A DNA stretch of 64,000 bases from Cellvibrio sp. 79 (GTDB lineage Bacteria > Pseudomonadota > Gammaproteobacteria > Pseudomonadales > Cellvibrionaceae): assembly GCA_003056245.1 (NCBI GenBank), contig MVDH01000006.1, positions 1-64,000 of the forward strand, in the 5' to 3' direction. A program made the translations under genes and the position numbers. This document shows, in pieces, positions 1-64,000 of this stretch (the stretch's first letter is position 1; every line of letters begins with the position of its first letter). Under the pieces are notes generated by a model, which had not been told where the DNA came from, searched no databases, and saw only the letters and a program-made list of their open reading frames with translations.

Positions 1-1
1 A

Positions 2-72
2 GGGCGCAATGAATTGCGCCCCTACGGATTCATTGTCCACATGTCATCGTAGGGGTTCAATTTATTGAATCC
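2..72. repeat. Paired palindromic repeats, REP-like
   Basis: Positions 2-21 form a near-perfect palindrome with arms GGGCGCAAT and ATTGCGCCC, followed by CTACGG. Positions 51-72 hold a second one built on GGGTTCAAT and ATTGAATCC, preceded by CGTAGG. The CCTACG and CGTAGG tags face each other across about 24 nt, so the two units form one larger inverted structure. The same two core types recur at 1290-1424. Imperfect TTGAATCC-like echoes follow up to about position 115. Confidence 0.7.
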
Positions 73-166
73 TTTTTCATTGAATCCCGTTTCAATCAAA
101 TCCCGCTTTAATTGGTTCCTTTTTTGAATTCACTTTTTCGCAACAAAAACAACTAACATTTGCAAG

Positions 167-835
167 CTATTTCAATTTCAACTTACCATTCACCGCCTCA
201 TCGACTCGATCCATTATCTTTTCGCTTTCGGTTTTTCCCGCACAGGAAACCATATACCAATTTCTTGGCTCACCAATTTTCGTCGCAGGTGATCTCAAGC
301 AACTGCCATTTCCTGAGACAACAATGGTTGCCCCTGAAGCATCTATATACGTTTCTAATCCGCCATCTTCGGCATATGCGAGCGCCGGCTTATTAGATTC
401 CTCCGTTAATTGTTTGCGCAGGCCCGGATGAAAAACGTTTTTAGCGATCTCCGCCGTATTATTTTGCGAGGGATAATAATCATCGCCTAAAAATTCTTTT
501 AATTCTTGCGGAGTTAAAACTTCCGGTTGCAAGGCCAAATCAGGTAATGGCAGCAAGGTGATTGTTGGTGTTTTGATGCTAATAACAGCGGGCTCCAGGA
601 TACGCCTAGCAGCCAGCGCCTCCGGTGGAGCGAGTTCAAGGTATTGCAAACGCGGAGCAGTAGAGTCATCAAGACTCAATAATTTTCCAGCAAAAGCAGC
701 CCACAAAACCAGTAAATGCAGGGATAGCGTGATAACAATCGCTATCGCTCGCCGGGAATCAAGATGGGTTTTGACAGCAGAAAAAAACCGACCATGCCGG
801 GTCGGTTCTTTAAATACAGAAAAAATAGCCAACAT
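167..835 (-). CDS. Hypothetical membrane-anchored protein
   Basis: I do not recognise this family. Starting from the ATG at 835 gives 222 residues; a GTG at 880 would add 15, and neither start has a clear Shine-Dalgarno sequence. A basic N-terminus is followed by one hydrophobic helix at about residues 31-52, then a soluble region rich in Pro, Glu and Leu that should lie in the periplasm. This layout, a short cytoplasmic tail plus one helix plus a long periplasmic tail, resembles TonB-type or division-type bitopic proteins. I see no TonB C-terminal motif, so no function is assigned. The C-terminal third has two cysteines (in SCLRS and VSCAG) that could form a disulfide. Confidence 0.6.
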   Translation of the reverse strand: MLAIFSVFKEPTRHGRFFSAVKTHLDSRRAIAIVITLSLHLLVLWAAFAGKLLSLDDSTAPRLQYLELAPPEALAARRILEPAVISIKTPTITLLPLPDLALQPEVLTPQELKEFLGDDYYPSQNNTAEIAKNVFHPGLRKQLTEESNKPALAYAEDGGLETYIDASGATIVVSGNGSCLRSPATKIGEPRNWYMVSCAGKTESEKIMDRVDEAVNGKLKLK

Positions 836-935
836 ACTTGTAGTGCCATTATTGAAAGTCCTTACTAGACACAATGGCACATAAAAAGTTCGGAACGCCC
901 ATTATCTTTAAACAAGATACCTCTTGAAGCGCATG

Positions 936-1217
936 TTACTCATCAAACATTTGAATCATATATCCGTCTTTTATCGCTTCAGCCATGGCTTTATCTGCAG
1001 CGATCACACGCGGGTCGCTGGTAAGGTTGCTCGGTACCAGCTTGCGGTTTTCAATATCAATTTCAGTAAAACCGGCACGCATTAAATAGAGTTTGCACAA
1101 ATGTTCTGCACCGAATAAATCCTTGAAATTAATGTACACAATGAAGGGGACCATTTGGCCTTCTTTAATATCATCGAATGCGCGTTTGGCACGGCCGTTG
1201 GCGGAGAATATATACAT
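936..1217 (-). CDS. Hypothetical 93-residue soluble protein
   Basis: This is a compact protein with no signal peptide or membrane segment and an amphipathic, mixed alpha/beta composition. Its central sequence (VPFIVYINFKDLFGAEHLCKL) is followed by an acidic C-terminus. I do not recognise the family. It lies 100 nt downstream of the palindrome cluster and reads in the same direction as rapA, but 248 nt of repeat-rich spacer separates the two, so shared transcription is uncertain. The intact frame and native-looking codon use support a real gene. Confidence 0.6.
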   Translation of the reverse strand: MYIFSANGRAKRAFDDIKEGQMVPFIVYINFKDLFGAEHLCKLYLMRAGFTEIDIENRKLVPSNLTSDPRVIAADKAMAEAIKDGYMIQMFDE

Positions 1218-1465
1218 ATATTTACCCTTTTTGTATTGGGTTCGATTTTAAAAATTTAATCGAATGATGAATCAATTGTGAGCATTTTTGGGTTCAATAA
1301 TTGAACCCCACGGATGCGACAATTTTCCCATAGAGGCGCAATTTATTGCGCCCTTTTTTAATCGCAGCACATTCCTGTTAATAACATCTATTGGGCATTT
1401 TTTTGGGCGCAATAAATTGCGCCCCTACGAATCGAATTGCCGTCCTGAACAATGAAATCCGATAA
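1218..1465. repeat. Intergenic cluster of three palindromes (two core types)
   Basis: The spacer between rapA and the 93-residue gene contains three short palindromes. One is GGGTTCAAT-ATTGAACCC at about 1290-1308. The second is GGCGCAAT-ATTGCGCC at 1335-1352, followed by a T run. The third is GGGCGCAAT-ATTGCGCCC at 1405-1424, followed by CTACG. They match the cores at 2-72. The second, with its T run, could act as a terminator. The repeated unit with a CTACG tag is typical of REP/BIME-like elements mobilised by RAYT-type transposases, but no such transposase gene is in this window. Confidence 0.7.
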
Positions 1466-4414
1466 TTAAATTGTCATCACTACGCGCAGTGCATCCAAAC
1501 GGATTTGTGCCTGGCTTAGGAAATGTTGGCTCGCCCCCAAGCGTTGTTGCAAATAATCAATCTCTTCCTGGCGCACATTAGGGTTAACGGCTTTCAAGGC
1601 TTTCATGCGCGACAACTCACCATTCAATTGCTCCGTGACTTTGGCAGTGGCTTCGGCAATTAATTCCGCTTGTTTTGCAGCGGTAATATCCTCGGCTTTT
1701 TGCACCATCGTTGTTAACGTTGGGCGAGCATGACGCACCAGATCCTGGGCATTATTGCGCGGCACTTTTTGCAATAACTTGCTGAGTTGGTTAATCCCCA
1801 ACACTGCCGACAAGTCTTTGCCTTTATCATCCAACAGAACGCGCAATAACGATTGTGGCATATAACGGAACAACTGCAACTCGGCCGGTGCCGGGCAATG
1901 CAATACGAACAATGCTTCCAGCATTAACGTTCCAGGCTTCAATGGTGGCAGCTTTAATGTGCATAAAGCAGTGTTACCAAATTCACTCAGGGAAATTAAA
2001 TCCTGCGCACCGACAACCAACGGATGCTCCCAGGAAAGAAATTGAATATCCTCGCGCGATAGCGCTTGCTGACGATCATAGGTAATTGTCAAACCGCTTT
2101 CCGGCAAACCGGGGAATTCGGCGATACGCATATGATCGCTCGGATGTAGCACCAAACTTTTTTCGCTGTGCTTTTCATAGTCGATCCCAAAACTATCAAA
2201 AACCTGCTCCATATAATTTGGCAACGCTGCATGCGCGTCATTTTCCGCCAACTTATCAACCAATGCTTGAGCCTGTTCCGGCTTACAGGAGTTTAACTCT
2301 AACAAACGATCACGTCCTTGCTGTAATTGCTCAACCAGATTACTGGAAAATGCACGAGTCTCATCAGTAAGTTTTGCAAATGCAGCTTCGTCATTACTAA
2401 CCAGCGCAGGCAAAAGTTTTTCCGCAAACTGGACATATACTGCCTGACCAATTGCGCAGGTTTTTTCAAACGCGTTAAGTCCCTGATGATACCAGTTCAG
2501 TAATTTTTCCTGTGCCGAATGTTGATAAAACGGAACATGGATATTAACGGTAGCCGTTTGCCCAATACGATCCAAACGACCAATACGCTGCTCCAGCAAA
2601 TCCGGATTGGTAGGCAGATCAAACAGCACCAGATCCTGTGCGAACTGAAAGTTACGCCCTTCACTACCAATTTCCGAACACACCAATACCTGTGCGCCGT
2701 CTTCCGCTTCCGCAAAGTAAGCTGCGGCGCGGTCGCGCTCAATCAGATTTAAACCTTCATGGAATACCGCTGTAGTAAAACCTTTACGTAAACGCAAAAA
2801 CTCTTCAACTGATTGAGCAGAGTCAGCGTTCGCGCAAATTACTACAGTTTTTTTGCGGCGATGCTGACGCAACCACTCAGCCAACCAGGTAACACGCGGG
2901 TCTTGCAACCACCAATCGCTATCAGTTTTTTGCTGCCAGAATTGCTCCGCACAAATTTGTGTCGCGAGCGGCAGGGTTTGCAGCGCTTGAATATCTTCAT
3001 CAGCTAGCGTCAATGAATGCGCATGCAATTTACGATCAGGGAAACCGGCAACCGAGTTGCGAGTATTGCGGAATAAAACGCGACCCGTTCCGTGCCGATC
3101 CAACAAATAATGCACAGCGGTATCCAATGCAACAGCGAGGCTTTGGTTCTCTGCTTGCTCCTGCAATTCTTTGAGCGTGTCTTTCGGCAGATAATCTGCC
3201 AATGCTTTTAATAATTTCGCGGGGATCTTTGTGGCGGAGTCTTGTTGTTGCTGCAACAATTCCTGCACCAACTCGTTTAAAGGCTGATACGCTTTTTGTT
3301 CAGCAATAAATTTTTCCAAATCGTAATAGCGATCCGGATCCAGCAAACGCAAACGCGCAAAGTGGCTTTCCAATCCCAATTGTTCTGGTGTTGCCGTAAG
3401 CAACAATAAGCCTTTGGATTTCTTCGCCAAACCTTCAATGCAATTGTAAGCTTTGCTTGGCTTTTTCTCTGACCATTGCAAATGGTGCGCTTCGTCTACC
3501 AGCAATAAATCCCACTCGGCTTGCACCGCTTGCTCATAGCGATAATTATTTTTGGTAAGAAAATCCAATGAACAAATAATTAATTGCGCCGTTTCAAATG
3601 GATTACTGGTGTCTGCCGTTTTTTCAGTATCATCTTCAAAATCGTCAACATAATCGACAGATTCTTCAACACTATCCAAACCAACCAACGCATTACAGCG
3701 CGCTTCGTCGAGCAGCGTAAACGCAAGATTAAAACGGCGCAGCATTTCCACCAGCCACTGGTGTTGCAAACTCGCAGGGACAACAATCAACGCGCGCTGC
3801 ACCCGACCACTCATCAATTGTTGATGCAATACCAATCCTGCCTCGATGGTTTTACCCAAACCTACTTCATCAGCGAGTAAAACACGCGGCGCATGGCGCT
3901 GGGAAACTTCGCTGGCGATATATAACTGGTGCGGCAGCAATTGCACGCGCGGCCCAGCCAAACCAAACATCGGCGATTGGCGATGTTGGTTTTGATAATG
4001 CAGGGTTTGGTAACGCAAGGTGAAATGATCATGCTTATCAATTTGACCGGCGAATAACCGGTCACGCGGTGTACTAAATTGCACAAAGCTATCAAGCTCA
4101 AACTCGGGAATCGAAAGTGTTTCGTTATCTTTAGTGAGACCGATGTACAACAAACAGCCGGCCTGTTCAATTACTTCGGTAATTATTATTTTGGTGCCGT
4201 CCTGATGACGCACCTTCTCACCGACTTCATACTTAACGCGGCTGACCGGGGCATTATCCATTGCATAAGTGCGGCGCTCGCCAGCTGCAGGAAAACTCAA
4301 AGTTAAACGGCGATTGGACACATCCAATACGATACCCAACCCCAAATCCGCTTCCGACTCGCTTATCCAGCGTTGCCCAATTACAAAACCATCAGCTAAC
4401 TGCGACTTTCTCAC
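1466..4414 (-). CDS. rapA: RNA polymerase-associated ATPase RapA (HepA), SWI2/SNF2 family
   Basis: RapA is an ATP-dependent translocase that binds RNA polymerase and promotes its recycling after termination. The 982-residue protein is close to E. coli RapA (968). Order: N-terminal Tudor-like region (about 1-110); SNF2 ATPase lobe with Walker A DEVGLGKT near residue 180 and Walker B DEAHH near 307; helicase lobe 2 with the SEGRNFQFA and QRIGRLDRIGQ motifs; a long C-terminal region typical of RapA. A 14-residue acidic stretch (about 245-265, EESVDYVDDFEDD) interrupts lobe 1. The gene is divergent from the mutarotase gene, and its 3' end faces the palindrome cluster. Identification is secure. 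Confidence 0.96.
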   Translation of the reverse strand: MRKSQLADGFVIGQRWISESEADLGLGIVLDVSNRRLTLSFPAAGERRTYAMDNAPVSRVKYEVGEKVRHQDGTKIIITEVIEQAGCLLYIGLTKDNETLSIPEFELDSFVQFSTPRDRLFAGQIDKHDHFTLRYQTLHYQNQHRQSPMFGLAGPRVQLLPHQLYIASEVSQRHAPRVLLADEVGLGKTIEAGLVLHQQLMSGRVQRALIVVPASLQHQWLVEMLRRFNLAFTLLDEARCNALVGLDSVEESVDYVDDFEDDTEKTADTSNPFETAQLIICSLDFLTKNNYRYEQAVQAEWDLLLVDEAHHLQWSEKKPSKAYNCIEGLAKKSKGLLLLTATPEQLGLESHFARLRLLDPDRYYDLEKFIAEQKAYQPLNELVQELLQQQQDSATKIPAKLLKALADYLPKDTLKELQEQAENQSLAVALDTAVHYLLDRHGTGRVLFRNTRNSVAGFPDRKLHAHSLTLADEDIQALQTLPLATQICAEQFWQQKTDSDWWLQDPRVTWLAEWLRQHRRKKTVVICANADSAQSVEEFLRLRKGFTTAVFHEGLNLIERDRAAAYFAEAEDGAQVLVCSEIGSEGRNFQFAQDLVLFDLPTNPDLLEQRIGRLDRIGQTATVNIHVPFYQHSAQEKLLNWYHQGLNAFEKTCAIGQAVYVQFAEKLLPALVSNDEAAFAKLTDETRAFSSNLVEQLQQGRDRLLELNSCKPEQAQALVDKLAENDAHAALPNYMEQVFDSFGIDYEKHSEKSLVLHPSDHMRIAEFPGLPESGLTITYDRQQALSREDIQFLSWEHPLVVGAQDLISLSEFGNTALCTLKLPPLKPGTLMLEALFVLHCPAPAELQLFRYMPQSLLRVLLDDKGKDLSAVLGINQLSKLLQKVPRNNAQDLVRHARPTLTTMVQKAEDITAAKQAELIAEATAKVTEQLNGELSRMKALKAVNPNVRQEEIDYLQQRLGASQHFLSQAQIRLDALRVVMTI

Positions 4415-4593
4415 TCATGCACCTATTTATTAATGCCCACTTGCCCGGGAAAAATCAAAATTGTCGAAAAGGCGCGCATGATACTGTTTTAACGACCACA
4501 AAACCAAAAATTTTGGCTGTTTGCTTGCATGGATTTCTATAAAATCCCGTCATCAATATCCCGAATTTGGTAGATACTATTTTGGACGACCCT

Positions 4594-5523
4594 ATGCATA
4601 TCAACACTCCCACTGCCGCCAGCACCCAGCAACTCCAGCAATTGATCGCAAAATCACCGTTTTTGAAGCTGGCAACCAGCCAGGAAGTTTACCCGGGTTC
4701 GCTCGGAACCGGCCTTCCCTTACTGACCGTGGAAACAGCGCTCTGTTCGGCTGTTGTGTCACTTCAAGGTGCACATTTACTGGAATTCAAAACCACTAAT
4801 GGCGATCCATTATTATGGGTAAGCCCCAATTGTGATTTCACTCCCGGAACCGCTTTGCGCGGTGGGGTGCCACTTTGCTTGCCCTGGTTCGGGGTTAACC
4901 AAGCTGACCCAACAAAACCCAAACATGGATTTGCGCGCAATCAATTCTGGATACCCAGTGGTGCACGCCAGCATAGTGATGGCAGCATTGAACTGGAATT
5001 TTTGTTCCAAAGCGATGCTAACGAATTATTTGCCTATGATTTCTCCGCAGAAATACGTATGACACTCGGCAACAGCGCGAAAATCGAATTAACAATCAAT
5101 AATACTGACAATGAAGACTTTGATTGCAGTTGGGCAATGCACAATTATCATCGCGTCAGTTCGTTAGATGATGTGCGCGTGGAAGGTTTGGCAGGAAAAA
5201 ATTATTTCGATAATTTTGAAAACTATGCTGAAAAAAACCAGTCTGGCAATGTAAATTTTCCTCGCCCTGTAGATCGCGTTTATCCTGCTATCGAAAACCC
5301 GGTCATTATCAAAGGCTCGCCATCAATTGAAATTACGCACCACAATTGCCCAAGCGTTGTGGTATGGAATCCCGGCATTGAAGCTGCCGCGAAAATTGCG
5401 GACATAGGCGCAGGCAACGAGCAATTTTATATTTGTGTGGAACGCGGCGCAGTATTAGGTGAACAATGGCACTTGGCAGCTGGTACACGTAAAACAGCCT
5501 GGATAGAGTTCAAACAAATCTAA
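4594..5523 (+). CDS. yeaD: D-hexose-6-phosphate mutarotase (YeaD/aldose 1-epimerase family)
   Basis: This family interconverts the alpha and beta anomers of glucose-6-phosphate and related sugar phosphates in the cytosol. Signature pieces are RGGVPLCLPWFG near residue 90 and HGFARNQFW (containing the family histidine) near 113. AMHNYHRV and the late ERGAVLGEQW complete the beta-sandwich fold. I chose the ATG at 4594, giving 309 residues; the frame extends back only to a TTG at 4567. A TATAAA element at 4538-4543 is a possible -10, but its -35 is weak. A strong terminator follows at 5550-5573, so the gene is probably monocistronic. Confidence 0.88.
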   Translation: MHINTPTAASTQQLQQLIAKSPFLKLATSQEVYPGSLGTGLPLLTVETALCSAVVSLQGAHLLEFKTTNGDPLLWVSPNCDFTPGTALRGGVPLCLPWFGVNQADPTKPKHGFARNQFWIPSGARQHSDGSIELEFLFQSDANELFAYDFSAEIRMTLGNSAKIELTINNTDNEDFDCSWAMHNYHRVSSLDDVRVEGLAGKNYFDNFENYAEKNQSGNVNFPRPVDRVYPAIENPVIIKGSPSIEITHHNCPSVVVWNPGIEAAAKIADIGAGNEQFYICVERGAVLGEQWHLAAGTRKTAWIEFKQI

Positions 5524-5549
5524 CATTGAAACCTGTATAAACCACAAAT

Positions 5550-5573
5550 AAAAAGCGCCAATGGGCGCTTTTT
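5550..5573 (+). terminator. Rho-independent terminator after the mutarotase gene
   Basis: AAAAAGCGCC pairs with GGCGCTTTTT across a 4-nt loop. The T run lies on the plus strand 27 nt after the mutarotase stop codon. Confidence 0.85.
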
Positions 5574-5659
5574 ATTTCTCAAGTTGTCCATCAGCGAACG
5601 ATTGTGCAATCAGATTGTCTAGCACTATAGATATCAAAAATTGCTATAGGGGATGAATT

Positions 5660-5836
5660 ATGGACGTACAAGTTGGCGGATTATTTGGTTTTATTTTGTT
5701 GGTTTGTGTTATTTACGCGATTGTAAAAACCGTTCAAAGCAGTGCAAGCACAGGGACAAAAGTTGTATGGACGCTAGTGTTGCTATTGCTTCCCTTCCTT
5801 GGCTTTATCTTGTGGTTAATATTCGGCCCCAAATAA
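5660..5836 (+). CDS. 58-residue PLDc_N-type membrane protein
   Basis: This small gene sits in a different frame from the longer overlapping frame at 5653-5850. It starts at the ATG at 5660, with AGGGGATG as the ribosome binding site about 7 nt upstream. The product has two hydrophobic helices (about 8-22 and 36-55) separated by a short polar turn, and ends in LIFGPK. The pattern of a Trp before the second helix, LLLPFLGF, then W-L-I-F-G-P is characteristic of the phospholipase D nuclease N-terminal (PLDc_N) family. That family consists of small integral membrane proteins of unknown role and has no catalytic HKD motif. Its length fits a complete stand-alone PLDc_N protein. Confidence 0.8.
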   Translation: MDVQVGGLFGFILLVCVIYAIVKTVQSSASTGTKVVWTLVLLLLPFLGFILWLIFGPK

Positions 5837-5899
5837 GCGTTGTGTCATGAAGCAGAATAATTTATTTGCATCCAAAAACATTTAATGGCGAGCAATGGG

Positions 5900-7244
5900 T
5901 CAGTCTTTCCACCGGGCCGCATGGCGCCATCTAATCAACAATTCATCTCGCAAATCAGATGTAAAAGTATCGGTAATATAGATCATTAAATCACGTATAA
6001 ATCGCGCATCGCATGTATACAAAGACTTAATGAAAGATTTAAGCAACATAGGAACAGTAAAAACTGCTTTGGGCTTAATGACTCTATTGCAGGACATTGT
6101 AAGGCGGTTAGCGTATTCTGTTTTTTTTGCCAATTCAGAAAACAACTTTCTTATAAAGTAAGTATTTATTTTCTCTATGTTCGACTGAAACTTTGCATCC
6201 AAATATAAGGGGACTACTCTTGAGTCCCTTTCCTTCCAATATCGTCTATATCCAGCTTCTGTATCAATCAAAATAGCTTTGGATATATTCCGCGCCTCAA
6301 TAAATGCCTCTGTCATTCCCTGGCCACTTACAAAATGTTTTCGGCATCCAGCATCCCCCAGAAGCAAATAGCCTGGGCCGATAGGTTTCCGCAGATAAAA
6401 ATCCGCGTTTTTATGCATCTTACCTTACCAATTTGGATGGCATTTTTTATTAGGGGCCCAACTCGAGAGGATTTTGCCAGATAATTTAGAAAACTGTTTG
6501 GGTTTTCCAAATCCCAACTTGAATTATGAATTTCTTCAGAGGACGCAGACACCAAAGTGCATTTCCATCCGTTTGAAATACGGATCGGTAACCACTGTCA
6601 GACCACTCAACGATCATATCCGTATGTTCGTATTTATTAGAATTCCAGATTTCAGGTGTTTGAATGTATGTCCAGAATGCCGGGATCTTTAAGGTATCAG
6701 TTAAATATGCATTCGAATTTGTCAGGCGTGCAATAATTGAATTGGGACCATCAGCACCAACAACTAATCTTGAACGATGTGATATTGTTTCGTTATTTTT
6801 CTTTGAAACTACACCGACAACACGCCCGGATTCCCGGAGAACATCAACTACTGTGGATTCAGTCAGGAGTAAAACACCAGACCTTTGGGCTTCTGTCTGG
6901 AGCACAGTGTCAACATGTATCCTACGAATACAATAAGGTAAACAATTATCATTGAATTCGCTTTTTACATGCACATCATTTAAATAACTGTGCAGATACT
7001 TCGTGGGAGGGGCAATCCTGCGTAATTCATCACCAATGCCCAATTCATCCAACACTTTCATTCCCGCTCCTTGGATAAAATGTGTTGATAAGGTCATATC
7101 ACGCGGCATTTTCGCAGAGTCCAGAAGAAGCACACTCAATCCGGCTCTTGCAAGATATATCGCCAGTGTCGCACCAGCACAACGAGCACCAACGATAATT
7201 ACATCATATTCCATATTACGCACTACTCCAAAAGGGCTATTCAT
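5900..7244 (-). pseudogene. FAD-dependent oxidoreductase (geranylgeranyl-reductase-like), two frameshifts
   Basis: Three consecutive minus-strand frames together encode one flavoprotein of about 446 residues. The first (7244 to about 6556) has the Rossmann motif VGARCAGATLA at about residue 17 and the second FAD motif VVGADGPNS. The second (about 6555-6420) starts at VSASSEE. The third (6418-5900) carries the GYLLLGDAG motif that binds FAD in this family. Restoring one G after TGG near 6557 and one A in the A5 run near 6411 would rejoin all three, so both lesions look like single-base losses in short homopolymers. This may be genuine decay or assembly error. It is the last gene of the lipid-type operon, 7 nt after the phosphatase gene. 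The family reduces double bonds or hydroxylates hydrophobic substrates; the substrate here is unknown. Confidence 0.8.
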
Positions 7245-7251
7245 TTTCAGA

Positions 7252-7815
7252 CTAATTAGCTATTTCATAAACATCACAAGACCAATGTTTTTTTCCGGGC
7301 TGCTTTGGCCCCGACCAACCTCGCTCAACGAGTGCAGCAGCTATAAATCGATTGAGAAATCCATGCCCCACAAATGAAACAAAACCATACTCACTCGCAA
7401 AAGCAATTAATTTTTCTGCACACAAATTAGCCCTTGCGGTTGCCTCTGCCTTGGACTCACAATTAGCGGAAAACCCCATTAGCCATAAAACCCTGTATAT
7501 AACTGTTAGAATGTCAGCTCTACAATAAAAATTTACTCGTTTTGAATAAGGAACTTCACACTCCCGGAAAAAAGGATCAACAATTGCCCCCCCCGCAAAA
7601 CCGAGCAGCTCAAATGAAGAAATTGATCGCCCTAAATCACTGCACACAAATAGCTGGCAATCTTTTATTTTCTCCAACAAAGAGTCAGCAACTGGAAAAT
7701 TTTTATCAATAACGGCTTTATCATATTTCATCAGCCACTCATTGAAGCTTTTATGATGAATCATCGCTTTCGCTTCAATATCAGGCCTGCCGTGTCGTAT
7801 AAGAGCAATCTTCAT
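7252..7815 (-). CDS. Histidine phosphatase superfamily protein
   Basis: The protein begins MKIALIRHGRP, with the phosphohistidine motif RHG at residues 7-9. It has a second conserved histidine in FVGHGFLNR near the C-terminus and an acidic residue in CEVPY, the usual catalytic set of the branch 2H-phosphatase/phosphoglycerate-mutase fold. I chose the ATG at 7815 (187 residues) because the upstream extension uses a TTG and would overlap the previous gene. This start leaves a 5-nt gap after the methyltransferase-like gene. It sits inside an operon of lipid-type enzymes, so a phospholipid-type or sugar-phosphate substrate is possible, but the sequence does not say which. Confidence 0.8.
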   Translation of the reverse strand: MKIALIRHGRPDIEAKAMIHHKSFNEWLMKYDKAVIDKNFPVADSLLEKIKDCQLFVCSDLGRSISSFELLGFAGGAIVDPFFRECEVPYSKRVNFYCRADILTVIYRVLWLMGFSANCESKAEATARANLCAEKLIAFASEYGFVSFVGHGFLNRFIAAALVERGWSGPKQPGKKHWSCDVYEIAN

Positions 7816-7820
7816 TGGCT

Positions 7821-8507
7821 TTAAATTACAAAAGGAATTAAACAAAACGTTTTTTGCTTGTAGTGCCGATATGTGTCAAATAAACGCGACTCTAGCATTG
7901 CCTCTTCAGCCCTAATCCGTTTGAAAATATATAACAAAACAAAACCGACTAGAAAAAGGGACGCTATTGATTTATAGGACAATGAAAAGCCTACGAACAT
8001 AAGCAAAGTCCCTAAATAGGCCGGGTGCCTTATTTTCGAATAGATCCCGGTAGAAACGACCTGGTGGGAGTCATACAAAACCAATGAATGATTGAAAAAC
8101 CCCCTAAGCTCCCGGATTGCAACCACCCTTACTATTGCCCCTGAAATTAATAGTGCATTTCCAATAAAAAATAACCAAAAGGAATTAAAGGTGAACCAAT
8201 GGAAAAAATAGCTATCCAGTACTGGCGGCAAAACACCAAAACTGACTAGCAAAAATGCACTCGTCAATCCATTAAGTTTGGAATTTGCAAAATCACGAGA
8301 AGCTTCTTTTCGAGTTAATCGAAAAGTAACAATTGCCTCAACAATAAATATCCCAATAAGTACAACAATATTAATTAACAGCTCAATAGTGGAAAGTGTT
8401 GCAGCAGGTTTGAACAAAAAATATTGAAAAACATAAGGTGAAAACAGCGATATAGCTACAGCGAGCAGCAGTAAAGAAAAAGCTTTTCTATCATGATTGA
8501 TACGCAT
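7821..8507 (-). CDS. Isoprenylcysteine carboxyl methyltransferase-like membrane protein
   Basis: A 228-residue polytopic protein with about five hydrophobic segments. The C-terminal half carries the ICMT/phospholipid methyltransferase signature: SKIRHPAYLGTLL, where the membrane-embedded SAM-binding region contains RHPAYLG, followed by an E-rich stretch (RIRAEEAMLESRL) and YRHYKQKT. Bacterial relatives methylate lipids or small hydrophobic molecules, or are of unknown function. The sequence supports a membrane SAM-dependent methyltransferase. The gene lies 10 nt after the preceding one, in the same operon, suggesting it modifies the operon's lipid product. Confidence 0.8.
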   Translation of the reverse strand: MRINHDRKAFSLLLLAVAISLFSPYVFQYFLFKPAATLSTIELLINIVVLIGIFIVEAIVTFRLTRKEASRDFANSKLNGLTSAFLLVSFGVLPPVLDSYFFHWFTFNSFWLFFIGNALLISGAIVRVVAIRELRGFFNHSLVLYDSHQVVSTGIYSKIRHPAYLGTLLMFVGFSLSYKSIASLFLVGFVLLYIFKRIRAEEAMLESRLFDTYRHYKQKTFCLIPFVI

Positions 8508-8517
8508 AGTTCACCTT

Positions 8518-9111
8518 TTATACCAGTAAAAGAATTGCAGATTCTGTTGCTTCAACATACTGTCGTGCAATAGGTAAACCTGTGCGATTTAATTTTATAA
8601 AATCATTCGCTTTCGCATACCAGTTTTCAGATAAATATCCTCGTCCACCATTTAACTTTGTGCACACATCAAAAGATTCGGACAGGTCTGCCAGGCAAGC
8701 CACAACCGAGAGATGAAAGCTAACATAATTGGCATACACCACGTGTGAATTATTCAAAAAGCTCTTTGCTACCGCTATATCACAATGAATTTTTGCCAAT
8801 TTATGCTTTGAAGCCTGCAAATCGAGCAGTGAACCCGAGTGCGCTTTTCGAGAAGATAACCAGGCAATAGTTTCATGCCTCGCCGTTTCAACCAAACCAA
8901 CAATATGAGAAACAAGATCAAATCCAACATTAATGAGCATTTGATCAAATTTTTCTCGTGGAACTACGTATTTGGTGTTGTTTACATCAAGCATTATCTC
9001 ATCACTGAATGGCGTCACCAAGAATGTATTAGCTACGCCAGCTCCATTATAAAATTCATCGTTAATAAGACTCTTTGATAAGTTATCAAGCTGAAGTTCA
9101 ATATTGTTCAT
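8518..9111 (-). CDS. Stand-alone acyl-CoA dehydrogenase C-terminal-like domain
   Basis: This 197-residue helical protein resembles only the C-terminal four-helix domain of acyl-CoA dehydrogenases. It has a helix with LQASKHKLAKIHCDIAVAK, matching the usual region after the active-site loop, then NGGRGYLSENWY in place of the GGxGYxxExP motif, and a final helix. The N-terminal and beta domains that hold most of the FAD site are absent. It overlaps the upstream acyltransferase gene by 14 nt. A full-length acyl-CoA dehydrogenase (12866-13972) is in the same operon, so this could be a partner subunit, or a degenerate protein with a structural role. Confidence 0.65.
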   Translation of the reverse strand: MNNIELQLDNLSKSLINDEFYNGAGVANTFLVTPFSDEIMLDVNNTKYVVPREKFDQMLINVGFDLVSHIVGLVETARHETIAWLSSRKAHSGSLLDLQASKHKLAKIHCDIAVAKSFLNNSHVVYANYVSFHLSVVACLADLSESFDVCTKLNGGRGYLSENWYAKANDFIKLNRTGLPIARQYVEATESAILLLV

Positions 9112-10222
9112 GATGCGCCTCCTTGGAATATACTTGAAAAGAACTTTCCTTCAGGGAAGTAGATGAGCCTATATATCGAATTTGATTTGCCCAGCGAAGG
9201 TTTTCCTCAAGTACCCATCCGATTTTCAACGTTTTGTTTTCGATAGTTGGTATAACTGCATTTATTAAACAGGTTTCAATTCCCTGGTTGCGGTATTCAG
9301 ATTTAACGCCAATAAAAAGTCCTCTGTATTCCTGCGGTGACCTGATCGTTTTAATGAGCTTGGGTATATACCAAACTAGCCCTTTCTTAATTTTTCGCAG
9401 CAAGTACTTATGGATATTGTAATCCGGCATAATTACTATAAATCCTATTGGATTATTTTCATCCAGTGCGAAAAAACAGTATTCAGGCTTCATATACTTC
9501 ATCATGGGCGTAAACTCAGCCTCAAGCTCATCAGAACGATAACGAATCGCTCCCCAATTTTCTGTCCATGCTGAATTATATATTTCTGTGATATGGCCAA
9601 CTTCTTGTTTAGGCATTGAGAGGTCGATAGACCTAAAACCGATCGTTTTTTTTGTCTTTGCCTGTGCAAAACGTGAAGCGGTTTCAAGGCGAGCTACTAC
9701 TGTGCTATTAATAAGCAAATCAAACTGTAATAAATTTTTACAGAACACATATCCAGATCGCTCTAATAATGCGGGATAGTATTCTTTGCTTAATGGCATT
9801 CCAAAAGTTGGCAATAGGTGTACGTTTGTATTGGCCCCTTTAGGGTCACTCATTCTTGGGGAAAAATACATTAAATGATCATTACACCCGCGCTTTTTTA
9901 ATTCACTATCTGCCTTTGATAAAATTTCCGCACTAGCCTGCTCATCGTCGATACATTCAAAATAACCAATGTAGCCGGTCTGACTGGATCTATGTTTAAA
10001 AAGAATTACCGCAGCAATCCATGTGTTTTTACTATCAAGCAGAAAAAATAGCTCGCAATAGTTTTCATTCGAATAGAATAAAAGCCCATTATAAAAAGAT
10101 TCTATCTCTGTTATATCGAATCCGGTATAGAAATCACAAGATCTGTACAGTCTATTTTTTAAGTTAAAAAATTCCTTGATGTTATCGAAGTTTATTCCGC
10201 TTTCTATTCTCATACTGATCAC
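9098..10222 (-). CDS. GNAT-type N-acyltransferase (possible ceramide-synthase-like)
   Basis: A 374-residue protein whose C-terminal half is a GNAT fold: YNSAWTENWG near residue 218, an IGFIVIMPDYN strand, GVKSEYRNQGIE (the acyl-CoA/ACP pyrophosphate loop, normally RxxGI), and a late strand with WVLEENLRW. The N-terminal half looks like a second, degenerate GNAT-like domain. The YNxAWxxNWG family includes many proteins next to amino-lipid genes. By analogy with the Caulobacter ceramide synthase, itself a GNAT-type enzyme, it could N-acylate the amino group made by the oxoamine synthase. That analogy is inference. It abuts the kinase-like gene and overlaps the next gene by 14 nt. Confidence 0.72.
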   Translation of the reverse strand: MISMRIESGINFDNIKEFFNLKNRLYRSCDFYTGFDITEIESFYNGLLFYSNENYCELFFLLDSKNTWIAAVILFKHRSSQTGYIGYFECIDDEQASAEILSKADSELKKRGCNDHLMYFSPRMSDPKGANTNVHLLPTFGMPLSKEYYPALLERSGYVFCKNLLQFDLLINSTVVARLETASRFAQAKTKKTIGFRSIDLSMPKQEVGHITEIYNSAWTENWGAIRYRSDELEAEFTPMMKYMKPEYCFFALDENNPIGFIVIMPDYNIHKYLLRKIKKGLVWYIPKLIKTIRSPQEYRGLFIGVKSEYRNQGIETCLINAVIPTIENKTLKIGWVLEENLRWANQIRYIGSSTSLKESSFQVYSKEAHHEQY

Positions 10223-10972
10223 TTAAAAAATTGAATTAATTAGAGAAATTGTCGCAATTCCAGTTACTAGCAAAAACGGGGTATCCCACGTGTGAGGTGA
10301 TTTGGCTTCTGTAAGCGTCATGAGTATTGGCAGAATCAACAAAAGAGCAATGAATTCTTTAGCTGTAAAATATGAATTAAACCAAATGACCGCCAGAATT
10401 GATGCGGCATAAACGCACAGACTCCCTTCAATAGATCTAACGAAGGTTTTCTTACTAAACAAGGCACGTACACGATATTGATGTTTACCAAATTTTATCC
10501 CAACTGGCTCAGCTAATCCGTCACCAAATGCAATCACACTCAAAGGAATAAAGAGTGCAGGCTGAATCAGTTGCGTCGGAAGCATAATTACAGCAACAAT
10601 CATAATCACGTAAGCAGTAGCAGCCTGAGTTACAAGCCAAACAAGTGTATAAGGTCTATCTTCAGGCCGATCAATTGAATAAAACGCCTGTTCTAATATC
10701 GAGAATTTCCGGCGCAGTTTGGCATTGAAAAGTGTCAACAGACATAACGTTAGTGAAGCATTCAATAGAATACTATTCAGGGAAATACTCACATCAGCAG
10801 CAATGCCACGCAGTGAGTCTATCGCTGCAGGAACAAAGAGCATGCTGAAGTGAAGTATTTTACGTGAGTAACCAACATGAAAATTCCATGCTGATACCGC
10901 TCGCCCGAGAAAAAAAGCCAAGCCAACAAAAATAGCTATCTTAACTCCACTAAATAACGCTTCGATTAACAA
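10223..10972 (-). CDS. Phytol/dolichol-kinase-like membrane protein
   Basis: A 249-residue integral membrane protein with about six or seven hydrophobic helices. The family signature is visible: FGDGLAEPVGIKFGK near residue 152, then a basic loop ending in SKKTFVRSIEGS, and TEAKSPHTWDTPF near the C-terminus. These are the GDG, KKxxxGS and ExxSPxxxDN-type motifs of CTP-dependent phytol/polyprenol kinases and related cytidylyl-transfer enzymes. It overlaps the acyl-AMP ligase gene by 7 nt. In this operon a plausible role is phosphorylating a lipid hydroxyl, for example on the amino-lipid head. The substrate is inferred only from context. Confidence 0.75.
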   Translation of the reverse strand: MLIEALFSGVKIAIFVGLAFFLGRAVSAWNFHVGYSRKILHFSMLFVPAAIDSLRGIAADVSISLNSILLNASLTLCLLTLFNAKLRRKFSILEQAFYSIDRPEDRPYTLVWLVTQAATAYVIMIVAVIMLPTQLIQPALFIPLSVIAFGDGLAEPVGIKFGKHQYRVRALFSKKTFVRSIEGSLCVYAASILAVIWFNSYFTAKEFIALLLILPILMTLTEAKSPHTWDTPFLLVTGIATISLINSIF

Positions 10973-12615
10973 ACCTGAAAATACCTATCTGGATTCAAAT
11001 TGTAATCAGAAGCGATTTTTTGCCTGGCAATCTTACCACTTGATGTTTTAGCTATTGGCAACTTTGCAACAATCATTTTGGCAATTTGCATTTCATGATT
11101 TATTAAAACTGCTTTTTTTAACGCAATGACACTCTCTATAACTTCATGGCTTAAACTGTCAGTGTGTAACAGTTGCCTTTGAGCAGTCTTGCTTTCCAAA
11201 ACAGCGACAACCTCTTCTTTGCCTTTACTAAAATCAGTCAATTGAAGAATTGCTATTGATTCAAATTCAGGGTATTCATATCTTAATTTCGATTCAATGA
11301 CTTCCGGGTAGAAACTGCGCCCCATCGTTTTTATTAAACTCTTTTTCCTACCCACCACGTACAGTCGACCTTGCCATAAAAAGCCAACATCACCTGTATA
11401 CAAAGGGTCTTCCGGACTAATATTTTTCCTGCCATCAAGCTCAAGCAATTCACGTGTTGTTGAACCTCCCTGAATAAAAATGTCACCAATGGTTCCCTCT
11501 TCACACAGGGTTCCCTCATGCCAAATGGAAACATTGGTATTATTTAGCGGTCTTCCAGCACAAGATATTTTTGCGCCCGCTGCATCAATCTCAATAATGT
11601 CCCCGGAAAATAATTTTTTTTCGTTTATTGTTACGAATGTTCTATCTTCATCAAATGCAGGAAGGCTCACTGCGACAACATTTTCCGCTAAACCATAGGA
11701 TGGCTTTAGCACCCCTTCACGAAAGCCAATTGATTTATATTTTTCTTCAAAGGCATCCAACGAATCGACATAGGCCATATCAGAGCCCACAAGAAGATAC
11801 TGTAAAGAATTAAGATTAACACCTGCTTGTAAAGCCTTGTCACTTAAACTCGACAGCAGTTTAATCGCAAAATTCGGCACGCCAGCATGTGTCCCAGCAT
11901 ATTGATCAATTTCCTTTAACCAATTAATTGGGTTTCTTACAAATGAATACGGTGTTAATAGATTAATTTGCGCACCGGAGAAGATGGCAAGCATCAGCGA
12001 CATCAATCCCATGTCGTGATACAAAGGAAGCCACGAAACAATTACACTGGATGAATTCATATTCATTCTTTCAACTATATCAATTAGATTATGTGAAAGC
12101 TGATCAGAATTAATGGTAATACCTTTGGGATGACCTGTGGTTCCGGAAGACAGCTGCGTCATGAATCGATAGGCAGCTTGACGATCATCTTGAAAAAAAT
12201 TATTAATTGGCGCCCCGGAAAGCAGCTCTGTAATATCGAGGAAATCAATGTTTTCAACACTTTTAGCTTTATACTGCGCGGCTCCAGCAACAAGCGGTCT
12301 AATACCATCAGGCAACAATCGTAAGCTTGTATTTATTTTTTCGGGGATATCACCAACAGCGGGAACCTGCACAATCGGTACGCGCATAACCAACGCAGCA
12401 ATAACAGTACAGACCACCTCTACAGAAGTATCCATTATTAATAGAATTTCATCATATTCTTTCTTTAGCACATCGAGCTTATTAGCAATACGTGCAGACA
12501 GATCAATAACCTCCGAATATGAATATTCAGCGTTGTTATTTGCAAGCCTTAAAAATCGCTTATCATCCAGCAAGGCAAACGATTTTAAAGAAGTTAGCAT
12601 ATCCTTATTAAACAT
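10966..12615 (-). CDS. Fatty acyl-AMP ligase / acyl-ACP synthetase
   Basis: This 549-residue ANL-superfamily enzyme activates a carboxylic acid as the acyl-adenylate. It shows the P-loop LSSGTTGHPKG at residues 155-165, the SWLPLYHDMGLMS motif typical of fatty acyl-AMP ligases, a VPNF acyl-pocket motif, SYGLAENVV, the TGD motif, GRKKSLIKTMGR with YPEVIE, and the C-terminal SSGKIARQK lysine. The YHDMGL and GRKK...YPxxIE combination favours long-chain fatty acids over amino acids. Its start overlaps the carrier protein gene by 8 nt, arguing that it loads that carrier. In Caulobacter ceramide synthesis an acyl-ACP synthetase has the same position in the pathway. Confidence 0.88.
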   Translation of the reverse strand: MFNKDMLTSLKSFALLDDKRFLRLANNNAEYSYSEVIDLSARIANKLDVLKKEYDEILLIMDTSVEVVCTVIAALVMRVPIVQVPAVGDIPEKINTSLRLLPDGIRPLVAGAAQYKAKSVENIDFLDITELLSGAPINNFFQDDRQAAYRFMTQLSSGTTGHPKGITINSDQLSHNLIDIVERMNMNSSSVIVSWLPLYHDMGLMSLMLAIFSGAQINLLTPYSFVRNPINWLKEIDQYAGTHAGVPNFAIKLLSSLSDKALQAGVNLNSLQYLLVGSDMAYVDSLDAFEEKYKSIGFREGVLKPSYGLAENVVAVSLPAFDEDRTFVTINEKKLFSGDIIEIDAAGAKISCAGRPLNNTNVSIWHEGTLCEEGTIGDIFIQGGSTTRELLELDGRKNISPEDPLYTGDVGFLWQGRLYVVGRKKSLIKTMGRSFYPEVIESKLRYEYPEFESIAILQLTDFSKGKEEVVAVLESKTAQRQLLHTDSLSHEVIESVIALKKAVLINHEMQIAKMIVAKLPIAKTSSGKIARQKIASDYNLNPDRYFQVC

Positions 12616-12856
12616 TTATATTCTCGATTGCAACAGAAAACATTTTAGCCAGCTGATTTACACTGGTAGTTTCGTCTATGTCTGTAAACTGATTTAAATC
12701 CAGGCTTATTTTAAATTGATTTTCTAATCGCGTAACGAATTCGATAAACATAATGGAATTGAATCCATATGCATACACAGAGTCATCGGGATTAATTCGC
12801 CCAACACCGATATGTTCTTCCAAAAGACTAACGATAGCTTCTATTTTTGTGCTCAT
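12608..12856 (-). CDS. Acyl carrier protein, atypical GFNS site
   Basis: An 82-residue acidic helical protein with the four-helix carrier layout. The phosphopantetheine serine is Ser34 in GFNSI, where most carriers have DSL; the Asp before the Ser is replaced by Asn. The start of helix 2 (IMFIEFVTRLE) fits a carrier recognition helix. It sits between the acyl-CoA dehydrogenase (9 nt) and the acyl-AMP ligase (8-nt overlap), so it is a dedicated carrier for this operon rather than the fatty-acid-synthesis ACP. It probably carries the acyl chain delivered to the oxoamine synthase or oxidised by the dehydrogenase. Confidence 0.88.
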   Translation of the reverse strand: MSTKIEAIVSLLEEHIGVGRINPDDSVYAYGFNSIMFIEFVTRLENQFKISLDLNQFTDIDETTSVNQLAKMFSVAIENINV

Positions 12857-12865
12857 AGTTGTTCC

Positions 12866-13972
12866 CTACATTGGTTTTAATGTTTTAGTTAAATCAAAAA
12901 TAAGATCCAGCATTACATCAGACGTTCCAGCAAAAATTTGAAAAACCTTGGAGTCCTTGTGAAATGAATCCAGAACTCTAATAACATCTGACTTTAGCGG
13001 AAGCGCCTGCGCAATTTCCCATACTTTTCCAATAATATCTTCAGCCCCCTTGGCCAATTTATATTTTGAAATCGATGAAACCAGGGCTTTCTCCTGATCT
13101 TCCATTGCTATATTTCTGTACGAGTTCAAATAAGAGACTCGCCCCAACAGAAGCTCTAACCATTCATTGGAAAGTGCCACCCTACTTTGCGAAACATTGG
13201 TTAGCACTTCGGAGTCAAGTGACTTTTTCAATAAAAGTATCGCCGCTTCAGCTACGATTAACGAAGCTACTCCAATAATTGATCGTTCTTTGGAAATAGC
13301 ATTAAAGATATCAATTGCACCAGAATTATGGGCAATACATAGTTCATGAGGCACAATCAAATTATCAAATCGAATACTACTAATAGGTGAATCAATCAAG
13401 CCATGTTTGGCAAGCTCAGAACGTGTAATTCCAGGCAACGATCCTGGAATGGCAAACAAGGAACAATTTGTCCATTTGTTTTTATTTTGCGCAGACTTTG
13501 CCAAAACCAAAAGGACATCGGCAAAGTGTCCGTTAGTAATGTAACGTTTCTCGCCATCTATTCTATATCCACTGGAAATTTTCTCACAATTGGTATTTAG
13601 CACATCAAACACAAAGCTCCCACCTGCCGGTTCAGTGACAGCAAAAGCAGCGACAAGCGTTCCATCCAGCATCCCATCAGAAACATTTTTTGAAGTTTGA
13701 TTGGCATGCTTGAGAAGCACCGGCAAAATGGTATTTATCATCACCATAATGCTTGCGCTCACCCCTGGTGATAATCGCGTAACCAATGCATGCATCAATG
13801 CATACAATTTTTCAGGATCAGCGCTACCGTTATTAGAATATATATCCCTGTAACAACCGGCCTCGCCCAGTGCTCGATGGACAGTCCGAACTTTATTTTC
13901 GACCCCATTTTTTTCATTGAAAATATTAGTCGCTTTAATTATTGCGCTATCCAGTTTTTTTGAATATTCCAT
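12866..13972 (-). CDS. Acyl-CoA (or acyl-ACP) dehydrogenase
   Basis: A 368-residue FAD enzyme with the standard domain order. The middle beta domain has AAFAVTEPAGGSFVFD near residue 108 (normally AMTEPxxGSD) and the substrate-side IDGEKRYITNG. The C-terminal helical domain ends in FQIFAGTSDVMLDLI, close to the usual QIxGGTxEI motif. It introduces a 2,3 double bond in acyl thioesters, passing electrons to ETF. Adjacent carrier and ligase genes suggest the substrate is an acyl-ACP, giving an unsaturated chain in the final lipid. It is shorter than usual by about 10-15 residues at the N-terminus. Confidence 0.85.
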   Translation of the reverse strand: MEYSKKLDSAIIKATNIFNEKNGVENKVRTVHRALGEAGCYRDIYSNNGSADPEKLYALMHALVTRLSPGVSASIMVMINTILPVLLKHANQTSKNVSDGMLDGTLVAAFAVTEPAGGSFVFDVLNTNCEKISSGYRIDGEKRYITNGHFADVLLVLAKSAQNKNKWTNCSLFAIPGSLPGITRSELAKHGLIDSPISSIRFDNLIVPHELCIAHNSGAIDIFNAISKERSIIGVASLIVAEAAILLLKKSLDSEVLTNVSQSRVALSNEWLELLLGRVSYLNSYRNIAMEDQEKALVSSISKYKLAKGAEDIIGKVWEIAQALPLKSDVIRVLDSFHKDSKVFQIFAGTSDVMLDLIFDLTKTLKPM

Positions 13973-13985
13973 AAATTACCAAGCC

Positions 13986-14918
13986 CTATAAATAAGAATC
14001 GGCGGTGATTTTCACCTTTCCAGTTAATTCACTTTGGGAGGGAGAGCTTAATGACGGGGTTGTTGGCCATTCATTAAAGCAAATATCACTTATCCTTTGA
14101 GATAACATTGGTAGATGAATCAAGTCGAAAATTTTCTTTAGGATCACTGCTGGAATTTTGTATATAGTAAATTTCAAACTAAATCTTGAATTCACAGCTC
14201 TTCTGATTTCAGAAACGAAACTATTCCAGCTAACATAAGACCCAAGGTTGATTATTGATACAGGTTCACAATCAAAGCAGGCATTAGTAATATCCTTGAC
14301 TAGATCATCGACAAAGATCATCGGTAAAGGCCTATCCAGTGATTTGGACAAGTAGATGTAAATTCCCCTCTGCGACAGCCGGAATAGAGGTTTTAAATTA
14401 TCATCACCAGGCCCAAAGACTGCTGGAATCCTAAGAATTGATAAACCAGTCTCGATCTGTTCATTAAAACGAGAAATTAATAATTTTTCACACGCCCGTT
14501 TTGAAATTCCATATGGACAAGCTATAGGAACTTTTAAGCCATTAAGTAACGGCTCAACAGCTTTAGCGGAACTTGCAAAAATAAATCGTGAGCCTTTACT
14601 AGCGTATTGAACAAATACTTTTGACAGCGCAGCTGTTGATTCAATGTTGAACCCTGGAGCTTCATTAAACCGACGAAGACCTACTCCAGCAAGATGAATC
14701 AAAAGACACTTATGTTTTTTTGAAAAGACTTCACCTATTGAGTCAACATCCAGGAGATCAACCTTTATGTATTTCACATTGGTAGCTTCATATAAAACTG
14801 AAGGCTTCGCAGAACTGCGCCCCAAACAAATAACAGGAAGCCCAAGCGATGCAAGCGCCTTTAAAAGATGCTGCCCAATAAATCCACTTGCGCCTGTTAA
14901 ATAGATAACTTCAAACAT
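13986..14918 (-). CDS. NAD(P)-dependent epimerase/reductase, CerR-like
   Basis: A 310-residue extended short-chain dehydrogenase. The nucleotide motif TGASGFIG is at residues 8-15, and the catalytic Tyr136 and Lys140 are in YGISK, preceded by the usual serine-rich FASSAK strand. It follows the oxoamine synthase gene with a 1-nt gap, so the two are almost certainly cotranslated. In the bacterial ceramide pathway a reductase of this family reduces the 3-keto group of the oxo-amino-lipid. The same activity here would convert the synthase product to an amino alcohol. The family also contains sugar epimerases, which the neighbourhood makes less likely. Confidence 0.82.
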   Translation of the reverse strand: MFEVIYLTGASGFIGQHLLKALASLGLPVICLGRSSAKPSVLYEATNVKYIKVDLLDVDSIGEVFSKKHKCLLIHLAGVGLRRFNEAPGFNIESTAALSKVFVQYASKGSRFIFASSAKAVEPLLNGLKVPIACPYGISKRACEKLLISRFNEQIETGLSILRIPAVFGPGDDNLKPLFRLSQRGIYIYLSKSLDRPLPMIFVDDLVKDITNACFDCEPVSIINLGSYVSWNSFVSEIRRAVNSRFSLKFTIYKIPAVILKKIFDLIHLPMLSQRISDICFNEWPTTPSLSSPSQSELTGKVKITADSYL

Positions 14919-14919
14919 A

Positions 14920-16074
14920 TTAGCGACTCATGAGACTCGCAATTTTATCTATTCCGGACAAATCAGATTGAGCAGTGATACAAAACCTGATGCGATGCCC
15001 ATTTCGGGGAACTGATGGATAAACAAACGAAGACACCAATACTCCAGACCGTATCAGCTCCGCTGTTTTGGCAGGAAGCTCCGCTTCCGCGACATCAAGG
15101 CAAAAAGGAATACCTAATGTTTGTGAATTTACAACTTTTCCAGGAATGAAACTTAATTTGGCTAAAGCTCCCCGCTGATTTTCCCATGCTTTCAATCTGC
15201 GATTATTTCCATCTACCTGTCCCAGTAGCTTAAATGCTTTTAGTGCGGCAGCCACCAAAGGGGGAGCCATGCCACGGCTACTGGTATATGCACCACAAAG
15301 ATGACGAAGATAGGCGACTTCAACTTGTGATGCTGCCAACATCCCTCCATGACTCCCCAGTGCTTTATTGAAGGTTGTTGTAATGTAATCAACCTGCCCC
15401 GTTACACCAAAAAAATCACAGACACCAAGATTATTTGGCCCGAAGACTCCAAACGAGTGACTTTCATCAACCAAAATTTTTGCGCCATATTTTTTACAAA
15501 TTGATAAAACCAAAGGAATATCCGGATAATTTCCGTTCGCGCTATTAAAACCTTCAATGCACACCAATTTATTTTTGGCATTGCTATTAGCGAGAATTAA
15601 CTCCAGCTTTGCATAATCATTGTGCGGAAATATTTTTGTTTCGGCATAGGAGGCTCTTGATGCAATGAATAAAGAATAATGATTCATCTCATCATGAATT
15701 ATCAGATCGCCTTTTGAGAAAAGAGAAGTTAGAACAGAAAGATTAGCGTGAGTGCATGTTGGAAAAAGCGATATCGACTTTGAAAAAGCCTGACTTAATT
15801 CAAACTCCAGCTCTTCATGATAAATAGTGTAACCACTAAATATCTGAGCTGCATTAGTTGTTATTCCAAAATCTTTGGCACTGGCAATGAAAGCATCAAT
15901 TACTTCAGGGTGAGATGAAAAATTAAGAAAATCACAGGAGGTATAATCGACAACAGACCCGAACTTTCGAAGTTGTTTGCTGTTTGCTGTTTGCGCCTCA
16001 ACGACATTAAAGTATGGAGATCCACCAAAACTTTCTATTTCATTTAATTTTTTCTGAAACTCTAATACACTCAT
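14920..16074 (-). CDS. PLP-dependent alpha-oxoamine synthase (serine palmitoyltransferase-like)
   Basis: A 384-residue fold-type I enzyme that condenses an amino acid with an acyl thioester, losing CO2. Visible active-site elements are His132 in NHYS (stacks on PLP), Asp203 and His206 in VDESHSFG, and the PLP lysine Lys237 in TTFNKALGSHGG. The late RNGHRIRFCITA contains the Arg that binds the amino-acid carboxylate. Start ATG at 16074 with AAGGATG upstream. No biotin or threonine-degradation genes are nearby, so BioF or Kbl roles are unlikely. With a reductase, carrier, acyl ligase and GNAT in the same operon, a serine palmitoyltransferase-like role is the best guess; CqsA-like amino-ketone synthesis is the alternative. 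Confidence 0.85.
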   Translation of the reverse strand: MSVLEFQKKLNEIESFGGSPYFNVVEAQTANSKQLRKFGSVVDYTSCDFLNFSSHPEVIDAFIASAKDFGITTNAAQIFSGYTIYHEELEFELSQAFSKSISLFPTCTHANLSVLTSLFSKGDLIIHDEMNHYSLFIASRASYAETKIFPHNDYAKLELILANSNAKNKLVCIEGFNSANGNYPDIPLVLSICKKYGAKILVDESHSFGVFGPNNLGVCDFFGVTGQVDYITTTFNKALGSHGGMLAASQVEVAYLRHLCGAYTSSRGMAPPLVAAALKAFKLLGQVDGNNRRLKAWENQRGALAKLSFIPGKVVNSQTLGIPFCLDVAEAELPAKTAELIRSGVLVSSFVYPSVPRNGHRIRFCITAQSDLSGIDKIASLMSR

Positions 16075-16331
16075 ACATCCACATCCTTTTTTTAGATAAA
16101 ACCACCCAATCCACGATCAAATAAATCGCGAACAAAGACCAAGAGCATTGGCTACAAAAAAATACTATAGGGAATTAATAGTTAAAAATGGCTTCATAAT
16201 TATTCCATTTAGACACTTGTACTCCATCACACTCCTTTTGTCGCTAATTCAGAGATGTGTTTGCGAGGTAAAACTAATTAACTTGTTGAGTATAATACTA
16301 TCAACATTGAAATATTTTTGAAATAATTTAT
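16075..16331. other. AT-rich spacer upstream of the lipid operon
   Basis: 257 nt without a credible gene. It is strongly AT-rich and separates the RND pump stop from the oxoamine synthase start. TATACT- and TATAGT-like hexamers occur on the minus strand, but none has a convincing -35 partner. I saw no clear terminator for the pump, so the operon could have its own promoter here or be read through from the pump. Confidence 0.5.
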
Positions 16332-19300
16332 CTAAATCGTTTTGATACTTGTCACAGCTTTAAAATTTTCTTCATTTTCTTTTTCTTTATCTATGCAAAC
16401 AGTTTTTACAGAGTAATTTTTTTTAGAATAGGCATATAAAACAGGAACAAAAAAGAGACAAAGGATTGTAGATAGAATGAGCCCCCCAATGACGGCAAAA
16501 GCCATCGGCTTGCGAAACGCAGAATCATCAATAAATCCAAAACAAATAGGCAGCATTCCAGCAATCATCGCACAGCTTGTCATAATAATTGGCTTGGCGC
16601 GTTTTACGCATGCCTCAATCGCTGCCGACGCTGGATCCAACCCAAGACGACAATATTTTTCTGCCTGCTCAATAATTAGTATTGAATTCTTGGTAGCGAT
16701 TCCTGCCAACATGATAATGCCGATCATTGACGGTAAACAAAGCATACTGTCGCTTATCACCAAAGCAATCAGCGCCCCGCCAAGCGAAAGAGGAATTGCA
16801 CATAAAATAATTATCGGCTGGATAAAATCTTTAAACAAAATTGCCAACAAGCAATACAGGCCAAGCACACCCATTATCAGCGCCATTTTAAATCCATGGC
16901 CTAATTCCGCCATGGTCTCCTCATCCCCTCCTGTGACTAGATTTACATTTGAGGGCAATGAAATAATCGAGGGCAACTGTAATGCTTTTTCCAATGCATC
17001 ACCCAGGGGCAGGTCGATCAGGTCGGCGGAAATCGATATGTAGCGCTTTCGATCATAACGATCAATAGACACCGGACCACTAATTTGTTCTACTTCTGCA
17101 ATTGTGCCCAGTGGAACAAGACCATGAGGCGATATTATTGGAAAATTTTTTAAGTCATTGATAGTCCCTCGCGATGATTTAAAAAATTGCAACTGAATTG
17201 GAACTTGTCGATCCTCGAAATAAAGCCTTGGTGCGAGCTCCTCATATTGGCCAATTGTTAAAAGTCTTATTGTTTCAGCAATGTGATCAGTAGAAATTCC
17301 AACGTTTGCGATCAAATTGAAATTCGGTCTAATTGCAATCTCCGGCTTATCCAAAAGCCCCATTGAACTAACATTTGCTAACCCTGCTACCATCCGCAAT
17401 TCTTTTTGTATTTTAGTTGCTGCCTCTTTGATGCTTGCGCTACTTTCGCTGGTGAGGATAAGTGTTAGTTTTCCGCCCGGACTGGTTTGAGCGAGACCAA
17501 ATCGCGCTCCTGCAATCTCCTTTAATGCAATACTAATAAGCTTTTCTGCTTCCATTTGAGCAATCGTCGAACCATTTTTTTCGAGAAGTACAATAATGTT
17601 TCCCTTCCTTACCTCTCCAGCAAATTTCGCGCCCCGGGTTCCTGATTGAATCCCTCCTATCGTAGAAAAAATCGTATCGGCAAATCCCAATGACATTATT
17701 TTTTTACGTACAGCGGCTTCAATTGTTTCAGAATCGCTAATAGTGCTCCCCGGCTGAAGCTCGAAGTTTATAGATACGTAACCTTTATCCGGCTCAGGAA
17801 TGAAACCTTTGGGAATGTAAGGCACCATGATCAGTGAAAATAAAAATATCGTGAAGAATGCCACTACCAGCAGCCTTTTCCGCGACAAACATGCTGTCAG
17901 CCATTTGCTGTATACAATTTGGAGCTTTCCATACTTTTCATGCGCGTGTGACGGTTGATACTTTATAAAAGTTGCAGCCATCAACGGTATAATCATTCGC
18001 GCCACGAGAAGCGATGCAAATACGGCTACTGAAGCAGTCCAACCGAATTCACGAAAAAATAATCCCGATATACCCGGCATAAGTGCCGTAGGAAGAAACA
18101 CAACAATTAACGCAAGACTGGTGGCGATAACAGCGAGAGCTATATCATTTACCGCAACCTCCACTGCAAATTTTATTGAATGTTTCTTCGTAATATGCTT
18201 ATCAATATTTTCAATTTCTACGATTGCATCATCAATTAGAATTCCAATCACCATTGCCAGTGCCAGCAAAGTGATGCTATTGAGCGAAAAACCAAACCAA
18301 TGCATAACAGCAAATGTTGGCAAGATTGACAGGGGAATTGCTACCGCGGAGATTAATGTTGACCTTATGTCACGAAGAAAAATAAAGACCACAATCAACG
18401 AGAGAATAATTCCCTCATAGATCATGCGCATTGATCCTTCATACTGCTGGCGCGTGTAATCAACATTACTATGCACCCGCTGAATAGTAAATGCAGGGTG
18501 CGCAGCTACAAAATTCTGTAGCGTTTTCTCAACTTCATCCGCAAGGATAGATTCATCATATCCCTTAGCCCTGTAAACTTTGAAAGCAACAACTTTTTCG
18601 CCCTGCAACAACACCAATTGCGATCGATCAGCAGTGACATCTTCAATATCGGCAATTTGCCCCAACACAACCAGATTTCCATCAGGTAGTGAAACAGGTA
18701 AATCACGAAGCTGATTTGCTTGCTGTAGGGAAGCCGTTGCCCGGATGGATTGCTCTGATTGCCCGGATATACGTCCGGCATTGGTATCCTGGATGTTTCT
18801 TTTGATTGAATTGCTAATTTCAGCAGGAGAAAGATTTAAAGACGCAAGCACGACAGGATCAAATGTTATTTTAATTTCACGATTTACACCGCCAACTCGC
18901 TCAAACCTGCCTACACCTGACACTCCGGAAATCAATTTGCTGATTGTATTATCCACAAACCAGGATAATGACTCCTCATCCATATCACTATGTAAAATGG
19001 AATAAGTGACTATCGGTTGGTTGCTCGCCAATATGGCTTTTACCACCGGCGCCTGGATAGTTAGCGGAAGCTCTGGTCGAATGCGCTCTATTGCGTCTTT
19101 TGTTTCAATTAATGCATCAGTCAACTGTTTTTGAATTTCAAATTCACAATCAATCTTGACGATACCATCACTAATCGATGTCCGCATGTGCTTTAAATAT
19201 TGGATTGCAGCGAGCGCATTTTCCGCTTTTCTCGCGACTTGCGCTTCCAGTTGGGATGGGGTCGCCCCCGGCTGCGAAATTGTGATGGTAACTGTTGGTA

Positions 19301-19424
19301 AATCGATATCAGGAAGGTTCTGCAATGGCATCTGGTTAAATCCCCAGACACCCGCGATCGATAACAGGAAAAAAAACATCGCCGATGGAATCGGATTGGA
19401 AAGCGACCATGTAGCAAGCTTCAT
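16332..19424 (-). CDS. RND efflux pump permease (HAE-1 type)
   Basis: A 1,030-residue inner-membrane pump with 12 predicted helices and two large periplasmic loops. The N-terminus after helix 1 (MPLQNLPDIDLPTVTI) and the following QVARKAENAL are standard RND features. The helix-4 proton-relay acids are in IGILIDDAIVEIENI, and the second half repeats the layout with GIATKNSILIIEQ. It lies 12 nt after the adaptor gene. No outer-membrane factor gene is nearby, so it would use a TolC-type channel encoded elsewhere. Sharing strand and AT-rich composition with the lipid operon suggests it moves that product, though a drug-efflux role cannot be excluded. Confidence 0.92.
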   Translation of the reverse strand: MKLATWSLSNPIPSAMFFFLLSIAGVWGFNQMPLQNLPDIDLPTVTITISQPGATPSQLEAQVARKAENALAAIQYLKHMRTSISDGIVKIDCEFEIQKQLTDALIETKDAIERIRPELPLTIQAPVVKAILASNQPIVTYSILHSDMDEESLSWFVDNTISKLISGVSGVGRFERVGGVNREIKITFDPVVLASLNLSPAEISNSIKRNIQDTNAGRISGQSEQSIRATASLQQANQLRDLPVSLPDGNLVVLGQIADIEDVTADRSQLVLLQGEKVVAFKVYRAKGYDESILADEVEKTLQNFVAAHPAFTIQRVHSNVDYTRQQYEGSMRMIYEGIILSLIVVFIFLRDIRSTLISAVAIPLSILPTFAVMHWFGFSLNSITLLALAMVIGILIDDAIVEIENIDKHITKKHSIKFAVEVAVNDIALAVIATSLALIVVFLPTALMPGISGLFFREFGWTASVAVFASLLVARMIIPLMAATFIKYQPSHAHEKYGKLQIVYSKWLTACLSRKRLLVVAFFTIFLFSLIMVPYIPKGFIPEPDKGYVSINFELQPGSTISDSETIEAAVRKKIMSLGFADTIFSTIGGIQSGTRGAKFAGEVRKGNIIVLLEKNGSTIAQMEAEKLISIALKEIAGARFGLAQTSPGGKLTLILTSESSASIKEAATKIQKELRMVAGLANVSSMGLLDKPEIAIRPNFNLIANVGISTDHIAETIRLLTIGQYEELAPRLYFEDRQVPIQLQFFKSSRGTINDLKNFPIISPHGLVPLGTIAEVEQISGPVSIDRYDRKRYISISADLIDLPLGDALEKALQLPSIISLPSNVNLVTGGDEETMAELGHGFKMALIMGVLGLYCLLAILFKDFIQPIIILCAIPLSLGGALIALVISDSMLCLPSMIGIIMLAGIATKNSILIIEQAEKYCRLGLDPASAAIEACVKRAKPIIMTSCAMIAGMLPICFGFIDDSAFRKPMAFAVIGGLILSTILCLFFVPVLYAYSKKNYSVKTVCIDKEKENEENFKAVTSIKTI

Positions 19425-19436
19425 TCTATATCCTTA

Positions 19437-20513
19437 TTAGTTACGAATAACGTTGACTACATCACCTTCATTTAATAAGCCAGCACCATTCATTACAAGC
19501 AAATCAGTTGTTACAATTGTTGAAATAATCTCCACATCCGTGCCATTTCGCTGCCCGACTGAAACAGGTGCCATATGAATTTTTGACGTTGCGTTTTCCT
19601 GTATTATTTTTGCGACAAACGTTTTTCCATCGCGCAATATCACGCTCTTTTCTGGCACTGAAATTAATGTGCGGTCATTCAAAACAACTTGTCCACCGAG
19701 AAACATACCCGCTTTTAGAACGTCGCCTTGCGGCAGAGCAACATTGATGGATGCAAGGCGGGTCGACAGGTTCACTGCTGGATCAATTCTGGACACTACT
19801 CCATTAATTTTAGATCCCTCAGGGCCATCTACTAACACTGCCTGCCCGGGTTTGATTTCAGATATCACGGAGGATTGAAATTGCCCTCTCCACTCCAGCT
19901 GCCCTTTTCTGATAAGCCTGAACAACTCAGAACCAACCGTTACCACCTGCCCTAACGATGCCAATCGAGCACTGACAATCCCATCATCAGGGGCTTGAAT
20001 TGTTGTCAGGCGAATTTCATTTTCCAAAAATTCTCGATTCGCCGCAATTTCTTGCTGCTGGGCCAGGGAGATTTCATAGTGAGCAACAATTTGATCGATC
20101 TCCTGATCGCTTATACTTTCCTTTTCTTTAAGCTTTAACGCCCTGTCACGATTTGATTTGGCCTGACTCAGGTTAACGTCGGCCTGGCGTAGCTGCGCAT
20201 CAGCAGAACGTATTCTGGCTTGAATTGATGCATTCGATAATTTTGCAACTATTTGCCCTTTTTTTACGCGATCACCCACATCAACATTCAATGAGACAAT
20301 TGATTGCCCTGCTATTTGGCTGGCCAATATAGCTTCTTGCCAGGGTGCAACTTCACCTGTAGCAGAAATGGTTTTTTTCCAGGTAACAACTTTGGGGGAG
20401 ACGCTGGTAACAGCAATAGTCGCTGGCGCTGACGGGGGAGATTGAGAACTTTTTACGGAGTAGGACAAAATACCTAAAAGAAAAATGAACCCATAACTAA
20501 GAGGTTTGACCAT
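19437..20513 (-). CDS. RND efflux membrane fusion protein (adaptor)
   Basis: A 358-residue periplasmic adaptor. A hydrophobic N-terminal segment (about 5-20) serves as signal or anchor and there is no lipobox. The first half-lipoyl piece (SQIAGQSIVSLNVDVGDRVKKGQIVAKL) is near residue 65, then a coiled-coil hairpin rich in Ala/Gln/Asp (about 95-160). The second half-lipoyl piece (IQAPDDGIVSARLASLGQVV) is near 170, followed by beta-barrel and membrane-proximal domains. It is the first gene of the pump pair and bridges the pump to an outer-membrane channel. No regulator gene is adjacent. Confidence 0.9.
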   Translation of the reverse strand: MVKPLSYGFIFLLGILSYSVKSSQSPPSAPATIAVTSVSPKVVTWKKTISATGEVAPWQEAILASQIAGQSIVSLNVDVGDRVKKGQIVAKLSNASIQARIRSADAQLRQADVNLSQAKSNRDRALKLKEKESISDQEIDQIVAHYEISLAQQQEIAANREFLENEIRLTTIQAPDDGIVSARLASLGQVVTVGSELFRLIRKGQLEWRGQFQSSVISEIKPGQAVLVDGPEGSKINGVVSRIDPAVNLSTRLASINVALPQGDVLKAGMFLGGQVVLNDRTLISVPEKSVILRDGKTFVAKIIQENATSKIHMAPVSVGQRNGTDVEIISTIVTTDLLVMNGAGLLNEGDVVNVIRN

Positions 20514-20832
20514 GTGTCTATCCGTGAGAAAGCATTAACCTTATGCGTAAATCCCAATATGAACTGGAACGAGTTCAACTGTGTCTGTAACGAAATTGTC
20601 ATTTAATTTTTTCTTTCGGTCAATAGTCCATTTACAGGGATTTTCACATGAGTATTTAAACTGTCGACTGTGTACTAATTTGCTTCCAATATTACCTGTG
20701 ATGAAGCCATCCAAATTTAAAAAACATCAATCGCCAGATATAAAGGTTCGCAGGCTATCCCCACCTTAATACAGATTCATTTGCCGGATTAATTTTACGA
20801 CAAATATTCAGTCATCAATAAAAGTATATTGA
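20514..20832. other. Spacer upstream of the RND adaptor
   Basis: 319 nt with only a weak 62-codon plus-strand frame that has no ribosome site or recognisable motif. A short dyad, GAACT-N6-AGTTC, at 20561-20576 lies about 50 nt upstream of the adaptor start and could be an operator for a regulator not encoded here. The rest shows nothing I can support. Confidence 0.4.
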
Positions 20833-21360
20833 TTATGGAAAAGCATGCGTCAGCAGGCGTTTCACTTCTTGAGATAACTGCTGCTCCGCAAGTGCACCTT
20901 CTGTTTTAGCTTGTATAAAAGTGATGCTGGAAGTGCTATCGCGCGAGGATTTTAGTTTTAAAACAATTCCACCATTTTTAATTAACTGCAATTCAATTAA
21001 TGGAGCTACCTCATCATCAGGCATCGCCTGAAATCCGTATTTATCAATAATTACCGATTGCAAGCCCTCAATTTTTCCATGCTCATGCAGTACATTTTCG
21101 ACCACAGCAGTCATTGAAAAACCAGGATTATTAGTCGCAATTGCCGATTCAATATCTTTTGCAATGCCCTCATCAATAGCGATACCAATTGCAACATCTG
21201 CACCACCTAACACTGAATCCATCATAATGCCGGCTGCACTCCCCCGCCCGGTGAAATATAAAGATTGGCGTTCTCCGTAGGTGACTTGAACTGGTGGAGT
21301 GCGGGTTTGGATGCATGAGACAATTAAACAACAAGTGATGAGTAATAAAATAATTCGCAT
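20833..21360 (-). CDS. Hypothetical lipoprotein
   Basis: A 175-residue protein with a lipoprotein signal: a short hydrophobic stretch ending in LIVSC, with the lipid-bearing Cys at residue 16. The following residues (Ile, Gln) do not include the +2 Asp that favours inner-membrane retention, so outer-membrane sorting is likely. A glycine-rich segment near residue 40-60 (GRGSAAGIMMDSVLGGADVAIG) may be a short membrane-associated helix pair. The rest is mixed alpha/beta. I do not recognise the family. It is AT-rich like its neighbours and stands alone between the pump genes and the toxin locus. Confidence 0.7.
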   Translation of the reverse strand: MRIILLLITCCLIVSCIQTRTPPVQVTYGERQSLYFTGRGSAAGIMMDSVLGGADVAIGIAIDEGIAKDIESAIATNNPGFSMTAVVENVLHEHGKIEGLQSVIIDKYGFQAMPDDEVAPLIELQLIKNGGIVLKLKSSRDSTSSITFIQAKTEGALAEQQLSQEVKRLLTHAFP

Positions 21361-21717
21361 GGTTTTAATCTTAATATTGTTGATTTGGTTTTCGGTGGTG
21401 GGGTTTAATTTTAGGTGATATTGATAGATTATCTAAATAATCAGGATCTATAAATTGTTTTATGGGATTAATGCGTGCATATGTGCCCTCGCCCATCTAG
21501 CCGCCTGACTGTCACCATATAATATCCAGCACGCTGCCCAAGGCAGTGCCTCATCGCCGAATCCATACAGACAATTATTATCGTTGGCTGAGCGGACGCA
21601 TCAATCTTGTTACAATAAAAACACCTGAACAATTGATATTTGAGTTGCGGTTCGCTCGACGCTGCCTGGAAAGCGGCGCAGTACCTCCTAACGTCATGCC
21701 CCAAACCGGTAAATAAT
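21361..21717. other. Spacer with no supported gene
   Basis: 357 nt between the lipoprotein gene and the divergent immunity-like gene. Two minus-strand frames overlap here (about 21468-21790), both starting at weak codons and without ribosome sites. Their translations look unlike folded proteins. A small hairpin (CGCTG-N6-AGCGGCG-like, around 21658-21675) precedes the immunity-like gene. Otherwise I see nothing I can name. Confidence 0.4.
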
Positions 21718-22326
21718 ATGCTTTACACTTTAATTTCAGATTCCAAACATTATCGTGGTGCGGTGATTGATAGCGATTTTGTAGCTTCACAGGTGGGCGG
21801 GTTGCGAGATGGCAGGCTGAATGATCGTATTGATGTCAATCACCAACCGCGCAGTTGGCAAGGTGTTTTTTCAACCCCGATTCCAGTTCGTTTTCCTGCT
21901 TTCAATCAGGAGGATAAAAACAAAGCCATTCCTGATATCGCTGAATTTCAAGGGCGTTTATTTCTTAATGAGAAAGCCTACAGCGCACTAAAGCAATTTA
22001 TTGAAAAAGATGGCGACTTGATTCCCGCGATAAGCGAAAGTGGCAATGGCTATATATTTACTCCGTTACGCAAGGCAGAGGATGTTGACGCACTAGATAA
22101 AAAGCTTAATAAAAAAAGTGATTGGGGGGATGTGGAGCACTTGGTATTTATTGAGGAAAAATTAAAATCTTTTTCATTGTTTCGTGCTGACTACACTAAC
22201 TGCATGAATCTTTACTGCCAAGAGACTATTAAAAATGCCATAGCTAATAATGATCTTTCTGGCCTGTACATCACTAATGATCTAGCCAATATTTTTCCCG
22301 AGGGTAGCGCTAGTTTGCGCAATTGA
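21718..22326 (+). CDS. Hypothetical protein, immunity-protein-like (Imm11/Imm43 type)
   Basis: I start this at the ATG at 21718 (202 residues) because the residues before it are low-quality and begin at a TTG; GGTAAA precedes the ATG by about 6 nt. The soluble protein has an N-terminal YTLISD strand, an aromatic-Pro middle region (IPVRFPAFNQ), and a C-terminal segment SLFRADYTNCMNLYCQETIKNAIANN followed by GLYI. This ending resembles DUF1629-type immunity proteins, in which a late 'activated region then L-x-G-hydrophobic' strand closes the fold. It lies 1.1 kb from the RHS gene's 3' end and on the opposite strand, like an orphan immunity gene. The family call is tentative. Confidence 0.6.
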   Translation: MLYTLISDSKHYRGAVIDSDFVASQVGGLRDGRLNDRIDVNHQPRSWQGVFSTPIPVRFPAFNQEDKNKAIPDIAEFQGRLFLNEKAYSALKQFIEKDGDLIPAISESGNGYIFTPLRKAEDVDALDKKLNKKSDWGDVEHLVFIEEKLKSFSLFRADYTNCMNLYCQETIKNAIANNDLSGLYITNDLANIFPEGSASLRN

Positions 22327-22372
22327 AGGTTCAAGCCATGACACTTTCGAAAGCTCATTCGCTTGTAGATTA

Positions 22373-22397
22373 GCTGCGCAAGCTCAGCTTGCGCAGC
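22373..22397. terminator. Perfect 12-bp inverted repeat between convergent genes
   Basis: GCTGCGCAAGCT pairs perfectly with AGCTTGCGCAGC around a single central base. It lies between the ends of the immunity-like gene (plus) and the 85-residue gene (minus), where a bidirectional terminator is expected. The T run after it is weak (AATTTTTC about 10 nt later). Confidence 0.55.
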
Positions 22398-22423
22398 ACA
22401 CCTTAATTTTTCAATAATTATAT

Positions 22424-22681
22424 TTATGCCTTTTCAGCCAAATACATTAATCGCTTTTTAAAATACTGCGACCGTTTAATCAACTCTGCCGAAAATCGCT
22501 GCGCTCCATGAACAGAACTTTGAAAAATATCACCATCGGATTGAATAAAAAGACTGGATGCTTCACAAAAGAAAGCACAGTAATCATCAAACTCACCATA
22601 TTGATCACAAAGCGCTACCAATTCTTGCTTTATTGATCGGGTTCTATTTTCAGGTGATTCGCTGTCATTAAATTCCCACAT
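22424..22681 (-). CDS. Hypothetical 85-residue helical protein
   Basis: This small acidic protein begins MWEFNDSESPENRT and is predicted mostly helical, with two cysteines and a basic C-terminal helix (RSQYFKKRLMYLAEKA). A good ribosome site, GAGGGA, sits about 7 nt before the ATG at 22681, so it is a real gene. I do not recognise it. Its size, soluble helical character and position downstream of a polymorphic toxin gene fit an orphan immunity protein, but no family motif confirms that. Confidence 0.6.
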   Translation of the reverse strand: MWEFNDSESPENRTRSIKQELVALCDQYGEFDDYCAFFCEASSLFIQSDGDIFQSSVHGAQRFSAELIKRSQYFKKRLMYLAEKA

Positions 22682-22702
22682 AACTATTCCCTCAGTTAAT
22701 AA

Positions 22703-22816
22703 TTAGATTGTTTCCTTTTTAGTCGTATCAATTGTTTTGCGGATTTTAAAATAAACTGCGTGAGAAATTATTGAGGGAGTTTTTTCTGTGGGAAGATATA
22801 AAGAATGACGAGCCAT
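22703..22816 (-). CDS. 37-residue small protein with strong ribosome site
   Basis: A short frame starting MARHSLYLP, with a consensus AGGAGG 6 nt before the ATG at 22816 and another ATG immediately before it. The product is basic, with a central hydrophobic SIISHAVYFKIRK stretch. Longer versions of this frame reading back to 22891 lack a ribosome site. The leader (TTGCTGG... with ACCCGGC and ATGTTGGCAAT) looks like the upstream regions of small ORFs found with phage-satellite or integrative elements. I recall similar small ORFs but cannot verify this without a search. Function unknown. Confidence 0.45.
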   Translation of the reverse strand: MARHSLYLPTEKTPSIISHAVYFKIRKTIDTTKKETI

Positions 22817-22907
22817 CATTGGCCTCCTTGTTTGTTTAAGTATTGCCAACATCCAGTTAGTCGCTGGAAGCCGGGTGTCAACTAGAGCCAAACAAGTAGC
22901 TCCGGGC

Positions 22908-23111
22908 CTATTTCCCTTGCGGGTTTTGTATTAACGCCTCTCCACCCGGCCAAATGGCGGGCGCGACCTTTTTGCGGGCACAAAAAAACCGCAAAAGGCT
23001 ATCGGCTGCGGAAGACCGCTTGTTTGTTCTAGTAGAAAGGAAGTTACTGGGTGAACGTGGACTTGTCAATTGATTATTTTCTGTCGGCAGAACCATAAAA
23101 AACCCTTGCAA
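22908..23111 (-). other. Possible remnant ORF of a phage-satellite-like element
   Basis: A 67-codon minus-strand frame reads SSAADSLLRFFCARKKVAPAIWPGGEAL near its end. The style resembles the short Ash-like ORFs of P4-type satellites. There is no convincing ribosome site, and the DNA holds a hairpin-like stretch rich in GCGGGC/GACCGC (about 22960-23025). I list it as a possible remnant, not a working gene. It lies just upstream of the 37-residue gene on the same strand. Confidence 0.3.
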
Positions 23112-23153
23112 TTTGCTAGGGCTTCATAACTACAAAAACTCTACACTTTTAAT

Positions 23154-23429
23154 TTACTTTTCAGCTTCGAGAAACTTTAGTTTTAAAAGCTCAAATACAT
23201 AATATGAAAAAACCATACCAACCGCCCCGAAGAAGGATTTATATAGAAGCCCAACAAACATAAAAAGAACCATAAAAAGGTATGTTGAAATAATAATTAC
23301 CGTATTTGCTGGTTCTTTTACTCTCAAACTCGCTAAACAGTTATCGCATTCGATCTTTCTTCCAATAAAAAAATATCTAAACATTTTCACGTTAATTTTT
23401 TGTTTACAGAGAGGACAGTTAATTTTCAT
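23154..23429 (-). CDS. Zinc-ribbon two-helix membrane protein, candidate RHS immunity
   Basis: The 91-residue protein starts with a CPLCKQ pair and a second CDNC pair at about residues 29-32, a four-cysteine zinc ribbon. Two hydrophobic helices follow (about 45-62 and 66-85) with a short basic tail. Its ATG lies 6 nt after the stop of the giant RHS gene and has no ribosome site of its own, so translation is probably coupled. Genes in this position usually encode immunity to the toxin tip. Two membrane helices would suit protection against a membrane-acting toxin. The family is not one I can name. Confidence 0.7.
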   Translation of the reverse strand: MKINCPLCKQKINVKMFRYFFIGRKIECDNCLASLRVKEPANTVIIISTYLFMVLFMFVGLLYKSFFGAVGMVFSYYVFELLKLKFLEAEK

Positions 23430-23435
23430 ATTTAC

Positions 23436-26400
23436 TTACATCGCTGGACAATAATTAGGATTTTTCTCACCAGTCAACATAGAGTTCAATCCATCCTGCA
23501 AAGTTAAAGGTGCTTGATCTGCAGCATGCATCAGATCTCCGACTGCAGCCAAATAAGTAGTCCCTGCAGCACCCGCAGCTCCAATTGCACGAGCAGTTAG
23601 CATACCAAACGCGAGACGCCCAAAAACAAATGCTCTACGCTCTAACAATACGTTACCTGCAATATCTGCGGTTAAGCTAGGATTGGCTGCCGCAAGATCC
23701 AAAAACGCAAAAGCACGATTCTGGGCTGTTATAGCCCTTACCTGTGCTTCCTGCCCCAGAAAACCATGCACGCTTAAAGAATGAACTTGTGAACGATAAA
23801 CACCGCGAGGGTAACTTATTCCACCCATTACCAGATCGCGAAGACCAGTGTTAGTAGGACTTTGCCTTCCCGGCACAAAACCAACTTCTAAACCGTATAC
23901 ATCAATAAAGCCTATCGGATTCCCTAACACATACCCAAACGTATTAACCCCTGCCTCCAATCCAATCGGATCAGATTCAATATAACGACCAAGTGTTGGA
24001 TCGTAATCGCGGAAATAATTATACGAATAACCGGTTTCTGCATCTGCATATTGACCAGGGAAACGCAGTGGTTGTTCGATATTACCCTCAACAGTCACTT
24101 CACCAAACGGTGATTGATTTACCGACCATACGATTTGCTGTTGCACATCCAGCAACAGTTGCGGCGTACCCAAATGATCGTTAACGATGAAATAAATATC
24201 ACCCGCTGTGTTGCGTTGGTAATCCACCATCGCAATACGCTGGTTGGCAGCGTAAATATATTCACGAATGGGTGAACCCGTTTCCGTGGTTTCTGCCAGT
24301 AAACGATTATCGGTGTCGTAGTGGAAGTGAATAACGTTTCCATTTACCTGCTTGATAACACGTTGCCCTTTAGCGTTGTATTCATAACCCGCCAAGGTAG
24401 CCGCATTGCCATTTACTTTCACTTGCTCAAGGCGATTGTTGTGGCCAAAAGTTAAAGCCTTGGTTGCAACGTTAGCAGAATCATTAACGATATTACCCAC
24501 AGCGTCGTACCCCAGGGTACGCGTCTGTAATTCACCTTGCTCACTTTCAGTAATTACATCCAGCAAACGGTTGCTGTCTTTCGCGTAGGTGTATTCTTCC
24601 ATGCGATTATTTTGTTCACGCGATTTGCGATTACCCACAGCATCGTATTGGTAGCTGATTACACCATAGCTACCCGATGCATTGGTGAGACGTGATAATT
24701 CGTCGTAACCAAACACCTGGTTCGCTGCCGGTTTGTTGTAATCCGTGATGCTAACGATATTGCTGCGATCATCGTAACCATAAGCGCGGTCATAAATACC
24801 ATCATTCACCGCGCTCTTAATTTGCTGAGTGCGAATTCGATAGTCTTTATCTACACCAATAGCCAGTTGAGCACCGTTGCCATAACTTAAGTTTGCCAAT
24901 GGGCCAAATGGATGATGATTCACTTTGGTCAACAAATGTTGATTATGATTTTTATAGTCAGTATCAACGTTTGATAAACGACCTTGCGCATCGTAGTGAT
25001 AATTCACACGGCGACCACTTGGATATTGCTGCATAACCAATTGGCTGTTGCGATCATAATCGTACACCTGATGGTAGCGAGTACCTTTGATACTGGATTG
25101 CAACTGCGTTACTTGTCCGTAGGCGTTATAGCTGTAGGCTTGCGTACCACTAGCATCATTCACTTTACTAATACGACCAACAGTGTTTGTTGCTTTTTGA
25201 TCGTCATAGTCGTAATGGATGTTGTCTTCATTAGCAGCCGGATAAATAACATCCGTTACGCGGCCAATTGCATCGTAGCGATATTCAGTCAATACGCCGC
25301 GCGCATCACGTTTACTAACCAGATTACCTGCTTCGTCGTATCCGTATTGGGTTTCACCGGTATCAGGACTGATTTGCGCAATTTTGTTACCGAAACCGTT
25401 GTAACGATATTGGGTTGTTAATTGGCGTTGATCAGTAATCGAGGTTACGCGATCAGCATTGTCATAGGTTTGTGCAACAACACCATTGAGTGCATCCGTT
25501 GTGGATTTCAAACGATTCAGCGCATCGTAGGCATAACGGGTGGTATTACCGCGCGCATCCGTTGTTGTATCGCGGTTGCCCGCTTTGTCATAACCAAACC
25601 CGATGGCGTTGCCATCTGCACCGATACTGGAGAGCAAACGCCCTAACTCATCAAAGATTTGTTGATGACTAAATGCGAGCGCGCCGGTTGCATTTGAAAT
25701 AGTTTGGCCGGTGCGGTTACCTTCCAGATCCAAAGTATATTCAATGCGTTCACCCGCTTTATTTTGCTGGGCAACCAGACGGCGAGCATCGTCATACTCA
25801 TACGTGATTTCTTCACCATCCGGTAAAGTCACTGCGCTTACCAAACCCTGGTTGTTGTAATCACTAACACTTGAATAATGGTAAACCGTGGTGCTATCAC
25901 CTTTTTCAGATTTAATAGTTTTACTCGTTAACCAACCACGTGCGTTGTAACTCAGCTCAGTGATTACACCATTAGCATCGCTGACTTTTTCTGGCAGACC
26001 GCGGCTATTTACGTTCAGAACATCGCTGCGATGGCCCAGTGCATTGATAACAGCTTTTTGATTACCTGCATCGTCATATTCAAACTGCGTTACATCAGCT
26101 ACATCGGTACGAGGGCCATCAACTGATGCAAGCAAATTTTGCTGGTTGTAATTGTAATTCCAGACACGCTCCGGATAACGCTTGAAAATTTTATTCACCA
26201 ACGTCAATTCTGCTGTGGTATCACGCTCAATACGCTGCGTCAGTTGTGCCTGATCGTTATATTTAAACGTTACCACTACACCATCCCTGCTAATGGTTTG
26301 CGGCAAGCGCCATTGTTTGTGCCACTCAGTAGCTATACTCCGCTCGCTTTCAGTACCGAGTGCTTCAACACGCAAAGTTTCCAAACCGCGATCATTGTAT

Positions 26401-29400
26401 TCGTAACGGGTCACGCTACCGTTCCAATCGGTTTTCTTGAGCAACAAACCTTTATCGTTGTATTCATACCCCTGGTTGGAACCGATACAACTTGCAGTCG
26501 GGTGCCCTTCCACTGATAACGGCTTGTTGTGTTGATCGAAGGTATAAGTGGTCTGTCTGCCCAGTGAATTTTTCACTAGTGTTTTATGGGTATTATTTTC
26601 CAGTGCACTAAATACCATGTCGACACGTTCTGCATCACCACCCAACGCACTGAGAATTGCACGACCTTGATGGTCATAATCCATGCTGTGGATACGCTGC
26701 CCCTGGCTATTACGAATACCAGTGATTGCATGAGCAAAGTTGGGATTCGCGTAGTCGTACACAACAAATGCATTGTCATAAACATTTGCAGTATCGTCCG
26801 GGGACATTACTTTATTGAGATTATGGTTTTGATCGTACTCATAGCGAGTCACGCTGCCATCGGTAGCGGTCAGGCTGGTCATACGTGCCTGCAAATCGTA
26901 ACCGAATTTCAACTGCTGTTTAAAATTATCCGTTACAGCTAACAGTACATTTTTAACCGTGCCTTGATTACCGTATACCAGGGTTTGTTCGTAGCCATTT
27001 AATTGTTTTATTGCAATCAAGCGACCATCAGCGTCATAGATTTCGCGCGAGTTATCGGTGAGCAACAACTCCCAACCGTTATCTGCTTTACGAATGGTTT
27101 CGTAATGGCTTTCATCTGCAACCCAACGTCCACCTTCGGCAGAACCATCGTTAACCCAATTGAAAATGACCGCATCGCCTTGATGGCGAATTGCTACAAC
27201 ACGCAAGGTAATTCCGCCAACATTTTCCAATTCAAGTTTGCGATCAAAGTTGGAGCGCCAACCAATACCCAGTGACGTTTTTTCAGTTGCATAGCTGCTG
27301 TAGTGACGCTCGAATTTCATTTCGCTTGCGCCTTCAGCCTGGTAATCCAACATGGTGAGATATTTTTCGCCAGTGGCAATGTTAATGGGATTACAACTAA
27401 TTGTTCCCCCAGAACTTTTAGGCTCAGGCTCTGGTGGTTTGCCGCCAGCCATAATTTTCTCGAATCCTGATTGAGCGACGTATGAAATAGCTGCACTACG
27501 TGCACCATTCGCAAACTTCCCACCCGTTACTTCAGAAATGGTTCCACTTACAACCATTTTTATCGCCAGGTCTCCATACCAATCTCCACCTCCCCCAACA
27601 GCACCTCCGATACCAGCACTTAGGAAGCCGTGACCAAATTTACCATCACTGATCACACTGCTAATTCCACCAACAATGCCACGAATAATGAATCCTTTAA
27701 CACCAACACCGCCGGGGACCATCCCGGAAACGAAAGCACTCGCTGCAGATTTGAAAGCCATATTACTACTTGCGCCCATAGCTCTCCCAAACTCATAAGC
27801 CCAAGCGGCGGAACCTAATGGCCCTCCAAAATAAGTGGCCACAATTGAACCGATAACATTTACGACATCAGCGCCAAATATTTTTACCGCCCCTTTAATT
27901 AAAGAGCGCCCCACTTTTTTACCGAAACTTTCAATTTTCTTAATTAAGAACCCACTAGGATCCGTTGCATTTAACGGATTGTTTAGCACATAGGAATAGC
28001 GATTATAACTTTGCGTATTTGCTGCTGACTGAATAAACGGATCTGCCTGTAAAAAGCGCGCGAGTTTTGGATCATATATACGGCCGTTCATGTGGATGAT
28101 TCCCATATCATCCACCATTTCGTGGCCGGTATAACCTCGACGGGTAATTGGCTCGGAAAACCCTGCTGCTGTGATACCAGACAATAAAAATGTGAAATTT
28201 GCCTGGCTCCATTGCGCGATATTTCTTCTTGCTCCCCATGCATCAAAACTCATTGCATTGGAAACTTTGCTGAATTGCCCTTGTACTTCACCATTTGCAT
28301 CAGTGATTACATCCACCGATCCCAAATGATCGGTGTAGACATAACGCTTGTCAGATGCCTGAAGCTGGTTATTGTTGTTTGTTCGATAGGTTTGAACGAT
28401 GCCAGCCACATTACGCTTCCATTCAACAGTACTGCTTGTACCGATCTGTATGCGTTCTACATTCCCCATGTATATAGTTGTTCCAGAGGAATCAATGCGC
28501 TGCCAACGGCTACGATCAATACCGTATTTAAATTCAGTTGTTTTTACTCCCTTGGTAATACTTTTCACCATGTCGTAGCTTGTGTATTTCAAGTCTCGAC
28601 CAGCACCGGAAATATTATTTCCGTTAGCGTCGTAACTATAAGTATCGGCTCCGGCTTTGGTTACCGCATGGGGGCCAGCCACAGTACCAGCGTCGTAATC
28701 GTAAGCTCCAATTCCTTTCTTATTTTTGATATTACCGTGACCATCATATTCAATATCCGGACCACCGACACGCTGAAGTGAACATTGCGCCGGCGAACTC
28801 GGAGTGCCAGCATAAATATTGACGAGCCTGTTTAATCCGTCATAGCAAAAAGTTTCTGCCTGAGCATAGCTATCAGCAGACGAATTATTCGCAACTGGTG
28901 TTCCAGGTTTTCCGCTTAAATTTTGACGGTACTTTAAATTGCCGATTACATCCCATTCATAAATATTATTCTGGACCGAAGATAAATTCATTGAGTTCAA
29001 TGTTTTCTGGTTTGTTAGCAAACCAGTGCGGATATCATAAGTATTAACGGTAAGTAGCCCATTCCCGCGAAGTTCTTTTGTAACTTGCCCTAGAACATTT
29101 GTTTCTTGAGTTATCTGTAAGGTTTTACCCGTAGCAATATCAGTAGTTTTATAGGCATAACCGTTGAGGTTATAGTGAATCTGAATACCGCTTTCCAAAG
29201 CCTTTCCGTTTGCATCACGAATCAGGCCATCAAGTGCATCGTATTGCTGATACACGCGCCCATAAGTATCCGGCTTGGCACGGGTTACATAAGCAGTGTT
29301 ACTTCCAGGAAAATAAACTGTGCTCTTGATTAACATTCCAAACGGATCAAATTCCATTAACGTTTTATGACACTTACTGTCATTCTCGTTACAGCTAACC

Positions 29401-32400
29401 GTCGGAGCATGACCTGCCAATAAACCTTCAACTTGTAAAGTAGTTAAGTTAGTTGCAGTATTCATTACCGTTGCGGTCAATTGCCCCACTACACCTGGAA
29501 TATGATTCCCACCTAATCCACCCTCATAAAACCATTGCGAAAAACCTTCAATTGCACCTGACGCCAGATAATCGGTACGAGCAATCAGCCTACCTGAAGT
29601 ATCATAATAATTTTTAACTTTTTGACCTTTGGGATCGGTTTGTTCTATCAACTCACCAAATCCGTTGTAGTTGTAGTACCACCATCCCGCTTTTTTCGGA
29701 TTCGAGCCAACAACTTCGTTACACTCTAAAGATCCATTACCTGTAAACCCCCCTTTATCAGGGTCGTGCATAGCTACTTTACGACCTAAATCGTCATAAC
29801 AAATTTGTACCTTGATACTAATGTTATCGGCTGTTGTTTTTGCTTCTGCGAGATTACCGTAGAGGTCATATTTGTATTCAACAGTTCCACCCAAATAATC
29901 TTCAACTTTTTCAAGCAATCCCAAACCATTGCGGAATTCTTTTCTAGTCTGGCCCAATGCATTGGTATGGGTTGTTTGGTTTCCCGCATAACTTGAGGTA
30001 TTTGTTGGATCACTTGTCGGCGCATTTGGTACTCTCACACCGACAATACGACCAAGATTGTCATAAGTATTCTCAGTCCAATATTCCGCCGAAGTACCGG
30101 AAAAAGGAACTGACTGGCGTTTTACACGATCCAGATTATCGTATTCCGTATCGACATGGATCAGGGTTCCATCAAAACCAACTTTACTGGAGCGAATTAC
30201 ACGGCCAAGCACATCAAAATATTCGTAGGACTTGCCTCCACCTGCAACACGTTTATACACCCGGTATTTAGCGCCTGTCGGACAAGTGACTGAACCGCAG
30301 AAATTGGTTTCAGTACGTGACCATGATCCATTGGCATTTTTACGCAGATATTCATTCCCCATGACATCGTAAAATATTTTACTTTGAACACTATTTATAT
30401 CTGTTACCGCTTTGATATTGCCAAACGCATCACGCTCATTAACAACTGATGATTGATGTAAGTTGTTGGTGGAGGATTGAAGGTAACGGCCAGCTGAATC
30501 GTATGATTGCTCGGTGTTGCGTACTGTCGTTGTGTCGCTGGCAGAAATGATGGTTTTATTTTTATTGCCAAAACTATCATATTCGTACGTTGTAGTCGTT
30601 GTAGCCAATGCTCCTGCGCTAATTGTTTCAGATTTTAATAAATACTCTGCACCTTTTGCATCATTGGCTTCGTAATAGGCGAATGATGATGAACGTGTAG
30701 AAGCCGGCTCTGCATCACCAGTGGTAGTAACAGAGGCAGATGTTAATCTTCCAAACTGCTTGTGTTCATTAGTTGTTCCGTAAACATTCTTGGTCTCTTT
30801 GGTCAACTTAGTATTTGAGCCATCAACTTTTTTACCCGAGGTAACAGATTTGGAATAAGTCAAATTACCATAGCTATCATATTGTTGATCACTGGTGATT
30901 GATTGCAATAAATCTCCGCTCACATAGTCATAAGAGAACTCTTCAGATTTCTTCAATTCAGTTTGGTAATAATGCGTAACGGCGCTAGCAGAAACTGCCG
31001 TAGTAACTATATTGAAATCCCAGGAGTTAATTGACTTGCTTAGAATTACTGTTTTATCTTCAGAATTTTTATAATAAACCACCGTAGATAATGGACTACC
31101 TATAAATGGGAAATCCTGGCGATAAGTAGTCGTCGTCGTAATGCCGGTTTGCGCATCAACCGTTTTTAAGGAATTAAAACCAAGAAAACCACGACCCGAT
31201 GCTTGCAATTTTGCTTCTGAATAGTAGTAATCAATTTTGCTCATTGCATTGGCACTTATATTGTTTGCAGTTGCGCCAGCAGAGGGAGCAGTACCCTCAA
31301 CAGTAGTAACGATGGGTGTTGAACCATTCACCTCCAACACCGGCCTGCCTTTAGATGTGTTCGCCGTATTGAGAGTCACACTTCCGGCGGGAAGGTCCCA
31401 CCCACCATTAAGCCGTGCATAAAAATCATTTGAATTGACGATTGAGAGTGTGTATGTAGCAGGACATTGGGGAGTGGACCAACTATTTTGAGGGCATCCG
31501 GTTGGACGATCCTCTGTAGTGATTTTGAGATTAAGATCGGTAGTTTGGTAACGCCCGCTATTCGATAGGGTTCCATAAGTGATTTTAGTGAGATTGCCCA
31601 TTCCATTATCGATAGAATAAATATTCGTATGTTGCTCGCTCTCCGGAACAGGAATCGAAGGATTTGGATTTCCGCCCTCGCAGATCATACCCCCTGGAGT
31701 GTTTTGATAGGTACAAGGTATCGGAGCACCGGTGGTAGCTAGCACCCCTTTATTTCCTGTCAAAGCGGTTGATGTTACCTGCATGAAATCCAGAATTCCG
31801 TCGCCACTAACATCCATAAGAAAATGTGCGTCATTATCTCCAGATGAAATGTTTGTGCGAAGGATGACATCAACGTCTTCACCCCAATATCGGGCGTGCA
31901 ATGAGCCAGTGCTACGATTGCCCCATGCCACGTCTATCATTCCATCGCCATTAATATCAATAAATTGTGGCGTTGCGTCTGGTCCACTTGAATAATTTGG
32001 CAACGTAACCCATTGCACAGCAGCGTTAAATCCTGCTCCGTTGTTAATCATGTAGTAAATGCCGTTTCCTGAGCGGTAAGTGACATCCGATAAGCCATCT
32101 CCATTGATATCTACCGGGGTTATTTCCGTTCCAGGTAATTTGGCACCGCTGTAGTTGCTGACGGAATTGCCGGATACCACTACCGCATATGTTGTCGCCT
32201 TTTGTTCATCAGATGTTTGCGGGTATGTACAGGTTCCTGTTTTGATATAGTCCCCAATAAAATCCACAACACCATCGCCATTAAAATCTGCTGCTTTTGT
32301 AGGACTTATCCGGGTTTTCACACCAAAGTTGGAACAAGGATAAGCACCGGCCAATGGCTCTGCATAGCCTGGATAGTCACTGGGTGGGCCCCAATACAGC

Positions 32401-34517
32401 GTTACTGAAGCTCCAAACGAATACGCTTTATTTGATGTAATCGGCTCCGCATTGCGGCTCAATAAGCGGTAGCTCTGTCCATTTACGGCGTCAGCCAGAC
32501 CATCACTGTTTACATCAATAAAACTGGTATCGCGATTAGTCAAACCAGAATCAATTATTGTGTTGCTAGTAATCCTCCATTTTTTATCTGCTCCGGGTGT
32601 AGAAAGATAAATCTTCCAACTTGTGTTGTCATATACAGCAAGATCCTGACGACCATCTGCGTTATAATCCAGACTGGTAATCCTGAAATTGTTATAATTC
32701 ATATTGCCGAAGTAAATAGTTGATGACAATTCAGTATCTGCATATTTAATACGAACAGCCAAAGTGGCAGACGTATCTGATCCTGACTCATACATTAGAT
32801 AAACCAAATCCTGTTTGCCATTACCAGTCAGGTTCGCAAAGAAATGATTTAATAAATATTTTTCAGAACTAGCATTTTCAAAAGTAACTGAACTTCCAGG
32901 CTGGGACAAATCCAGATGTGAACCACCGCCCCACATAAATGTTGTTGGTACAAAACAATCACCCACGCCCCTACATTCTTTAATACGTTCCAATCGACTT
33001 ATTTTATTGTTGTAGCGAGATTTGGTAGTGTCGGAACTCATGTAGCTGAGATTATAACGACGAACCTCAGCGTTATTATCCTGAACAATAACCTGGTAAA
33101 GTCTTTGAGTTTGATTGAACTCATAACCAGCAATAAACGCTGATGACTTATCTGGACGATCTTCATAATTGAACGTGACTGTTGCCTTGTAGTCTGTTGA
33201 TTGAGGAATTACAGTTGGAGTTTTCTGTACGGAGGGATAAGCATAATAAATATATTTTAAACGCTGACCATTAGTAGAATTACCTTCATATTCATAATCG
33301 ATTCCATTCCCCACATTATCTTGAAAACGACTTTGAGCCCAACTCAACGTTTTGGAAACGCCACCTACAGAATGATAAAACTTGGAATTATTCGTTCTTC
33401 CATAAAAAGTTGTTGAACCATCTTTTGCAACAGACTCGAAATAACCGGAACCATTCGAAACATTTCCAACTGCCGTGATAGTTACAAAACTATCCATTTC
33501 TGTTTTGTATGTACTGGTGTCTGCACCATAGGATCCTGAGATCAATATTAATCGTTGCCCATCAAGGCAAAATCTATCCTCTGCTGTCCAGGTAATTGGT
33601 TTTGCAATAGAGTCTTGAACCAGGGTTTGACGGCAACGAGATATACTGGAAACTGCACTTAAAGACCAACCCTTACCAACAATTCCAGTACCAGCGCCAC
33701 TTGAATAATCTAATGAAACTTGAGGTGTAACACCAGCAGTGCCTTGTGGCAATTCAAGTGCAACGGTGTAATTAGCTGAACCACCTTCGTCAACCTTGAA
33801 CACACCACCTACAGCCCCCACATGATAAGAAATTCCATCATCACTACTGAGTAAAACACTTGGCAACGTACTCGCTGCTGTCACCTCAAGTGAAGTTATT
33901 GGTGTACCCTCACCATCTGCGAGGTATGCAGTCTCACCTGTCTCAGAATTAAATGTACCTAAAATAACATCGGCAAAACCGTCTTTATTAATATCTTCTA
34001 TTCGCAATTGAGTATTGCGATTACTAATATCCGGATAAGTAGCGGCTGAATAAGTTTTTGAAAAAGTAGGCAAAGCATTATTTGCCGTTGAGCTTAAAAA
34101 AAGCGAAGGAGCTGCACTATCAGCACCACGTAAAAAGATGTGGGATTTAGTTCCATCCGGAGATTTCCAGACAAAGAAATCAATTGAAACCACAGCCAGT
34201 CGCAACACACCGGAAGTAACCTTTTGCGAAAGCTGTGTATCGCTTAGCGTGAATAATATGGGCGATGAATAATCAAGCCCATTCCGATATACAACAAAGC
34301 TATTTTTTTGTTTTGCAAAGATTGGCGTCGCAATATCCCCATGCAAAATAAGAAGCAATGGTTTTTGATGGAAATAGTAGTCACTTCCCCCATCTCCATT
34401 TACATCACCAATATAGATGTCATAGTTTTTAGGATTAATTTCCGCTCCAAGCGCTGGAAAAGCCAGCAACAACAATCCAAAAATTATCCCAATAATTCTT
34501 GTTAACAAGACAAACAT
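23436..34517 (-). CDS. Giant secreted protein with two tandem RHS shells (SpvB/TcB-RHS-RHS)
   Basis: I start at the ATG at 34517 (GGAG 6 nt upstream), giving about 3,693 residues. Signal peptide: hydrophobic LLTRIIGIIFGLLLLAFPALGA. Next come FG-GAP/VCBS repeats (several DxNxDGxxD loops) and an SpvB/TcB-like PPGTAG-type segment (LPQGTAGVTPQVSLDYSS). The first RHS/YD-repeat shell ends in a complete core, GRIYDPKLARFLQADP, near residue 2,140. A glycine-rich linker follows (GKFGHGF, GGKFANGA). Near residue 2,375 a DUF6531 module (CNPINIATGEKYL) opens a second full RHS shell with its own core, DPTLGRYIESDPIGLEAG, near residue 3,510. A tip of about 140 residues follows, with a hydrophobic AFGMLTARAIGAAGAAG stretch. 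No PAAR or VgrG-binding domain is seen; Sec export is predicted. Confidence 0.93.
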   Translation of the reverse strand: MFVLLTRIIGIIFGLLLLAFPALGAEINPKNYDIYIGDVNGDGGSDYYFHQKPLLLILHGDIATPIFAKQKNSFVVYRNGLDYSSPILFTLSDTQLSQKVTSGVLRLAVVSIDFFVWKSPDGTKSHIFLRGADSAAPSLFLSSTANNALPTFSKTYSAATYPDISNRNTQLRIEDINKDGFADVILGTFNSETGETAYLADGEGTPITSLEVTAASTLPSVLLSSDDGISYHVGAVGGVFKVDEGGSANYTVALELPQGTAGVTPQVSLDYSSGAGTGIVGKGWSLSAVSSISRCRQTLVQDSIAKPITWTAEDRFCLDGQRLILISGSYGADTSTYKTEMDSFVTITAVGNVSNGSGYFESVAKDGSTTFYGRTNNSKFYHSVGGVSKTLSWAQSRFQDNVGNGIDYEYEGNSTNGQRLKYIYYAYPSVQKTPTVIPQSTDYKATVTFNYEDRPDKSSAFIAGYEFNQTQRLYQVIVQDNNAEVRRYNLSYMSSDTTKSRYNNKISRLERIKECRGVGDCFVPTTFMWGGGSHLDLSQPGSSVTFENASSEKYLLNHFFANLTGNGKQDLVYLMYESGSDTSATLAVRIKYADTELSSTIYFGNMNYNNFRITSLDYNADGRQDLAVYDNTSWKIYLSTPGADKKWRITSNTIIDSGLTNRDTSFIDVNSDGLADAVNGQSYRLLSRNAEPITSNKAYSFGASVTLYWGPPSDYPGYAEPLAGAYPCSNFGVKTRISPTKAADFNGDGVVDFIGDYIKTGTCTYPQTSDEQKATTYAVVVSGNSVSNYSGAKLPGTEITPVDINGDGLSDVTYRSGNGIYYMINNGAGFNAAVQWVTLPNYSSGPDATPQFIDINGDGMIDVAWGNRSTGSLHARYWGEDVDVILRTNISSGDNDAHFLMDVSGDGILDFMQVTSTALTGNKGVLATTGAPIPCTYQNTPGGMICEGGNPNPSIPVPESEQHTNIYSIDNGMGNLTKITYGTLSNSGRYQTTDLNLKITTEDRPTGCPQNSWSTPQCPATYTLSIVNSNDFYARLNGGWDLPAGSVTLNTANTSKGRPVLEVNGSTPIVTTVEGTAPSAGATANNISANAMSKIDYYYSEAKLQASGRGFLGFNSLKTVDAQTGITTTTTYRQDFPFIGSPLSTVVYYKNSEDKTVILSKSINSWDFNIVTTAVSASAVTHYYQTELKKSEEFSYDYVSGDLLQSITSDQQYDSYGNLTYSKSVTSGKKVDGSNTKLTKETKNVYGTTNEHKQFGRLTSASVTTTGDAEPASTRSSSFAYYEANDAKGAEYLLKSETISAGALATTTTTYEYDSFGNKNKTIISASDTTTVRNTEQSYDSAGRYLQSSTNNLHQSSVVNERDAFGNIKAVTDINSVQSKIFYDVMGNEYLRKNANGSWSRTETNFCGSVTCPTGAKYRVYKRVAGGGKSYEYFDVLGRVIRSSKVGFDGTLIHVDTEYDNLDRVKRQSVPFSGTSAEYWTENTYDNLGRIVGVRVPNAPTSDPTNTSSYAGNQTTHTNALGQTRKEFRNGLGLLEKVEDYLGGTVEYKYDLYGNLAEAKTTADNISIKVQICYDDLGRKVAMHDPDKGGFTGNGSLECNEVVGSNPKKAGWWYYNYNGFGELIEQTDPKGQKVKNYYDTSGRLIARTDYLASGAIEGFSQWFYEGGLGGNHIPGVVGQLTATVMNTATNLTTLQVEGLLAGHAPTVSCNENDSKCHKTLMEFDPFGMLIKSTVYFPGSNTAYVTRAKPDTYGRVYQQYDALDGLIRDANGKALESGIQIHYNLNGYAYKTTDIATGKTLQITQETNVLGQVTKELRGNGLLTVNTYDIRTGLLTNQKTLNSMNLSSVQNNIYEWDVIGNLKYRQNLSGKPGTPVANNSSADSYAQAETFCYDGLNRLVNIYAGTPSSPAQCSLQRVGGPDIEYDGHGNIKNKKGIGAYDYDAGTVAGPHAVTKAGADTYSYDANGNNISGAGRDLKYTSYDMVKSITKGVKTTEFKYGIDRSRWQRIDSSGTTIYMGNVERIQIGTSSTVEWKRNVAGIVQTYRTNNNNQLQASDKRYVYTDHLGSVDVITDANGEVQGQFSKVSNAMSFDAWGARRNIAQWSQANFTFLLSGITAAGFSEPITRRGYTGHEMVDDMGIIHMNGRIYDPKLARFLQADPFIQSAANTQSYNRYSYVLNNPLNATDPSGFLIKKIESFGKKVGRSLIKGAVKIFGADVVNVIGSIVATYFGGPLGSAAWAYEFGRAMGASSNMAFKSAASAFVSGMVPGGVGVKGFIIRGIVGGISSVISDGKFGHGFLSAGIGGAVGGGGDWYGDLAIKMVVSGTISEVTGGKFANGARSAAISYVAQSGFEKIMAGGKPPEPEPKSSGGTISCNPINIATGEKYLTMLDYQAEGASEMKFERHYSSYATEKTSLGIGWRSNFDRKLELENVGGITLRVVAIRHQGDAVIFNWVNDGSAEGGRWVADESHYETIRKADNGWELLLTDNSREIYDADGRLIAIKQLNGYEQTLVYGNQGTVKNVLLAVTDNFKQQLKFGYDLQARMTSLTATDGSVTRYEYDQNHNLNKVMSPDDTANVYDNAFVVYDYANPNFAHAITGIRNSQGQRIHSMDYDHQGRAILSALGGDAERVDMVFSALENNTHKTLVKNSLGRQTTYTFDQHNKPLSVEGHPTASCIGSNQGYEYNDKGLLLKKTDWNGSVTRYEYNDRGLETLRVEALGTESERSIATEWHKQWRLPQTISRDGVVVTFKYNDQAQLTQRIERDTTAELTLVNKIFKRYPERVWNYNYNQQNLLASVDGPRTDVADVTQFEYDDAGNQKAVINALGHRSDVLNVNSRGLPEKVSDANGVITELSYNARGWLTSKTIKSEKGDSTTVYHYSSVSDYNNQGLVSAVTLPDGEEITYEYDDARRLVAQQNKAGERIEYTLDLEGNRTGQTISNATGALAFSHQQIFDELGRLLSSIGADGNAIGFGYDKAGNRDTTTDARGNTTRYAYDALNRLKSTTDALNGVVAQTYDNADRVTSITDQRQLTTQYRYNGFGNKIAQISPDTGETQYGYDEAGNLVSKRDARGVLTEYRYDAIGRVTDVIYPAANEDNIHYDYDDQKATNTVGRISKVNDASGTQAYSYNAYGQVTQLQSSIKGTRYHQVYDYDRNSQLVMQQYPSGRRVNYHYDAQGRLSNVDTDYKNHNQHLLTKVNHHPFGPLANLSYGNGAQLAIGVDKDYRIRTQQIKSAVNDGIYDRAYGYDDRSNIVSITDYNKPAANQVFGYDELSRLTNASGSYGVISYQYDAVGNRKSREQNNRMEEYTYAKDSNRLLDVITESEQGELQTRTLGYDAVGNIVNDSANVATKALTFGHNNRLEQVKVNGNAATLAGYEYNAKGQRVIKQVNGNVIHFHYDTDNRLLAETTETGSPIREYIYAANQRIAMVDYQRNTAGDIYFIVNDHLGTPQLLLDVQQQIVWSVNQSPFGEVTVEGNIEQPLRFPGQYADAETGYSYNYFRDYDPTLGRYIESDPIGLEAGVNTFGYVLGNPIGFIDVYGLEVGFVPGRQSPTNTGLRDLVMGGISYPRGVYRSQVHSLSVHGFLGQEAQVRAITAQNRAFAFLDLAAANPSLTADIAGNVLLERRAFVFGRLAFGMLTARAIGAAGAAGTTYLAAVGDLMHAADQAPLTLQDGLNSMLTGEKNPNYCPAM

Positions 34518-34583
34518 GACAGCTCCATTCGGTGTGATACAACAGCCCGGATTTTTATGATTTAAAACTTCCAACCTACAAAC

Positions 34584-34617
34584 AAAAACCAGGAGGCCTC
34601 GCGGCCCCCTGGTTTTT
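34584..34617 (-). terminator. Rho-independent terminator after mdh
   Basis: AAAAACCAGG pairs with CCTGGTTTTT, with an inner GGCC/GGCC stem. On the minus strand it follows the mdh stop by about 26 nt and ends in a T run. It separates mdh from the RHS gene, which must have its own promoter in the roughly 65 nt that follow. Confidence 0.85.
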
Positions 34618-34643
34618 GGTTAACTACTTAAACTATTAAAAAA

Positions 34644-35627
34644 TTAAGCAGGCAATAATTCTTTCACCGCATCACGCTCTTCCTGCAATTCTTTTTCAGT
34701 TGCAGTCATGCGTGCGCGGGAGAATTCATTGATCTCTACGCCTTGAACAATTTCCCAATCGCCGTTTTTGCAAACAACCGGGAATGAGTAGATCAGGCCT
34801 TTTTCGATACCGTAAGAACCATCGCTGTATACACCCATACTCACCCAATCATTCGCTGGAGTGCCCAGCGCCCAATCGCGGATGTGGTTGATTGCAGCGT
34901 TAGCCGCAGATGCAGCAGAAGAAGCACCGCGCGCAGCGATAATTGCAGCACCGCGTTGTTGTACGGTTGGGATGTAATCGCCTTCGTACCAGGCTTGGTC
35001 AACCAGGCTCAGTGCTGGCTTGCCATCAACCAAAGTGTTGTGCAGGTCTGGATATTGAGTAGAAGAATGGTTACCCCAGATCAGCGCTTTGGTGATGTTG
35101 TTGATGCTGGTACCGGTTTTGGTTGCCAGTTGTGACAGCGCACGGTTGTGGTCCAGACGGGTCATTGCAGTGAATTGACGTGGGTTGATGTCCGGCGCAT
35201 TGCGTTGTGCGATCAATGCGTTGGTGTTTGCAGGGTTGCCAACTACCAATACTTTGATGTTGCGTGAAGCGTGATCGTTAATCGCTTTACCTTGTACTGA
35301 GAAGATCGCGGCGTTAGCAGCCAACAGGTCTTTACGCTCCATGCCCGGGCCACGTGGACGCGCGCCTACTAACAATGCGTAGTCGGTGTCTTTAAAAGCA
35401 ACAGAGGGATCATCGGTAGTTACAATGCCCGCCAGCAATGGGAATGCACAATCATCCAATTCCATCGCTACGCCTTGCAGCGCTTTCAGGGCCGGGGTGA
35501 TTTCCAGCAATTGCAGGATTACTGGTTGGTCTTTACCCAACATGTCGCCAGCAGCAATGCGGAACAACAATGAGTAGCTGATTTGGCCAGCGGCGCCAGT
35601 GACGGTAACTCTTACGGGTGCTTTCAC
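34644..35627 (-). CDS. mdh: Malate dehydrogenase
   Basis: Oxidises malate to oxaloacetate with NAD+ in the TCA cycle. The 327-residue protein belongs to the longer, cytosolic-type bacterial group found in Pseudomonas relatives rather than the 312-residue E. coli type. NAD motif [12 protein letters not shown] at residues 10-21; substrate-loop arginines in [11 protein letters not shown]; catalytic Asp in RLDHNRA and catalytic His in [13 protein letters not shown] -10 TATAAT at 35717-35722 lies about 90 nt upstream. The gene is followed by a strong terminator. Confidence 0.96.
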
Positions 35628-35716
35628 GATGAGACTCCATTTATTCGGGTGATATTGGAAGGAAACGAAAGTTCGGCATTGTGTGCCAGGATTTTTGTTA
35701 CATAGGACGGGTGGGC

Positions 35717-35722
35717 ATTATA
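35717..35722 (-). promoter_or_regulatory. Predicted -10 element for mdh
   Basis: A perfect TATAAT reads on the minus strand about 90 nt before mdh. The 16-18 nt upstream window holds only a weak -35 match (GTGAAT-like). A short palindrome, AGGCA-AA-TGCCT, abuts it on the upstream side, at about 35722-35733. Confidence 0.45.
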
Positions 35723-35875
35723 GGCATTTGCCTGAAAAATTCACCCTGAGAATGGGTCTAAATGCCCTTTCAACGCAAATTAATTGAGAATGATTCGCGA
35801 ATTTGGCTGGATATTCACATCCAGTGTTAATGAAAGGGCTTATGACTTTAATAAGATGTGCGATGACTTATGAGA

Positions 35876-37342
35876 TTAGGCACCGGGGCCTGAAGCCAGG
35901 CAGGAATTATCGCTGGAAACACCAGTGCGTAATTTACGATTCAAATCCCGCAATGCGGTGCGCACGCCCTCTTCCAGCACCGGATGATAAAACGGCAACT
36001 CCAATACTTGTTGGACCGTCAACCGCAATTGGATAACCCATGCTAATTGATGGGCAATGTGCTCCGCCGCCGGCCCAAACATTTCCGCTCCCAATAACAA
36101 CCCGGTACCCTGCTCGCCATAAACGCGCAACAAACCGCGATTTTTATTCATCACGCGCGCACGGCCCTGATCCTCAAAATTAACTTCACCAATTGCATAA
36201 CAATCGTTGCAATTTTTTCTGATGCTTCCCAGGTTTTGTCCCACACTGGCGATTTGTGGATCAGTAAATACCACGCTGAGCGGTGTACGACGAACACCTG
36301 CACGAACATCATCAACATCACGCAATGAACGCGCGGCATTGCCGCCGGCAATTCGCCCTTCATCCACAGCTTCATGTAATAAAGGAACATCATTGGAAAC
36401 ATCGCCAGCAATATAGATAGATGAGTTGCCACACTGGCCGGTGTAACGGTTGTAATACGGAATACCTTTAGCGTCCAATACCAGATCCGTATTTTCCAGC
36501 GCGAGAAATTCGATATTAGGACGACGACCTGTTGCCGCTAAAACATAATCAAATTTTTCTTCGATCATGCCGTTTTCGCGATGGCGATATTCGATAACAA
36601 CGCCATCTTTTTCTTCCCGAACATTTGCTGTTTCTGCATTAAGGTCCAAATAAAATTCACGGTTAAATTCAATATCAGCGCAATGGCTAATTGCCGGATC
36701 GCTGATTGCGGCAAGCTCACCGCTTTTGCCAAACACCGCGACTTTTATACCGAGGCGACTTAATGCCTGGCCAAGCTCCAACCCGATAACACCGGGGCCA
36801 AAAATTGCTATTGATGCGGGTAAATCTTTCCATTCAAAAATATCGTCACTGATTAGGAGACGAGATCCCGCTGCATTTAAAAACTCGGGGATTGACGGTG
36901 ACGAACCTGTTGCAATGATAATGCGCTTCGCCTGAATTATTTCCGTTGTGCCATCCACCTTCACAACTTCCAATTCGTTATCAGAGAGAAATTTTGCGCG
37001 TCCGTCTACTTTGCTCTCTACGGGAAACTCCTCTACCGATTCAATAACAGAACTCACAAAACGATCACGCTCCTTGCGGATACGTTGCATAACGGCAGCA
37101 CCATTGATTTGCGGCGGTGAATAAGTAATGCCAAATACATCACCTTGTTGGCCATGATGGGCATAGTCAGCAGCGGCGATCAGCAATTTGCTCGGCATAC
37201 AACCAACGCGAGCGCAGGTGGTTCCATATTTTCCTGCCTCAATGATAAGAATATTATCAGTGTATTTTTTCGCGGCATTATAAGCACTTAAACCAGCCGT
37301 ACCAGCGCCAATAATGGCAACATCAACTTCACGCGTGGGCAT
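35876..37342 (-). CDS. Dihydrolipoyl-dehydrogenase-like flavoprotein
   Basis: A 488-residue class I pyridine nucleotide-disulfide oxidoreductase. FAD motif IIGAGTAGLSAY at residues 10-21; redox disulfide TCARVGCMPSK near residue 43-52; second FAD/NAD motif FGPGVIGLELGQAL near 180; YIAGDV near 315; and HPVLEEG near the C-terminus, giving the active-site His and Glu of the partner subunit. Both cysteines are present, so it should be catalytically disulfide-dependent like Lpd and unlike the soluble transhydrogenase SthA. No 2-oxo acid dehydrogenase genes are adjacent, so the partner complex is unknown. Its natural electron acceptor is uncertain. Confidence 0.88.
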   Translation of the reverse strand: MPTREVDVAIIGAGTAGLSAYNAAKKYTDNILIIEAGKYGTTCARVGCMPSKLLIAAADYAHHGQQGDVFGITYSPPQINGAAVMQRIRKERDRFVSSVIESVEEFPVESKVDGRAKFLSDNELEVVKVDGTTEIIQAKRIIIATGSSPSIPEFLNAAGSRLLISDDIFEWKDLPASIAIFGPGVIGLELGQALSRLGIKVAVFGKSGELAAISDPAISHCADIEFNREFYLDLNAETANVREEKDGVVIEYRHRENGMIEEKFDYVLAATGRRPNIEFLALENTDLVLDAKGIPYYNRYTGQCGNSSIYIAGDVSNDVPLLHEAVDEGRIAGGNAARSLRDVDDVRAGVRRTPLSVVFTDPQIASVGQNLGSIRKNCNDCYAIGEVNFEDQGRARVMNKNRGLLRVYGEQGTGLLLGAEMFGPAAEHIAHQLAWVIQLRLTVQQVLELPFYHPVLEEGVRTALRDLNRKLRTGVSSDNSCLASGPGA

Positions 37343-37569
37343 CCCGCGTCCTCCTTCAGGACAAGTATATTACTGTGACGAACCAAACCGGATTTGGTTT
37401 CAGAAACCTATAGGCAAAAAGTTGGCCATGAAAAGAAATGAATGCCATCGCCGCACAAAATGGCATCTAACGAGGAATTTTTAATCGATATACCAGCAAA
37501 CCTCTTGAAAAAAAGTAATAACTTTGCAAAATCGACACTCATCGAATAAGGAATAATTTTTCTACAGCT

Positions 37570-37977
37570 ATGAGCAATGAATCTCCCTGCCTGACTTGTG
37601 GCGCCTGCTGTGCGGCCTTCCGTGTATCTTTTTATTGGGGTGAATGCCAAAGCGCTGGTGGCACAATCCCGGATGAACTCACCTTGCAGGTAACACCGCA
37701 TTACGCATGTATGAAAGGAACAGAAAAAAATCCGGTGCATTGCACTGCGTTGGTGGGCGCACCCGGCGAGCGTGTTAGCTGTAACATTTACGAAAAACGC
37801 TCAAGCACTTGCCGGGAATTTGATATTTTGAATGAGGATGGGAGTGTAAATGAGGCCTGCACGAGGGCGCGCGCGATTTATGGGCTGCCTCCAGCAATAA
37901 ACGCGCTCGCTCCTGAATTAGAAATTATGAGGATTCAGGAGAACCTGGCTGATCCATGGATAACCCAAATAACCTGA
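37570..37977 (+). CDS. YkgJ-family cysteine cluster protein
   Basis: A 135-residue protein with [11 protein letters not shown] at the N-terminus, then cysteines in [26 protein letters not shown] and EACTRA. This spacing is the CxxCGxCC...C...C pattern of the YkgJ/UPF0153 zinc/iron-chelating family, whose function is not established. Its last 60 nt overlap, on the opposite strand, the 3' end of the membrane-protein gene at 37918-39027. It is divergent from the flavoprotein gene. Confidence 0.85.
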
Positions 37978-39027
37978 CTTTTGGATAACAGATATAGAAT
38001 CCCCACCAATAGAATTGTACATGGCACGCGACATTTCAAATTTATAATTGCCACACTGACAACGCCAATCTTTAACTACAACATAATAATGGGTGCGCTT
38101 ACGTCGCCCGCTACTTCTCTGCTCATATTTGTTAACAATTGCTACATTGTGTATTTGTGGTGGAGACCTGTCCCACTCCATATTTATATCCCGCATTTCC
38201 ATTGCTGTACTCAGAAAAATCCCTAAAGCACCAACCGTACTCAATTCCAATAACACTATGTGTGTCCGCGCACTTCTACGCAGACTAAACAAAGCAACAA
38301 CCAGAAATATCAGCAAAAAAAATGCACTATATTTAAGTGCATCGTAAAAAACAGGTGAGTTATCGAGAACAAGAGGAAAATAACCGAAGTAAGAGCGAAC
38401 CCACTGAACAACACCATTAATCGCCAAACCAGAACTGACCGCCAAAAATAGTGCTGCCCGGATGACAAATGGATCTATCCAGGCAGATTTTGAAAGAGTC
38501 TCTTTGTTTAATGAAGAAACAACATCGTTGAAGTATTTCTGCAAAGACAGAGAAACATGCTCGATATCTGCTGTTTCATAACCACCGCCAACTGAAAACA
38601 CAACCCAAAAGCGCCCATTTTTACAATAAATTTGTTTGGGTTTAAGATCCGTTGTCCGCTCGCGCCTCATAATATTTTTTATCGCCAGGCGAAGCATTTC
38701 AGAGGAGGCTATTAAACGCTGTAATGCTGCATTGTCAGTTATGAGATAAAAAGAATCGTCAAACTCCGGATCTTTTGTTTCAAACTCATTTGAAACACCG
38801 ATAGATTTGAAAACATTATCAAGCCATGACTGGCGCTTTATTGAAAAATTCACGGAATCAGTGCATTTGATTCCCAAATAAATGCTTTTGATTTTGCTTT
38901 TATAAACGATGTGCAGATATTCAAGGCCGTGGCAACTTCCCTCGGGTTTCCATTTAGCCAAATGCCTGCGCCAAAACTCGAAGCACACACAAATGCTTAT
39001 AGAAATTATCCCCAAGAGAAACCACAT
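37918..39027 (-). CDS. Hypothetical membrane protein, 369 residues
   Basis: The protein has one N-terminal helix (residues 2-16), a long soluble stretch of about 170 residues, then three hydrophobic segments (about 185-205, 235-255, 262-282) and a C-terminal soluble part with a [10 protein letters not shown] motif. I do not recognise the family. The C-terminal region could bind a metal through its Cys pair. The convergent neighbour at 37570-37977 overlaps its 3' end by 60 nt in antisense. Its AT-rich sequence suggests it may be recently acquired relative to the core genes around it. Confidence 0.6.
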
Positions 39028-39049
39028 AATAAACCCTACTTATTTAATT

Positions 39050-39673
39050 TTATTTTGAATAACGCGCAACCAACGCCTGATACAACTCATCTTTAAATTC
39101 CGGCTTACTCGCATCCAACGACTGCACTGCCTCCACCAAATGCTCATTATCTTCACGGCCATCGTGCCAGTGCTTGCGATAACTACCATCTTTGTAACCG
39201 TGATCCTGACGAAAAAAATTCAATACATTCTTGCCAACATAGCCACGATAGAGTTGATCGAAACTCATATTTACACCCGCCATCAACCGGGCAAACAAGC
39301 CGATATGAAATTGTTTATCGGCGAGCGTTGCACCGGCAAACTTTTCCAGAGCGAGACGGAAATCTTTTTCATCGGTGGCGATCACCAACTCTTTTTGCAG
39401 GCGCGCGATAATATCTTCCTGCGCGCTGCCGGATTGCAACAGGATGCTTAAACCGAAATGCCAGATATCAATTAATTCCAATGCCACCTGCTCAGTATCC
39501 GGCGATTGTTTTTTCCACCATTTCCAACCGTAATGATCCATTAGCTCTGCGCACTCAACCCAAATAGCGCGATACCATTCATAGCCCTGCGCTTGCCAAT
39601 TAGCAGTAACCTTGGTGTTCATACCATCTTGCAGTTCGAGCATGATTTTAATTTGTTGATGTTGTGCAGACAT
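39050..39673 (-). CDS. Dimeric all-alpha dUTP diphosphatase
   Basis: A 207-residue protein with the metal-binding motifs of the dUTPase_2 family in the MazG-like superfamily: ECAELMDHYGWKWWKK near residue 38 and ALELIDIWHFGLS near 65, whose Glu and Asp bind magnesium. A later NVLNFFRQDHGYKDG supplies the nucleotide-contact region. It hydrolyses dUTP to dUMP and PPi, keeping uracil out of DNA. This dimeric type differs from the trimeric Dut common in gammaproteobacteria. It lies 9 nt before the tatD gene's stop, same strand. Confidence 0.85.
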   Translation of the reverse strand: MSAQHQQIKIMLELQDGMNTKVTANWQAQGYEWYRAIWVECAELMDHYGWKWWKKQSPDTEQVALELIDIWHFGLSILLQSGSAQEDIIARLQKELVIATDEKDFRLALEKFAGATLADKQFHIGLFARLMAGVNMSFDQLYRGYVGKNVLNFFRQDHGYKDGSYRKHWHDGREDNEHLVEAVQSLDASKPEFKDELYQALVARYSK

Positions 39674-39682
39674 GTTTTGGCC

Positions 39683-40474
39683 TTATTGAGGTAAATATTG
39701 TTTGGCTTTTCTAAACAAGCGATAAAAATTTTCGGTCGTTTTTTCAGCTAATTCTTCCAGCGGAATACCGCGCACATCCGCCACAAATTGCGCAACTTCG
39801 CGCACGTATTTGGGTTCGTTGGGTTTACCGCGATAAGGAATCGGAGCGAGATAAGGAGAATCGGTTTCTACCAGCAAGCGATCAATCGGCATATTGCGGA
39901 CAACATCGCGAATTTGATCGGCATTTTTAAAGGTGACGATACCGGAAATGGAAACATAGTAATTTAAATCCAATGCGGATTTAGCCATTTCCCAATCTTC
40001 GGTAAAGCAATGCAATACACCGCTGTGTTCAAGGCTGCCATGCTCTTTGATTAACGAGAGTGTATCAGCTTTGGCTTCGCGAGTATGAACAACAACGGGT
40101 AGGCCGATTTGCTTACCTACACGCAAATGCAATGCAAAACTTTCGTGCTGCAATTCTTTGCTTTCGGTTTCGTAGTGGTAATCCAAACCAGTTTCACCCA
40201 GCGCAACTACTTTGGGCTGGGTCGCCCAGTTAATTAACTGGGCTTCGGTTGCGGCGCCTTCTTTTACATCACAAGGATGAACCCCCACGGAAGCAACTAC
40301 GCGCGGATGTGCCTGGGCAATATCAATCACCGTTTGGATATTTTCCAGGCTAATGCCGATACATAGCATTTGCTGGATACCACGGTCATGCGCTGCGGCA
40401 ATGGCGGCACTCAGATCGCCGTTATAAGGATCAAGCTTGATACGATCCAAATGGCAGTGGGAGTCAATTAACAT
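39683..40474 (-). CDS. tatD: TatD-family metal-dependent hydrolase (YcfH-like)
   Basis: TatD-type amidohydrolase-fold nucleases have 3'-5' exonuclease activity on DNA and RNA. Starting from the ATG at 40474 (with GGATG upstream) gives 263 residues and the canonical N-terminus MLIDSHCHLD. Metal ligands are visible in SHCH, ALGETGLDYH, VVHTREA, GVLHCFTED and VETDSPYLAP. An in-frame upstream extension to 40588 adds 38 residues before the motif and is unlikely. It lies downstream of pilZ-holB, the common tmk-holB-pilZ-tatD arrangement. Confidence 0.9.
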   Translation of the reverse strand: MLIDSHCHLDRIKLDPYNGDLSAAIAAAHDRGIQQMLCIGISLENIQTVIDIAQAHPRVVASVGVHPCDVKEGAATEAQLINWATQPKVVALGETGLDYHYETESKELQHESFALHLRVGKQIGLPVVVHTREAKADTLSLIKEHGSLEHSGVLHCFTEDWEMAKSALDLNYYVSISGIVTFKNADQIRDVVRNMPIDRLLVETDSPYLAPIPYRGKPNEPKYVREVAQFVADVRGIPLEELAEKTTENFYRLFRKAKQYLPQ

Positions 40475-40620
40475 AATTACATCCAGGAACAATAGACAAA
40501 AACAGCTCATTCTAAAAACAACGAAGCCAGGCATAACCTGGCGTCGTGGAAACTCGGCGGAGCGGATTTTACATGCTGTATCCCCCACATGATATGGTCA
40601 GGAAGCATGATATGGGTGGA

Positions 40621-40974
40621 TCACATGGTATGGGTAGGCTTGTCCGAATTGAGCATACCGGCAAGGTAAGTTTCAATTTTGTTGATCGCGGTATTATCCT
40701 GATCGCTAAATTGAACACCGATTCCCGCCGCGCGATTGCCTTGTGCGCCTTTTGGGGTGACCCACACGACTTTACCGGCGACCGGGATCTTTTCCGGTTC
40801 CTCCATCAGGCTTAGCAACATGAAAACCTCATCGCCCAACTTGTAATTTTTGTTGGTGGGAATAAACATGCCGCCGTTTTTCACAAAGGGCATGTAGGCT
40901 GCGTAAAGTACCGCTTTATCTTTGATCGTAAGGGAAAGTATGCCGTTACGGGCACCACCGCCAATCGGTTGCAT
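40621..40974 (-). CDS. pilZ: PilZ domain protein, type IV pilus assembly
   Basis: This 117-residue protein matches the short PilZ encoded next to holB in pseudomonads. It has a glycine-rich N-terminus and then the beta-barrel strands YMPFVKNGGMFIPT and VFMLLSLMEEPEKIPVAGKVVWVTPKGA. The strong c-di-GMP motif (RxxxR) is lacking, as in the pilus-assembly PilZ, which acts by protein contacts. AGGAT lies 6 nt before the ATG. It shares the strand with holB and tatD. Confidence 0.85.
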   Translation of the reverse strand: MQPIGGGARNGILSLTIKDKAVLYAAYMPFVKNGGMFIPTNKNYKLGDEVFMLLSLMEEPEKIPVAGKVVWVTPKGAQGNRAAGIGVQFSDQDNTAINKIETYLAGMLNSDKPTHTM

Positions 40975-41067
40975 AACAGATCCTGCTTCCTGGTTTTTAT
41001 AGAGCCAACGTCATAACCAATCAATTGGTCATAAGGGCTGAAGTTGAGACACTAATAGATTAGCTCA

Positions 41068-42093
41068 CTAGTGTCCAGACGCCATTGCGCGATTCGTGCT
41101 CGCGCGCAACAAAGCGCCCCAATCGAGCAATAATTCCTCTAATAACAATTGCTTATTGGGATTTGCCCCACTCAATAATTGACGCTTGGATAGAAGTATT
41201 TTTTCAATATAGCGATGTAAAAGGGGCAGATTGAGGTTGCTTAAACGATCACGCCACTCCACTGGAGCCAGCTCAATTTGAGGATCGTTTGCCCCGGCAC
41301 GCCATCGCGCCAGGCTATGCAACAATCCCAGCAACCATTCCACCAGCCCTACTACATCACCACCTTGCCAGTTAGCGGCAACTTCAATTGCCGATACCTG
41401 ACCCAGGGTTAGACGCACAAACTGCTGCAAGGTTTGCTCGCGCTGCTCAAGTGCATCGCCTTGCAGGAATGCAAGGGCGGTCAATGGAGCACCACGTGCG
41501 GCGACCAATAATGCATCCGGTGTTGTATTGCTCCCCACCATCAACGGTGATAGCCAATGGATAACTTGTTCGGCGCGCGGCATCGGTAGCTTGCGCATCT
41601 GGCATCGACTGCGAATAGTAGGCAATACCGAACTTGGTGCATGGGCGACCAGAACCAGCAATGTGTTTGCAGCAGGTTCCTCCAACGACTTGAGCAAGGC
41701 GTTGGCTGCATTACCATTCATGGCTTCAGCGGGTTCAATGATGACCACCTTGTAACCGCCCTGTTGTGCAGTCTTACTCAATGACTCAGTAAGCTCGCGC
41801 ACCTGATCAACTTTGATCGCCTTACCCGCCTCTTCGGGCTCCAGCCAGAGTAAATCCGGGTGGGTTTGGGACTTATTCAGCTCGCAGCCCCGACACCGTC
41901 CACAGGCAGTGCCTTCAATAGGCGCAGAACACAGTAACAATTGCGCCAGTGCATCTGCCAAATGACGCTTACCGATGCCTTTCGGGCCAGCAATCATCAT
42001 CGCATGTGGCAATTTTTTTGCGGCGATCTGCTGTACCAGATGCTGCCAATCATTGAGTTGCCAGGGGTAAGGATGGATGGGAAAGTCGCTCAT
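41068..42093 (-). CDS. holB: DNA polymerase III delta' subunit
   Basis: Delta' is part of the clamp-loader complex. The 341-residue protein has the P-loop-like GPKGIGKRHLADAL at residues 34-47, a four-cysteine zinc module (CGRCRGCELN) near 82, and EPAEAMNGNAANALLKSLEEPAANT near 130, with the SRC motif in RSRCQMRKL. The modified P-loop does not bind ATP productively in delta' proteins. Followed by pilZ and tatD. The gene is separated from tmk by two plus-strand genes, which breaks the usual tmk-holB adjacency. Confidence 0.93.
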   Translation of the reverse strand: MSDFPIHPYPWQLNDWQHLVQQIAAKKLPHAMMIAGPKGIGKRHLADALAQLLLCSAPIEGTACGRCRGCELNKSQTHPDLLWLEPEEAGKAIKVDQVRELTESLSKTAQQGGYKVVIIEPAEAMNGNAANALLKSLEEPAANTLLVLVAHAPSSVLPTIRSRCQMRKLPMPRAEQVIHWLSPLMVGSNTTPDALLVAARGAPLTALAFLQGDALEQREQTLQQFVRLTLGQVSAIEVAANWQGGDVVGLVEWLLGLLHSLARWRAGANDPQIELAPVEWRDRLSNLNLPLLHRYIEKILLSKRQLLSGANPNKQLLLEELLLDWGALLRASTNRAMASGH

Positions 42094-42197
42094 TGAATAA
42101 CCAACCAGAAATCGATTTTGGATAGACCAACAAAAATTTGGGCAAGCTTAACAAATTTGCGATAATCCGCGCCCGCTTAAATTCCACCCCGGGCTTG

Positions 42198-42839
42198 ATG
42201 ATGACTGATTTACCGCTGGAAATTTTATACCTCGACGACGACTTACTCATCGCCAACAAACCCGCGGGGATGCTATGCGTACCTGGTAAAGGGCCAGAAA
42301 AACAGGATTGTTTATACAATCGCGCATTGAAATTTAATCCCAATGCCCGCGTTGTGCATCGGCTTGATCAAGGCACATCCGGCATTGTGATGTTCCCGCT
42401 TAATTATCTGACCCTTAAAAATCTGACCCATAAATTCGAAGCACGCGAAATTCACAAGCGCTACCTGGCAGTAGTGGAAGGATTAGTGGGGCAGGATGAG
42501 GGCGAAATCAAACTGCCGCTAATCTGCGACTGGCCTAATCGCCCGCTACAAAAAGTGTGTTTCGAGCACGGAAAATCGGCCCATACGCGTTATCAGGTTA
42601 TCGAACGAAACACTGGAGAAAATACTACGCGCGTGCAGTTGGAGCCGGTTAGTGGACGTACGCACCAACTGCGGGTTCACATGTTGAGCCTCGGTCATCC
42701 CATGTTGGGTGACGGGCTTTATGCTCCCGAACCTATTCGCGCCAAAGCACCGCGCCTGCTACTCCATGCCCAACAACTCTGGCTGGACCATCCTATTTCG
42801 GGACAACCCATACAAATAGAATCACCTGCTACTTTTTAA
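42198..42839 (+). CDS. rluA: Dual-specificity 23S rRNA/tRNA pseudouridine synthase RluA
   Basis: Isomerises uridine in 23S rRNA helix and the tRNA anticodon stem. The product is 213 residues from the ATG pair at 42198; the frame extends back to a TTG at 42138. Catalytic Asp is in VVHRLDQGTSG; PLICDWPNRPLQKVCFEHGK and SGRTHQLRVHMLSLGHPMLGD are near-identical to E. coli RluA (219 residues). The match is strong enough for the RluA subfamily rather than RluC or RluD. Confidence 0.92.
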   Translation: MMTDLPLEILYLDDDLLIANKPAGMLCVPGKGPEKQDCLYNRALKFNPNARVVHRLDQGTSGIVMFPLNYLTLKNLTHKFEAREIHKRYLAVVEGLVGQDEGEIKLPLICDWPNRPLQKVCFEHGKSAHTRYQVIERNTGENTTRVQLEPVSGRTHQLRVHMLSLGHPMLGDGLYAPEPIRAKAPRLLLHAQQLWLDHPISGQPIQIESPATF

Positions 42840-43010
42840 GGCGATAACCTGATCAAATCGGTGACTTATACATATTTGTAACAACTCATTCCCAAAGAAT
42901 AAGAAATCCATCTATATCCACTCCAGTTTATTGCCTAGCCTTATAAGGATCGTGTCAATTACCCCTATGCGGCATGTTTTCGTTATAAAAATAGATTTAC
43001 TGGAGGCCTC

Positions 43011-44162
43011 ATGAAAAGAACATTACTAAGTCTTACGTTAATCGCAATCAGCAGCCAAACACTCGCAACCGAGCTTTATAACGGCCGGATTAGTGGTATG
43101 GCAGGCGCCGGGTATGTGACCGCTGGATACAGCGATGGGCTTTTATTTAACCCGAGCCTCACTGCGAGCCATAAAGAAAATGATGACTTTGCAATTGTGA
43201 TAAATGGTGGAGGATTGGGCTCGGACAAAGATGATCTGATTGATGGACTGGATGACCTGGTGGAATTCACTGACTACCTGAAAAACGCAAGCAATCTTAC
43301 GCTAAACGATGCTAACAAGTTAAAAGCGTTAATGGACAACGTGGACGAAAAAACGCTGGGCGCCTCGGTTGGTGGAAGCCTGGTAGTCGCAATCCCCAAT
43401 TCTTATCTTTCTGCAGCCCTGGTAATCAAAGCGACCGGTACAGTGGGTGTGCTTGCTGATATTGATGAGGACGATTACGACCTGATCGACAACAGCATTA
43501 GCGATCCATTTGAACCCGAAGACTTGCAATCATCGGTCTATGGCAGTGGCGTTATCCTGCGTGAAACCGGTATTGCATTGGCCAAAGGCTTTGAAGTTGG
43601 CGGTGGCCAGCAATTATTGGTTGGTATCACACCAAAGCGGGTAAAAGTCGAGACCATCGTCTATGAGGCCACGGTGGCGGATTACGATGAAGATGATCTG
43701 GATGCAGATGATTACACGGTAGAAAGCAGCGCCAGCAACCTGGATGCGGGTGTCACTTATCAAACCGGTAAAATTCGCTACGGTCTTGCGGTCCAGAATA
43801 TCAAGAGTGATAGCTTTAAAACCATTGATGGCGGAACCTATGAACTTGATACCCGCACTACCGCAGCAGTGGGTTATGTTAGCGAGCGGTTTATAGCGGA
43901 AGCCGCATTCGATCTGGACGCTCACACAACCTTCGGACTGGGCGCCGAAAGCCAGATTTTCCGTGCTGGCCTGGAGTACAGCGCACTCAGTTGGCTACAA
44001 CTGCGCGCAGGTCTCCAGCGCGATCTGGAAGACGCATTACCAGACGCTTACTCATTGGGATTGGGGATTTCTCCGTACAATGTTTTCAACATCGATTTGG
44101 CGGGATATACCGGTTCGGATGAAACCGTTGGCGGCGCACTGCAAATTGGTTTGAGATTTTAA
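43011..44162 (+). CDS. TraF_2-type outer-membrane beta-barrel protein
   Basis: A 383-residue protein with a Sec signal peptide (MKRTLLSLTLIAISSQTLAT). The mature N-terminus ELYNGRISGMAGAGYVTAGYSDGLLFNPSL, with the conserved GMGGAGxA...NP pattern, is typical of the 'conjugal transfer TraF' family PF13729. These are FadL/OmpP1-like barrels, not conjugation proteins. Alternating strands run to the C-terminal GGALQIGLRF, ending in Phe as expected for barrel assembly. An unusually acidic loop (YDEDDLDADDY) may bind cations. It has no partner gene nearby. Confidence 0.82.
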   Translation: MKRTLLSLTLIAISSQTLATELYNGRISGMAGAGYVTAGYSDGLLFNPSLTASHKENDDFAIVINGGGLGSDKDDLIDGLDDLVEFTDYLKNASNLTLNDANKLKALMDNVDEKTLGASVGGSLVVAIPNSYLSAALVIKATGTVGVLADIDEDDYDLIDNSISDPFEPEDLQSSVYGSGVILRETGIALAKGFEVGGGQQLLVGITPKRVKVETIVYEATVADYDEDDLDADDYTVESSASNLDAGVTYQTGKIRYGLAVQNIKSDSFKTIDGGTYELDTRTTAAVGYVSERFIAEAAFDLDAHTTFGLGAESQIFRAGLEYSALSWLQLRAGLQRDLEDALPDAYSLGLGISPYNVFNIDLAGYTGSDETVGGALQIGLRF

Positions 44163-44173
44163 ATAGCCCTACC

Positions 44174-44197
44174 GCGGCCTCTCGCTGCAGAGGCCGC
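44174..44197. terminator. Hairpin between convergent traF-like gene and tmk
   Basis: GCGGCCTCT pairs perfectly with AGAGGCCGC around a 6-nt loop. No T run follows, so it may be a weak bidirectional terminator. Confidence 0.5.
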
Positions 44198-44209
44198 ACC
44201 TCACTATCG

Positions 44210-44863
<654 letters not shown>

Positions 44864-44959
44864 TTACGATTCCTTCCCTTTCGGGGAGCGCGTATCATAC
44901 CGGCTTTTTGCCACTTACTCGATTTATTCACACCGCGTTACCCATGAGGGAGACTTATC

Positions 44960-45451
44960 ATGATCACATTACACACTAACTACGGCGATATAGTTATCGA
45001 ACTGGATTTCGAAAAAGCGCCCAAAACTGCTGCAAACTTTAAACAATATGTTGAAGAAGGTTTTTATAACGGCACCATTTTCCATCGCGTCATCGACGGC
45101 TTCATGATTCAGGGTGGCGGTTTTACCGAAGACTTTGAACAGAAAAAAACGCGCGACCAAATTGAAAACGAAGCTGACAACGGTTTGCAAAACCTGACTG
45201 GCACTTTGGCGATGGCGCGCACTAATGACCCGCACAGTGCAACTGCACAATTTTTTATCAACGTAAAAGATAATTCATTCCTGAATCACACCGGCAAAAA
45301 TGCATCCGGTTGGGGTTATTGCGTGTTTGGCAAAGTAACCGCAGGTATGGATGTAGTTAACAAAATCAAAGGTGTAAAAACCGGCAGCAAAGGTTTCCAT
45401 CAAGATGTACCAAAAGAAGCGGTGATTATCCAATCCGCTACTATCGCGTAA
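44960..45451 (+). CDS. ppiB: Cyclophilin-type peptidyl-prolyl isomerase
   Basis: A 163-residue cytoplasmic cyclophilin with no signal peptide. Active-site elements are [13 protein letters not shown] (Arg in FHRV, Gln in MIQGG), [20 protein letters not shown], and [10 protein letters not shown], all matching E. coli PpiB. A ribosome site GAGGGAG lies about 8 nt before the ATG. The next gene, lpxH, begins 4 nt after its stop, so the two are likely cotranscribed. Confidence 0.93.
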
Positions 45452-45455
45452 AACG

Positions 45456-46181
45456 ATGTCGACATTATTTATTTCTGATTTACATCTTCACGAATCACGC
45501 CCGCTTATTACGCGGGCGTTTTTTCATTTCCTGCACACACAAGCGAGCAAGGCTGAAGCGCTTTATATTCTTGGTGATTTTTTTGATGCCTGGGTTGGCG
45601 ATGATGATGATTCAGAATTGCCGCAAACAGTTGCACGCGAATTATGTTCCTTAAAGCAAAAAGGAATCGCTATTTATTTTCAGCATGGCAATCGCGACTT
45701 TTTATTGGGCGAAGCCTACGCGCAAAAAGCCGGCATGAAGTTATTACCCGAAAGCTGCGTAATTGATTTATACGGCACACCCACGTTATTGCTACATGGC
45801 GATACACTGTGCACTGCCGATAAGGATTACCAACAATTTCGCACTATGGTGCGCAGCAGCCAATGGCAACAACAAATTCTTGCCCAACCCCTGGCGGCAC
45901 GCCGCACATTGGCCGCGCAGCTACGCGAAAAAAGCCAGAGCATGAACAGTATGAAAGCGGAAGATATTATGGATGTAACACCCGCCGAAGTAGTTTCACA
46001 AATGGAGCAAACACAAGTAACACGGCTGATCCACGGCCACACTCATCGCCCGGCGCACCATAGGCTGACAGTTAACGGAAAACCTGCTGAGCGAATTGTT
46101 CTGGGGGATTGGCATTCGCATGGATGGAGCATCAGGGCGGATAATAAACGCTGCGAGCTACTTAGCTGGCCAATTGAATAA
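45456..46181 (+). CDS. lpxH: UDP-2,3-diacylglucosamine diphosphatase LpxH
   Basis: Hydrolyses UDP-2,3-diacylglucosamine to lipid X in lipid A synthesis at the inner membrane. The calcineurin-like metallophosphoesterase motifs are complete: FISDLHLHE (residues 4-12), GDFFDAWVGDDD, GNRDFLLG, and HGHTHRPAHH. The length of 241 residues is normal. The gene is 4 nt after ppiB and is followed by a bidirectional terminator at 46308-46346. Confidence 0.94.
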   Translation: MSTLFISDLHLHESRPLITRAFFHFLHTQASKAEALYILGDFFDAWVGDDDDSELPQTVARELCSLKQKGIAIYFQHGNRDFLLGEAYAQKAGMKLLPESCVIDLYGTPTLLLHGDTLCTADKDYQQFRTMVRSSQWQQQILAQPLAARRTLAAQLREKSQSMNSMKAEDIMDVTPAEVVSQMEQTQVTRLIHGHTHRPAHHRLTVNGKPAERIVLGDWHSHGWSIRADNKRCELLSWPIE

Positions 46182-46307
46182 GCATTGCAAATCAAGCTTG
46201 CTATAGTTCATGCCAGATGGTTATGTTGCGATTCGCAAGCTCATACACGCCCCGCCCTAACCTACGAATGCTCTGCAATAAAATTTTCGTACTGAAAAGT
46301 ACTGTAC

Positions 46308-46346
46308 AAAAAAATCCCTGAACCAAATAATTCAGGGATTTTTTTT
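46308..46346. terminator. Bidirectional Rho-independent terminator
   Basis: AAAAAAATCCCTGAA pairs with TTCAGGGATTTTTTT across 8 nt. It serves the lpxH transcript and, on the other strand, the LiaF-like gene ending at 46357. Confidence 0.85.
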
Positions 46347-46356
46347 ATCACAGTCA

Positions 46357-46812
46357 TTAATTTTTACGGCCAGTAATCATGTACAAACCGCCGATAATAA
46401 TAAACACCGGCCACCAGGTACCAAATGACAAATCCAGCAAAAATATAAGTGCCACAAAAATAATTGAACCTGCAGTTACCAGCGCATTCCACATCGCCAT
46501 GCCGACACCTTCACGCTGGTAACAACGATATGCCAACTGCATTGGACCGATAGCGGCCAGCAAAATAAAAAATGCCCACCAATTATGGAAATCCAGAAAA
46601 AATAAATCCACTCCCAGATTTTTCGCCAGCAATAATCCGCCAATTATCACCACCGCTAACCCCAAAGCCCAACTGGAAGAAGAAATTTTTGATCCAGAGG
46701 TTTTGGACGGATGCGCTGCAGATGGAGGAACTTCACTCACTGGAGTGACGTTAGTGACAGACACATGTGAGGCTGGCTCTTCTATTTTTGATTTTTCATC
46801 AATTGATGTCAT
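46357..46812 (-). CDS. LiaF_TM-like membrane protein
   Basis: A 151-residue protein with a polar, Ser/Thr/Pro-rich N-terminus of about 45 residues and then four hydrophobic helices. The pattern GLAVVIIGGLLLAKNLGVDLFFLDFHNWWAFF near residue 52, followed by two further helices ending in GLYMITGRKN, matches the LiaF transmembrane / DUF5668 family. In other bacteria such proteins take part in envelope-stress sensing with a LiaF or PspC partner. No partner gene is here, so the role is unassigned. Confidence 0.7.
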   Translation of the reverse strand: MTSIDEKSKIEEPASHVSVTNVTPVSEVPPSAAHPSKTSGSKISSSSWALGLAVVIIGGLLLAKNLGVDLFFLDFHNWWAFFILLAAIGPMQLAYRCYQREGVGMAMWNALVTAGSIIFVALIFLLDLSFGTWWPVFIIIGGLYMITGRKN

Positions 46813-46938
46813 AGCTAACTCCTTGATCCAGATTGGACAAATTTAATCGTTAATCATTTCCATAAATGATTTACTGACAATTATGACACCATAAAACCAG
46901 ATTCGGATTCACCGCACCAGCGACTTTTGTCATTCCCT

Positions 46939-47859
46939 TTACATCACTTCCACTTTAAACAAGGCAATGGCGAGCGCGCGTATATCCGCAGTATGTTGTG
47001 TTACCAGACTCAAGCATTCATGTTGATCCAGCAAGTTAAAGGGCGGGGCAAGTTTTTGGTAGGCTGCCAGTTCGGTTAACGCGGGCAGATCGCGCCCCGC
47101 CTTGCGTAGCTTTAACGCATGAAATAAACCGAGGTTCACCACATCCCCCAGATCCAATACCTCACCGGTACTGACCGACCAGTCCCCAACGCGGCGTACA
47201 ACCTCAATAAACTCCTCATCAACTTGCCATTTTTTCATCATGATTATGCCCAGGGATTTTGAATATTCCCGACACAAGGAAACATACATATCTTCCTGAG
47301 GAGGATGTTTTTGGTCCTTGAATGCAGAAAGCACAGCCAGTGTGCCGATCTCACTCAGCAAGCTGGCGAGCAATACCCGATCCGCAGCCACCAGAGGAAT
47401 GTGAAGCGCAATAAAGTTACTAACGCTCGCCTTAAGTACGACGCGATGCCAGGCATCTACAAACAAGCGCTTGTGATAAGCCGAATGCATGGTAAATAAA
47501 CTGGTAACCGAATGGACCATGGTGATTCGCTCTACCTGAGCCAAACCCAAAACCCGGACAACATCCAGCAAGGAATGTAATGGTGGATGATGAAAATGAG
47601 GGCTGGATGCATACTTCAACAACATCGCACTGAGAGAGGGATCTTTAGCGAGGGTTTTGCTCAAACTGGAAAATGAAACATCCGGCCTTGCAAGTGCACG
47701 GCGAATTTCCAGGGTAATACTGGGTAAACTGGGCAATTGCTCATTGCCCTGCATCAACTGGGCAATAACTTCGCGATAGACTGCATAATTGGCATGAGTA
47801 AGGGACACACCTGAATCCTTCAGGCCGGTGGCCTGCGGGAACAAATCAATTCTTATCAC
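46939..47859 (-). CDS. HDOD domain signalling protein
   Basis: The 306-residue protein has the HDOD signature near residue 43-100: LPSLPSITLEIRRAL, then LAKDPSLSAMLLKYASSP, then VRVLGLAQVERITMVHSV. HDOD proteins are HD-like but lack the catalytic HD pair, and act as protein-protein switches in stress and motility signalling. No receiver or GGDEF domain is attached. It is 66 nt downstream of the chemoreceptor gene on the same strand, so it may be expressed with it. Confidence 0.86.
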   Translation of the reverse strand: MIRIDLFPQATGLKDSGVSLTHANYAVYREVIAQLMQGNEQLPSLPSITLEIRRALARPDVSFSSLSKTLAKDPSLSAMLLKYASSPHFHHPPLHSLLDVVRVLGLAQVERITMVHSVTSLFTMHSAYHKRLFVDAWHRVVLKASVSNFIALHIPLVAADRVLLASLLSEIGTLAVLSAFKDQKHPPQEDMYVSLCREYSKSLGIIMMKKWQVDEEFIEVVRRVGDWSVSTGEVLDLGDVVNLGLFHALKLRKAGRDLPALTELAAYQKLAPPFNLLDQHECLSLVTQHTADIRALAIALFKVEVM

Positions 47860-47925
47860 CTGACTGTGTTAAGTAAATTCGCGTGTCAGCAGAAAAAATA
47901 TTAGCAAGATTTCCATATCAAAAAA

Positions 47926-49572
47926 TCACACTTTAAATTTATGCAATTCTTCCTGAAGGGAATAAGCTACTTCCGCCAATTGTTTTGAGGATTGGTCAAC
48001 CTTATCAGTTAGTTGAGTCGCATCATTGGTATAGCGAGTAATATTATCCGCGTTGGCATTAATTTCACCGGATACGCGTGACTGCTGTTGCGATACGCGC
48101 GCGATCTGCGTATTTAACTCCGCCATTTCTTCTACAGCACCATCAATTTTTTCAAGCGCGGCGCCAGCCAGGCTCGCTTGGGATACAGAATCCTCTGCAA
48201 TTTTCTGGCTCTTGTCCATTGCACTCACCGCCAGGGTTGCACTCTGTTGCAACGTTGAAATCATCGTTTGGATTTCTTTAGTGGATTCTGCAGTTTTAAA
48301 AGCAAGTTCGCGCACTGAATCTGCAACCACGGCAAAACCCCTGCCCTGTTCGCCGGCTCTCGCCGCTTCAATCGCTGCATTTAATGCGAGCAAATTAATT
48401 TGTTCGGCGATGCCTTTGATAACATTCACGACCTTAGCGATATTGTCGCTATTCTGGTTTAACTGCACTATCACACTGGCGGAATGCTTGACCTCTTTCG
48501 CCAAATGATTAATAGATTCCACCGTTTTACCAACCACCTGCATGCCATCGCTACTGTAAACTCGCACTTGACTGGTTTTTTCCGCAGCGCGATTCGCGCT
48601 ATCCGCAACTTCCTGAATCGAAATGGATAATTGCGTCATCGCTTTAGCGACCTGCCCCACCTCACCACCCTGCTTGCGCGACAACTCACTATTGTTATTT
48701 GCAAGGCCAGTTAACATTTGTGCCTGCGTATTAAATAACTGCCCCATATCAATAACCCGGACCAATAACGCACGCAGACTATCAATAAATAAATTAATTG
48801 ATTGACTCAGCTCACCCAACTCATCGTGGTAAGCAACAGGAATTTTATGGGTTAGATCACCACCATCACCAGCCAAAGAAGTAATGAAAGCGATCATTTT
48901 CTGGATGGGATCGATCATAAGTCGCGGCGTAAATTGCCAAATCGCAAAACTGATTAACAGTGTGATCGCGATAATCATCACCAGTAAATTGCGGCTACTA
49001 CTAACGATTTCATGGGATTGATCAACAGCTTCATTCGCTTTTTGTTCAACCTGGTTTTTGAGCGCATAGATTTGGCTGCGCATTTCCATAAACGCGACAT
49101 TGGCATCCTTAAAGCTGACCTCCATGGCAGTAGTGCGACCAATACGCGTATTTGCTTCGCGTTCACGTGCAACAGTTAAGGTTAGCCCCTCCCATTTATC
49201 GCGCGCCTTTTCGTATTCTGCATAAATAGAATCTATTTCAGGGCCATTCACCAAGCCGTGAAAATCCTGCAATTTTTTATGGGCAACCTCGATATTTTGT
49301 TTGTGCCGTGTAATTGATTCTTTAAAGTCCGGCGCACCGGCATTCAAAAATAACATGCTGCGCTCTTCAACCAGTGCTTTATGTAAGTCTGCATCTGCCT
49401 CGAGCAAGTAACCCACAGCTAGTAAATTAATTTCACGCAGCTCGCTCACCTTATTATCGATAAGGCGAAAGCGCTCCATAGCAATTATCCCCATCAGTAT
49501 CACCAGCAAACTGATAACACTGATTGGGATGAGTAATTTTGTGCGAATGTTTAATCCATAAAACCAATTCAC
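47926..49572 (-). CDS. Methyl-accepting chemotaxis protein
   Basis: A 548-residue chemoreceptor. Helix 1 (about 10-30), a periplasmic four-helix-bundle sensor with conserved LVEERSMLF, helix 2 (about 190-210), a HAMP domain, then a long cytoplasmic coiled coil. The signalling tip is intact: [35 protein letters not shown] near residue 400. No C-terminal CheR-binding pentapeptide is present. It lies 8 nt after the periplasmic cache gene, so the two are one operon and the cache protein may feed it a ligand signal. Confidence 0.9.
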
Positions 49573-49580
49573 AGTAGCAC

Positions 49581-50150
49581 CTATTGCGCAGCTTCAAGCT
49601 CATCCAGATTGACACCAATCGTCAACACTCCGATCGCTTTGCCCGCATCAACTACCGGAACAGAAACCTGGATTAAATACGCTTTGGCACTATCATCAAA
49701 TTCAGGTTCTGCAACAAACACAGCGCCACTGCCGCCCTTAAAAGAAGATTTGAATTTATCTTCATCGCCTTGCCAATAATCTGATGTTTTATTAGTCATC
49801 GCCACATTGGCGCCCTGGTTGTCCATTAAAAACAACTCGAAATAATAAGGCTGTGAACTTTCAATTTTTGCCAATTCTTTTGCGGGCTCATTCTCCATCA
49901 ACGCTTTCATACCTTCATCCACACCGGTTTTTGCCATCCATTCTGCATCGCGTTTTTTGATTGCATCCAGACTCACCGCTTTGGCATTTTGTGCCTTTAC
50001 CGCTGCTACCAGCACAGGATTTTCACCCAGCTTTTGCAGCTCTGGTAAATTTTTAGTTAAGGTCGCAGGTGTTTCTGCCAATGCTACCTGTGTACCAACC
50101 AAAGCGCCCAGAATAAACACACCTGTTTTTAGAACATCGACAAGTTTCAT
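49581..50150 (-). CDS. Periplasmic cache-domain protein
   Basis: A 189-residue protein with a cleavable signal peptide ([25 protein letters not shown]). The mature protein looks like a single small cache/PDC sensor: a helical start ([19 protein letters not shown]), then [32 protein letters not shown] and the late [29 protein letters not shown] strands. There is no membrane anchor or signalling domain. It precedes the chemoreceptor by 8 nt, so it is probably a soluble ligand-binding partner for it. Confidence 0.82.
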
Positions 50151-50356
50151 TTCTTTACCTCAACGATAATGAATAATACGCCACATCCTAAAATGTGGCG
50201 TTTGGTGAAATTAAGTAAAGAGGATAAACAAGGAGAGTCAAGGCAGCAAAGCGTTGGTTTAACAGAACACAGATAATCGAGGGAGGAAATTAACGCGAGG
50301 GCATCACTAGTTGCCACAAAAAAGGAAGGGGCATCTGCATGCCCCTCATCATCAAT

Positions 50357-52849
50357 TTATTGCAATATTTCCTGTGCGGCATTAACCAGAAAAATATAAC
50401 TCGCTGCCAAATTTACTACATATTCATTCTCGCCCCAGAAAAATGGCCAGTCTTCATGGTTTTCCGGATAATCTGGCTTCAGGATTAAAATCCCCGGCAC
50501 AATGCCGCCAGAAATAAATGAAAAATCCGCACGATTCATCCCGTAAGCCACTTCTTTCGAGCGCGTTCCGACGTTCGATACCAGTGATAAATTATGCGCA
50601 GGATGAGTACCGTATAAAAAATTCAAACCTTGCAATACCGATTCGCGACTGACCAGATCCGGAAACGCTTTATGGATATAATAATTATTAATTGCATGAC
50701 GAATTACCCAGCCACTTCCTGCCCAACCACCATCAGTAATAGGAACGCCGAATGGATTTTTACGTTCAATATCCGCGAGCTCTTTTTGATAACTTTCGGT
50801 TTTGGTTTTTAATTGTTGTTTGAAATCTGCATTCATATACGGAATAGCACGCACAAACCAGGACGCATGACCAGCAAACTCCACTTGCGCCAATAATCTC
50901 TCAATGGCTTGCGCATATTTTGCTTCACTGGTAGTGATCAATAATTCAGTTGCTGCTTTCAATTGCTCGTGCTCAAGTTTGCCGCCGGTGGTATTGCCAT
51001 ACTTAAATGAATCGGGTTTTGTTTTGGCCTGTTCTTCTGCCCATACTTTTTTCGCAGTGTCGATACTTTCTGTTGCCAAAGCATTGTTAAAACCTTTCAG
51101 CGCGCGACTCGCCGCTGCCAGCGCAGCCGCTGAACCATAATTTAATGATGACGATTTGCTAGTAAAGGCCCAACGGTCATCAAATTTTCCGCTCTTGAAA
51201 CCATCAGTTTCCAGTTCAGATTTTTTGGGATCATAAATTAGATTATCAGTTTTAGTGACGCCATCACCGAGATGGGTATATTGATCAATATGTGCTTCTA
51301 CAATACCGGGAATGGCATGCCCCACCGCGCGATGCTGTGCAATTAATGCAAGCGTACCGTGCTCGATCTGTTGCAACATATCCGGCTTTCCATCACCAGT
51401 GTGCAGGTCCACAAATTTTCTCGCGTAATCAACACTGGTTGTATCACGCGCTAAACCAAACGTATTATTTTTTGGGCCAAAAGTTTCCCATGCGGTAACC
51501 AAAGTATTCACCACATCGTATTGGGTTTGGGTGCGAATATCGTAATCGCCAGCGTCATACCAACCGCCAATATTTAGACCGGTAATATGCTCGCCGGGTT
51601 TATAGGGTGTGTCTGTTGTTGGACCTTGCGCGTATAAATCAAAATGCTCGTGATTCACCGGCGCCTGTAATGCATCGTCAAGATGCGATGCACCATGCCA
51701 TACACGATAGGCCTCATTCACCATCATATGATCCATTTGCACTGGCAAATACATATCCAATGTTGGATACCAGGCATTTTGATAAACCGATTTATCAATA
51801 CGGAAGCTATGGGTTTCCTGATCACCGTAACTAATCAGATACAAACCCGGTTCCTGTATTTTAGTGAAATCAAATTGGCGATATTCGTAACGCAAATATT
51901 TTCCCCAACTTGCCGGTTTTTCACTGAGTACTGTTTTGCGTGTGCCATCCGCATTAATTTTTATTAAACCGGCTTTGGTGATTTTTTTATCGCGCGCATC
52001 CAATTCAATAACCGCGACTTTTTTCTGCGCCGAGTGATATCCCACTTGTGAATGGGCGATCATTGGTTTGCGGATCCAGTTTTTTACTGTTGCGGCATCA
52101 ATTTGCCATTCAATCACCGCACCGGTTTTATTCGCCGGAATTTTACTGCGCACTACAAACCAACCGTTTTGCGCTTTACCGCGACCATCATAAAGTTCCA
52201 ACGGGCTACCATTGGATTGAATGCTGATACGACGTTCCGTATCTTCCGGAGCCAATACCAAACGTTGTCCTTGCGCTAATGCAACAGGATTTGCTTTACC
52301 GTTGATTTCTTTTAAACCGGATGGATAAACCGGGAAATTACCGGTTTGGGTATCCATCATAAATGACTTATGGAAATAGGCAGCCGGTAAAAATTCCAGA
52401 TTAAAACCTGCTTTGCCTTCGAGCGCTTTCGGTAACGCTTGTGGCAAATTAACCGTTAACAAAACACCTTTAGCGTTCTTGATTACTTTGATGGAAAAAT
52501 CAAATTGCTGATCGGGATAATGCAAAAACGCTTCAATCGATTGCTCCGCGCGATTAACTTTTCGCTCTTTGAACATGGGCGTTAAATCCCACTGCTCCGG
52601 CGTCGCATTCAAACGCACATCGCCATTAGTGACTGTGCGCTCGCCGTGGTGGATTAGCTCAATACCGCTGGTTTTGGAATCGCTGAATAATCCGTCATAC
52701 CAATTACTAAACACCAGCACATTCAGGCCGGGCTTTTCAAAATAGTCTTTATCGTTGAGGATTAAATTGTCTTTTGCCAGAGCCGGCAAGGTAAGGAAAA
52801 TGGAAAATGCGGCGAGCAAGCCCCGCCACTGACCGAGTTGAAATGCCAT
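50357..52849 (-). CDS. Glycoside hydrolase family 9 enzyme (cellulase type)
   Basis: An 830-residue secreted enzyme with signal peptide ending near ALA. An N-terminal region of about 260 residues with beta-sheet character is followed by an Ig-like CelD_N domain (about 290-375). The (alpha/alpha)6 GH9 domain then begins. The nucleophile-water Asp pair is in GGWYDAGDYDIRT near residue 431, the His motif is in NRADFSF, and the proton-donor Glu is in FWGENEYVV near residue 808. GH9 enzymes hydrolyse beta-1,4-glucans or, in some subgroups, chito-oligosaccharides; the extra N-terminal region fits the former less clearly. No carbohydrate-binding module is visible. A periplasmic site is plausible. 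Confidence 0.88.
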   Translation of the reverse strand: MAFQLGQWRGLLAAFSIFLTLPALAKDNLILNDKDYFEKPGLNVLVFSNWYDGLFSDSKTSGIELIHHGERTVTNGDVRLNATPEQWDLTPMFKERKVNRAEQSIEAFLHYPDQQFDFSIKVIKNAKGVLLTVNLPQALPKALEGKAGFNLEFLPAAYFHKSFMMDTQTGNFPVYPSGLKEINGKANPVALAQGQRLVLAPEDTERRISIQSNGSPLELYDGRGKAQNGWFVVRSKIPANKTGAVIEWQIDAATVKNWIRKPMIAHSQVGYHSAQKKVAVIELDARDKKITKAGLIKINADGTRKTVLSEKPASWGKYLRYEYRQFDFTKIQEPGLYLISYGDQETHSFRIDKSVYQNAWYPTLDMYLPVQMDHMMVNEAYRVWHGASHLDDALQAPVNHEHFDLYAQGPTTDTPYKPGEHITGLNIGGWYDAGDYDIRTQTQYDVVNTLVTAWETFGPKNNTFGLARDTTSVDYARKFVDLHTGDGKPDMLQQIEHGTLALIAQHRAVGHAIPGIVEAHIDQYTHLGDGVTKTDNLIYDPKKSELETDGFKSGKFDDRWAFTSKSSSLNYGSAAALAAASRALKGFNNALATESIDTAKKVWAEEQAKTKPDSFKYGNTTGGKLEHEQLKAATELLITTSEAKYAQAIERLLAQVEFAGHASWFVRAIPYMNADFKQQLKTKTESYQKELADIERKNPFGVPITDGGWAGSGWVIRHAINNYYIHKAFPDLVSRESVLQGLNFLYGTHPAHNLSLVSNVGTRSKEVAYGMNRADFSFISGGIVPGILILKPDYPENHEDWPFFWGENEYVVNLAASYIFLVNAAQEILQ

Positions 52850-53131
52850 GTGTATCTCCAGATTTATTATGTAGAACGTTATTCACAGAGACTTATAGTC
52901 TATGTGAACATAATTAACTGGTATACAAGGTTTACATTTTATAACCACGAACACATCGCTTGATGTCTCGCGTCAAAAAGAAAGACTGCCAATTGGGCCA
53001 CAACTTTACAATTGGCGTGCAAAGAGCTTGAAGTTTCACACCCAGAGAGCTTAAAAGTGAGATCCCCGCAGGCAGTGCGGGATAAGTTACCTATTCACGT
53101 CAGCGTTTCAAATTTTTACCGGGAGGTTTGT
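52850..53131. other. Leader region with two hairpins upstream of the PEP-CTERM gene
   Basis: 282 nt between two divergent genes. One stem-loop is GCCAATTG (52988-52995) with CAATTGGC (53009-53016), 13-nt loop. A second is CCCGCA with TGCGGG at about 53065-53081. They suggest a structured 5' leader or an operator for the plus-strand surface-protein gene. I recognise no known riboswitch class. Confidence 0.5.
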
Positions 53132-53722
53132 ATGCGTAGCAAAAATAGTTATTTACATTTTTTCTTTATTGTCGTGTTCTCGTTTCTCTGCAAAACAACC
53201 CATGCAATTACGATTGATTTTGATGATCTTGATCCAAATGATTTGGATGGTTATGAATTAAGAAATGAGTATGCGAGTCTAGGGGTAATTTTCGAGGCCG
53301 GGTATCTTATAACCACCGCATCTGGAAATGCTGTTACCGGACCGAGTGTTTATTTTACATTTACTGGCGAACTACCAACCTATGTCAGTTTTATAAGCAA
53401 CAACCCGGATGGGCTGAAAAATTCTGCAACTGCTAAAGGGCCAAATGGCTATGAAGAACTTATTATTACTGAAGGATGGTATCGGGGAACATTTCCTGAT
53501 GACGACAGGAATACGCCTTATATTCCCAACCAACGAATAGTGTTCCACTCGGAATTCGGTATTTCATCCATTGGAGTGTCAAGCCAAACAACACCTTTCG
53601 TAGACTATTTAATCTTTCACAATACTAAAGGTGTTGTGTCAGAGCCGTCATTAGCTGTTCTTTTTATACTTGGGTTAAGCGGTATATTTTTTAAAAATCG
53701 TAAATTATTTTATAAAAAGTAA
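53132..53722 (+). CDS. PEP-CTERM-like surface/exported protein
   Basis: Starts at the ATG at 53132, preceded by GGGAGG 6 nt upstream; the frame extends back but without a ribosome site. The 196-residue product has a signal peptide (hydrophobic LHFFFIVVFSFLCKTTHA), a beta-rich extracellular domain, and a C-terminal VSEPSLAVLFILGLSGIFFKNRKL. That tail, with its EP motif, hydrophobic helix and basic end, is the PEP-CTERM sorting signal recognised by exosortase. The exosortase is not in this window. The extracellular domain is unrecognised. It may be an exopolysaccharide-associated surface protein. Confidence 0.75.
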   Translation: MRSKNSYLHFFFIVVFSFLCKTTHAITIDFDDLDPNDLDGYELRNEYASLGVIFEAGYLITTASGNAVTGPSVYFTFTGELPTYVSFISNNPDGLKNSATAKGPNGYEELIITEGWYRGTFPDDDRNTPYIPNQRIVFHSEFGISSIGVSSQTTPFVDYLIFHNTKGVVSEPSLAVLFILGLSGIFFKNRKLFYKK

Positions 53723-53740
53723 TTATTGTGCAGTAGGTTA

Positions 53741-53781
53741 AATAATAGATTGGGATTAATAGTTAACCCCAATCTATTATT
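53741..53781. terminator. 14-bp inverted repeat, bidirectional terminator
   Basis: AATAATAGATTGGG pairs perfectly with CCCAATCTATTATT across a 13-nt loop. It lies between the convergent PEP-CTERM-like gene and miaE and reaches the miaE stop codon. Confidence 0.65.
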
Positions 53782-54385
53782 AATTCAAAACCCCGGAATG
53801 AAACCGGAACTCTTCATCAGCACCTTCAATCAACGTTTTTTCCAACGCTAAAAACTCCTGCACTCGCGCAGAAATATCAGCACCTTCTGCAGCGCGTTTA
53901 GCAAGGGTTAAATAATCTTCGTAGTGACGCGCTTCGGATTTCAACAACGAGAGATAAAATTTTTGCAGCGATTCATCAAGATGCGGGGCAAGCTTGGCGA
54001 AGCGTTCGCAAGAACGGGCTTCAATAATAGCGCCAACGATAAGTGTATCAATATAGCGACCAGGCTCTGAAGTGCGAACCAATTTGCGTAGCTCCCCTGC
54101 GTAACGACCCGGGGTAATTTGATCATAAGAAACCCCGCGCTCCTCCATGATATCCATGACCTGCTCGTAATGACGCAACTCCTCACGGGCGAGACGCGAC
54201 ATTTTTTGCATCATGTCGAAATCGCCCACATAGCGGAACATTAAATTTAGTGCAGTGGATGCTGCTTTCTTTTCGCAGTTAGCGTGATCAAGCAATAGTA
54301 ATGCTTGATTATCCAATGCATTTTTTATCCAGGCATCCGGTGTTTCGCAGTGAAGGAATTCGTGTATTCGGGCGAGTGCGTTCAT
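53780..54385 (-). CDS. miaE: tRNA-(ms2io6A37)-hydroxylase MiaE
   Basis: A non-haem diiron enzyme that hydroxylates the isopentenyl group of ms2i6A37 in tRNA. The 201-residue helical protein carries the iron ligands in the expected order: NCEKKAAS, LAREELRHYEQV, IEARSCERF and LLKSEARHYEDYL. The length matches other MiaE proteins. It precedes a DUF1289 gene by 14 nt on the same strand; the two may be one transcript. Confidence 0.92.
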   Translation of the reverse strand: MNALARIHEFLHCETPDAWIKNALDNQALLLLDHANCEKKAASTALNLMFRYVGDFDMMQKMSRLAREELRHYEQVMDIMEERGVSYDQITPGRYAGELRKLVRTSEPGRYIDTLIVGAIIEARSCERFAKLAPHLDESLQKFYLSLLKSEARHYEDYLTLAKRAAEGADISARVQEFLALEKTLIEGADEEFRFHSGVLN

Positions 54386-54399
54386 AAAATCAAAAATAA

Positions 54400-54882
54400 C
54401 TATTTGTGGAGATCGAGTGTTTCAGTCGTTACGAAACACGGGGAAATATAACGTTCGTAATGGGCGCAACTGAGCGCATAATAATCCTTATCAATGTTCT
54501 CACGAATAATGCCGAGCGAAATGCCTTGCCAGGCCGGTTGCAATGACAATCCGTAAGCTGACAAATCCTGAATCTGGCTCGCACCTGCACGCAGTAAATC
54601 AAACACCCAGCAATATGGATTTTGCTCCTGCTTGAATTGTATTTGCTGATGCTTGATTTGAGTAAGCAATAATTTTTCATCATTGATCTGAATCATATTC
54701 TGCACAATTCGCGCGAGAAAATGTTCCAGGCGTTGTGCAATCAATAATTTTTGCTCGTGGGTATAGGAGTTCCAATCAATAACTTCATGGGCAAAACGTT
54801 TGCAGCCACGGCAGACACTGTCGCCAATGCCGGTGGAACAAATACCTACGCAGGGTGTTTTTACGGGTTTTAATACAAGCAT
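54400..54882 (-). CDS. DUF1289 domain protein
   Basis: The 160-residue protein begins with TPCVGICSTGIGDSVCRGCKRF, the four-cysteine DUF1289 motif, followed by a helical region (EVIDWNSYTHEQKLLIAQRLE). DUF1289 proteins are common small proteins of uncertain function, possibly iron-sulphur or zinc-binding. Here a C-terminal extension of about 90 residues with no recognisable motif is attached, making it longer than the usual 60-80 residues. It is followed by miaE at 14 nt. Confidence 0.82.
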   Translation of the reverse strand: MLVLKPVKTPCVGICSTGIGDSVCRGCKRFAHEVIDWNSYTHEQKLLIAQRLEHFLARIVQNMIQINDEKLLLTQIKHQQIQFKQEQNPYCWVFDLLRAGASQIQDLSAYGLSLQPAWQGISLGIIRENIDKDYYALSCAHYERYISPCFVTTETLDLHK

Positions 54883-54951
54883 AATTTTTTAACGCAACGG
54901 GCCGATTACTCGGCCCGCTCAGGTTTACATCTTTAAATAATGAGTAACAAA

Positions 54952-55974
54952 TTAATAAGGTGTGCCAGTGATGGCCAAATCAATTTTCCATAACGCACCG
55001 GCGCCAGTCAGGAATAATGTTTTTCCGTCGGCACCACCAAAAGCAACGTTTGTTAAGTTTGCGTCGGTGGCAGCTTGTGCGATTTGTTGTCCCTGAGGAT
55101 CATACACATGCAACTTGCGCGCAATATGTTCCGTAACATAAATATTGCCTTTGCAATCTACTGCCATACCGTCAGGGATGGTCAGACCGGTAACCAAATC
55201 GCTACCCTTTTGCGGAATGCCATCAACAATCGGATAAGCGCGTAACAGACCTTGCTCACCACCGCCGTTTACATATAGCACATCGCCTGCCGGTGATAAT
55301 GCAATCCCATTCGGATTTGAAATAGTGTCATCAACCAAGGTCACAGTGCCATCCGTTGCAACACGGTATACACCGGTTTTTTCCTGGCCGCCGGGCGCAG
55401 CATCGCGCTGGAATGCCGGGTCAGTAAAATAAATAGTGCCATCATTGGCGATGACGATATCGTTCGGGGAATTAAAAACATTGCCAGCATATTGCGCTGC
55501 AACCGAAGTGCGCTCGCCAGTCGTCGGATTAAAACGGGAAAGGCTTTTGTATTTATGAGTACCGGCGATCAGGAAACCCTCTTTATCAACGGCGAGACCA
55601 TTGCTACCTGAATCATCAATTGCAGTGGTGACGTTACCGCTTGCGTCCAACTTTAAAATGCGCGATGGGAAACCGGCACTAAAAGTAAAATCGGAAAAAT
55701 AGAGTGTGTCTTTGATCCACACCGGGCCTTCATATAATGCTTCTTCATTGCGTGAGCTATTTGCAGCTTCAATACGCAATGGGGTTAAATCGCCTGCCGG
55801 AGCCGTTCCATCACACACAGATGCAGCAGCAACCGGAGCCGCTTCAGCAACAGATGCTATAGAATTAGTCGTTGCAGATGTGGCTTCATTTGCTGTTTTT
55901 TGTTCGCAGCCAGCCATGGCCAATAAGCTGGCCATAAGCCCTGAAATCAATAGGCGTTGTCGGGTCAGTTTCAT
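54952..55974 (-). CDS. SMP-30/gluconolactonase-family lipoprotein
   Basis: Starting from the ATG at 55974 (GAGGA 5 nt upstream) gives 340 residues with a lipobox, LAMAGC, after a short hydrophobic segment. The mature part is a six-bladed beta-propeller of the SMP-30 type: EGPVWIKDTLYFSDF, NSPNDIVIANDGTIYFTDP, NPNGIALSPAGDVLYVNGG, and IPDGMAVDCKGNIYVTEH. These carry the metal-binding Glu, Asn and Asp of the lactonase family. It could hydrolyse sugar lactones in the periplasm; the exact substrate is unknown. No sugar dehydrogenase is adjacent. Confidence 0.85.
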   Translation of the reverse strand: MKLTRQRLLISGLMASLLAMAGCEQKTANEATSATTNSIASVAEAAPVAAASVCDGTAPAGDLTPLRIEAANSSRNEEALYEGPVWIKDTLYFSDFTFSAGFPSRILKLDASGNVTTAIDDSGSNGLAVDKEGFLIAGTHKYKSLSRFNPTTGERTSVAAQYAGNVFNSPNDIVIANDGTIYFTDPAFQRDAAPGGQEKTGVYRVATDGTVTLVDDTISNPNGIALSPAGDVLYVNGGGEQGLLRAYPIVDGIPQKGSDLVTGLTIPDGMAVDCKGNIYVTEHIARKLHVYDPQGQQIAQAATDANLTNVAFGGADGKTLFLTGAGALWKIDLAITGTPY

Positions 55975-56001
55975 AAGTTCCTCATCTAGGCGGGTCTTCA
56001 A

Positions 56002-56356
56002 CAGTAGTTTTTTGTCAGGCTTGTAGCTGTGTAGTCGTTGTATTTTTATCTGCTTGGATATCCAAACAAGCTCTCACCTTGTTTTACATTTATGCGACCA
56101 GACAGGCCCGCCACCTTACCACAATCCCCTGTAAATGCCGAAGGCACACCGAAGGAATGATTAAAGCTGATGCCTGATGCATTAACAGCATTGATTGCAT
56201 CAGGTATACTTTGCGCCCGATTTACCGCTCTCTCGCGAGCATCTTTAAGAGCGTTTATTTTTTAAGCGCCCTTTAGCATCCATGATGGCCATGGATAGTC
56301 TCCAGACGCAGAGATCCTGCCGAAGGAGTAACCCCTACACTAATGAGGATAAAACC
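56002..56356 (+). other. Long acnB leader and promoter region
   Basis: 355 nt without a gene. The acnB promoter is at 56182-56210, giving a 5' leader of about 140 nt. A reading frame continues from 56282 into acnB but its first 25 codons look non-native and lack family similarity, so I treat them as leader. Confidence 0.6.
56173..56210 (+). promoter_or_regulatory. Sigma-70 promoter for acnB with overlapping 9-bp dyad
   Basis: TTAACA at 56182-56187 and TATACT at 56205-56210 are 17 nt apart, 5 of 6 and 5 of 6 matches to the -35 and -10 consensus. A perfect dyad, CCTGATGCA (56173-56181) with TGCATCAGG (56196-56204), brackets the -35 and abuts the -10. A dimeric regulator binding there would block RNA polymerase. 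The regulator is not identifiable from the window. Confidence 0.65.
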
Positions 56357-58975
56357 GTGCTTGAAGCCTATCGTAAACAGGTCGCAGAACGCGCCGCAGA
56401 AGGTATTCCACCAAAACCGTTAAACGCTGAACAAGTTGCAGGATTGGTTGAGTTACTGAAGAATCCCCCCGCTGGTGAAAATGAAGTACTCCTGGATTTG
56501 ATCACCAACCGCGTTCCGCCCGGCGTTGATGAAGCCGCCTATGTTAAAGCCGCTTTCCTAAGCGCGATTCTAAAAGACGAAGCAAGTTCTCCCCTCATTG
56601 ATAAACCCCTCGCGATTAAACTGCTCGGCATGATGCTCGGTGGCTATAACATCGAACCACTGGTAAATCTGCTCGACGACGCAACCCTGGCGCCATTGGC
56701 TGCCGAACAACTCAAGCACACCCTGCTGATGTTTGATGCATTCCACGATGTTGAAGAAAAGGTTAAGGCAGGCAACACCCACGCTAAAGCGCTGATGCAA
56801 TCCTGGGCCGATGGTGAATGGTTCACCAGCAAGCCAAAAGTTGCCGAAAGCACCAAGCTCACCGTATTCAAAGTCACCGGCGAAACCAATACCGATGACC
56901 TGTCACCGGCACCTGATGCCTGGTCACGCCCTGATATCCCTCTGCACTCATTAGCCATGTTCAAAATGGCGCGCGACGGCATTACCCCGGATCAACAAGG
57001 CTCAATCGGCCCGATCAAACAAATCGAAGCCCTGAAAACCAAAGGTTTTCCACTGGTATTTGTGGGCGATGTTGTGGGTACCGGTTCTTCACGTAAGTCT
57101 GCAACCAACTCTGTTCTGTGGTTTATCGGTGATGACATTCCCGGCGTACCGAACAAACGTACCGGTGGTGTGTGCATCGGCGGCAAAGTGGCCCCGATTT
57201 TTTACAACACCATGGAGGACGCAGGCGCTCTGGTATTCGAAGCACCGGTAGACAACCTGAACATGGGTGATGTCATCGAGATTCGTCCGTACGAAGGTAA
57301 AATTCTGAACGGTGAAACCGGCGCAGTAATCTCTGAATTTGAATTGAAATCAGACGTGTTGTTGGACGAAGTTCAAGCAGGCGGCCGTATCCCATTGATC
57401 GTTGGCCGCGGCCTGACCAGCAAAGCGCGTGAATCGCTGGGTCTGCCAGCAAGCACCCTATTCCGCTTGCCACAAGCACCAGCCGATACTGGCAAAGGCT
57501 ATACCCTCGCACAGAAAATGGTAGGCAAAGCCTGCGGCACCACCGGTATTCGCCCTGGTACCTACTGCGAGCCAAAGATGACTACCGTAGGTTCACAGGA
57601 CACCACCGGCCCAATGACCCGCGACGAACTGAAAGACCTCGCATGCCTTGGCTTCTCTGCAGATTTGACCATGCAATCTTTCTGTCACACCGCTGCCTAT
57701 CCAAAGCCGGTTGATATCGAAACCCAACACACCCTTCCCGACTTCATCATGACCCGTGGCGGTGTTTCCTTGCGTCCGGGCGACGGCATCATCCACTCAT
57801 GGTTGAACCGTATGTTGCTGCCTGACACCGTAGGTACCGGTGGCGACTCTCACACCCGTTTCCCGATCGGCATTTCTTTCCCAGCTGGTTCGGGCCTCGT
57901 AGCATTTGCTGCAGCGACCGGCGTTATGCCACTGGATATGCCCGAGTCTGTTCTGGTTCGTTTCAAAGGTGATTTGCAACCAGGCATCACCCTGCGCGAT
58001 CTGGTTAACGCCATTCCGCTGTACGCCATCAAAGCCGGTTTGTTGACTGTAGAGAAGAAAGGCAAGAAGAACATTTTCTCTGGCCGCATCCTCGAAGTAG
58101 AAGGCTTACCGAACCTGAAAGTAGAACAAGCGTTTGAAATTTCTGACGCCTCTGCTGAACGTTCTGCGGCTGGCTGTACCATCAAGCTGGACAAAGAACC
58201 CATCATTGAATACCTGAAGTCCAACATCACCATGTTGCGCTGGATGATCGAACAGGGTTACGGCGATATTCGTACCATTGAGCGTCGCGCACGCAAAATG
58301 GAAGAATGGCTGGCTAATCCGGTATTGATGGAAGCGGATGCTGATGCAGAATACGCGGCGATCATCGACATCGATCTGGCCGACATCAAAGAACCAATTC
58401 TCGCCTGCCCGAATGACCCGGACGATGTGAAAGTATTGTCTGATGTACAAGGCGCGAAGATCGATGAAGTGTTCATTGGTTCTTGTATGACCAACATCGG
58501 CCACTTCCGCGCTGCCGGCAAATTGTTGGCAGCAACTAAAGATGCACTGACCACTCGCCTGTGGATTGCACCACCGACCAAGATGGATGAACACCAATTA
58601 ATGGAAGAAGGTTACTACAGCATTTACGGCGTAAAAGGTGCCCGCACCGAAATGCCAGGCTGTTCATTGTGCATGGGTAACCAGGCGCGTGTAGCCAGCA
58701 ACTCTACTGTGGTATCCACCTCTACCCGTAACTTCCCTAACCGTTTGGGTGAAGGTGCGAATGTGTATTTGGCTTCTGCTGAACTGGCGGCAATCGCTGC
58801 AGTTCTTGGCAAGTTGCCAACGCCGGAGGAATACCTGGGCTACGCACAGAAGATCGACAGCATGTCTGCCGATATTTATCGCTACCTCAATTTCAACGAA
58901 ATTGAGAGTTACCAAAACGCGGCCAACGAAGGCAAGCGTATTGCAGCGGTAGAAATCCAGACTGTTGCTGTGTAG
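56357..58975 (+). CDS. acnB: Bifunctional aconitate hydratase 2 / 2-methylisocitrate dehydratase
   Basis: The TCA-cycle aconitase. Starting at the GTG at 56357 (GAGGAT 7 nt upstream) gives 872 residues beginning [17 protein letters not shown], aligned with E. coli AcnB. Order: helical HEAT-like domain (1-160), swivel domain 4 ([14 protein letters not shown] near 250), then domains 1-3. The [4Fe-4S] ligands are in GSCMTNIGH and [14 protein letters not shown]. The N-terminal HEAT domain is the B-type hallmark. A strong terminator follows. Confidence 0.96.
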
Positions 58976-58992
58976 TCAGAGAAATCTGAAAT

Positions 58993-59022
58993 AAAAAAGC
59001 CCGCTAAAAAGCGGGCTTTTTT
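58993..59022 (+). terminator. Rho-independent terminator after acnB
   Basis: AAAAAAGCCCGC pairs with GCGGGCTTTTTT around a 6-nt A-rich loop, 18 nt after the acnB stop. Confidence 0.88.
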
Positions 59023-59065
59023 ATTCATAGTATTTGCTATTTCAAAATTCTGAATATTGATTCAC

Positions 59066-59758
59066 TCACATTTGTTTCACTTTCGAATAAAGTCGTTGTT
59101 CCGCGACTGATACATCATCATCAATATTTATTTCGAGGCTATCCGAGGCTGACATCAAGTAGGGAATGATATGAAGGTGAGGAACTCTTTCCTCACGCAA
59201 AAAATCTTCTACTTTAAAAATAGTAATTGCGTTATTCGGCATGTAAAGCGAAGGTAAATCACTGCGAGATGCATAAGACGTATGCTCACCCGCCAATGGA
59301 TGCAAAAACTCGGCGCCCCCCACATAAGCCCTCATTAATTTGTTACTTATTTCGTACACGCTTACCAAGCCACGACAAGTAGGAAAATCATTAAATTCTG
59401 CCAACGCCTCGCGAATATGTTTTGCAGTGCGCAACGGTGATGTCGGCGGCAACAAGATAATAATGTCTTTATCGGCAGGCTTAATACGATGAATAAACTC
59501 CCCAACAACCGGGTCCAGAGGTGATTCATCGCGAGCCAAATGTGGATCACGCTTTATACGCTCCGCGTTGTAGTAGTGAGCTACCGATAAAATCTGATCG
59601 TCATCTGATGATACGAAAATGGAATTAATAACTTCCGAGGAATGTGCCGCCTGGATGGTGTAGGCAATAAGTGGCTGATCGAGCAAAGGAGCAATATTTT
59701 TTTGCAATATGCCTTTTGAACCACCACGTGCGGGAATGAGTGCGAATACCTTTGACAT
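59066..59758 (-). CDS. Acylneuraminate-type cytidylyltransferase
   Basis: A 230-residue enzyme of the CMP-sialic-acid synthetase family. N-terminal motif ALIPARGGSKGILQKN (residues 6-21) binds CTP; SSDDDQIL and LLPPTSPLRTAKHI follow in the usual positions. It joins CMP to a nonulosonic acid such as sialic, pseudaminic or legionaminic acid. Placed next to fliD and on the same strand, it most likely supplies CMP-nonulosonate for flagellin glycosylation (PseF/NeuA-like). The rest of that pathway is not in the window, so the exact sugar is unknown. Confidence 0.85.
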   Translation of the reverse strand: MSKVFALIPARGGSKGILQKNIAPLLDQPLIAYTIQAAHSSEVINSIFVSSDDDQILSVAHYYNAERIKRDPHLARDESPLDPVVGEFIHRIKPADKDIIILLPPTSPLRTAKHIREALAEFNDFPTCRGLVSVYEISNKLMRAYVGGAEFLHPLAGEHTSYASRSDLPSLYMPNNAITIFKVEDFLREERVPHLHIIPYLMSASDSLEINIDDDVSVAEQRLYSKVKQM

Positions 59759-59916
59759 AGCCTGTCCAACCTTGAGGGTTTAAAGGTAAACAGTTATATA
59801 GCAAACCTTTAATCAAAGGTCACGATGTATTAAAGAACAATAAGTGATGAAAAAAAATTTAGAAATAAGTTATTGATAAAGTTAAGCCGCCACCCAGGTT
59901 TGAATGACGGTTTTAA

Positions 59917-61974
59917 TTAACTTTTGGCTGTAAATGGCAAGCGATCCAAAATACCATCCAGGAAATCACCGGTTGAATTAAGCGAACGAACGATGGTTTC
60001 CATCGCCTGGAATTGTGACATGAGACGTGCGCGGTAAGCATCACTACGACGAGTCAACGCCGTTTCATCATCCTCAACTTTTTTAATGTCTTTTGTGATA
60101 GTAGTTTCACGATCTTTAATTACACCCGAGGATTTAAGGTAATCATTAACCAGGTTAGATAATCCACCCGCCAGGCCGCGCGAAAAAGTAATTTTTCCAC
60201 TTGTTGCACCGGGTTGAATAGTCATACTCAAACCTTCTGCGTCAGTGCCCAATGCGGGCAACAACACATTACCGTAACCAAACGCGGCTTTCCCCGCAAC
60301 GGTTCCACCAACATCGGTACCGGCAGTACCGGTGCTAACGCTGATTCCCAAATCCGCCATATCAGAAGACACCGCAGTAAACTCCACTTTACTGGTGCTG
60401 CCGTAAGAGTCGGAAGTAAAAACCAGTTTCCCCGCATCCACACTGACCGCGACGCTGGATTTCATTTCCTTAATATTGGTATCAAGGTTAATCAAGCTCT
60501 GAATGTCAGCGGCCAATGCACCTTCGGATGCGTAGGTTTTTCCTGCTGGAATTGTTATCACTGCCGATTCAACACCATCCAGCTTCAACTTGAAGTTGTA
60601 ATCTTTCCCGGTAGTATCCAATGGAAAAGTTATCGCCATAGCAGCGCCGGTATTTTTTCCTTTGGATGGTTGCTGGGTAATAACTACGTCATAAGTTCCC
60701 GGTTTACTTTGCGCGGTGTATTTGGTTAATTCGATATTGGCTGCTGTTGAAGTTTTCTTGGGAACGAATAAATCGCGTACCAGATCATAGTGTTTATCAA
60801 TCGCCGCACGAAAACCGGTATTCTCCTCATCCTCAATAATTTTTAACGAACCATCACGCTCAGTACGAATACCCAAGCTGGAAAGCGCAGTAAAACCGTC
60901 ACCCAGTCCTGGAACAGCGCTGGACAGAAAATTGCGGATACCCTGCATTAAATTTTTAGCGAGCGGATCAGTTTTCAAACTACCAAAATCTTTTAATTCC
61001 GAATCAAATCCTACAAGCTTTTCAACTTCAGTCTTGAAGGTGTTATACGCTGCAACAAAATCACGAATGGCTTTTTCACCAACTGATTTGTCTTCGTTGA
61101 TAGAAACGCTAACAGTTTCAGTGAGCGATGCGCCGAATAAATCAAACTCCAACCCATCAATAACATCTTTAATCTGGTTGGATTCCCGGCTAACCAATAA
61201 ACCATTCACACGCACTTTCGCATCCAGACCTTCCTGTTGCTGGGTCATGTTACGAGTAGTTTCGTTGAAATTAAACTTAGCCAGACCGAGGGCGCCGGCA
61301 TCTTCAGTTGCGGTAATTTCAATTTCATTTTTTGCACCGGATTTTGACGTTAGGAGCAAACGATAAGAGCCGCCATCGCCCACAATACTGGCAGATATAC
61401 CTATATTTTTTTTGTTGATGGCGTCACGCAAACCAACCAGCGAATTATTGCCGTCATCAATTTCGATAGTGGCGCCACCGGCTTTAGATGAATCAACTTC
61501 AAAGTCATTCAAGGCGGAGTTCCACTCCCCCAAACGAATGACGAGAGTACCTTTACCAATGGGTTCGGTCATTGAACCGAAAGTACCGGAACTCACAGAT
61601 TGCGATTGGGCAACCTGCTCCACTTTTAACTGATAAGCACCAGCCGCTGCCTTGGCATCGAGTTTGGTGATGCTCAATAATTTGGTATCAGGAACTGACA
61701 GGGATTTGGCATTGAACGTATCAGAGCTGCCTAAGGTGGTAGTTGCTGCCTCCAGCTTTGACATGGAACTGCGCAATAATCCGTAATCAGAAATTTGCGT
61801 TTCCAGCAGGGTTTTCTTAGCTGTCAGACGATCAGACTGTATCTTTTTATTGGCTTCTGTCAGTTGATCTGCCAGCTTATTGGAGTCAATACCTGAACCG
61901 GTCCCTAAAGCACTAATGATGCTTGAACCTGTCGATGCATTACTGTTGGTTGAACTCGTTGTACTGCTCACCAT
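59917..61974 (-). CDS. fliD: Flagellar filament cap protein FliD (HAP2)
   Basis: FliD caps the growing filament and helps fold flagellin. From the ATG at 61974 (GGAGGT about 6 nt upstream) the product is 685 residues, longer than the E. coli (468) and Pseudomonas (about 470) proteins. The FliD_N domain starts with LGTGSGIDSNKLADQLTEANK; the middle region contains flagellin_IN-like segments (YDVVITQQPSKGKN) that account for the extra length; FliD_C has NYLKSSGVIKDRE. Flagellar neighbours are probably beyond the window. Confidence 0.93.
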   Translation of the reverse strand: MVSSTTSSTNSNASTGSSIISALGTGSGIDSNKLADQLTEANKKIQSDRLTAKKTLLETQISDYGLLRSSMSKLEAATTTLGSSDTFNAKSLSVPDTKLLSITKLDAKAAAGAYQLKVEQVAQSQSVSSGTFGSMTEPIGKGTLVIRLGEWNSALNDFEVDSSKAGGATIEIDDGNNSLVGLRDAINKKNIGISASIVGDGGSYRLLLTSKSGAKNEIEITATEDAGALGLAKFNFNETTRNMTQQQEGLDAKVRVNGLLVSRESNQIKDVIDGLEFDLFGASLTETVSVSINEDKSVGEKAIRDFVAAYNTFKTEVEKLVGFDSELKDFGSLKTDPLAKNLMQGIRNFLSSAVPGLGDGFTALSSLGIRTERDGSLKIIEDEENTGFRAAIDKHYDLVRDLFVPKKTSTAANIELTKYTAQSKPGTYDVVITQQPSKGKNTGAAMAITFPLDTTGKDYNFKLKLDGVESAVITIPAGKTYASEGALAADIQSLINLDTNIKEMKSSVAVSVDAGKLVFTSDSYGSTSKVEFTAVSSDMADLGISVSTGTAGTDVGGTVAGKAAFGYGNVLLPALGTDAEGLSMTIQPGATSGKITFSRGLAGGLSNLVNDYLKSSGVIKDRETTITKDIKKVEDDETALTRRSDAYRARLMSQFQAMETIVRSLNSTGDFLDGILDRLPFTAKS

Positions 61975-62147
61975 GGATACCTCCACGCCATAAAATTACC
62001 GCTTACCCAACGTTAGCGGCAACTCATGGGCAAACTTTAGCCGGTTTTGCCGCTTTTTTAGAAAAAATGCCTGTGTAGCCAGAGTTGAGCATAAACCGGG
62101 CCAATTACCGTTAAAATTTCAGCGATGAATATGTGGTAAGTAATTGA

Positions 62148-64000
62148 TTACTCTAGGATTGGAATAGTAAAGAAGAAAGTCGTGCCTTCTCCCTCTACGG
62201 AGTGGTAGTCAATTTTCCCACCAAAACGTTCAACAATCGCTTTCGTAATACTTAACCCTAAACCAGTACCGTCACGTCGTTTGGTGTCAGAAGAATCTAC
62301 TTGCGCAAATTTACTGAAAACCCGCTGCCGGAAATCGGGGGGAATTCCCTGCCCCTCATCAATAACTGAAATCTTGAAGTAGCGGCCGTCACGTTCAAGG
62401 TTAACGCTAACCTTCCCCCCCAAATGGGAATATTTGATGGCATTGGATAACAGGTTCGACATCACCTGTAAAAAGCGATCTGCGTCGAGGCTGGCAGGCA
62501 ATTCATGCAACGAACTATCGATAGTATCCAGGATCAGCTCAACACCATAGCGCGCTGAGTGCCCCTGATTCTGTTCCACCGATTGTTTTAGCAAAGGGTA
62601 AATAGCAATGCGTTGGTTATTCAATTGGACATTCCCGAACTCCAGCTTATCGATATCCAAAATATCGTTGACCAAACGAGTGAGGCGATCAGCATTATTA
62701 TTCGCGATGACCAACAAATCACGGGTACGCAGTTCGAGTGCACCCAGATCACCGCTCAGCGCAATACCAAGCGCGCCTTTGATTGACGTTAACGGTGTCC
62801 GCAACTCATGGCTAACGGTAGATATGAATTCATTTTTAAGCCGATCCACTTTGCGCTTTGCCGTTGCGTCATGAACCATGATGGTGAAAAATTTTTGTTC
62901 TTGCAGCTCTACCGGACTCATACTTAATTCAATCGGTAATTCACTGCCATCGCTACGAACCCCCACGCTTTCTCGCCAACTGATACTTTTCAAATCCTCC
63001 GAATTTACCTCAAATAATTTACGCAACGAAGGAATAAGGTCGCCCAACGTAAGGTTCAACAACGAATCAAATTTATAACCAAATAACTGTGTTGCAGCGG
63101 GATTACTCTTTGTGATTTGGCCGTACTCATCGACAATCAAAATGGATTCCATCGCGTGCTCAAGAATCGCGGCTAATTCTTTAGTACGCTGGTCCACCAA
63201 ATCGCGTACATGTTGCGTGCGACCTGTAATCAACAACAAAAACCCACCTAAAAAACTGCAAAACAATAATCCGCCTGCCAGTACAAACCAGGATTGCAAA
63301 CTTCGATGCTCCAACAAAAACGTTTCTGAAGGAATAACACTAACCAGCAAATGCCGCCCTCCAAATAACAGCTCGGTTTTTACTTCCAACGTTTGCGCAT
63401 AGGTAGAACTGGCCTCCTGATGAGACGTAAAAAAAATGACGGGGTTAGCGGTATCAGTAATATCGGTGATGTGAATTTCAAAATCGCTAGCAGTAAAGCC
63501 ACTCAGCGCGGGTGGAATCAATTCATTGATGCGAACAATCGCGGTTGCATATCCCTCCAGCGCTTGTTGCCGCTCCGCAGCGGTAGTGAGGTTATCTATA
63601 CCTTTGTAAACCGGATAAAAAACAATAATTCCGCGAGTAGAACGAGGATCGTTTAATAAATGCAAAGGAGCAGTCATTGCGAGATTGCCAGTATCGCGCG
63701 CGCGAATTTGAGCTGCAGCGCGAATCGGTTCAGCGCCAACCTCAATACCAACCAATGCCAGGTTTTCTTGCGCGGGCTCAACATAAGTTATGACGGTGTA
63801 CTCACTACGCTGCGGTGCAGGTTGATAGGTGTCGGTAGCTGTCTTTTCCCTGATTTGAAAATTCTCATAACCTTGTTCACGCATTTCCTGTTCAAATGCA
63901 ACACGGTCTTCCTGGCGAATATGTTTATTCCAGGAAACACCTTTAACACCTTTTATACCCGGGATAACATTTTTGATATAGGCAGCAAATTCACTACGAG
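62148..64000 (-). CDS. CHASE-PAS sensor histidine kinase (5' end outside window)
   Basis: The frame stays open to the window edge, adding 38 codons before the ATG at 63884, so the gene begins beyond 64000. Visible order: the end of a CHASE extracellular sensor domain (PGIKGVKGVSWN... then a membrane helix near 63270), a PAS domain (ILEHAMESILIVDEYGQI), HisKA with phospho-acceptor His in TVSHELRTPLTSIKG, and HATPase_c with N-box NLLSNAIKYS, DEGQGIPP and GTGLGLSI. The N-terminal membrane part is incomplete. There is no receiver domain in the visible part. CHASE domains often sense small molecules or cytokinin-like ligands; the ligand is unknown. Confidence 0.9.
   Translation of the reverse strand, partial: RSEFAAYIKNVIPGIKGVKGVSWNKHIRQEDRVAFEQEMREQGYENFQIREKTATDTYQPAPQRSEYTVITYVEPAQENLALVGIEVGAEPIRAAAQIRARDTGNLAMTAPLHLLNDPRSTRGIIVFYPVYKGIDNLTTAAERQQALEGYATAIVRINELIPPALSGFTASDFEIHITDITDTANPVIFFTSHQEASSTYAQTLEVKTELLFGGRHLLVSVIPSETFLLEHRSLQSWFVLAGGLLFCSFLGGFLLLITGRTQHVRDLVDQRTKELAAILEHAMESILIVDEYGQITKSNPAATQLFGYKFDSLLNLTLGDLIPSLRKLFEVNSEDLKSISWRESVGVRSDGSELPIELSMSPVELQEQKFFTIMVHDATAKRKVDRLKNEFISTVSHELRTPLTSIKGALGIALSGDLGALELRTRDLLVIANNNADRLTRLVNDILDIDKLEFGNVQLNNQRIAIYPLLKQSVEQNQGHSARYGVELILDTIDSSLHELPASLDADRFLQVMSNLLSNAIKYSHLGGKVSVNLERDGRYFKISVIDEGQGIPPDFRQRVFSKFAQVDSSDTKRRDGTGLGLSITKAIVERFGGKIDYHSVEGEGTTFFFTIPILE

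Follow-up and report, generated by a model that had tools for sequence, protein, structure and literature searches.

We propose that a block of eleven co-oriented genes from Cellvibrio sp. 79 is an acquired specialised-lipid operon whose sequences point to an N-acylated sphingoid-like amino lipid as its product, a reading to which we give a probability of roughly 55%. The block occupies positions 5900 to 16074, on the minus strand, of the window (the whole stretch of 64,000 nucleotides that was analysed), and it is probably a distant, imported version of ceramide-like lipid machinery.

All the open reading frames listed by the first-pass annotation were found again on the minus strand, as tightly packed as it had described: consecutive genes overlap or are separated by at most 13 nt up to the last one, which encodes a FAD enzyme. 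The block begins with an alpha-oxoamine synthase (AOS, 384 aa, 14920..16074), followed after 1 nt by a reductase of the extended-SDR or epimerase type (310 aa, 13986..14918), after 13 nt by an ACAD-type dehydrogenase (368 aa, 12866..13972) and after 9 nt by an acyl carrier protein (ACP, 82 aa, 12608..12856) with Ser34 as candidate phosphopantetheine site. The gene of a fatty acyl-AMP ligase (FAAL, 549 aa, 10966..12615) shares 8 nt with the ACP gene and 7 nt with that of a polytopic membrane protein (249 aa, TTG start, 10223..10972), which a GNAT of the bCerS/YghO family (374 aa, GTG start, 9098..10222) follows with a gap of 0 nt. A second ACAD-like protein, made of the C-terminal domain only (197 aa, 8518..9111), overlaps the GNAT gene by 14 nt; an ICMT/PEMT-type membrane methyltransferase (228 aa, 7821..8507) lies 10 nt further, a histidine-phosphatase-like protein (197 aa, 7252..7845) overlaps the latter by 25 nt, and a gap of 7 nt leads to the FAD-dependent oxidoreductase, of the geranylgeranyl-reductase or FAD_binding_3 kind (5900..7244). 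Pfam recognised Aminotran_1_2 in the AOS (E 5.4e-27), Epimerase in the reductase (9.1e-20), Acyl-CoA_dh_M in the first ACAD (2.5e-15), PP-binding in the ACP (6.4e-12), AMP-binding in the FAAL (1.3e-32), Acetyltransf_1 in the GNAT (2.8e-6), Acyl-CoA_dh_1 in the second ACAD (3.4e-6), ICMT and PEMT in the methyltransferase (5.9e-15 and 1.1e-12) and FAD_binding_3 in the FAD enzyme (1e-17). An RND efflux permease (1030 aa, 16332..19424) lies 257 nt upstream of the AOS gene in the same orientation, with an RND periplasmic adaptor (358 aa, 19437..20513) beyond it; both may belong to the operon unit.

The GNAT is a member of the bCerS-type family. A profile made from a nine-row bCerS alignment matched no other protein of the genome at E values up to 10 and gave the GNAT an E of 1.5e-39; profile comparison with bCerS gave 99.7% over 356 columns, columns 8-381 being aligned. 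In a tree with canonical bCerS proteins the GNAT sits on an end branch of 4.09 and its placement is without resolution. Its homologues are scarce (3 of 96 relatives, 14 of 293 genomes of the order and 2 of 144 of the family, its own genome counted each time), and an AOS was within reach in 11 of the 14 wider loci carrying one that were examined.

The AOS is a member of the alpha-oxoamine synthases and keeps H132, D203, H206, K237 and R363 at the conserved places of that family; we take these residues to be catalytic, and the PLP site is intact, as had been claimed. It stays below the cut-off in each of the following models: 172 bits against 500, 192 against 640 and 136 against 670 for the Spt models NF047599, NF047600 and NF047603, 221 against 426 for BioF, which is its best model, and 197 against 460 for Kbl. 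In our tree its sister is an AOS from Streptomyces clavuligerus (99/96), which is also the nearest AOS found (33.6% identity), and the pair is joined by an AOS encoded behind a type I PKS in an SgaAB layout (98/93, or 93/82 in a 26-row tree). Topologies that placed the AOS by itself with BioF (p-AU 0.0035), with Kbl (p-AU 0.016) or with proteobacterial Spt (seven Spt-beta rows, p-AU 0.0043) were rejected; moved together with its two sister rows it gave p-AU 0.0735 with Spt-beta, which is not rejected, and 0.082 with BioF. CqsA and LqsA were judged from HMM and PDB scores, the trees having no CqsA row, and the AOS scored 99.6 bits on the CqsA model NF005526, whose cut-off is 428; a firm placement with BioF, Kbl or CqsA, which the first-pass annotation had named as evidence against its own proposal, therefore did not emerge. 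The predicted structure (mean pLDDT 62.3) gave no separation among SPT, Kbl, BioF and ALAS. The motif reads DESHSFG in the window AOS, and DEAHS is present in 7 of 7 Spt-beta rows, in the S. clavuligerus row and in the SgaB-like row. A scan of genome contigs with the AOS returned eight relatives, all at or below 33% identity, and at E 1e-60 the one hit among 274 same-class genomes was the window itself. The AOS thus stands, with the S. clavuligerus enzyme and the AOS of the SgaAB-like PKS layout, in a lineage of its own.

Like the GNAT, the reductase and the FAAL match canonical ceramide clusters; identities are 22-34%. Against the clusters of E. coli or Pseudomonas veronii, E values went down to 5.8e-36 for the FAAL, 6.8e-25 for the AOS, 2.0e-18 for the GNAT and 1.5e-16 for the reductase. 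In its tree the reductase stands outside the starred nine-row CerR clade, on a long branch of unsettled position. The ligase is closest to FAALs rather than to CoA ligases, FAAL-type chains leading its PDB relatives (18 sequences at E up to 1e-20, including FadD32, FadD23 and FadD28); its NCBIfam scores lie below cut-off (PRK07768, 212 bits against 572; PRK09192, 202 against 600). The ACP had no BLAST relative at E 1e-5 among the fetched loci, its PP-binding domain alone being recognised. The five ceramide-like roles proposed by the first-pass annotation are thus supported in part: by the family of the GNAT and the matches of the reductase and the FAAL, but not by the cut-offs of the AOS or the BLAST search with the ACP.

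One could assume that the block is simply a divergent canonical ceramide operon, in which counterparts of Spt, AcpR, AasR, CerR and bCerS would yield dihydroceramide while the ACADs trim or degrade chains or act on the N-acyl chain. All five roles are present by homology, and the AOS, ACP, acyl-ACP-ligase-type enzyme, epimerase-type reductase and bCerS-family GNAT stand together here as in the pathway of Caulobacter and E. coli BL21 type (PMC9386255, PMC11087976). The block differs from that pathway in an AOS placed outside the canonical clade, a reductase that appears to lie outside its own, and the added ACADs, methyltransferase and membrane protein. According to PMC9386255, Spt, AcpR and AasR of Caulobacter together form 3-oxo-sphinganine. 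We nevertheless consider this explanation unlikely. The AOS alone does not group with Spt-beta. Moreover, canonical clusters carry ceramide phosphate genes (an LptF/G pair, a ceramide kinase and a nucleotidyltransferase) that have no counterpart between 5900 and 20513, and the order AOS, ACAD, ACP, ligase recurs in S. clavuligerus. The statement that sphingolipids are rare in gammaproteobacteria also calls for caution: the core ceramide roles occur together on records of a Pseudomonas sp. BYT-5 plasmid, E. coli H240 and P. veronii, these loci and PMC9386255 indicate complete clusters in Escherichia coli and Pseudomonas, and the Spt cut-off was passed in 6 of 143 same-class genomes.

The comparison with S. 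clavuligerus bears on the role of the dehydrogenases. Its pCLA1 block carries an AOS, an ACAD, an ACP and an adenylating enzyme in the order of the window, minus the reductase; it differs by an amino-acid-type adenylation domain, a complete RedW/PigA-like ACAD and PKS and NRPS neighbours. Since this order recurs, the window dehydrogenase probably acts, by analogy, on a carrier-bound acyl chain before condensation. In the first ACAD a candidate catalytic glutamate, Glu229, stands where LCAD and IVD have theirs, and Ala348 is at the MCAD place; neither of the usual stretches, R-x-x-FG and GGxG(Y/F), is present. The second keeps R88 and GGRGY (155-159). It is possible from these sequences that the two are complementary subunits of one enzyme. 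The first ACAD weakly matches dehydrogenases of carrier-protein-bound substrates (PigA 78, RedW 62 and MbtN 43 bits). In the mycobactin acyl-tail set, MbtM, MbtL, MbtN and MbtK are a ligase, an ACP, an acyl-ACP dehydrogenase and a GNAT N-acyltransferase. The window repeats these functions, with weak matches to MbtM (163 bits) and MbtN that lie far below the cut-offs of 621 and 700, but its GNAT is of the bCerS family and the AOS is extra. The neighbourhoods of three further FAAL, ACAD and plasmid matches contained no AOS.

Such neighbours raise another hypothesis, namely a non-sphingolipid natural product: the AOS would take a different amino acid, or an acyl-ACP of an unusual kind, and give an amino ketone that is then cyclised or N-acylated, as happens in other product clusters with an AOS. 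The nearest AOS lies amid PKS, condensation and adenylation genes and a RedW/PigA-type ACAD, bioF is the best if distant model for the window AOS, and the adjoining RND pump and the island location would suit a secondary metabolite. This appears improbable to us, given a GNAT of the bCerS family, a FAAL-type ligase and the lack of any PKS or NRPS ORF within 5900-20513. A parallel that favours our own reading is SgaAB of Pseudomonas fluorescens MYb115, where, according to PMC12134224, SgaB was shown to be a serine-specific SPT and a PKS-derived sphingolipid is a specialised metabolite. The window AOS shares its lineage with the AOS of a plasmid locus that resembles SgaAB in its PKS-AOS layout, but the block has no PKS and its chain would come from the FAAL and ACP.

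The remaining genes are less well defined. The membrane protein had been called lipid-kinase-like, and a CTP-dependent lipid kinase is possible; the name comes from motifs seen by eye, and no Pfam or NCBIfam model matched. A PF01148 search of the genome missed it and retrieved only the other CTP_transf_1 gene. Among 349 genomes its one match was itself, and no plasmid matched. A predicted model was dropped (mean pLDDT 45.9), and the Pseudomonas gene 3' of ceramide kinase, considered as a counterpart, proved to be a sequence of another kind. The phosphatase assignment comes down to a sub-threshold His_Phos_1 match (17.8 bits, threshold 21.7). The coding sense of the FAD gene runs through three frames from 7244 to 5900, its two listed ORFs (6486-7244 and 5900-6418) being 67 nt apart; it is therefore not intact, but either a pseudogene or the result of an assembly error.

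The broken gene, together with the lack of the GNAT in 20 of 20 other same-genus genomes, could suggest a decaying or silent operon without present function. This seems very unlikely: the other ten genes are open, catalytic residues are kept where checked, and the two small indels may also be assembly errors. The block lies inside a GC-poor island starting at 5833, and the segment 5833..34639 is absent from one same-genus genome. In a second relative the shared stretch starts no earlier than about 21002, which leaves 5833-21001 as the smaller candidate insertion. No convincing insertion repeats were seen at the block ends, genome searches with the AOS, GNAT and membrane protein found no close relatives of the cassette, and no paper on such an operon was among the matches listed from open-licence PMC literature.

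For the acquired lipid operon that we favour, the sequence itself shows which genes are present, their order and strand, the conserved catalytic residues and the relationship of the AOS, the family of the GNAT and the island. From these we infer the substrates, the sequence of steps, where the double bond lies, the tailoring, the export and the product as follows. The FAAL would activate a fatty acid and load the dedicated ACP, in the manner of AasR, and the ACAD, perhaps with the second ACAD as a subunit, would oxidise the ACP-bound chain to its 2,3-enoyl form. The AOS would then join the enoyl-ACP to an amino acid, most probably serine, in a decarboxylating condensation. In either order, the reductase would act on the 3-keto group, in a CerR-like role, and the GNAT would acylate the nitrogen. 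Head-group modification may fall to the membrane protein, methyltransferase and phosphatase, and export of the product to the RND pump. Since the thioester carbon ends up as C-3 of the long-chain base, a double bond at position 2,3 of the acyl chain would come to lie at position 4,5, as in sphingosine; by analogy, the scheme predicts bases of the 3-keto-sphingosine type that are unsaturated at 4,5 and become N-acylated at a later step. That a dehydrogenase pair provides 2-enoyl-ACP which the AOS and serine turn into 3-keto-sphingosine, giving true sphingosine or ceramide without a desaturase, is a version we put forward tentatively.

The Spt model scores the window AOS below the BioF of the same genome, so searches keyed to canonical Spt models overlook such clusters. 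If our interpretation is true, the block would represent a third kind of sphingolipid-type system in bacteria, in addition to the Caulobacter-like type and the PKS-derived type, and one that is borne on a specialised-metabolite island. It would also explain, in a directly testable way, how the double bond of sphingosine could arise without a desaturase.

The eleven minus-strand genes at 5900-16074 follow the order alpha-oxoamine synthase (AOS), reductase, acyl-CoA-dehydrogenase-type enzyme (ACAD), ACP, fatty acyl-AMP ligase (FAAL), membrane protein, GNAT, second ACAD, methyltransferase-type protein (ICMT), phosphatase-like protein and FAD enzyme. From the AOS up to where the FAD gene begins, the intergenic distances range from -25 to +13 nt, so that these genes are likely carried on a single transcript. 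The coding sense of the FAD gene is distributed across three frames. An RND permease and an adaptor are encoded upstream of the operon, on the same strand and at a distance of 257 nt. The first-pass annotation had proposed an amino-lipid operon and got the kind of system right, but the synthase does not qualify as a canonical Spt. It had also counted the dehydrogenase step, the most distinctive part of the operon, only among the tailoring reactions.

The best alignment of the first ACAD is with the MCAD chain 1egc, which carries a glutamate at the LCAD position and a glycine at the usual one, and which is an MCAD double mutant. In the first ACAD itself, the LCAD position is occupied by Glu229 and that of the usual base by Ala348, and neither an R-x-x-FG nor a GGxG stretch is present. 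The second ACAD, a small protein, aligns with LCAD across precisely these stretches (E 2.9e-4) and has kept them both. A published study describes the glutamate at this position as the catalytic base of LCAD (PMC11153573). Since the second ACAD retains the stretches missing from the first, which has Glu229, it is plausible from the sequences that the two proteins form a complementary heteromer.

A useful comparison concerns Streptomyces clavuligerus (locus L034), where the sister AOS precedes a RedW/PigA-like ACAD, with an ACP and then an adenylating ligase next in line. This is the order of the window minus the reductase. Unlike the FAAL of the window, the S. clavuligerus ligase is of the amino-acid type, so the acid differs there. 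The recurrence of the gene order suggests, by analogy, that the ACAD would act ahead of the AOS and ready a carrier-bound acyl group for it.

The neighbouring genes bear comparison with ceramide clusters. The reductase matches genes found at the CerR position with 28-34% identity, and in our tree it sits on a long branch outside the starred nine-row CerR clade. The FAAL matches FAALs from ceramide clusters (26-29% identity) and its PDB relatives are headed by FAAL-type chains. The ACP shows a PP-binding domain with a candidate Ser34, and a BLAST search of the fetched loci at E 1e-5 returned no relative of it. According to one report on Caulobacter, the loading by the ligase AasR is restricted to the special carrier AcpR, and Spt prefers acyl-AcpR (PMC9386255). 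We propose by analogy that the FAAL and ACP could play a role like that of AasR and AcpR.

The pathway could then run as follows. The FAAL and ACP would provide an acyl-ACP, from which the ACAD would produce a 2-enoyl-ACP; the AOS would attach an amino acid to it, carbon dioxide being released, and the reductase and GNAT would finish an N-acyl amino alcohol. The product is predicted, purely by carbon counting, to bear a 4,5 double bond. Another study gives acylation before reduction as the likely order of these steps in Caulobacter (PMC11087976). The layout nearest to the AOS lineage of the window is that of SgaB from Pseudomonas fluorescens MYb115, the comparison being one of layout; SgaB is described as serine-specific in the corresponding paper (PMC12134224).

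Genome G000 also encodes a second AOS (contig C10, within 276001-295000), with an epimerase-type reductase behind it. The pair adjoins an 8.1 kb ORF and an acyltransferase-like ORF, and these surroundings look like a PKS cluster, going by ORF starts and homology.

Searched with a nine-row alignment of homologous GNATs, the genome of the window gave the window GNAT as its single match (E 1.5e-39). This protein lies on a long branch of a 17-row tree in which its placement is not settled. Using tblastn, GNAT homologues were found on 33 plasmid records, with 20-26% identity among the matches listed. They include AOS-GNAT-reductase trios in Rubrobacter and Streptomyces, and in Pseudomonas veronii a match annotated as yghO adjoins an AOS, an ACP and a reductase. 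We then considered 14 wider GNAT loci, that is 13 scanned by tblastn and the reference locus L036 from Pseudomonas sp. BYT-5. An AOS is present in 11 of them, nine being recognized by tblastn and two (L036 and L038) by annotation, for L038 that of the same plasmid. In the stretches looked at, L088 and L089 have ceramide-type neighbours but no AOS, and L037 has neither.

Among the 20 other same-genus genomes, the GNAT was found in none. The flanks were compared in five of these. DNA homology ends at 5832 in both G014 and G010, and restarts at 34640 in the former and near 21002 in the latter. In G013 and G007 the epimerase is followed by malate dehydrogenase and the block is absent, and G004 keeps the left side alone within the stretch fetched. 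The GC content is 38.8% for the operon, 42.8% for the pump genes and 45.0-46.2% for the flanks. Orthologues of the RND genes occur in four of the 20 other genomes (E 1e-200), with at most 46% identity.

The island that holds the operon also contains a 3712-aa ORF with SpvB, FG-GAP and RHS repeats (23436-34574, minus strand); a homologue with 37% identity occupies this site in the relative G010, which there lacks the lipid operon. A match to sRNA-Xcc1 scoring above the Rfam gathering threshold lies at 22861-22951 (minus strand), and this DNA stretch is present in G010 with 73% identity. A 175-aa ORF at 20833-21360 (minus strand) has no match in NCBIfam or Pfam; G010 retains it at 55% identity, flanked by the epimerase side and by the RHS-type gene.

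Complete ceramide clusters were also seen elsewhere. One lies in an unannotated stretch of an Escherichia coli record, NZ_OL790696.1 (L007), which carries a plasmid label despite its length of 4.8 Mb. Another, accompanied by genes for later steps, is found in L036 on the Pseudomonas sp. BYT-5 plasmid pBYT5-2. As this plasmid is typed as conjugative, such a pathway can travel.
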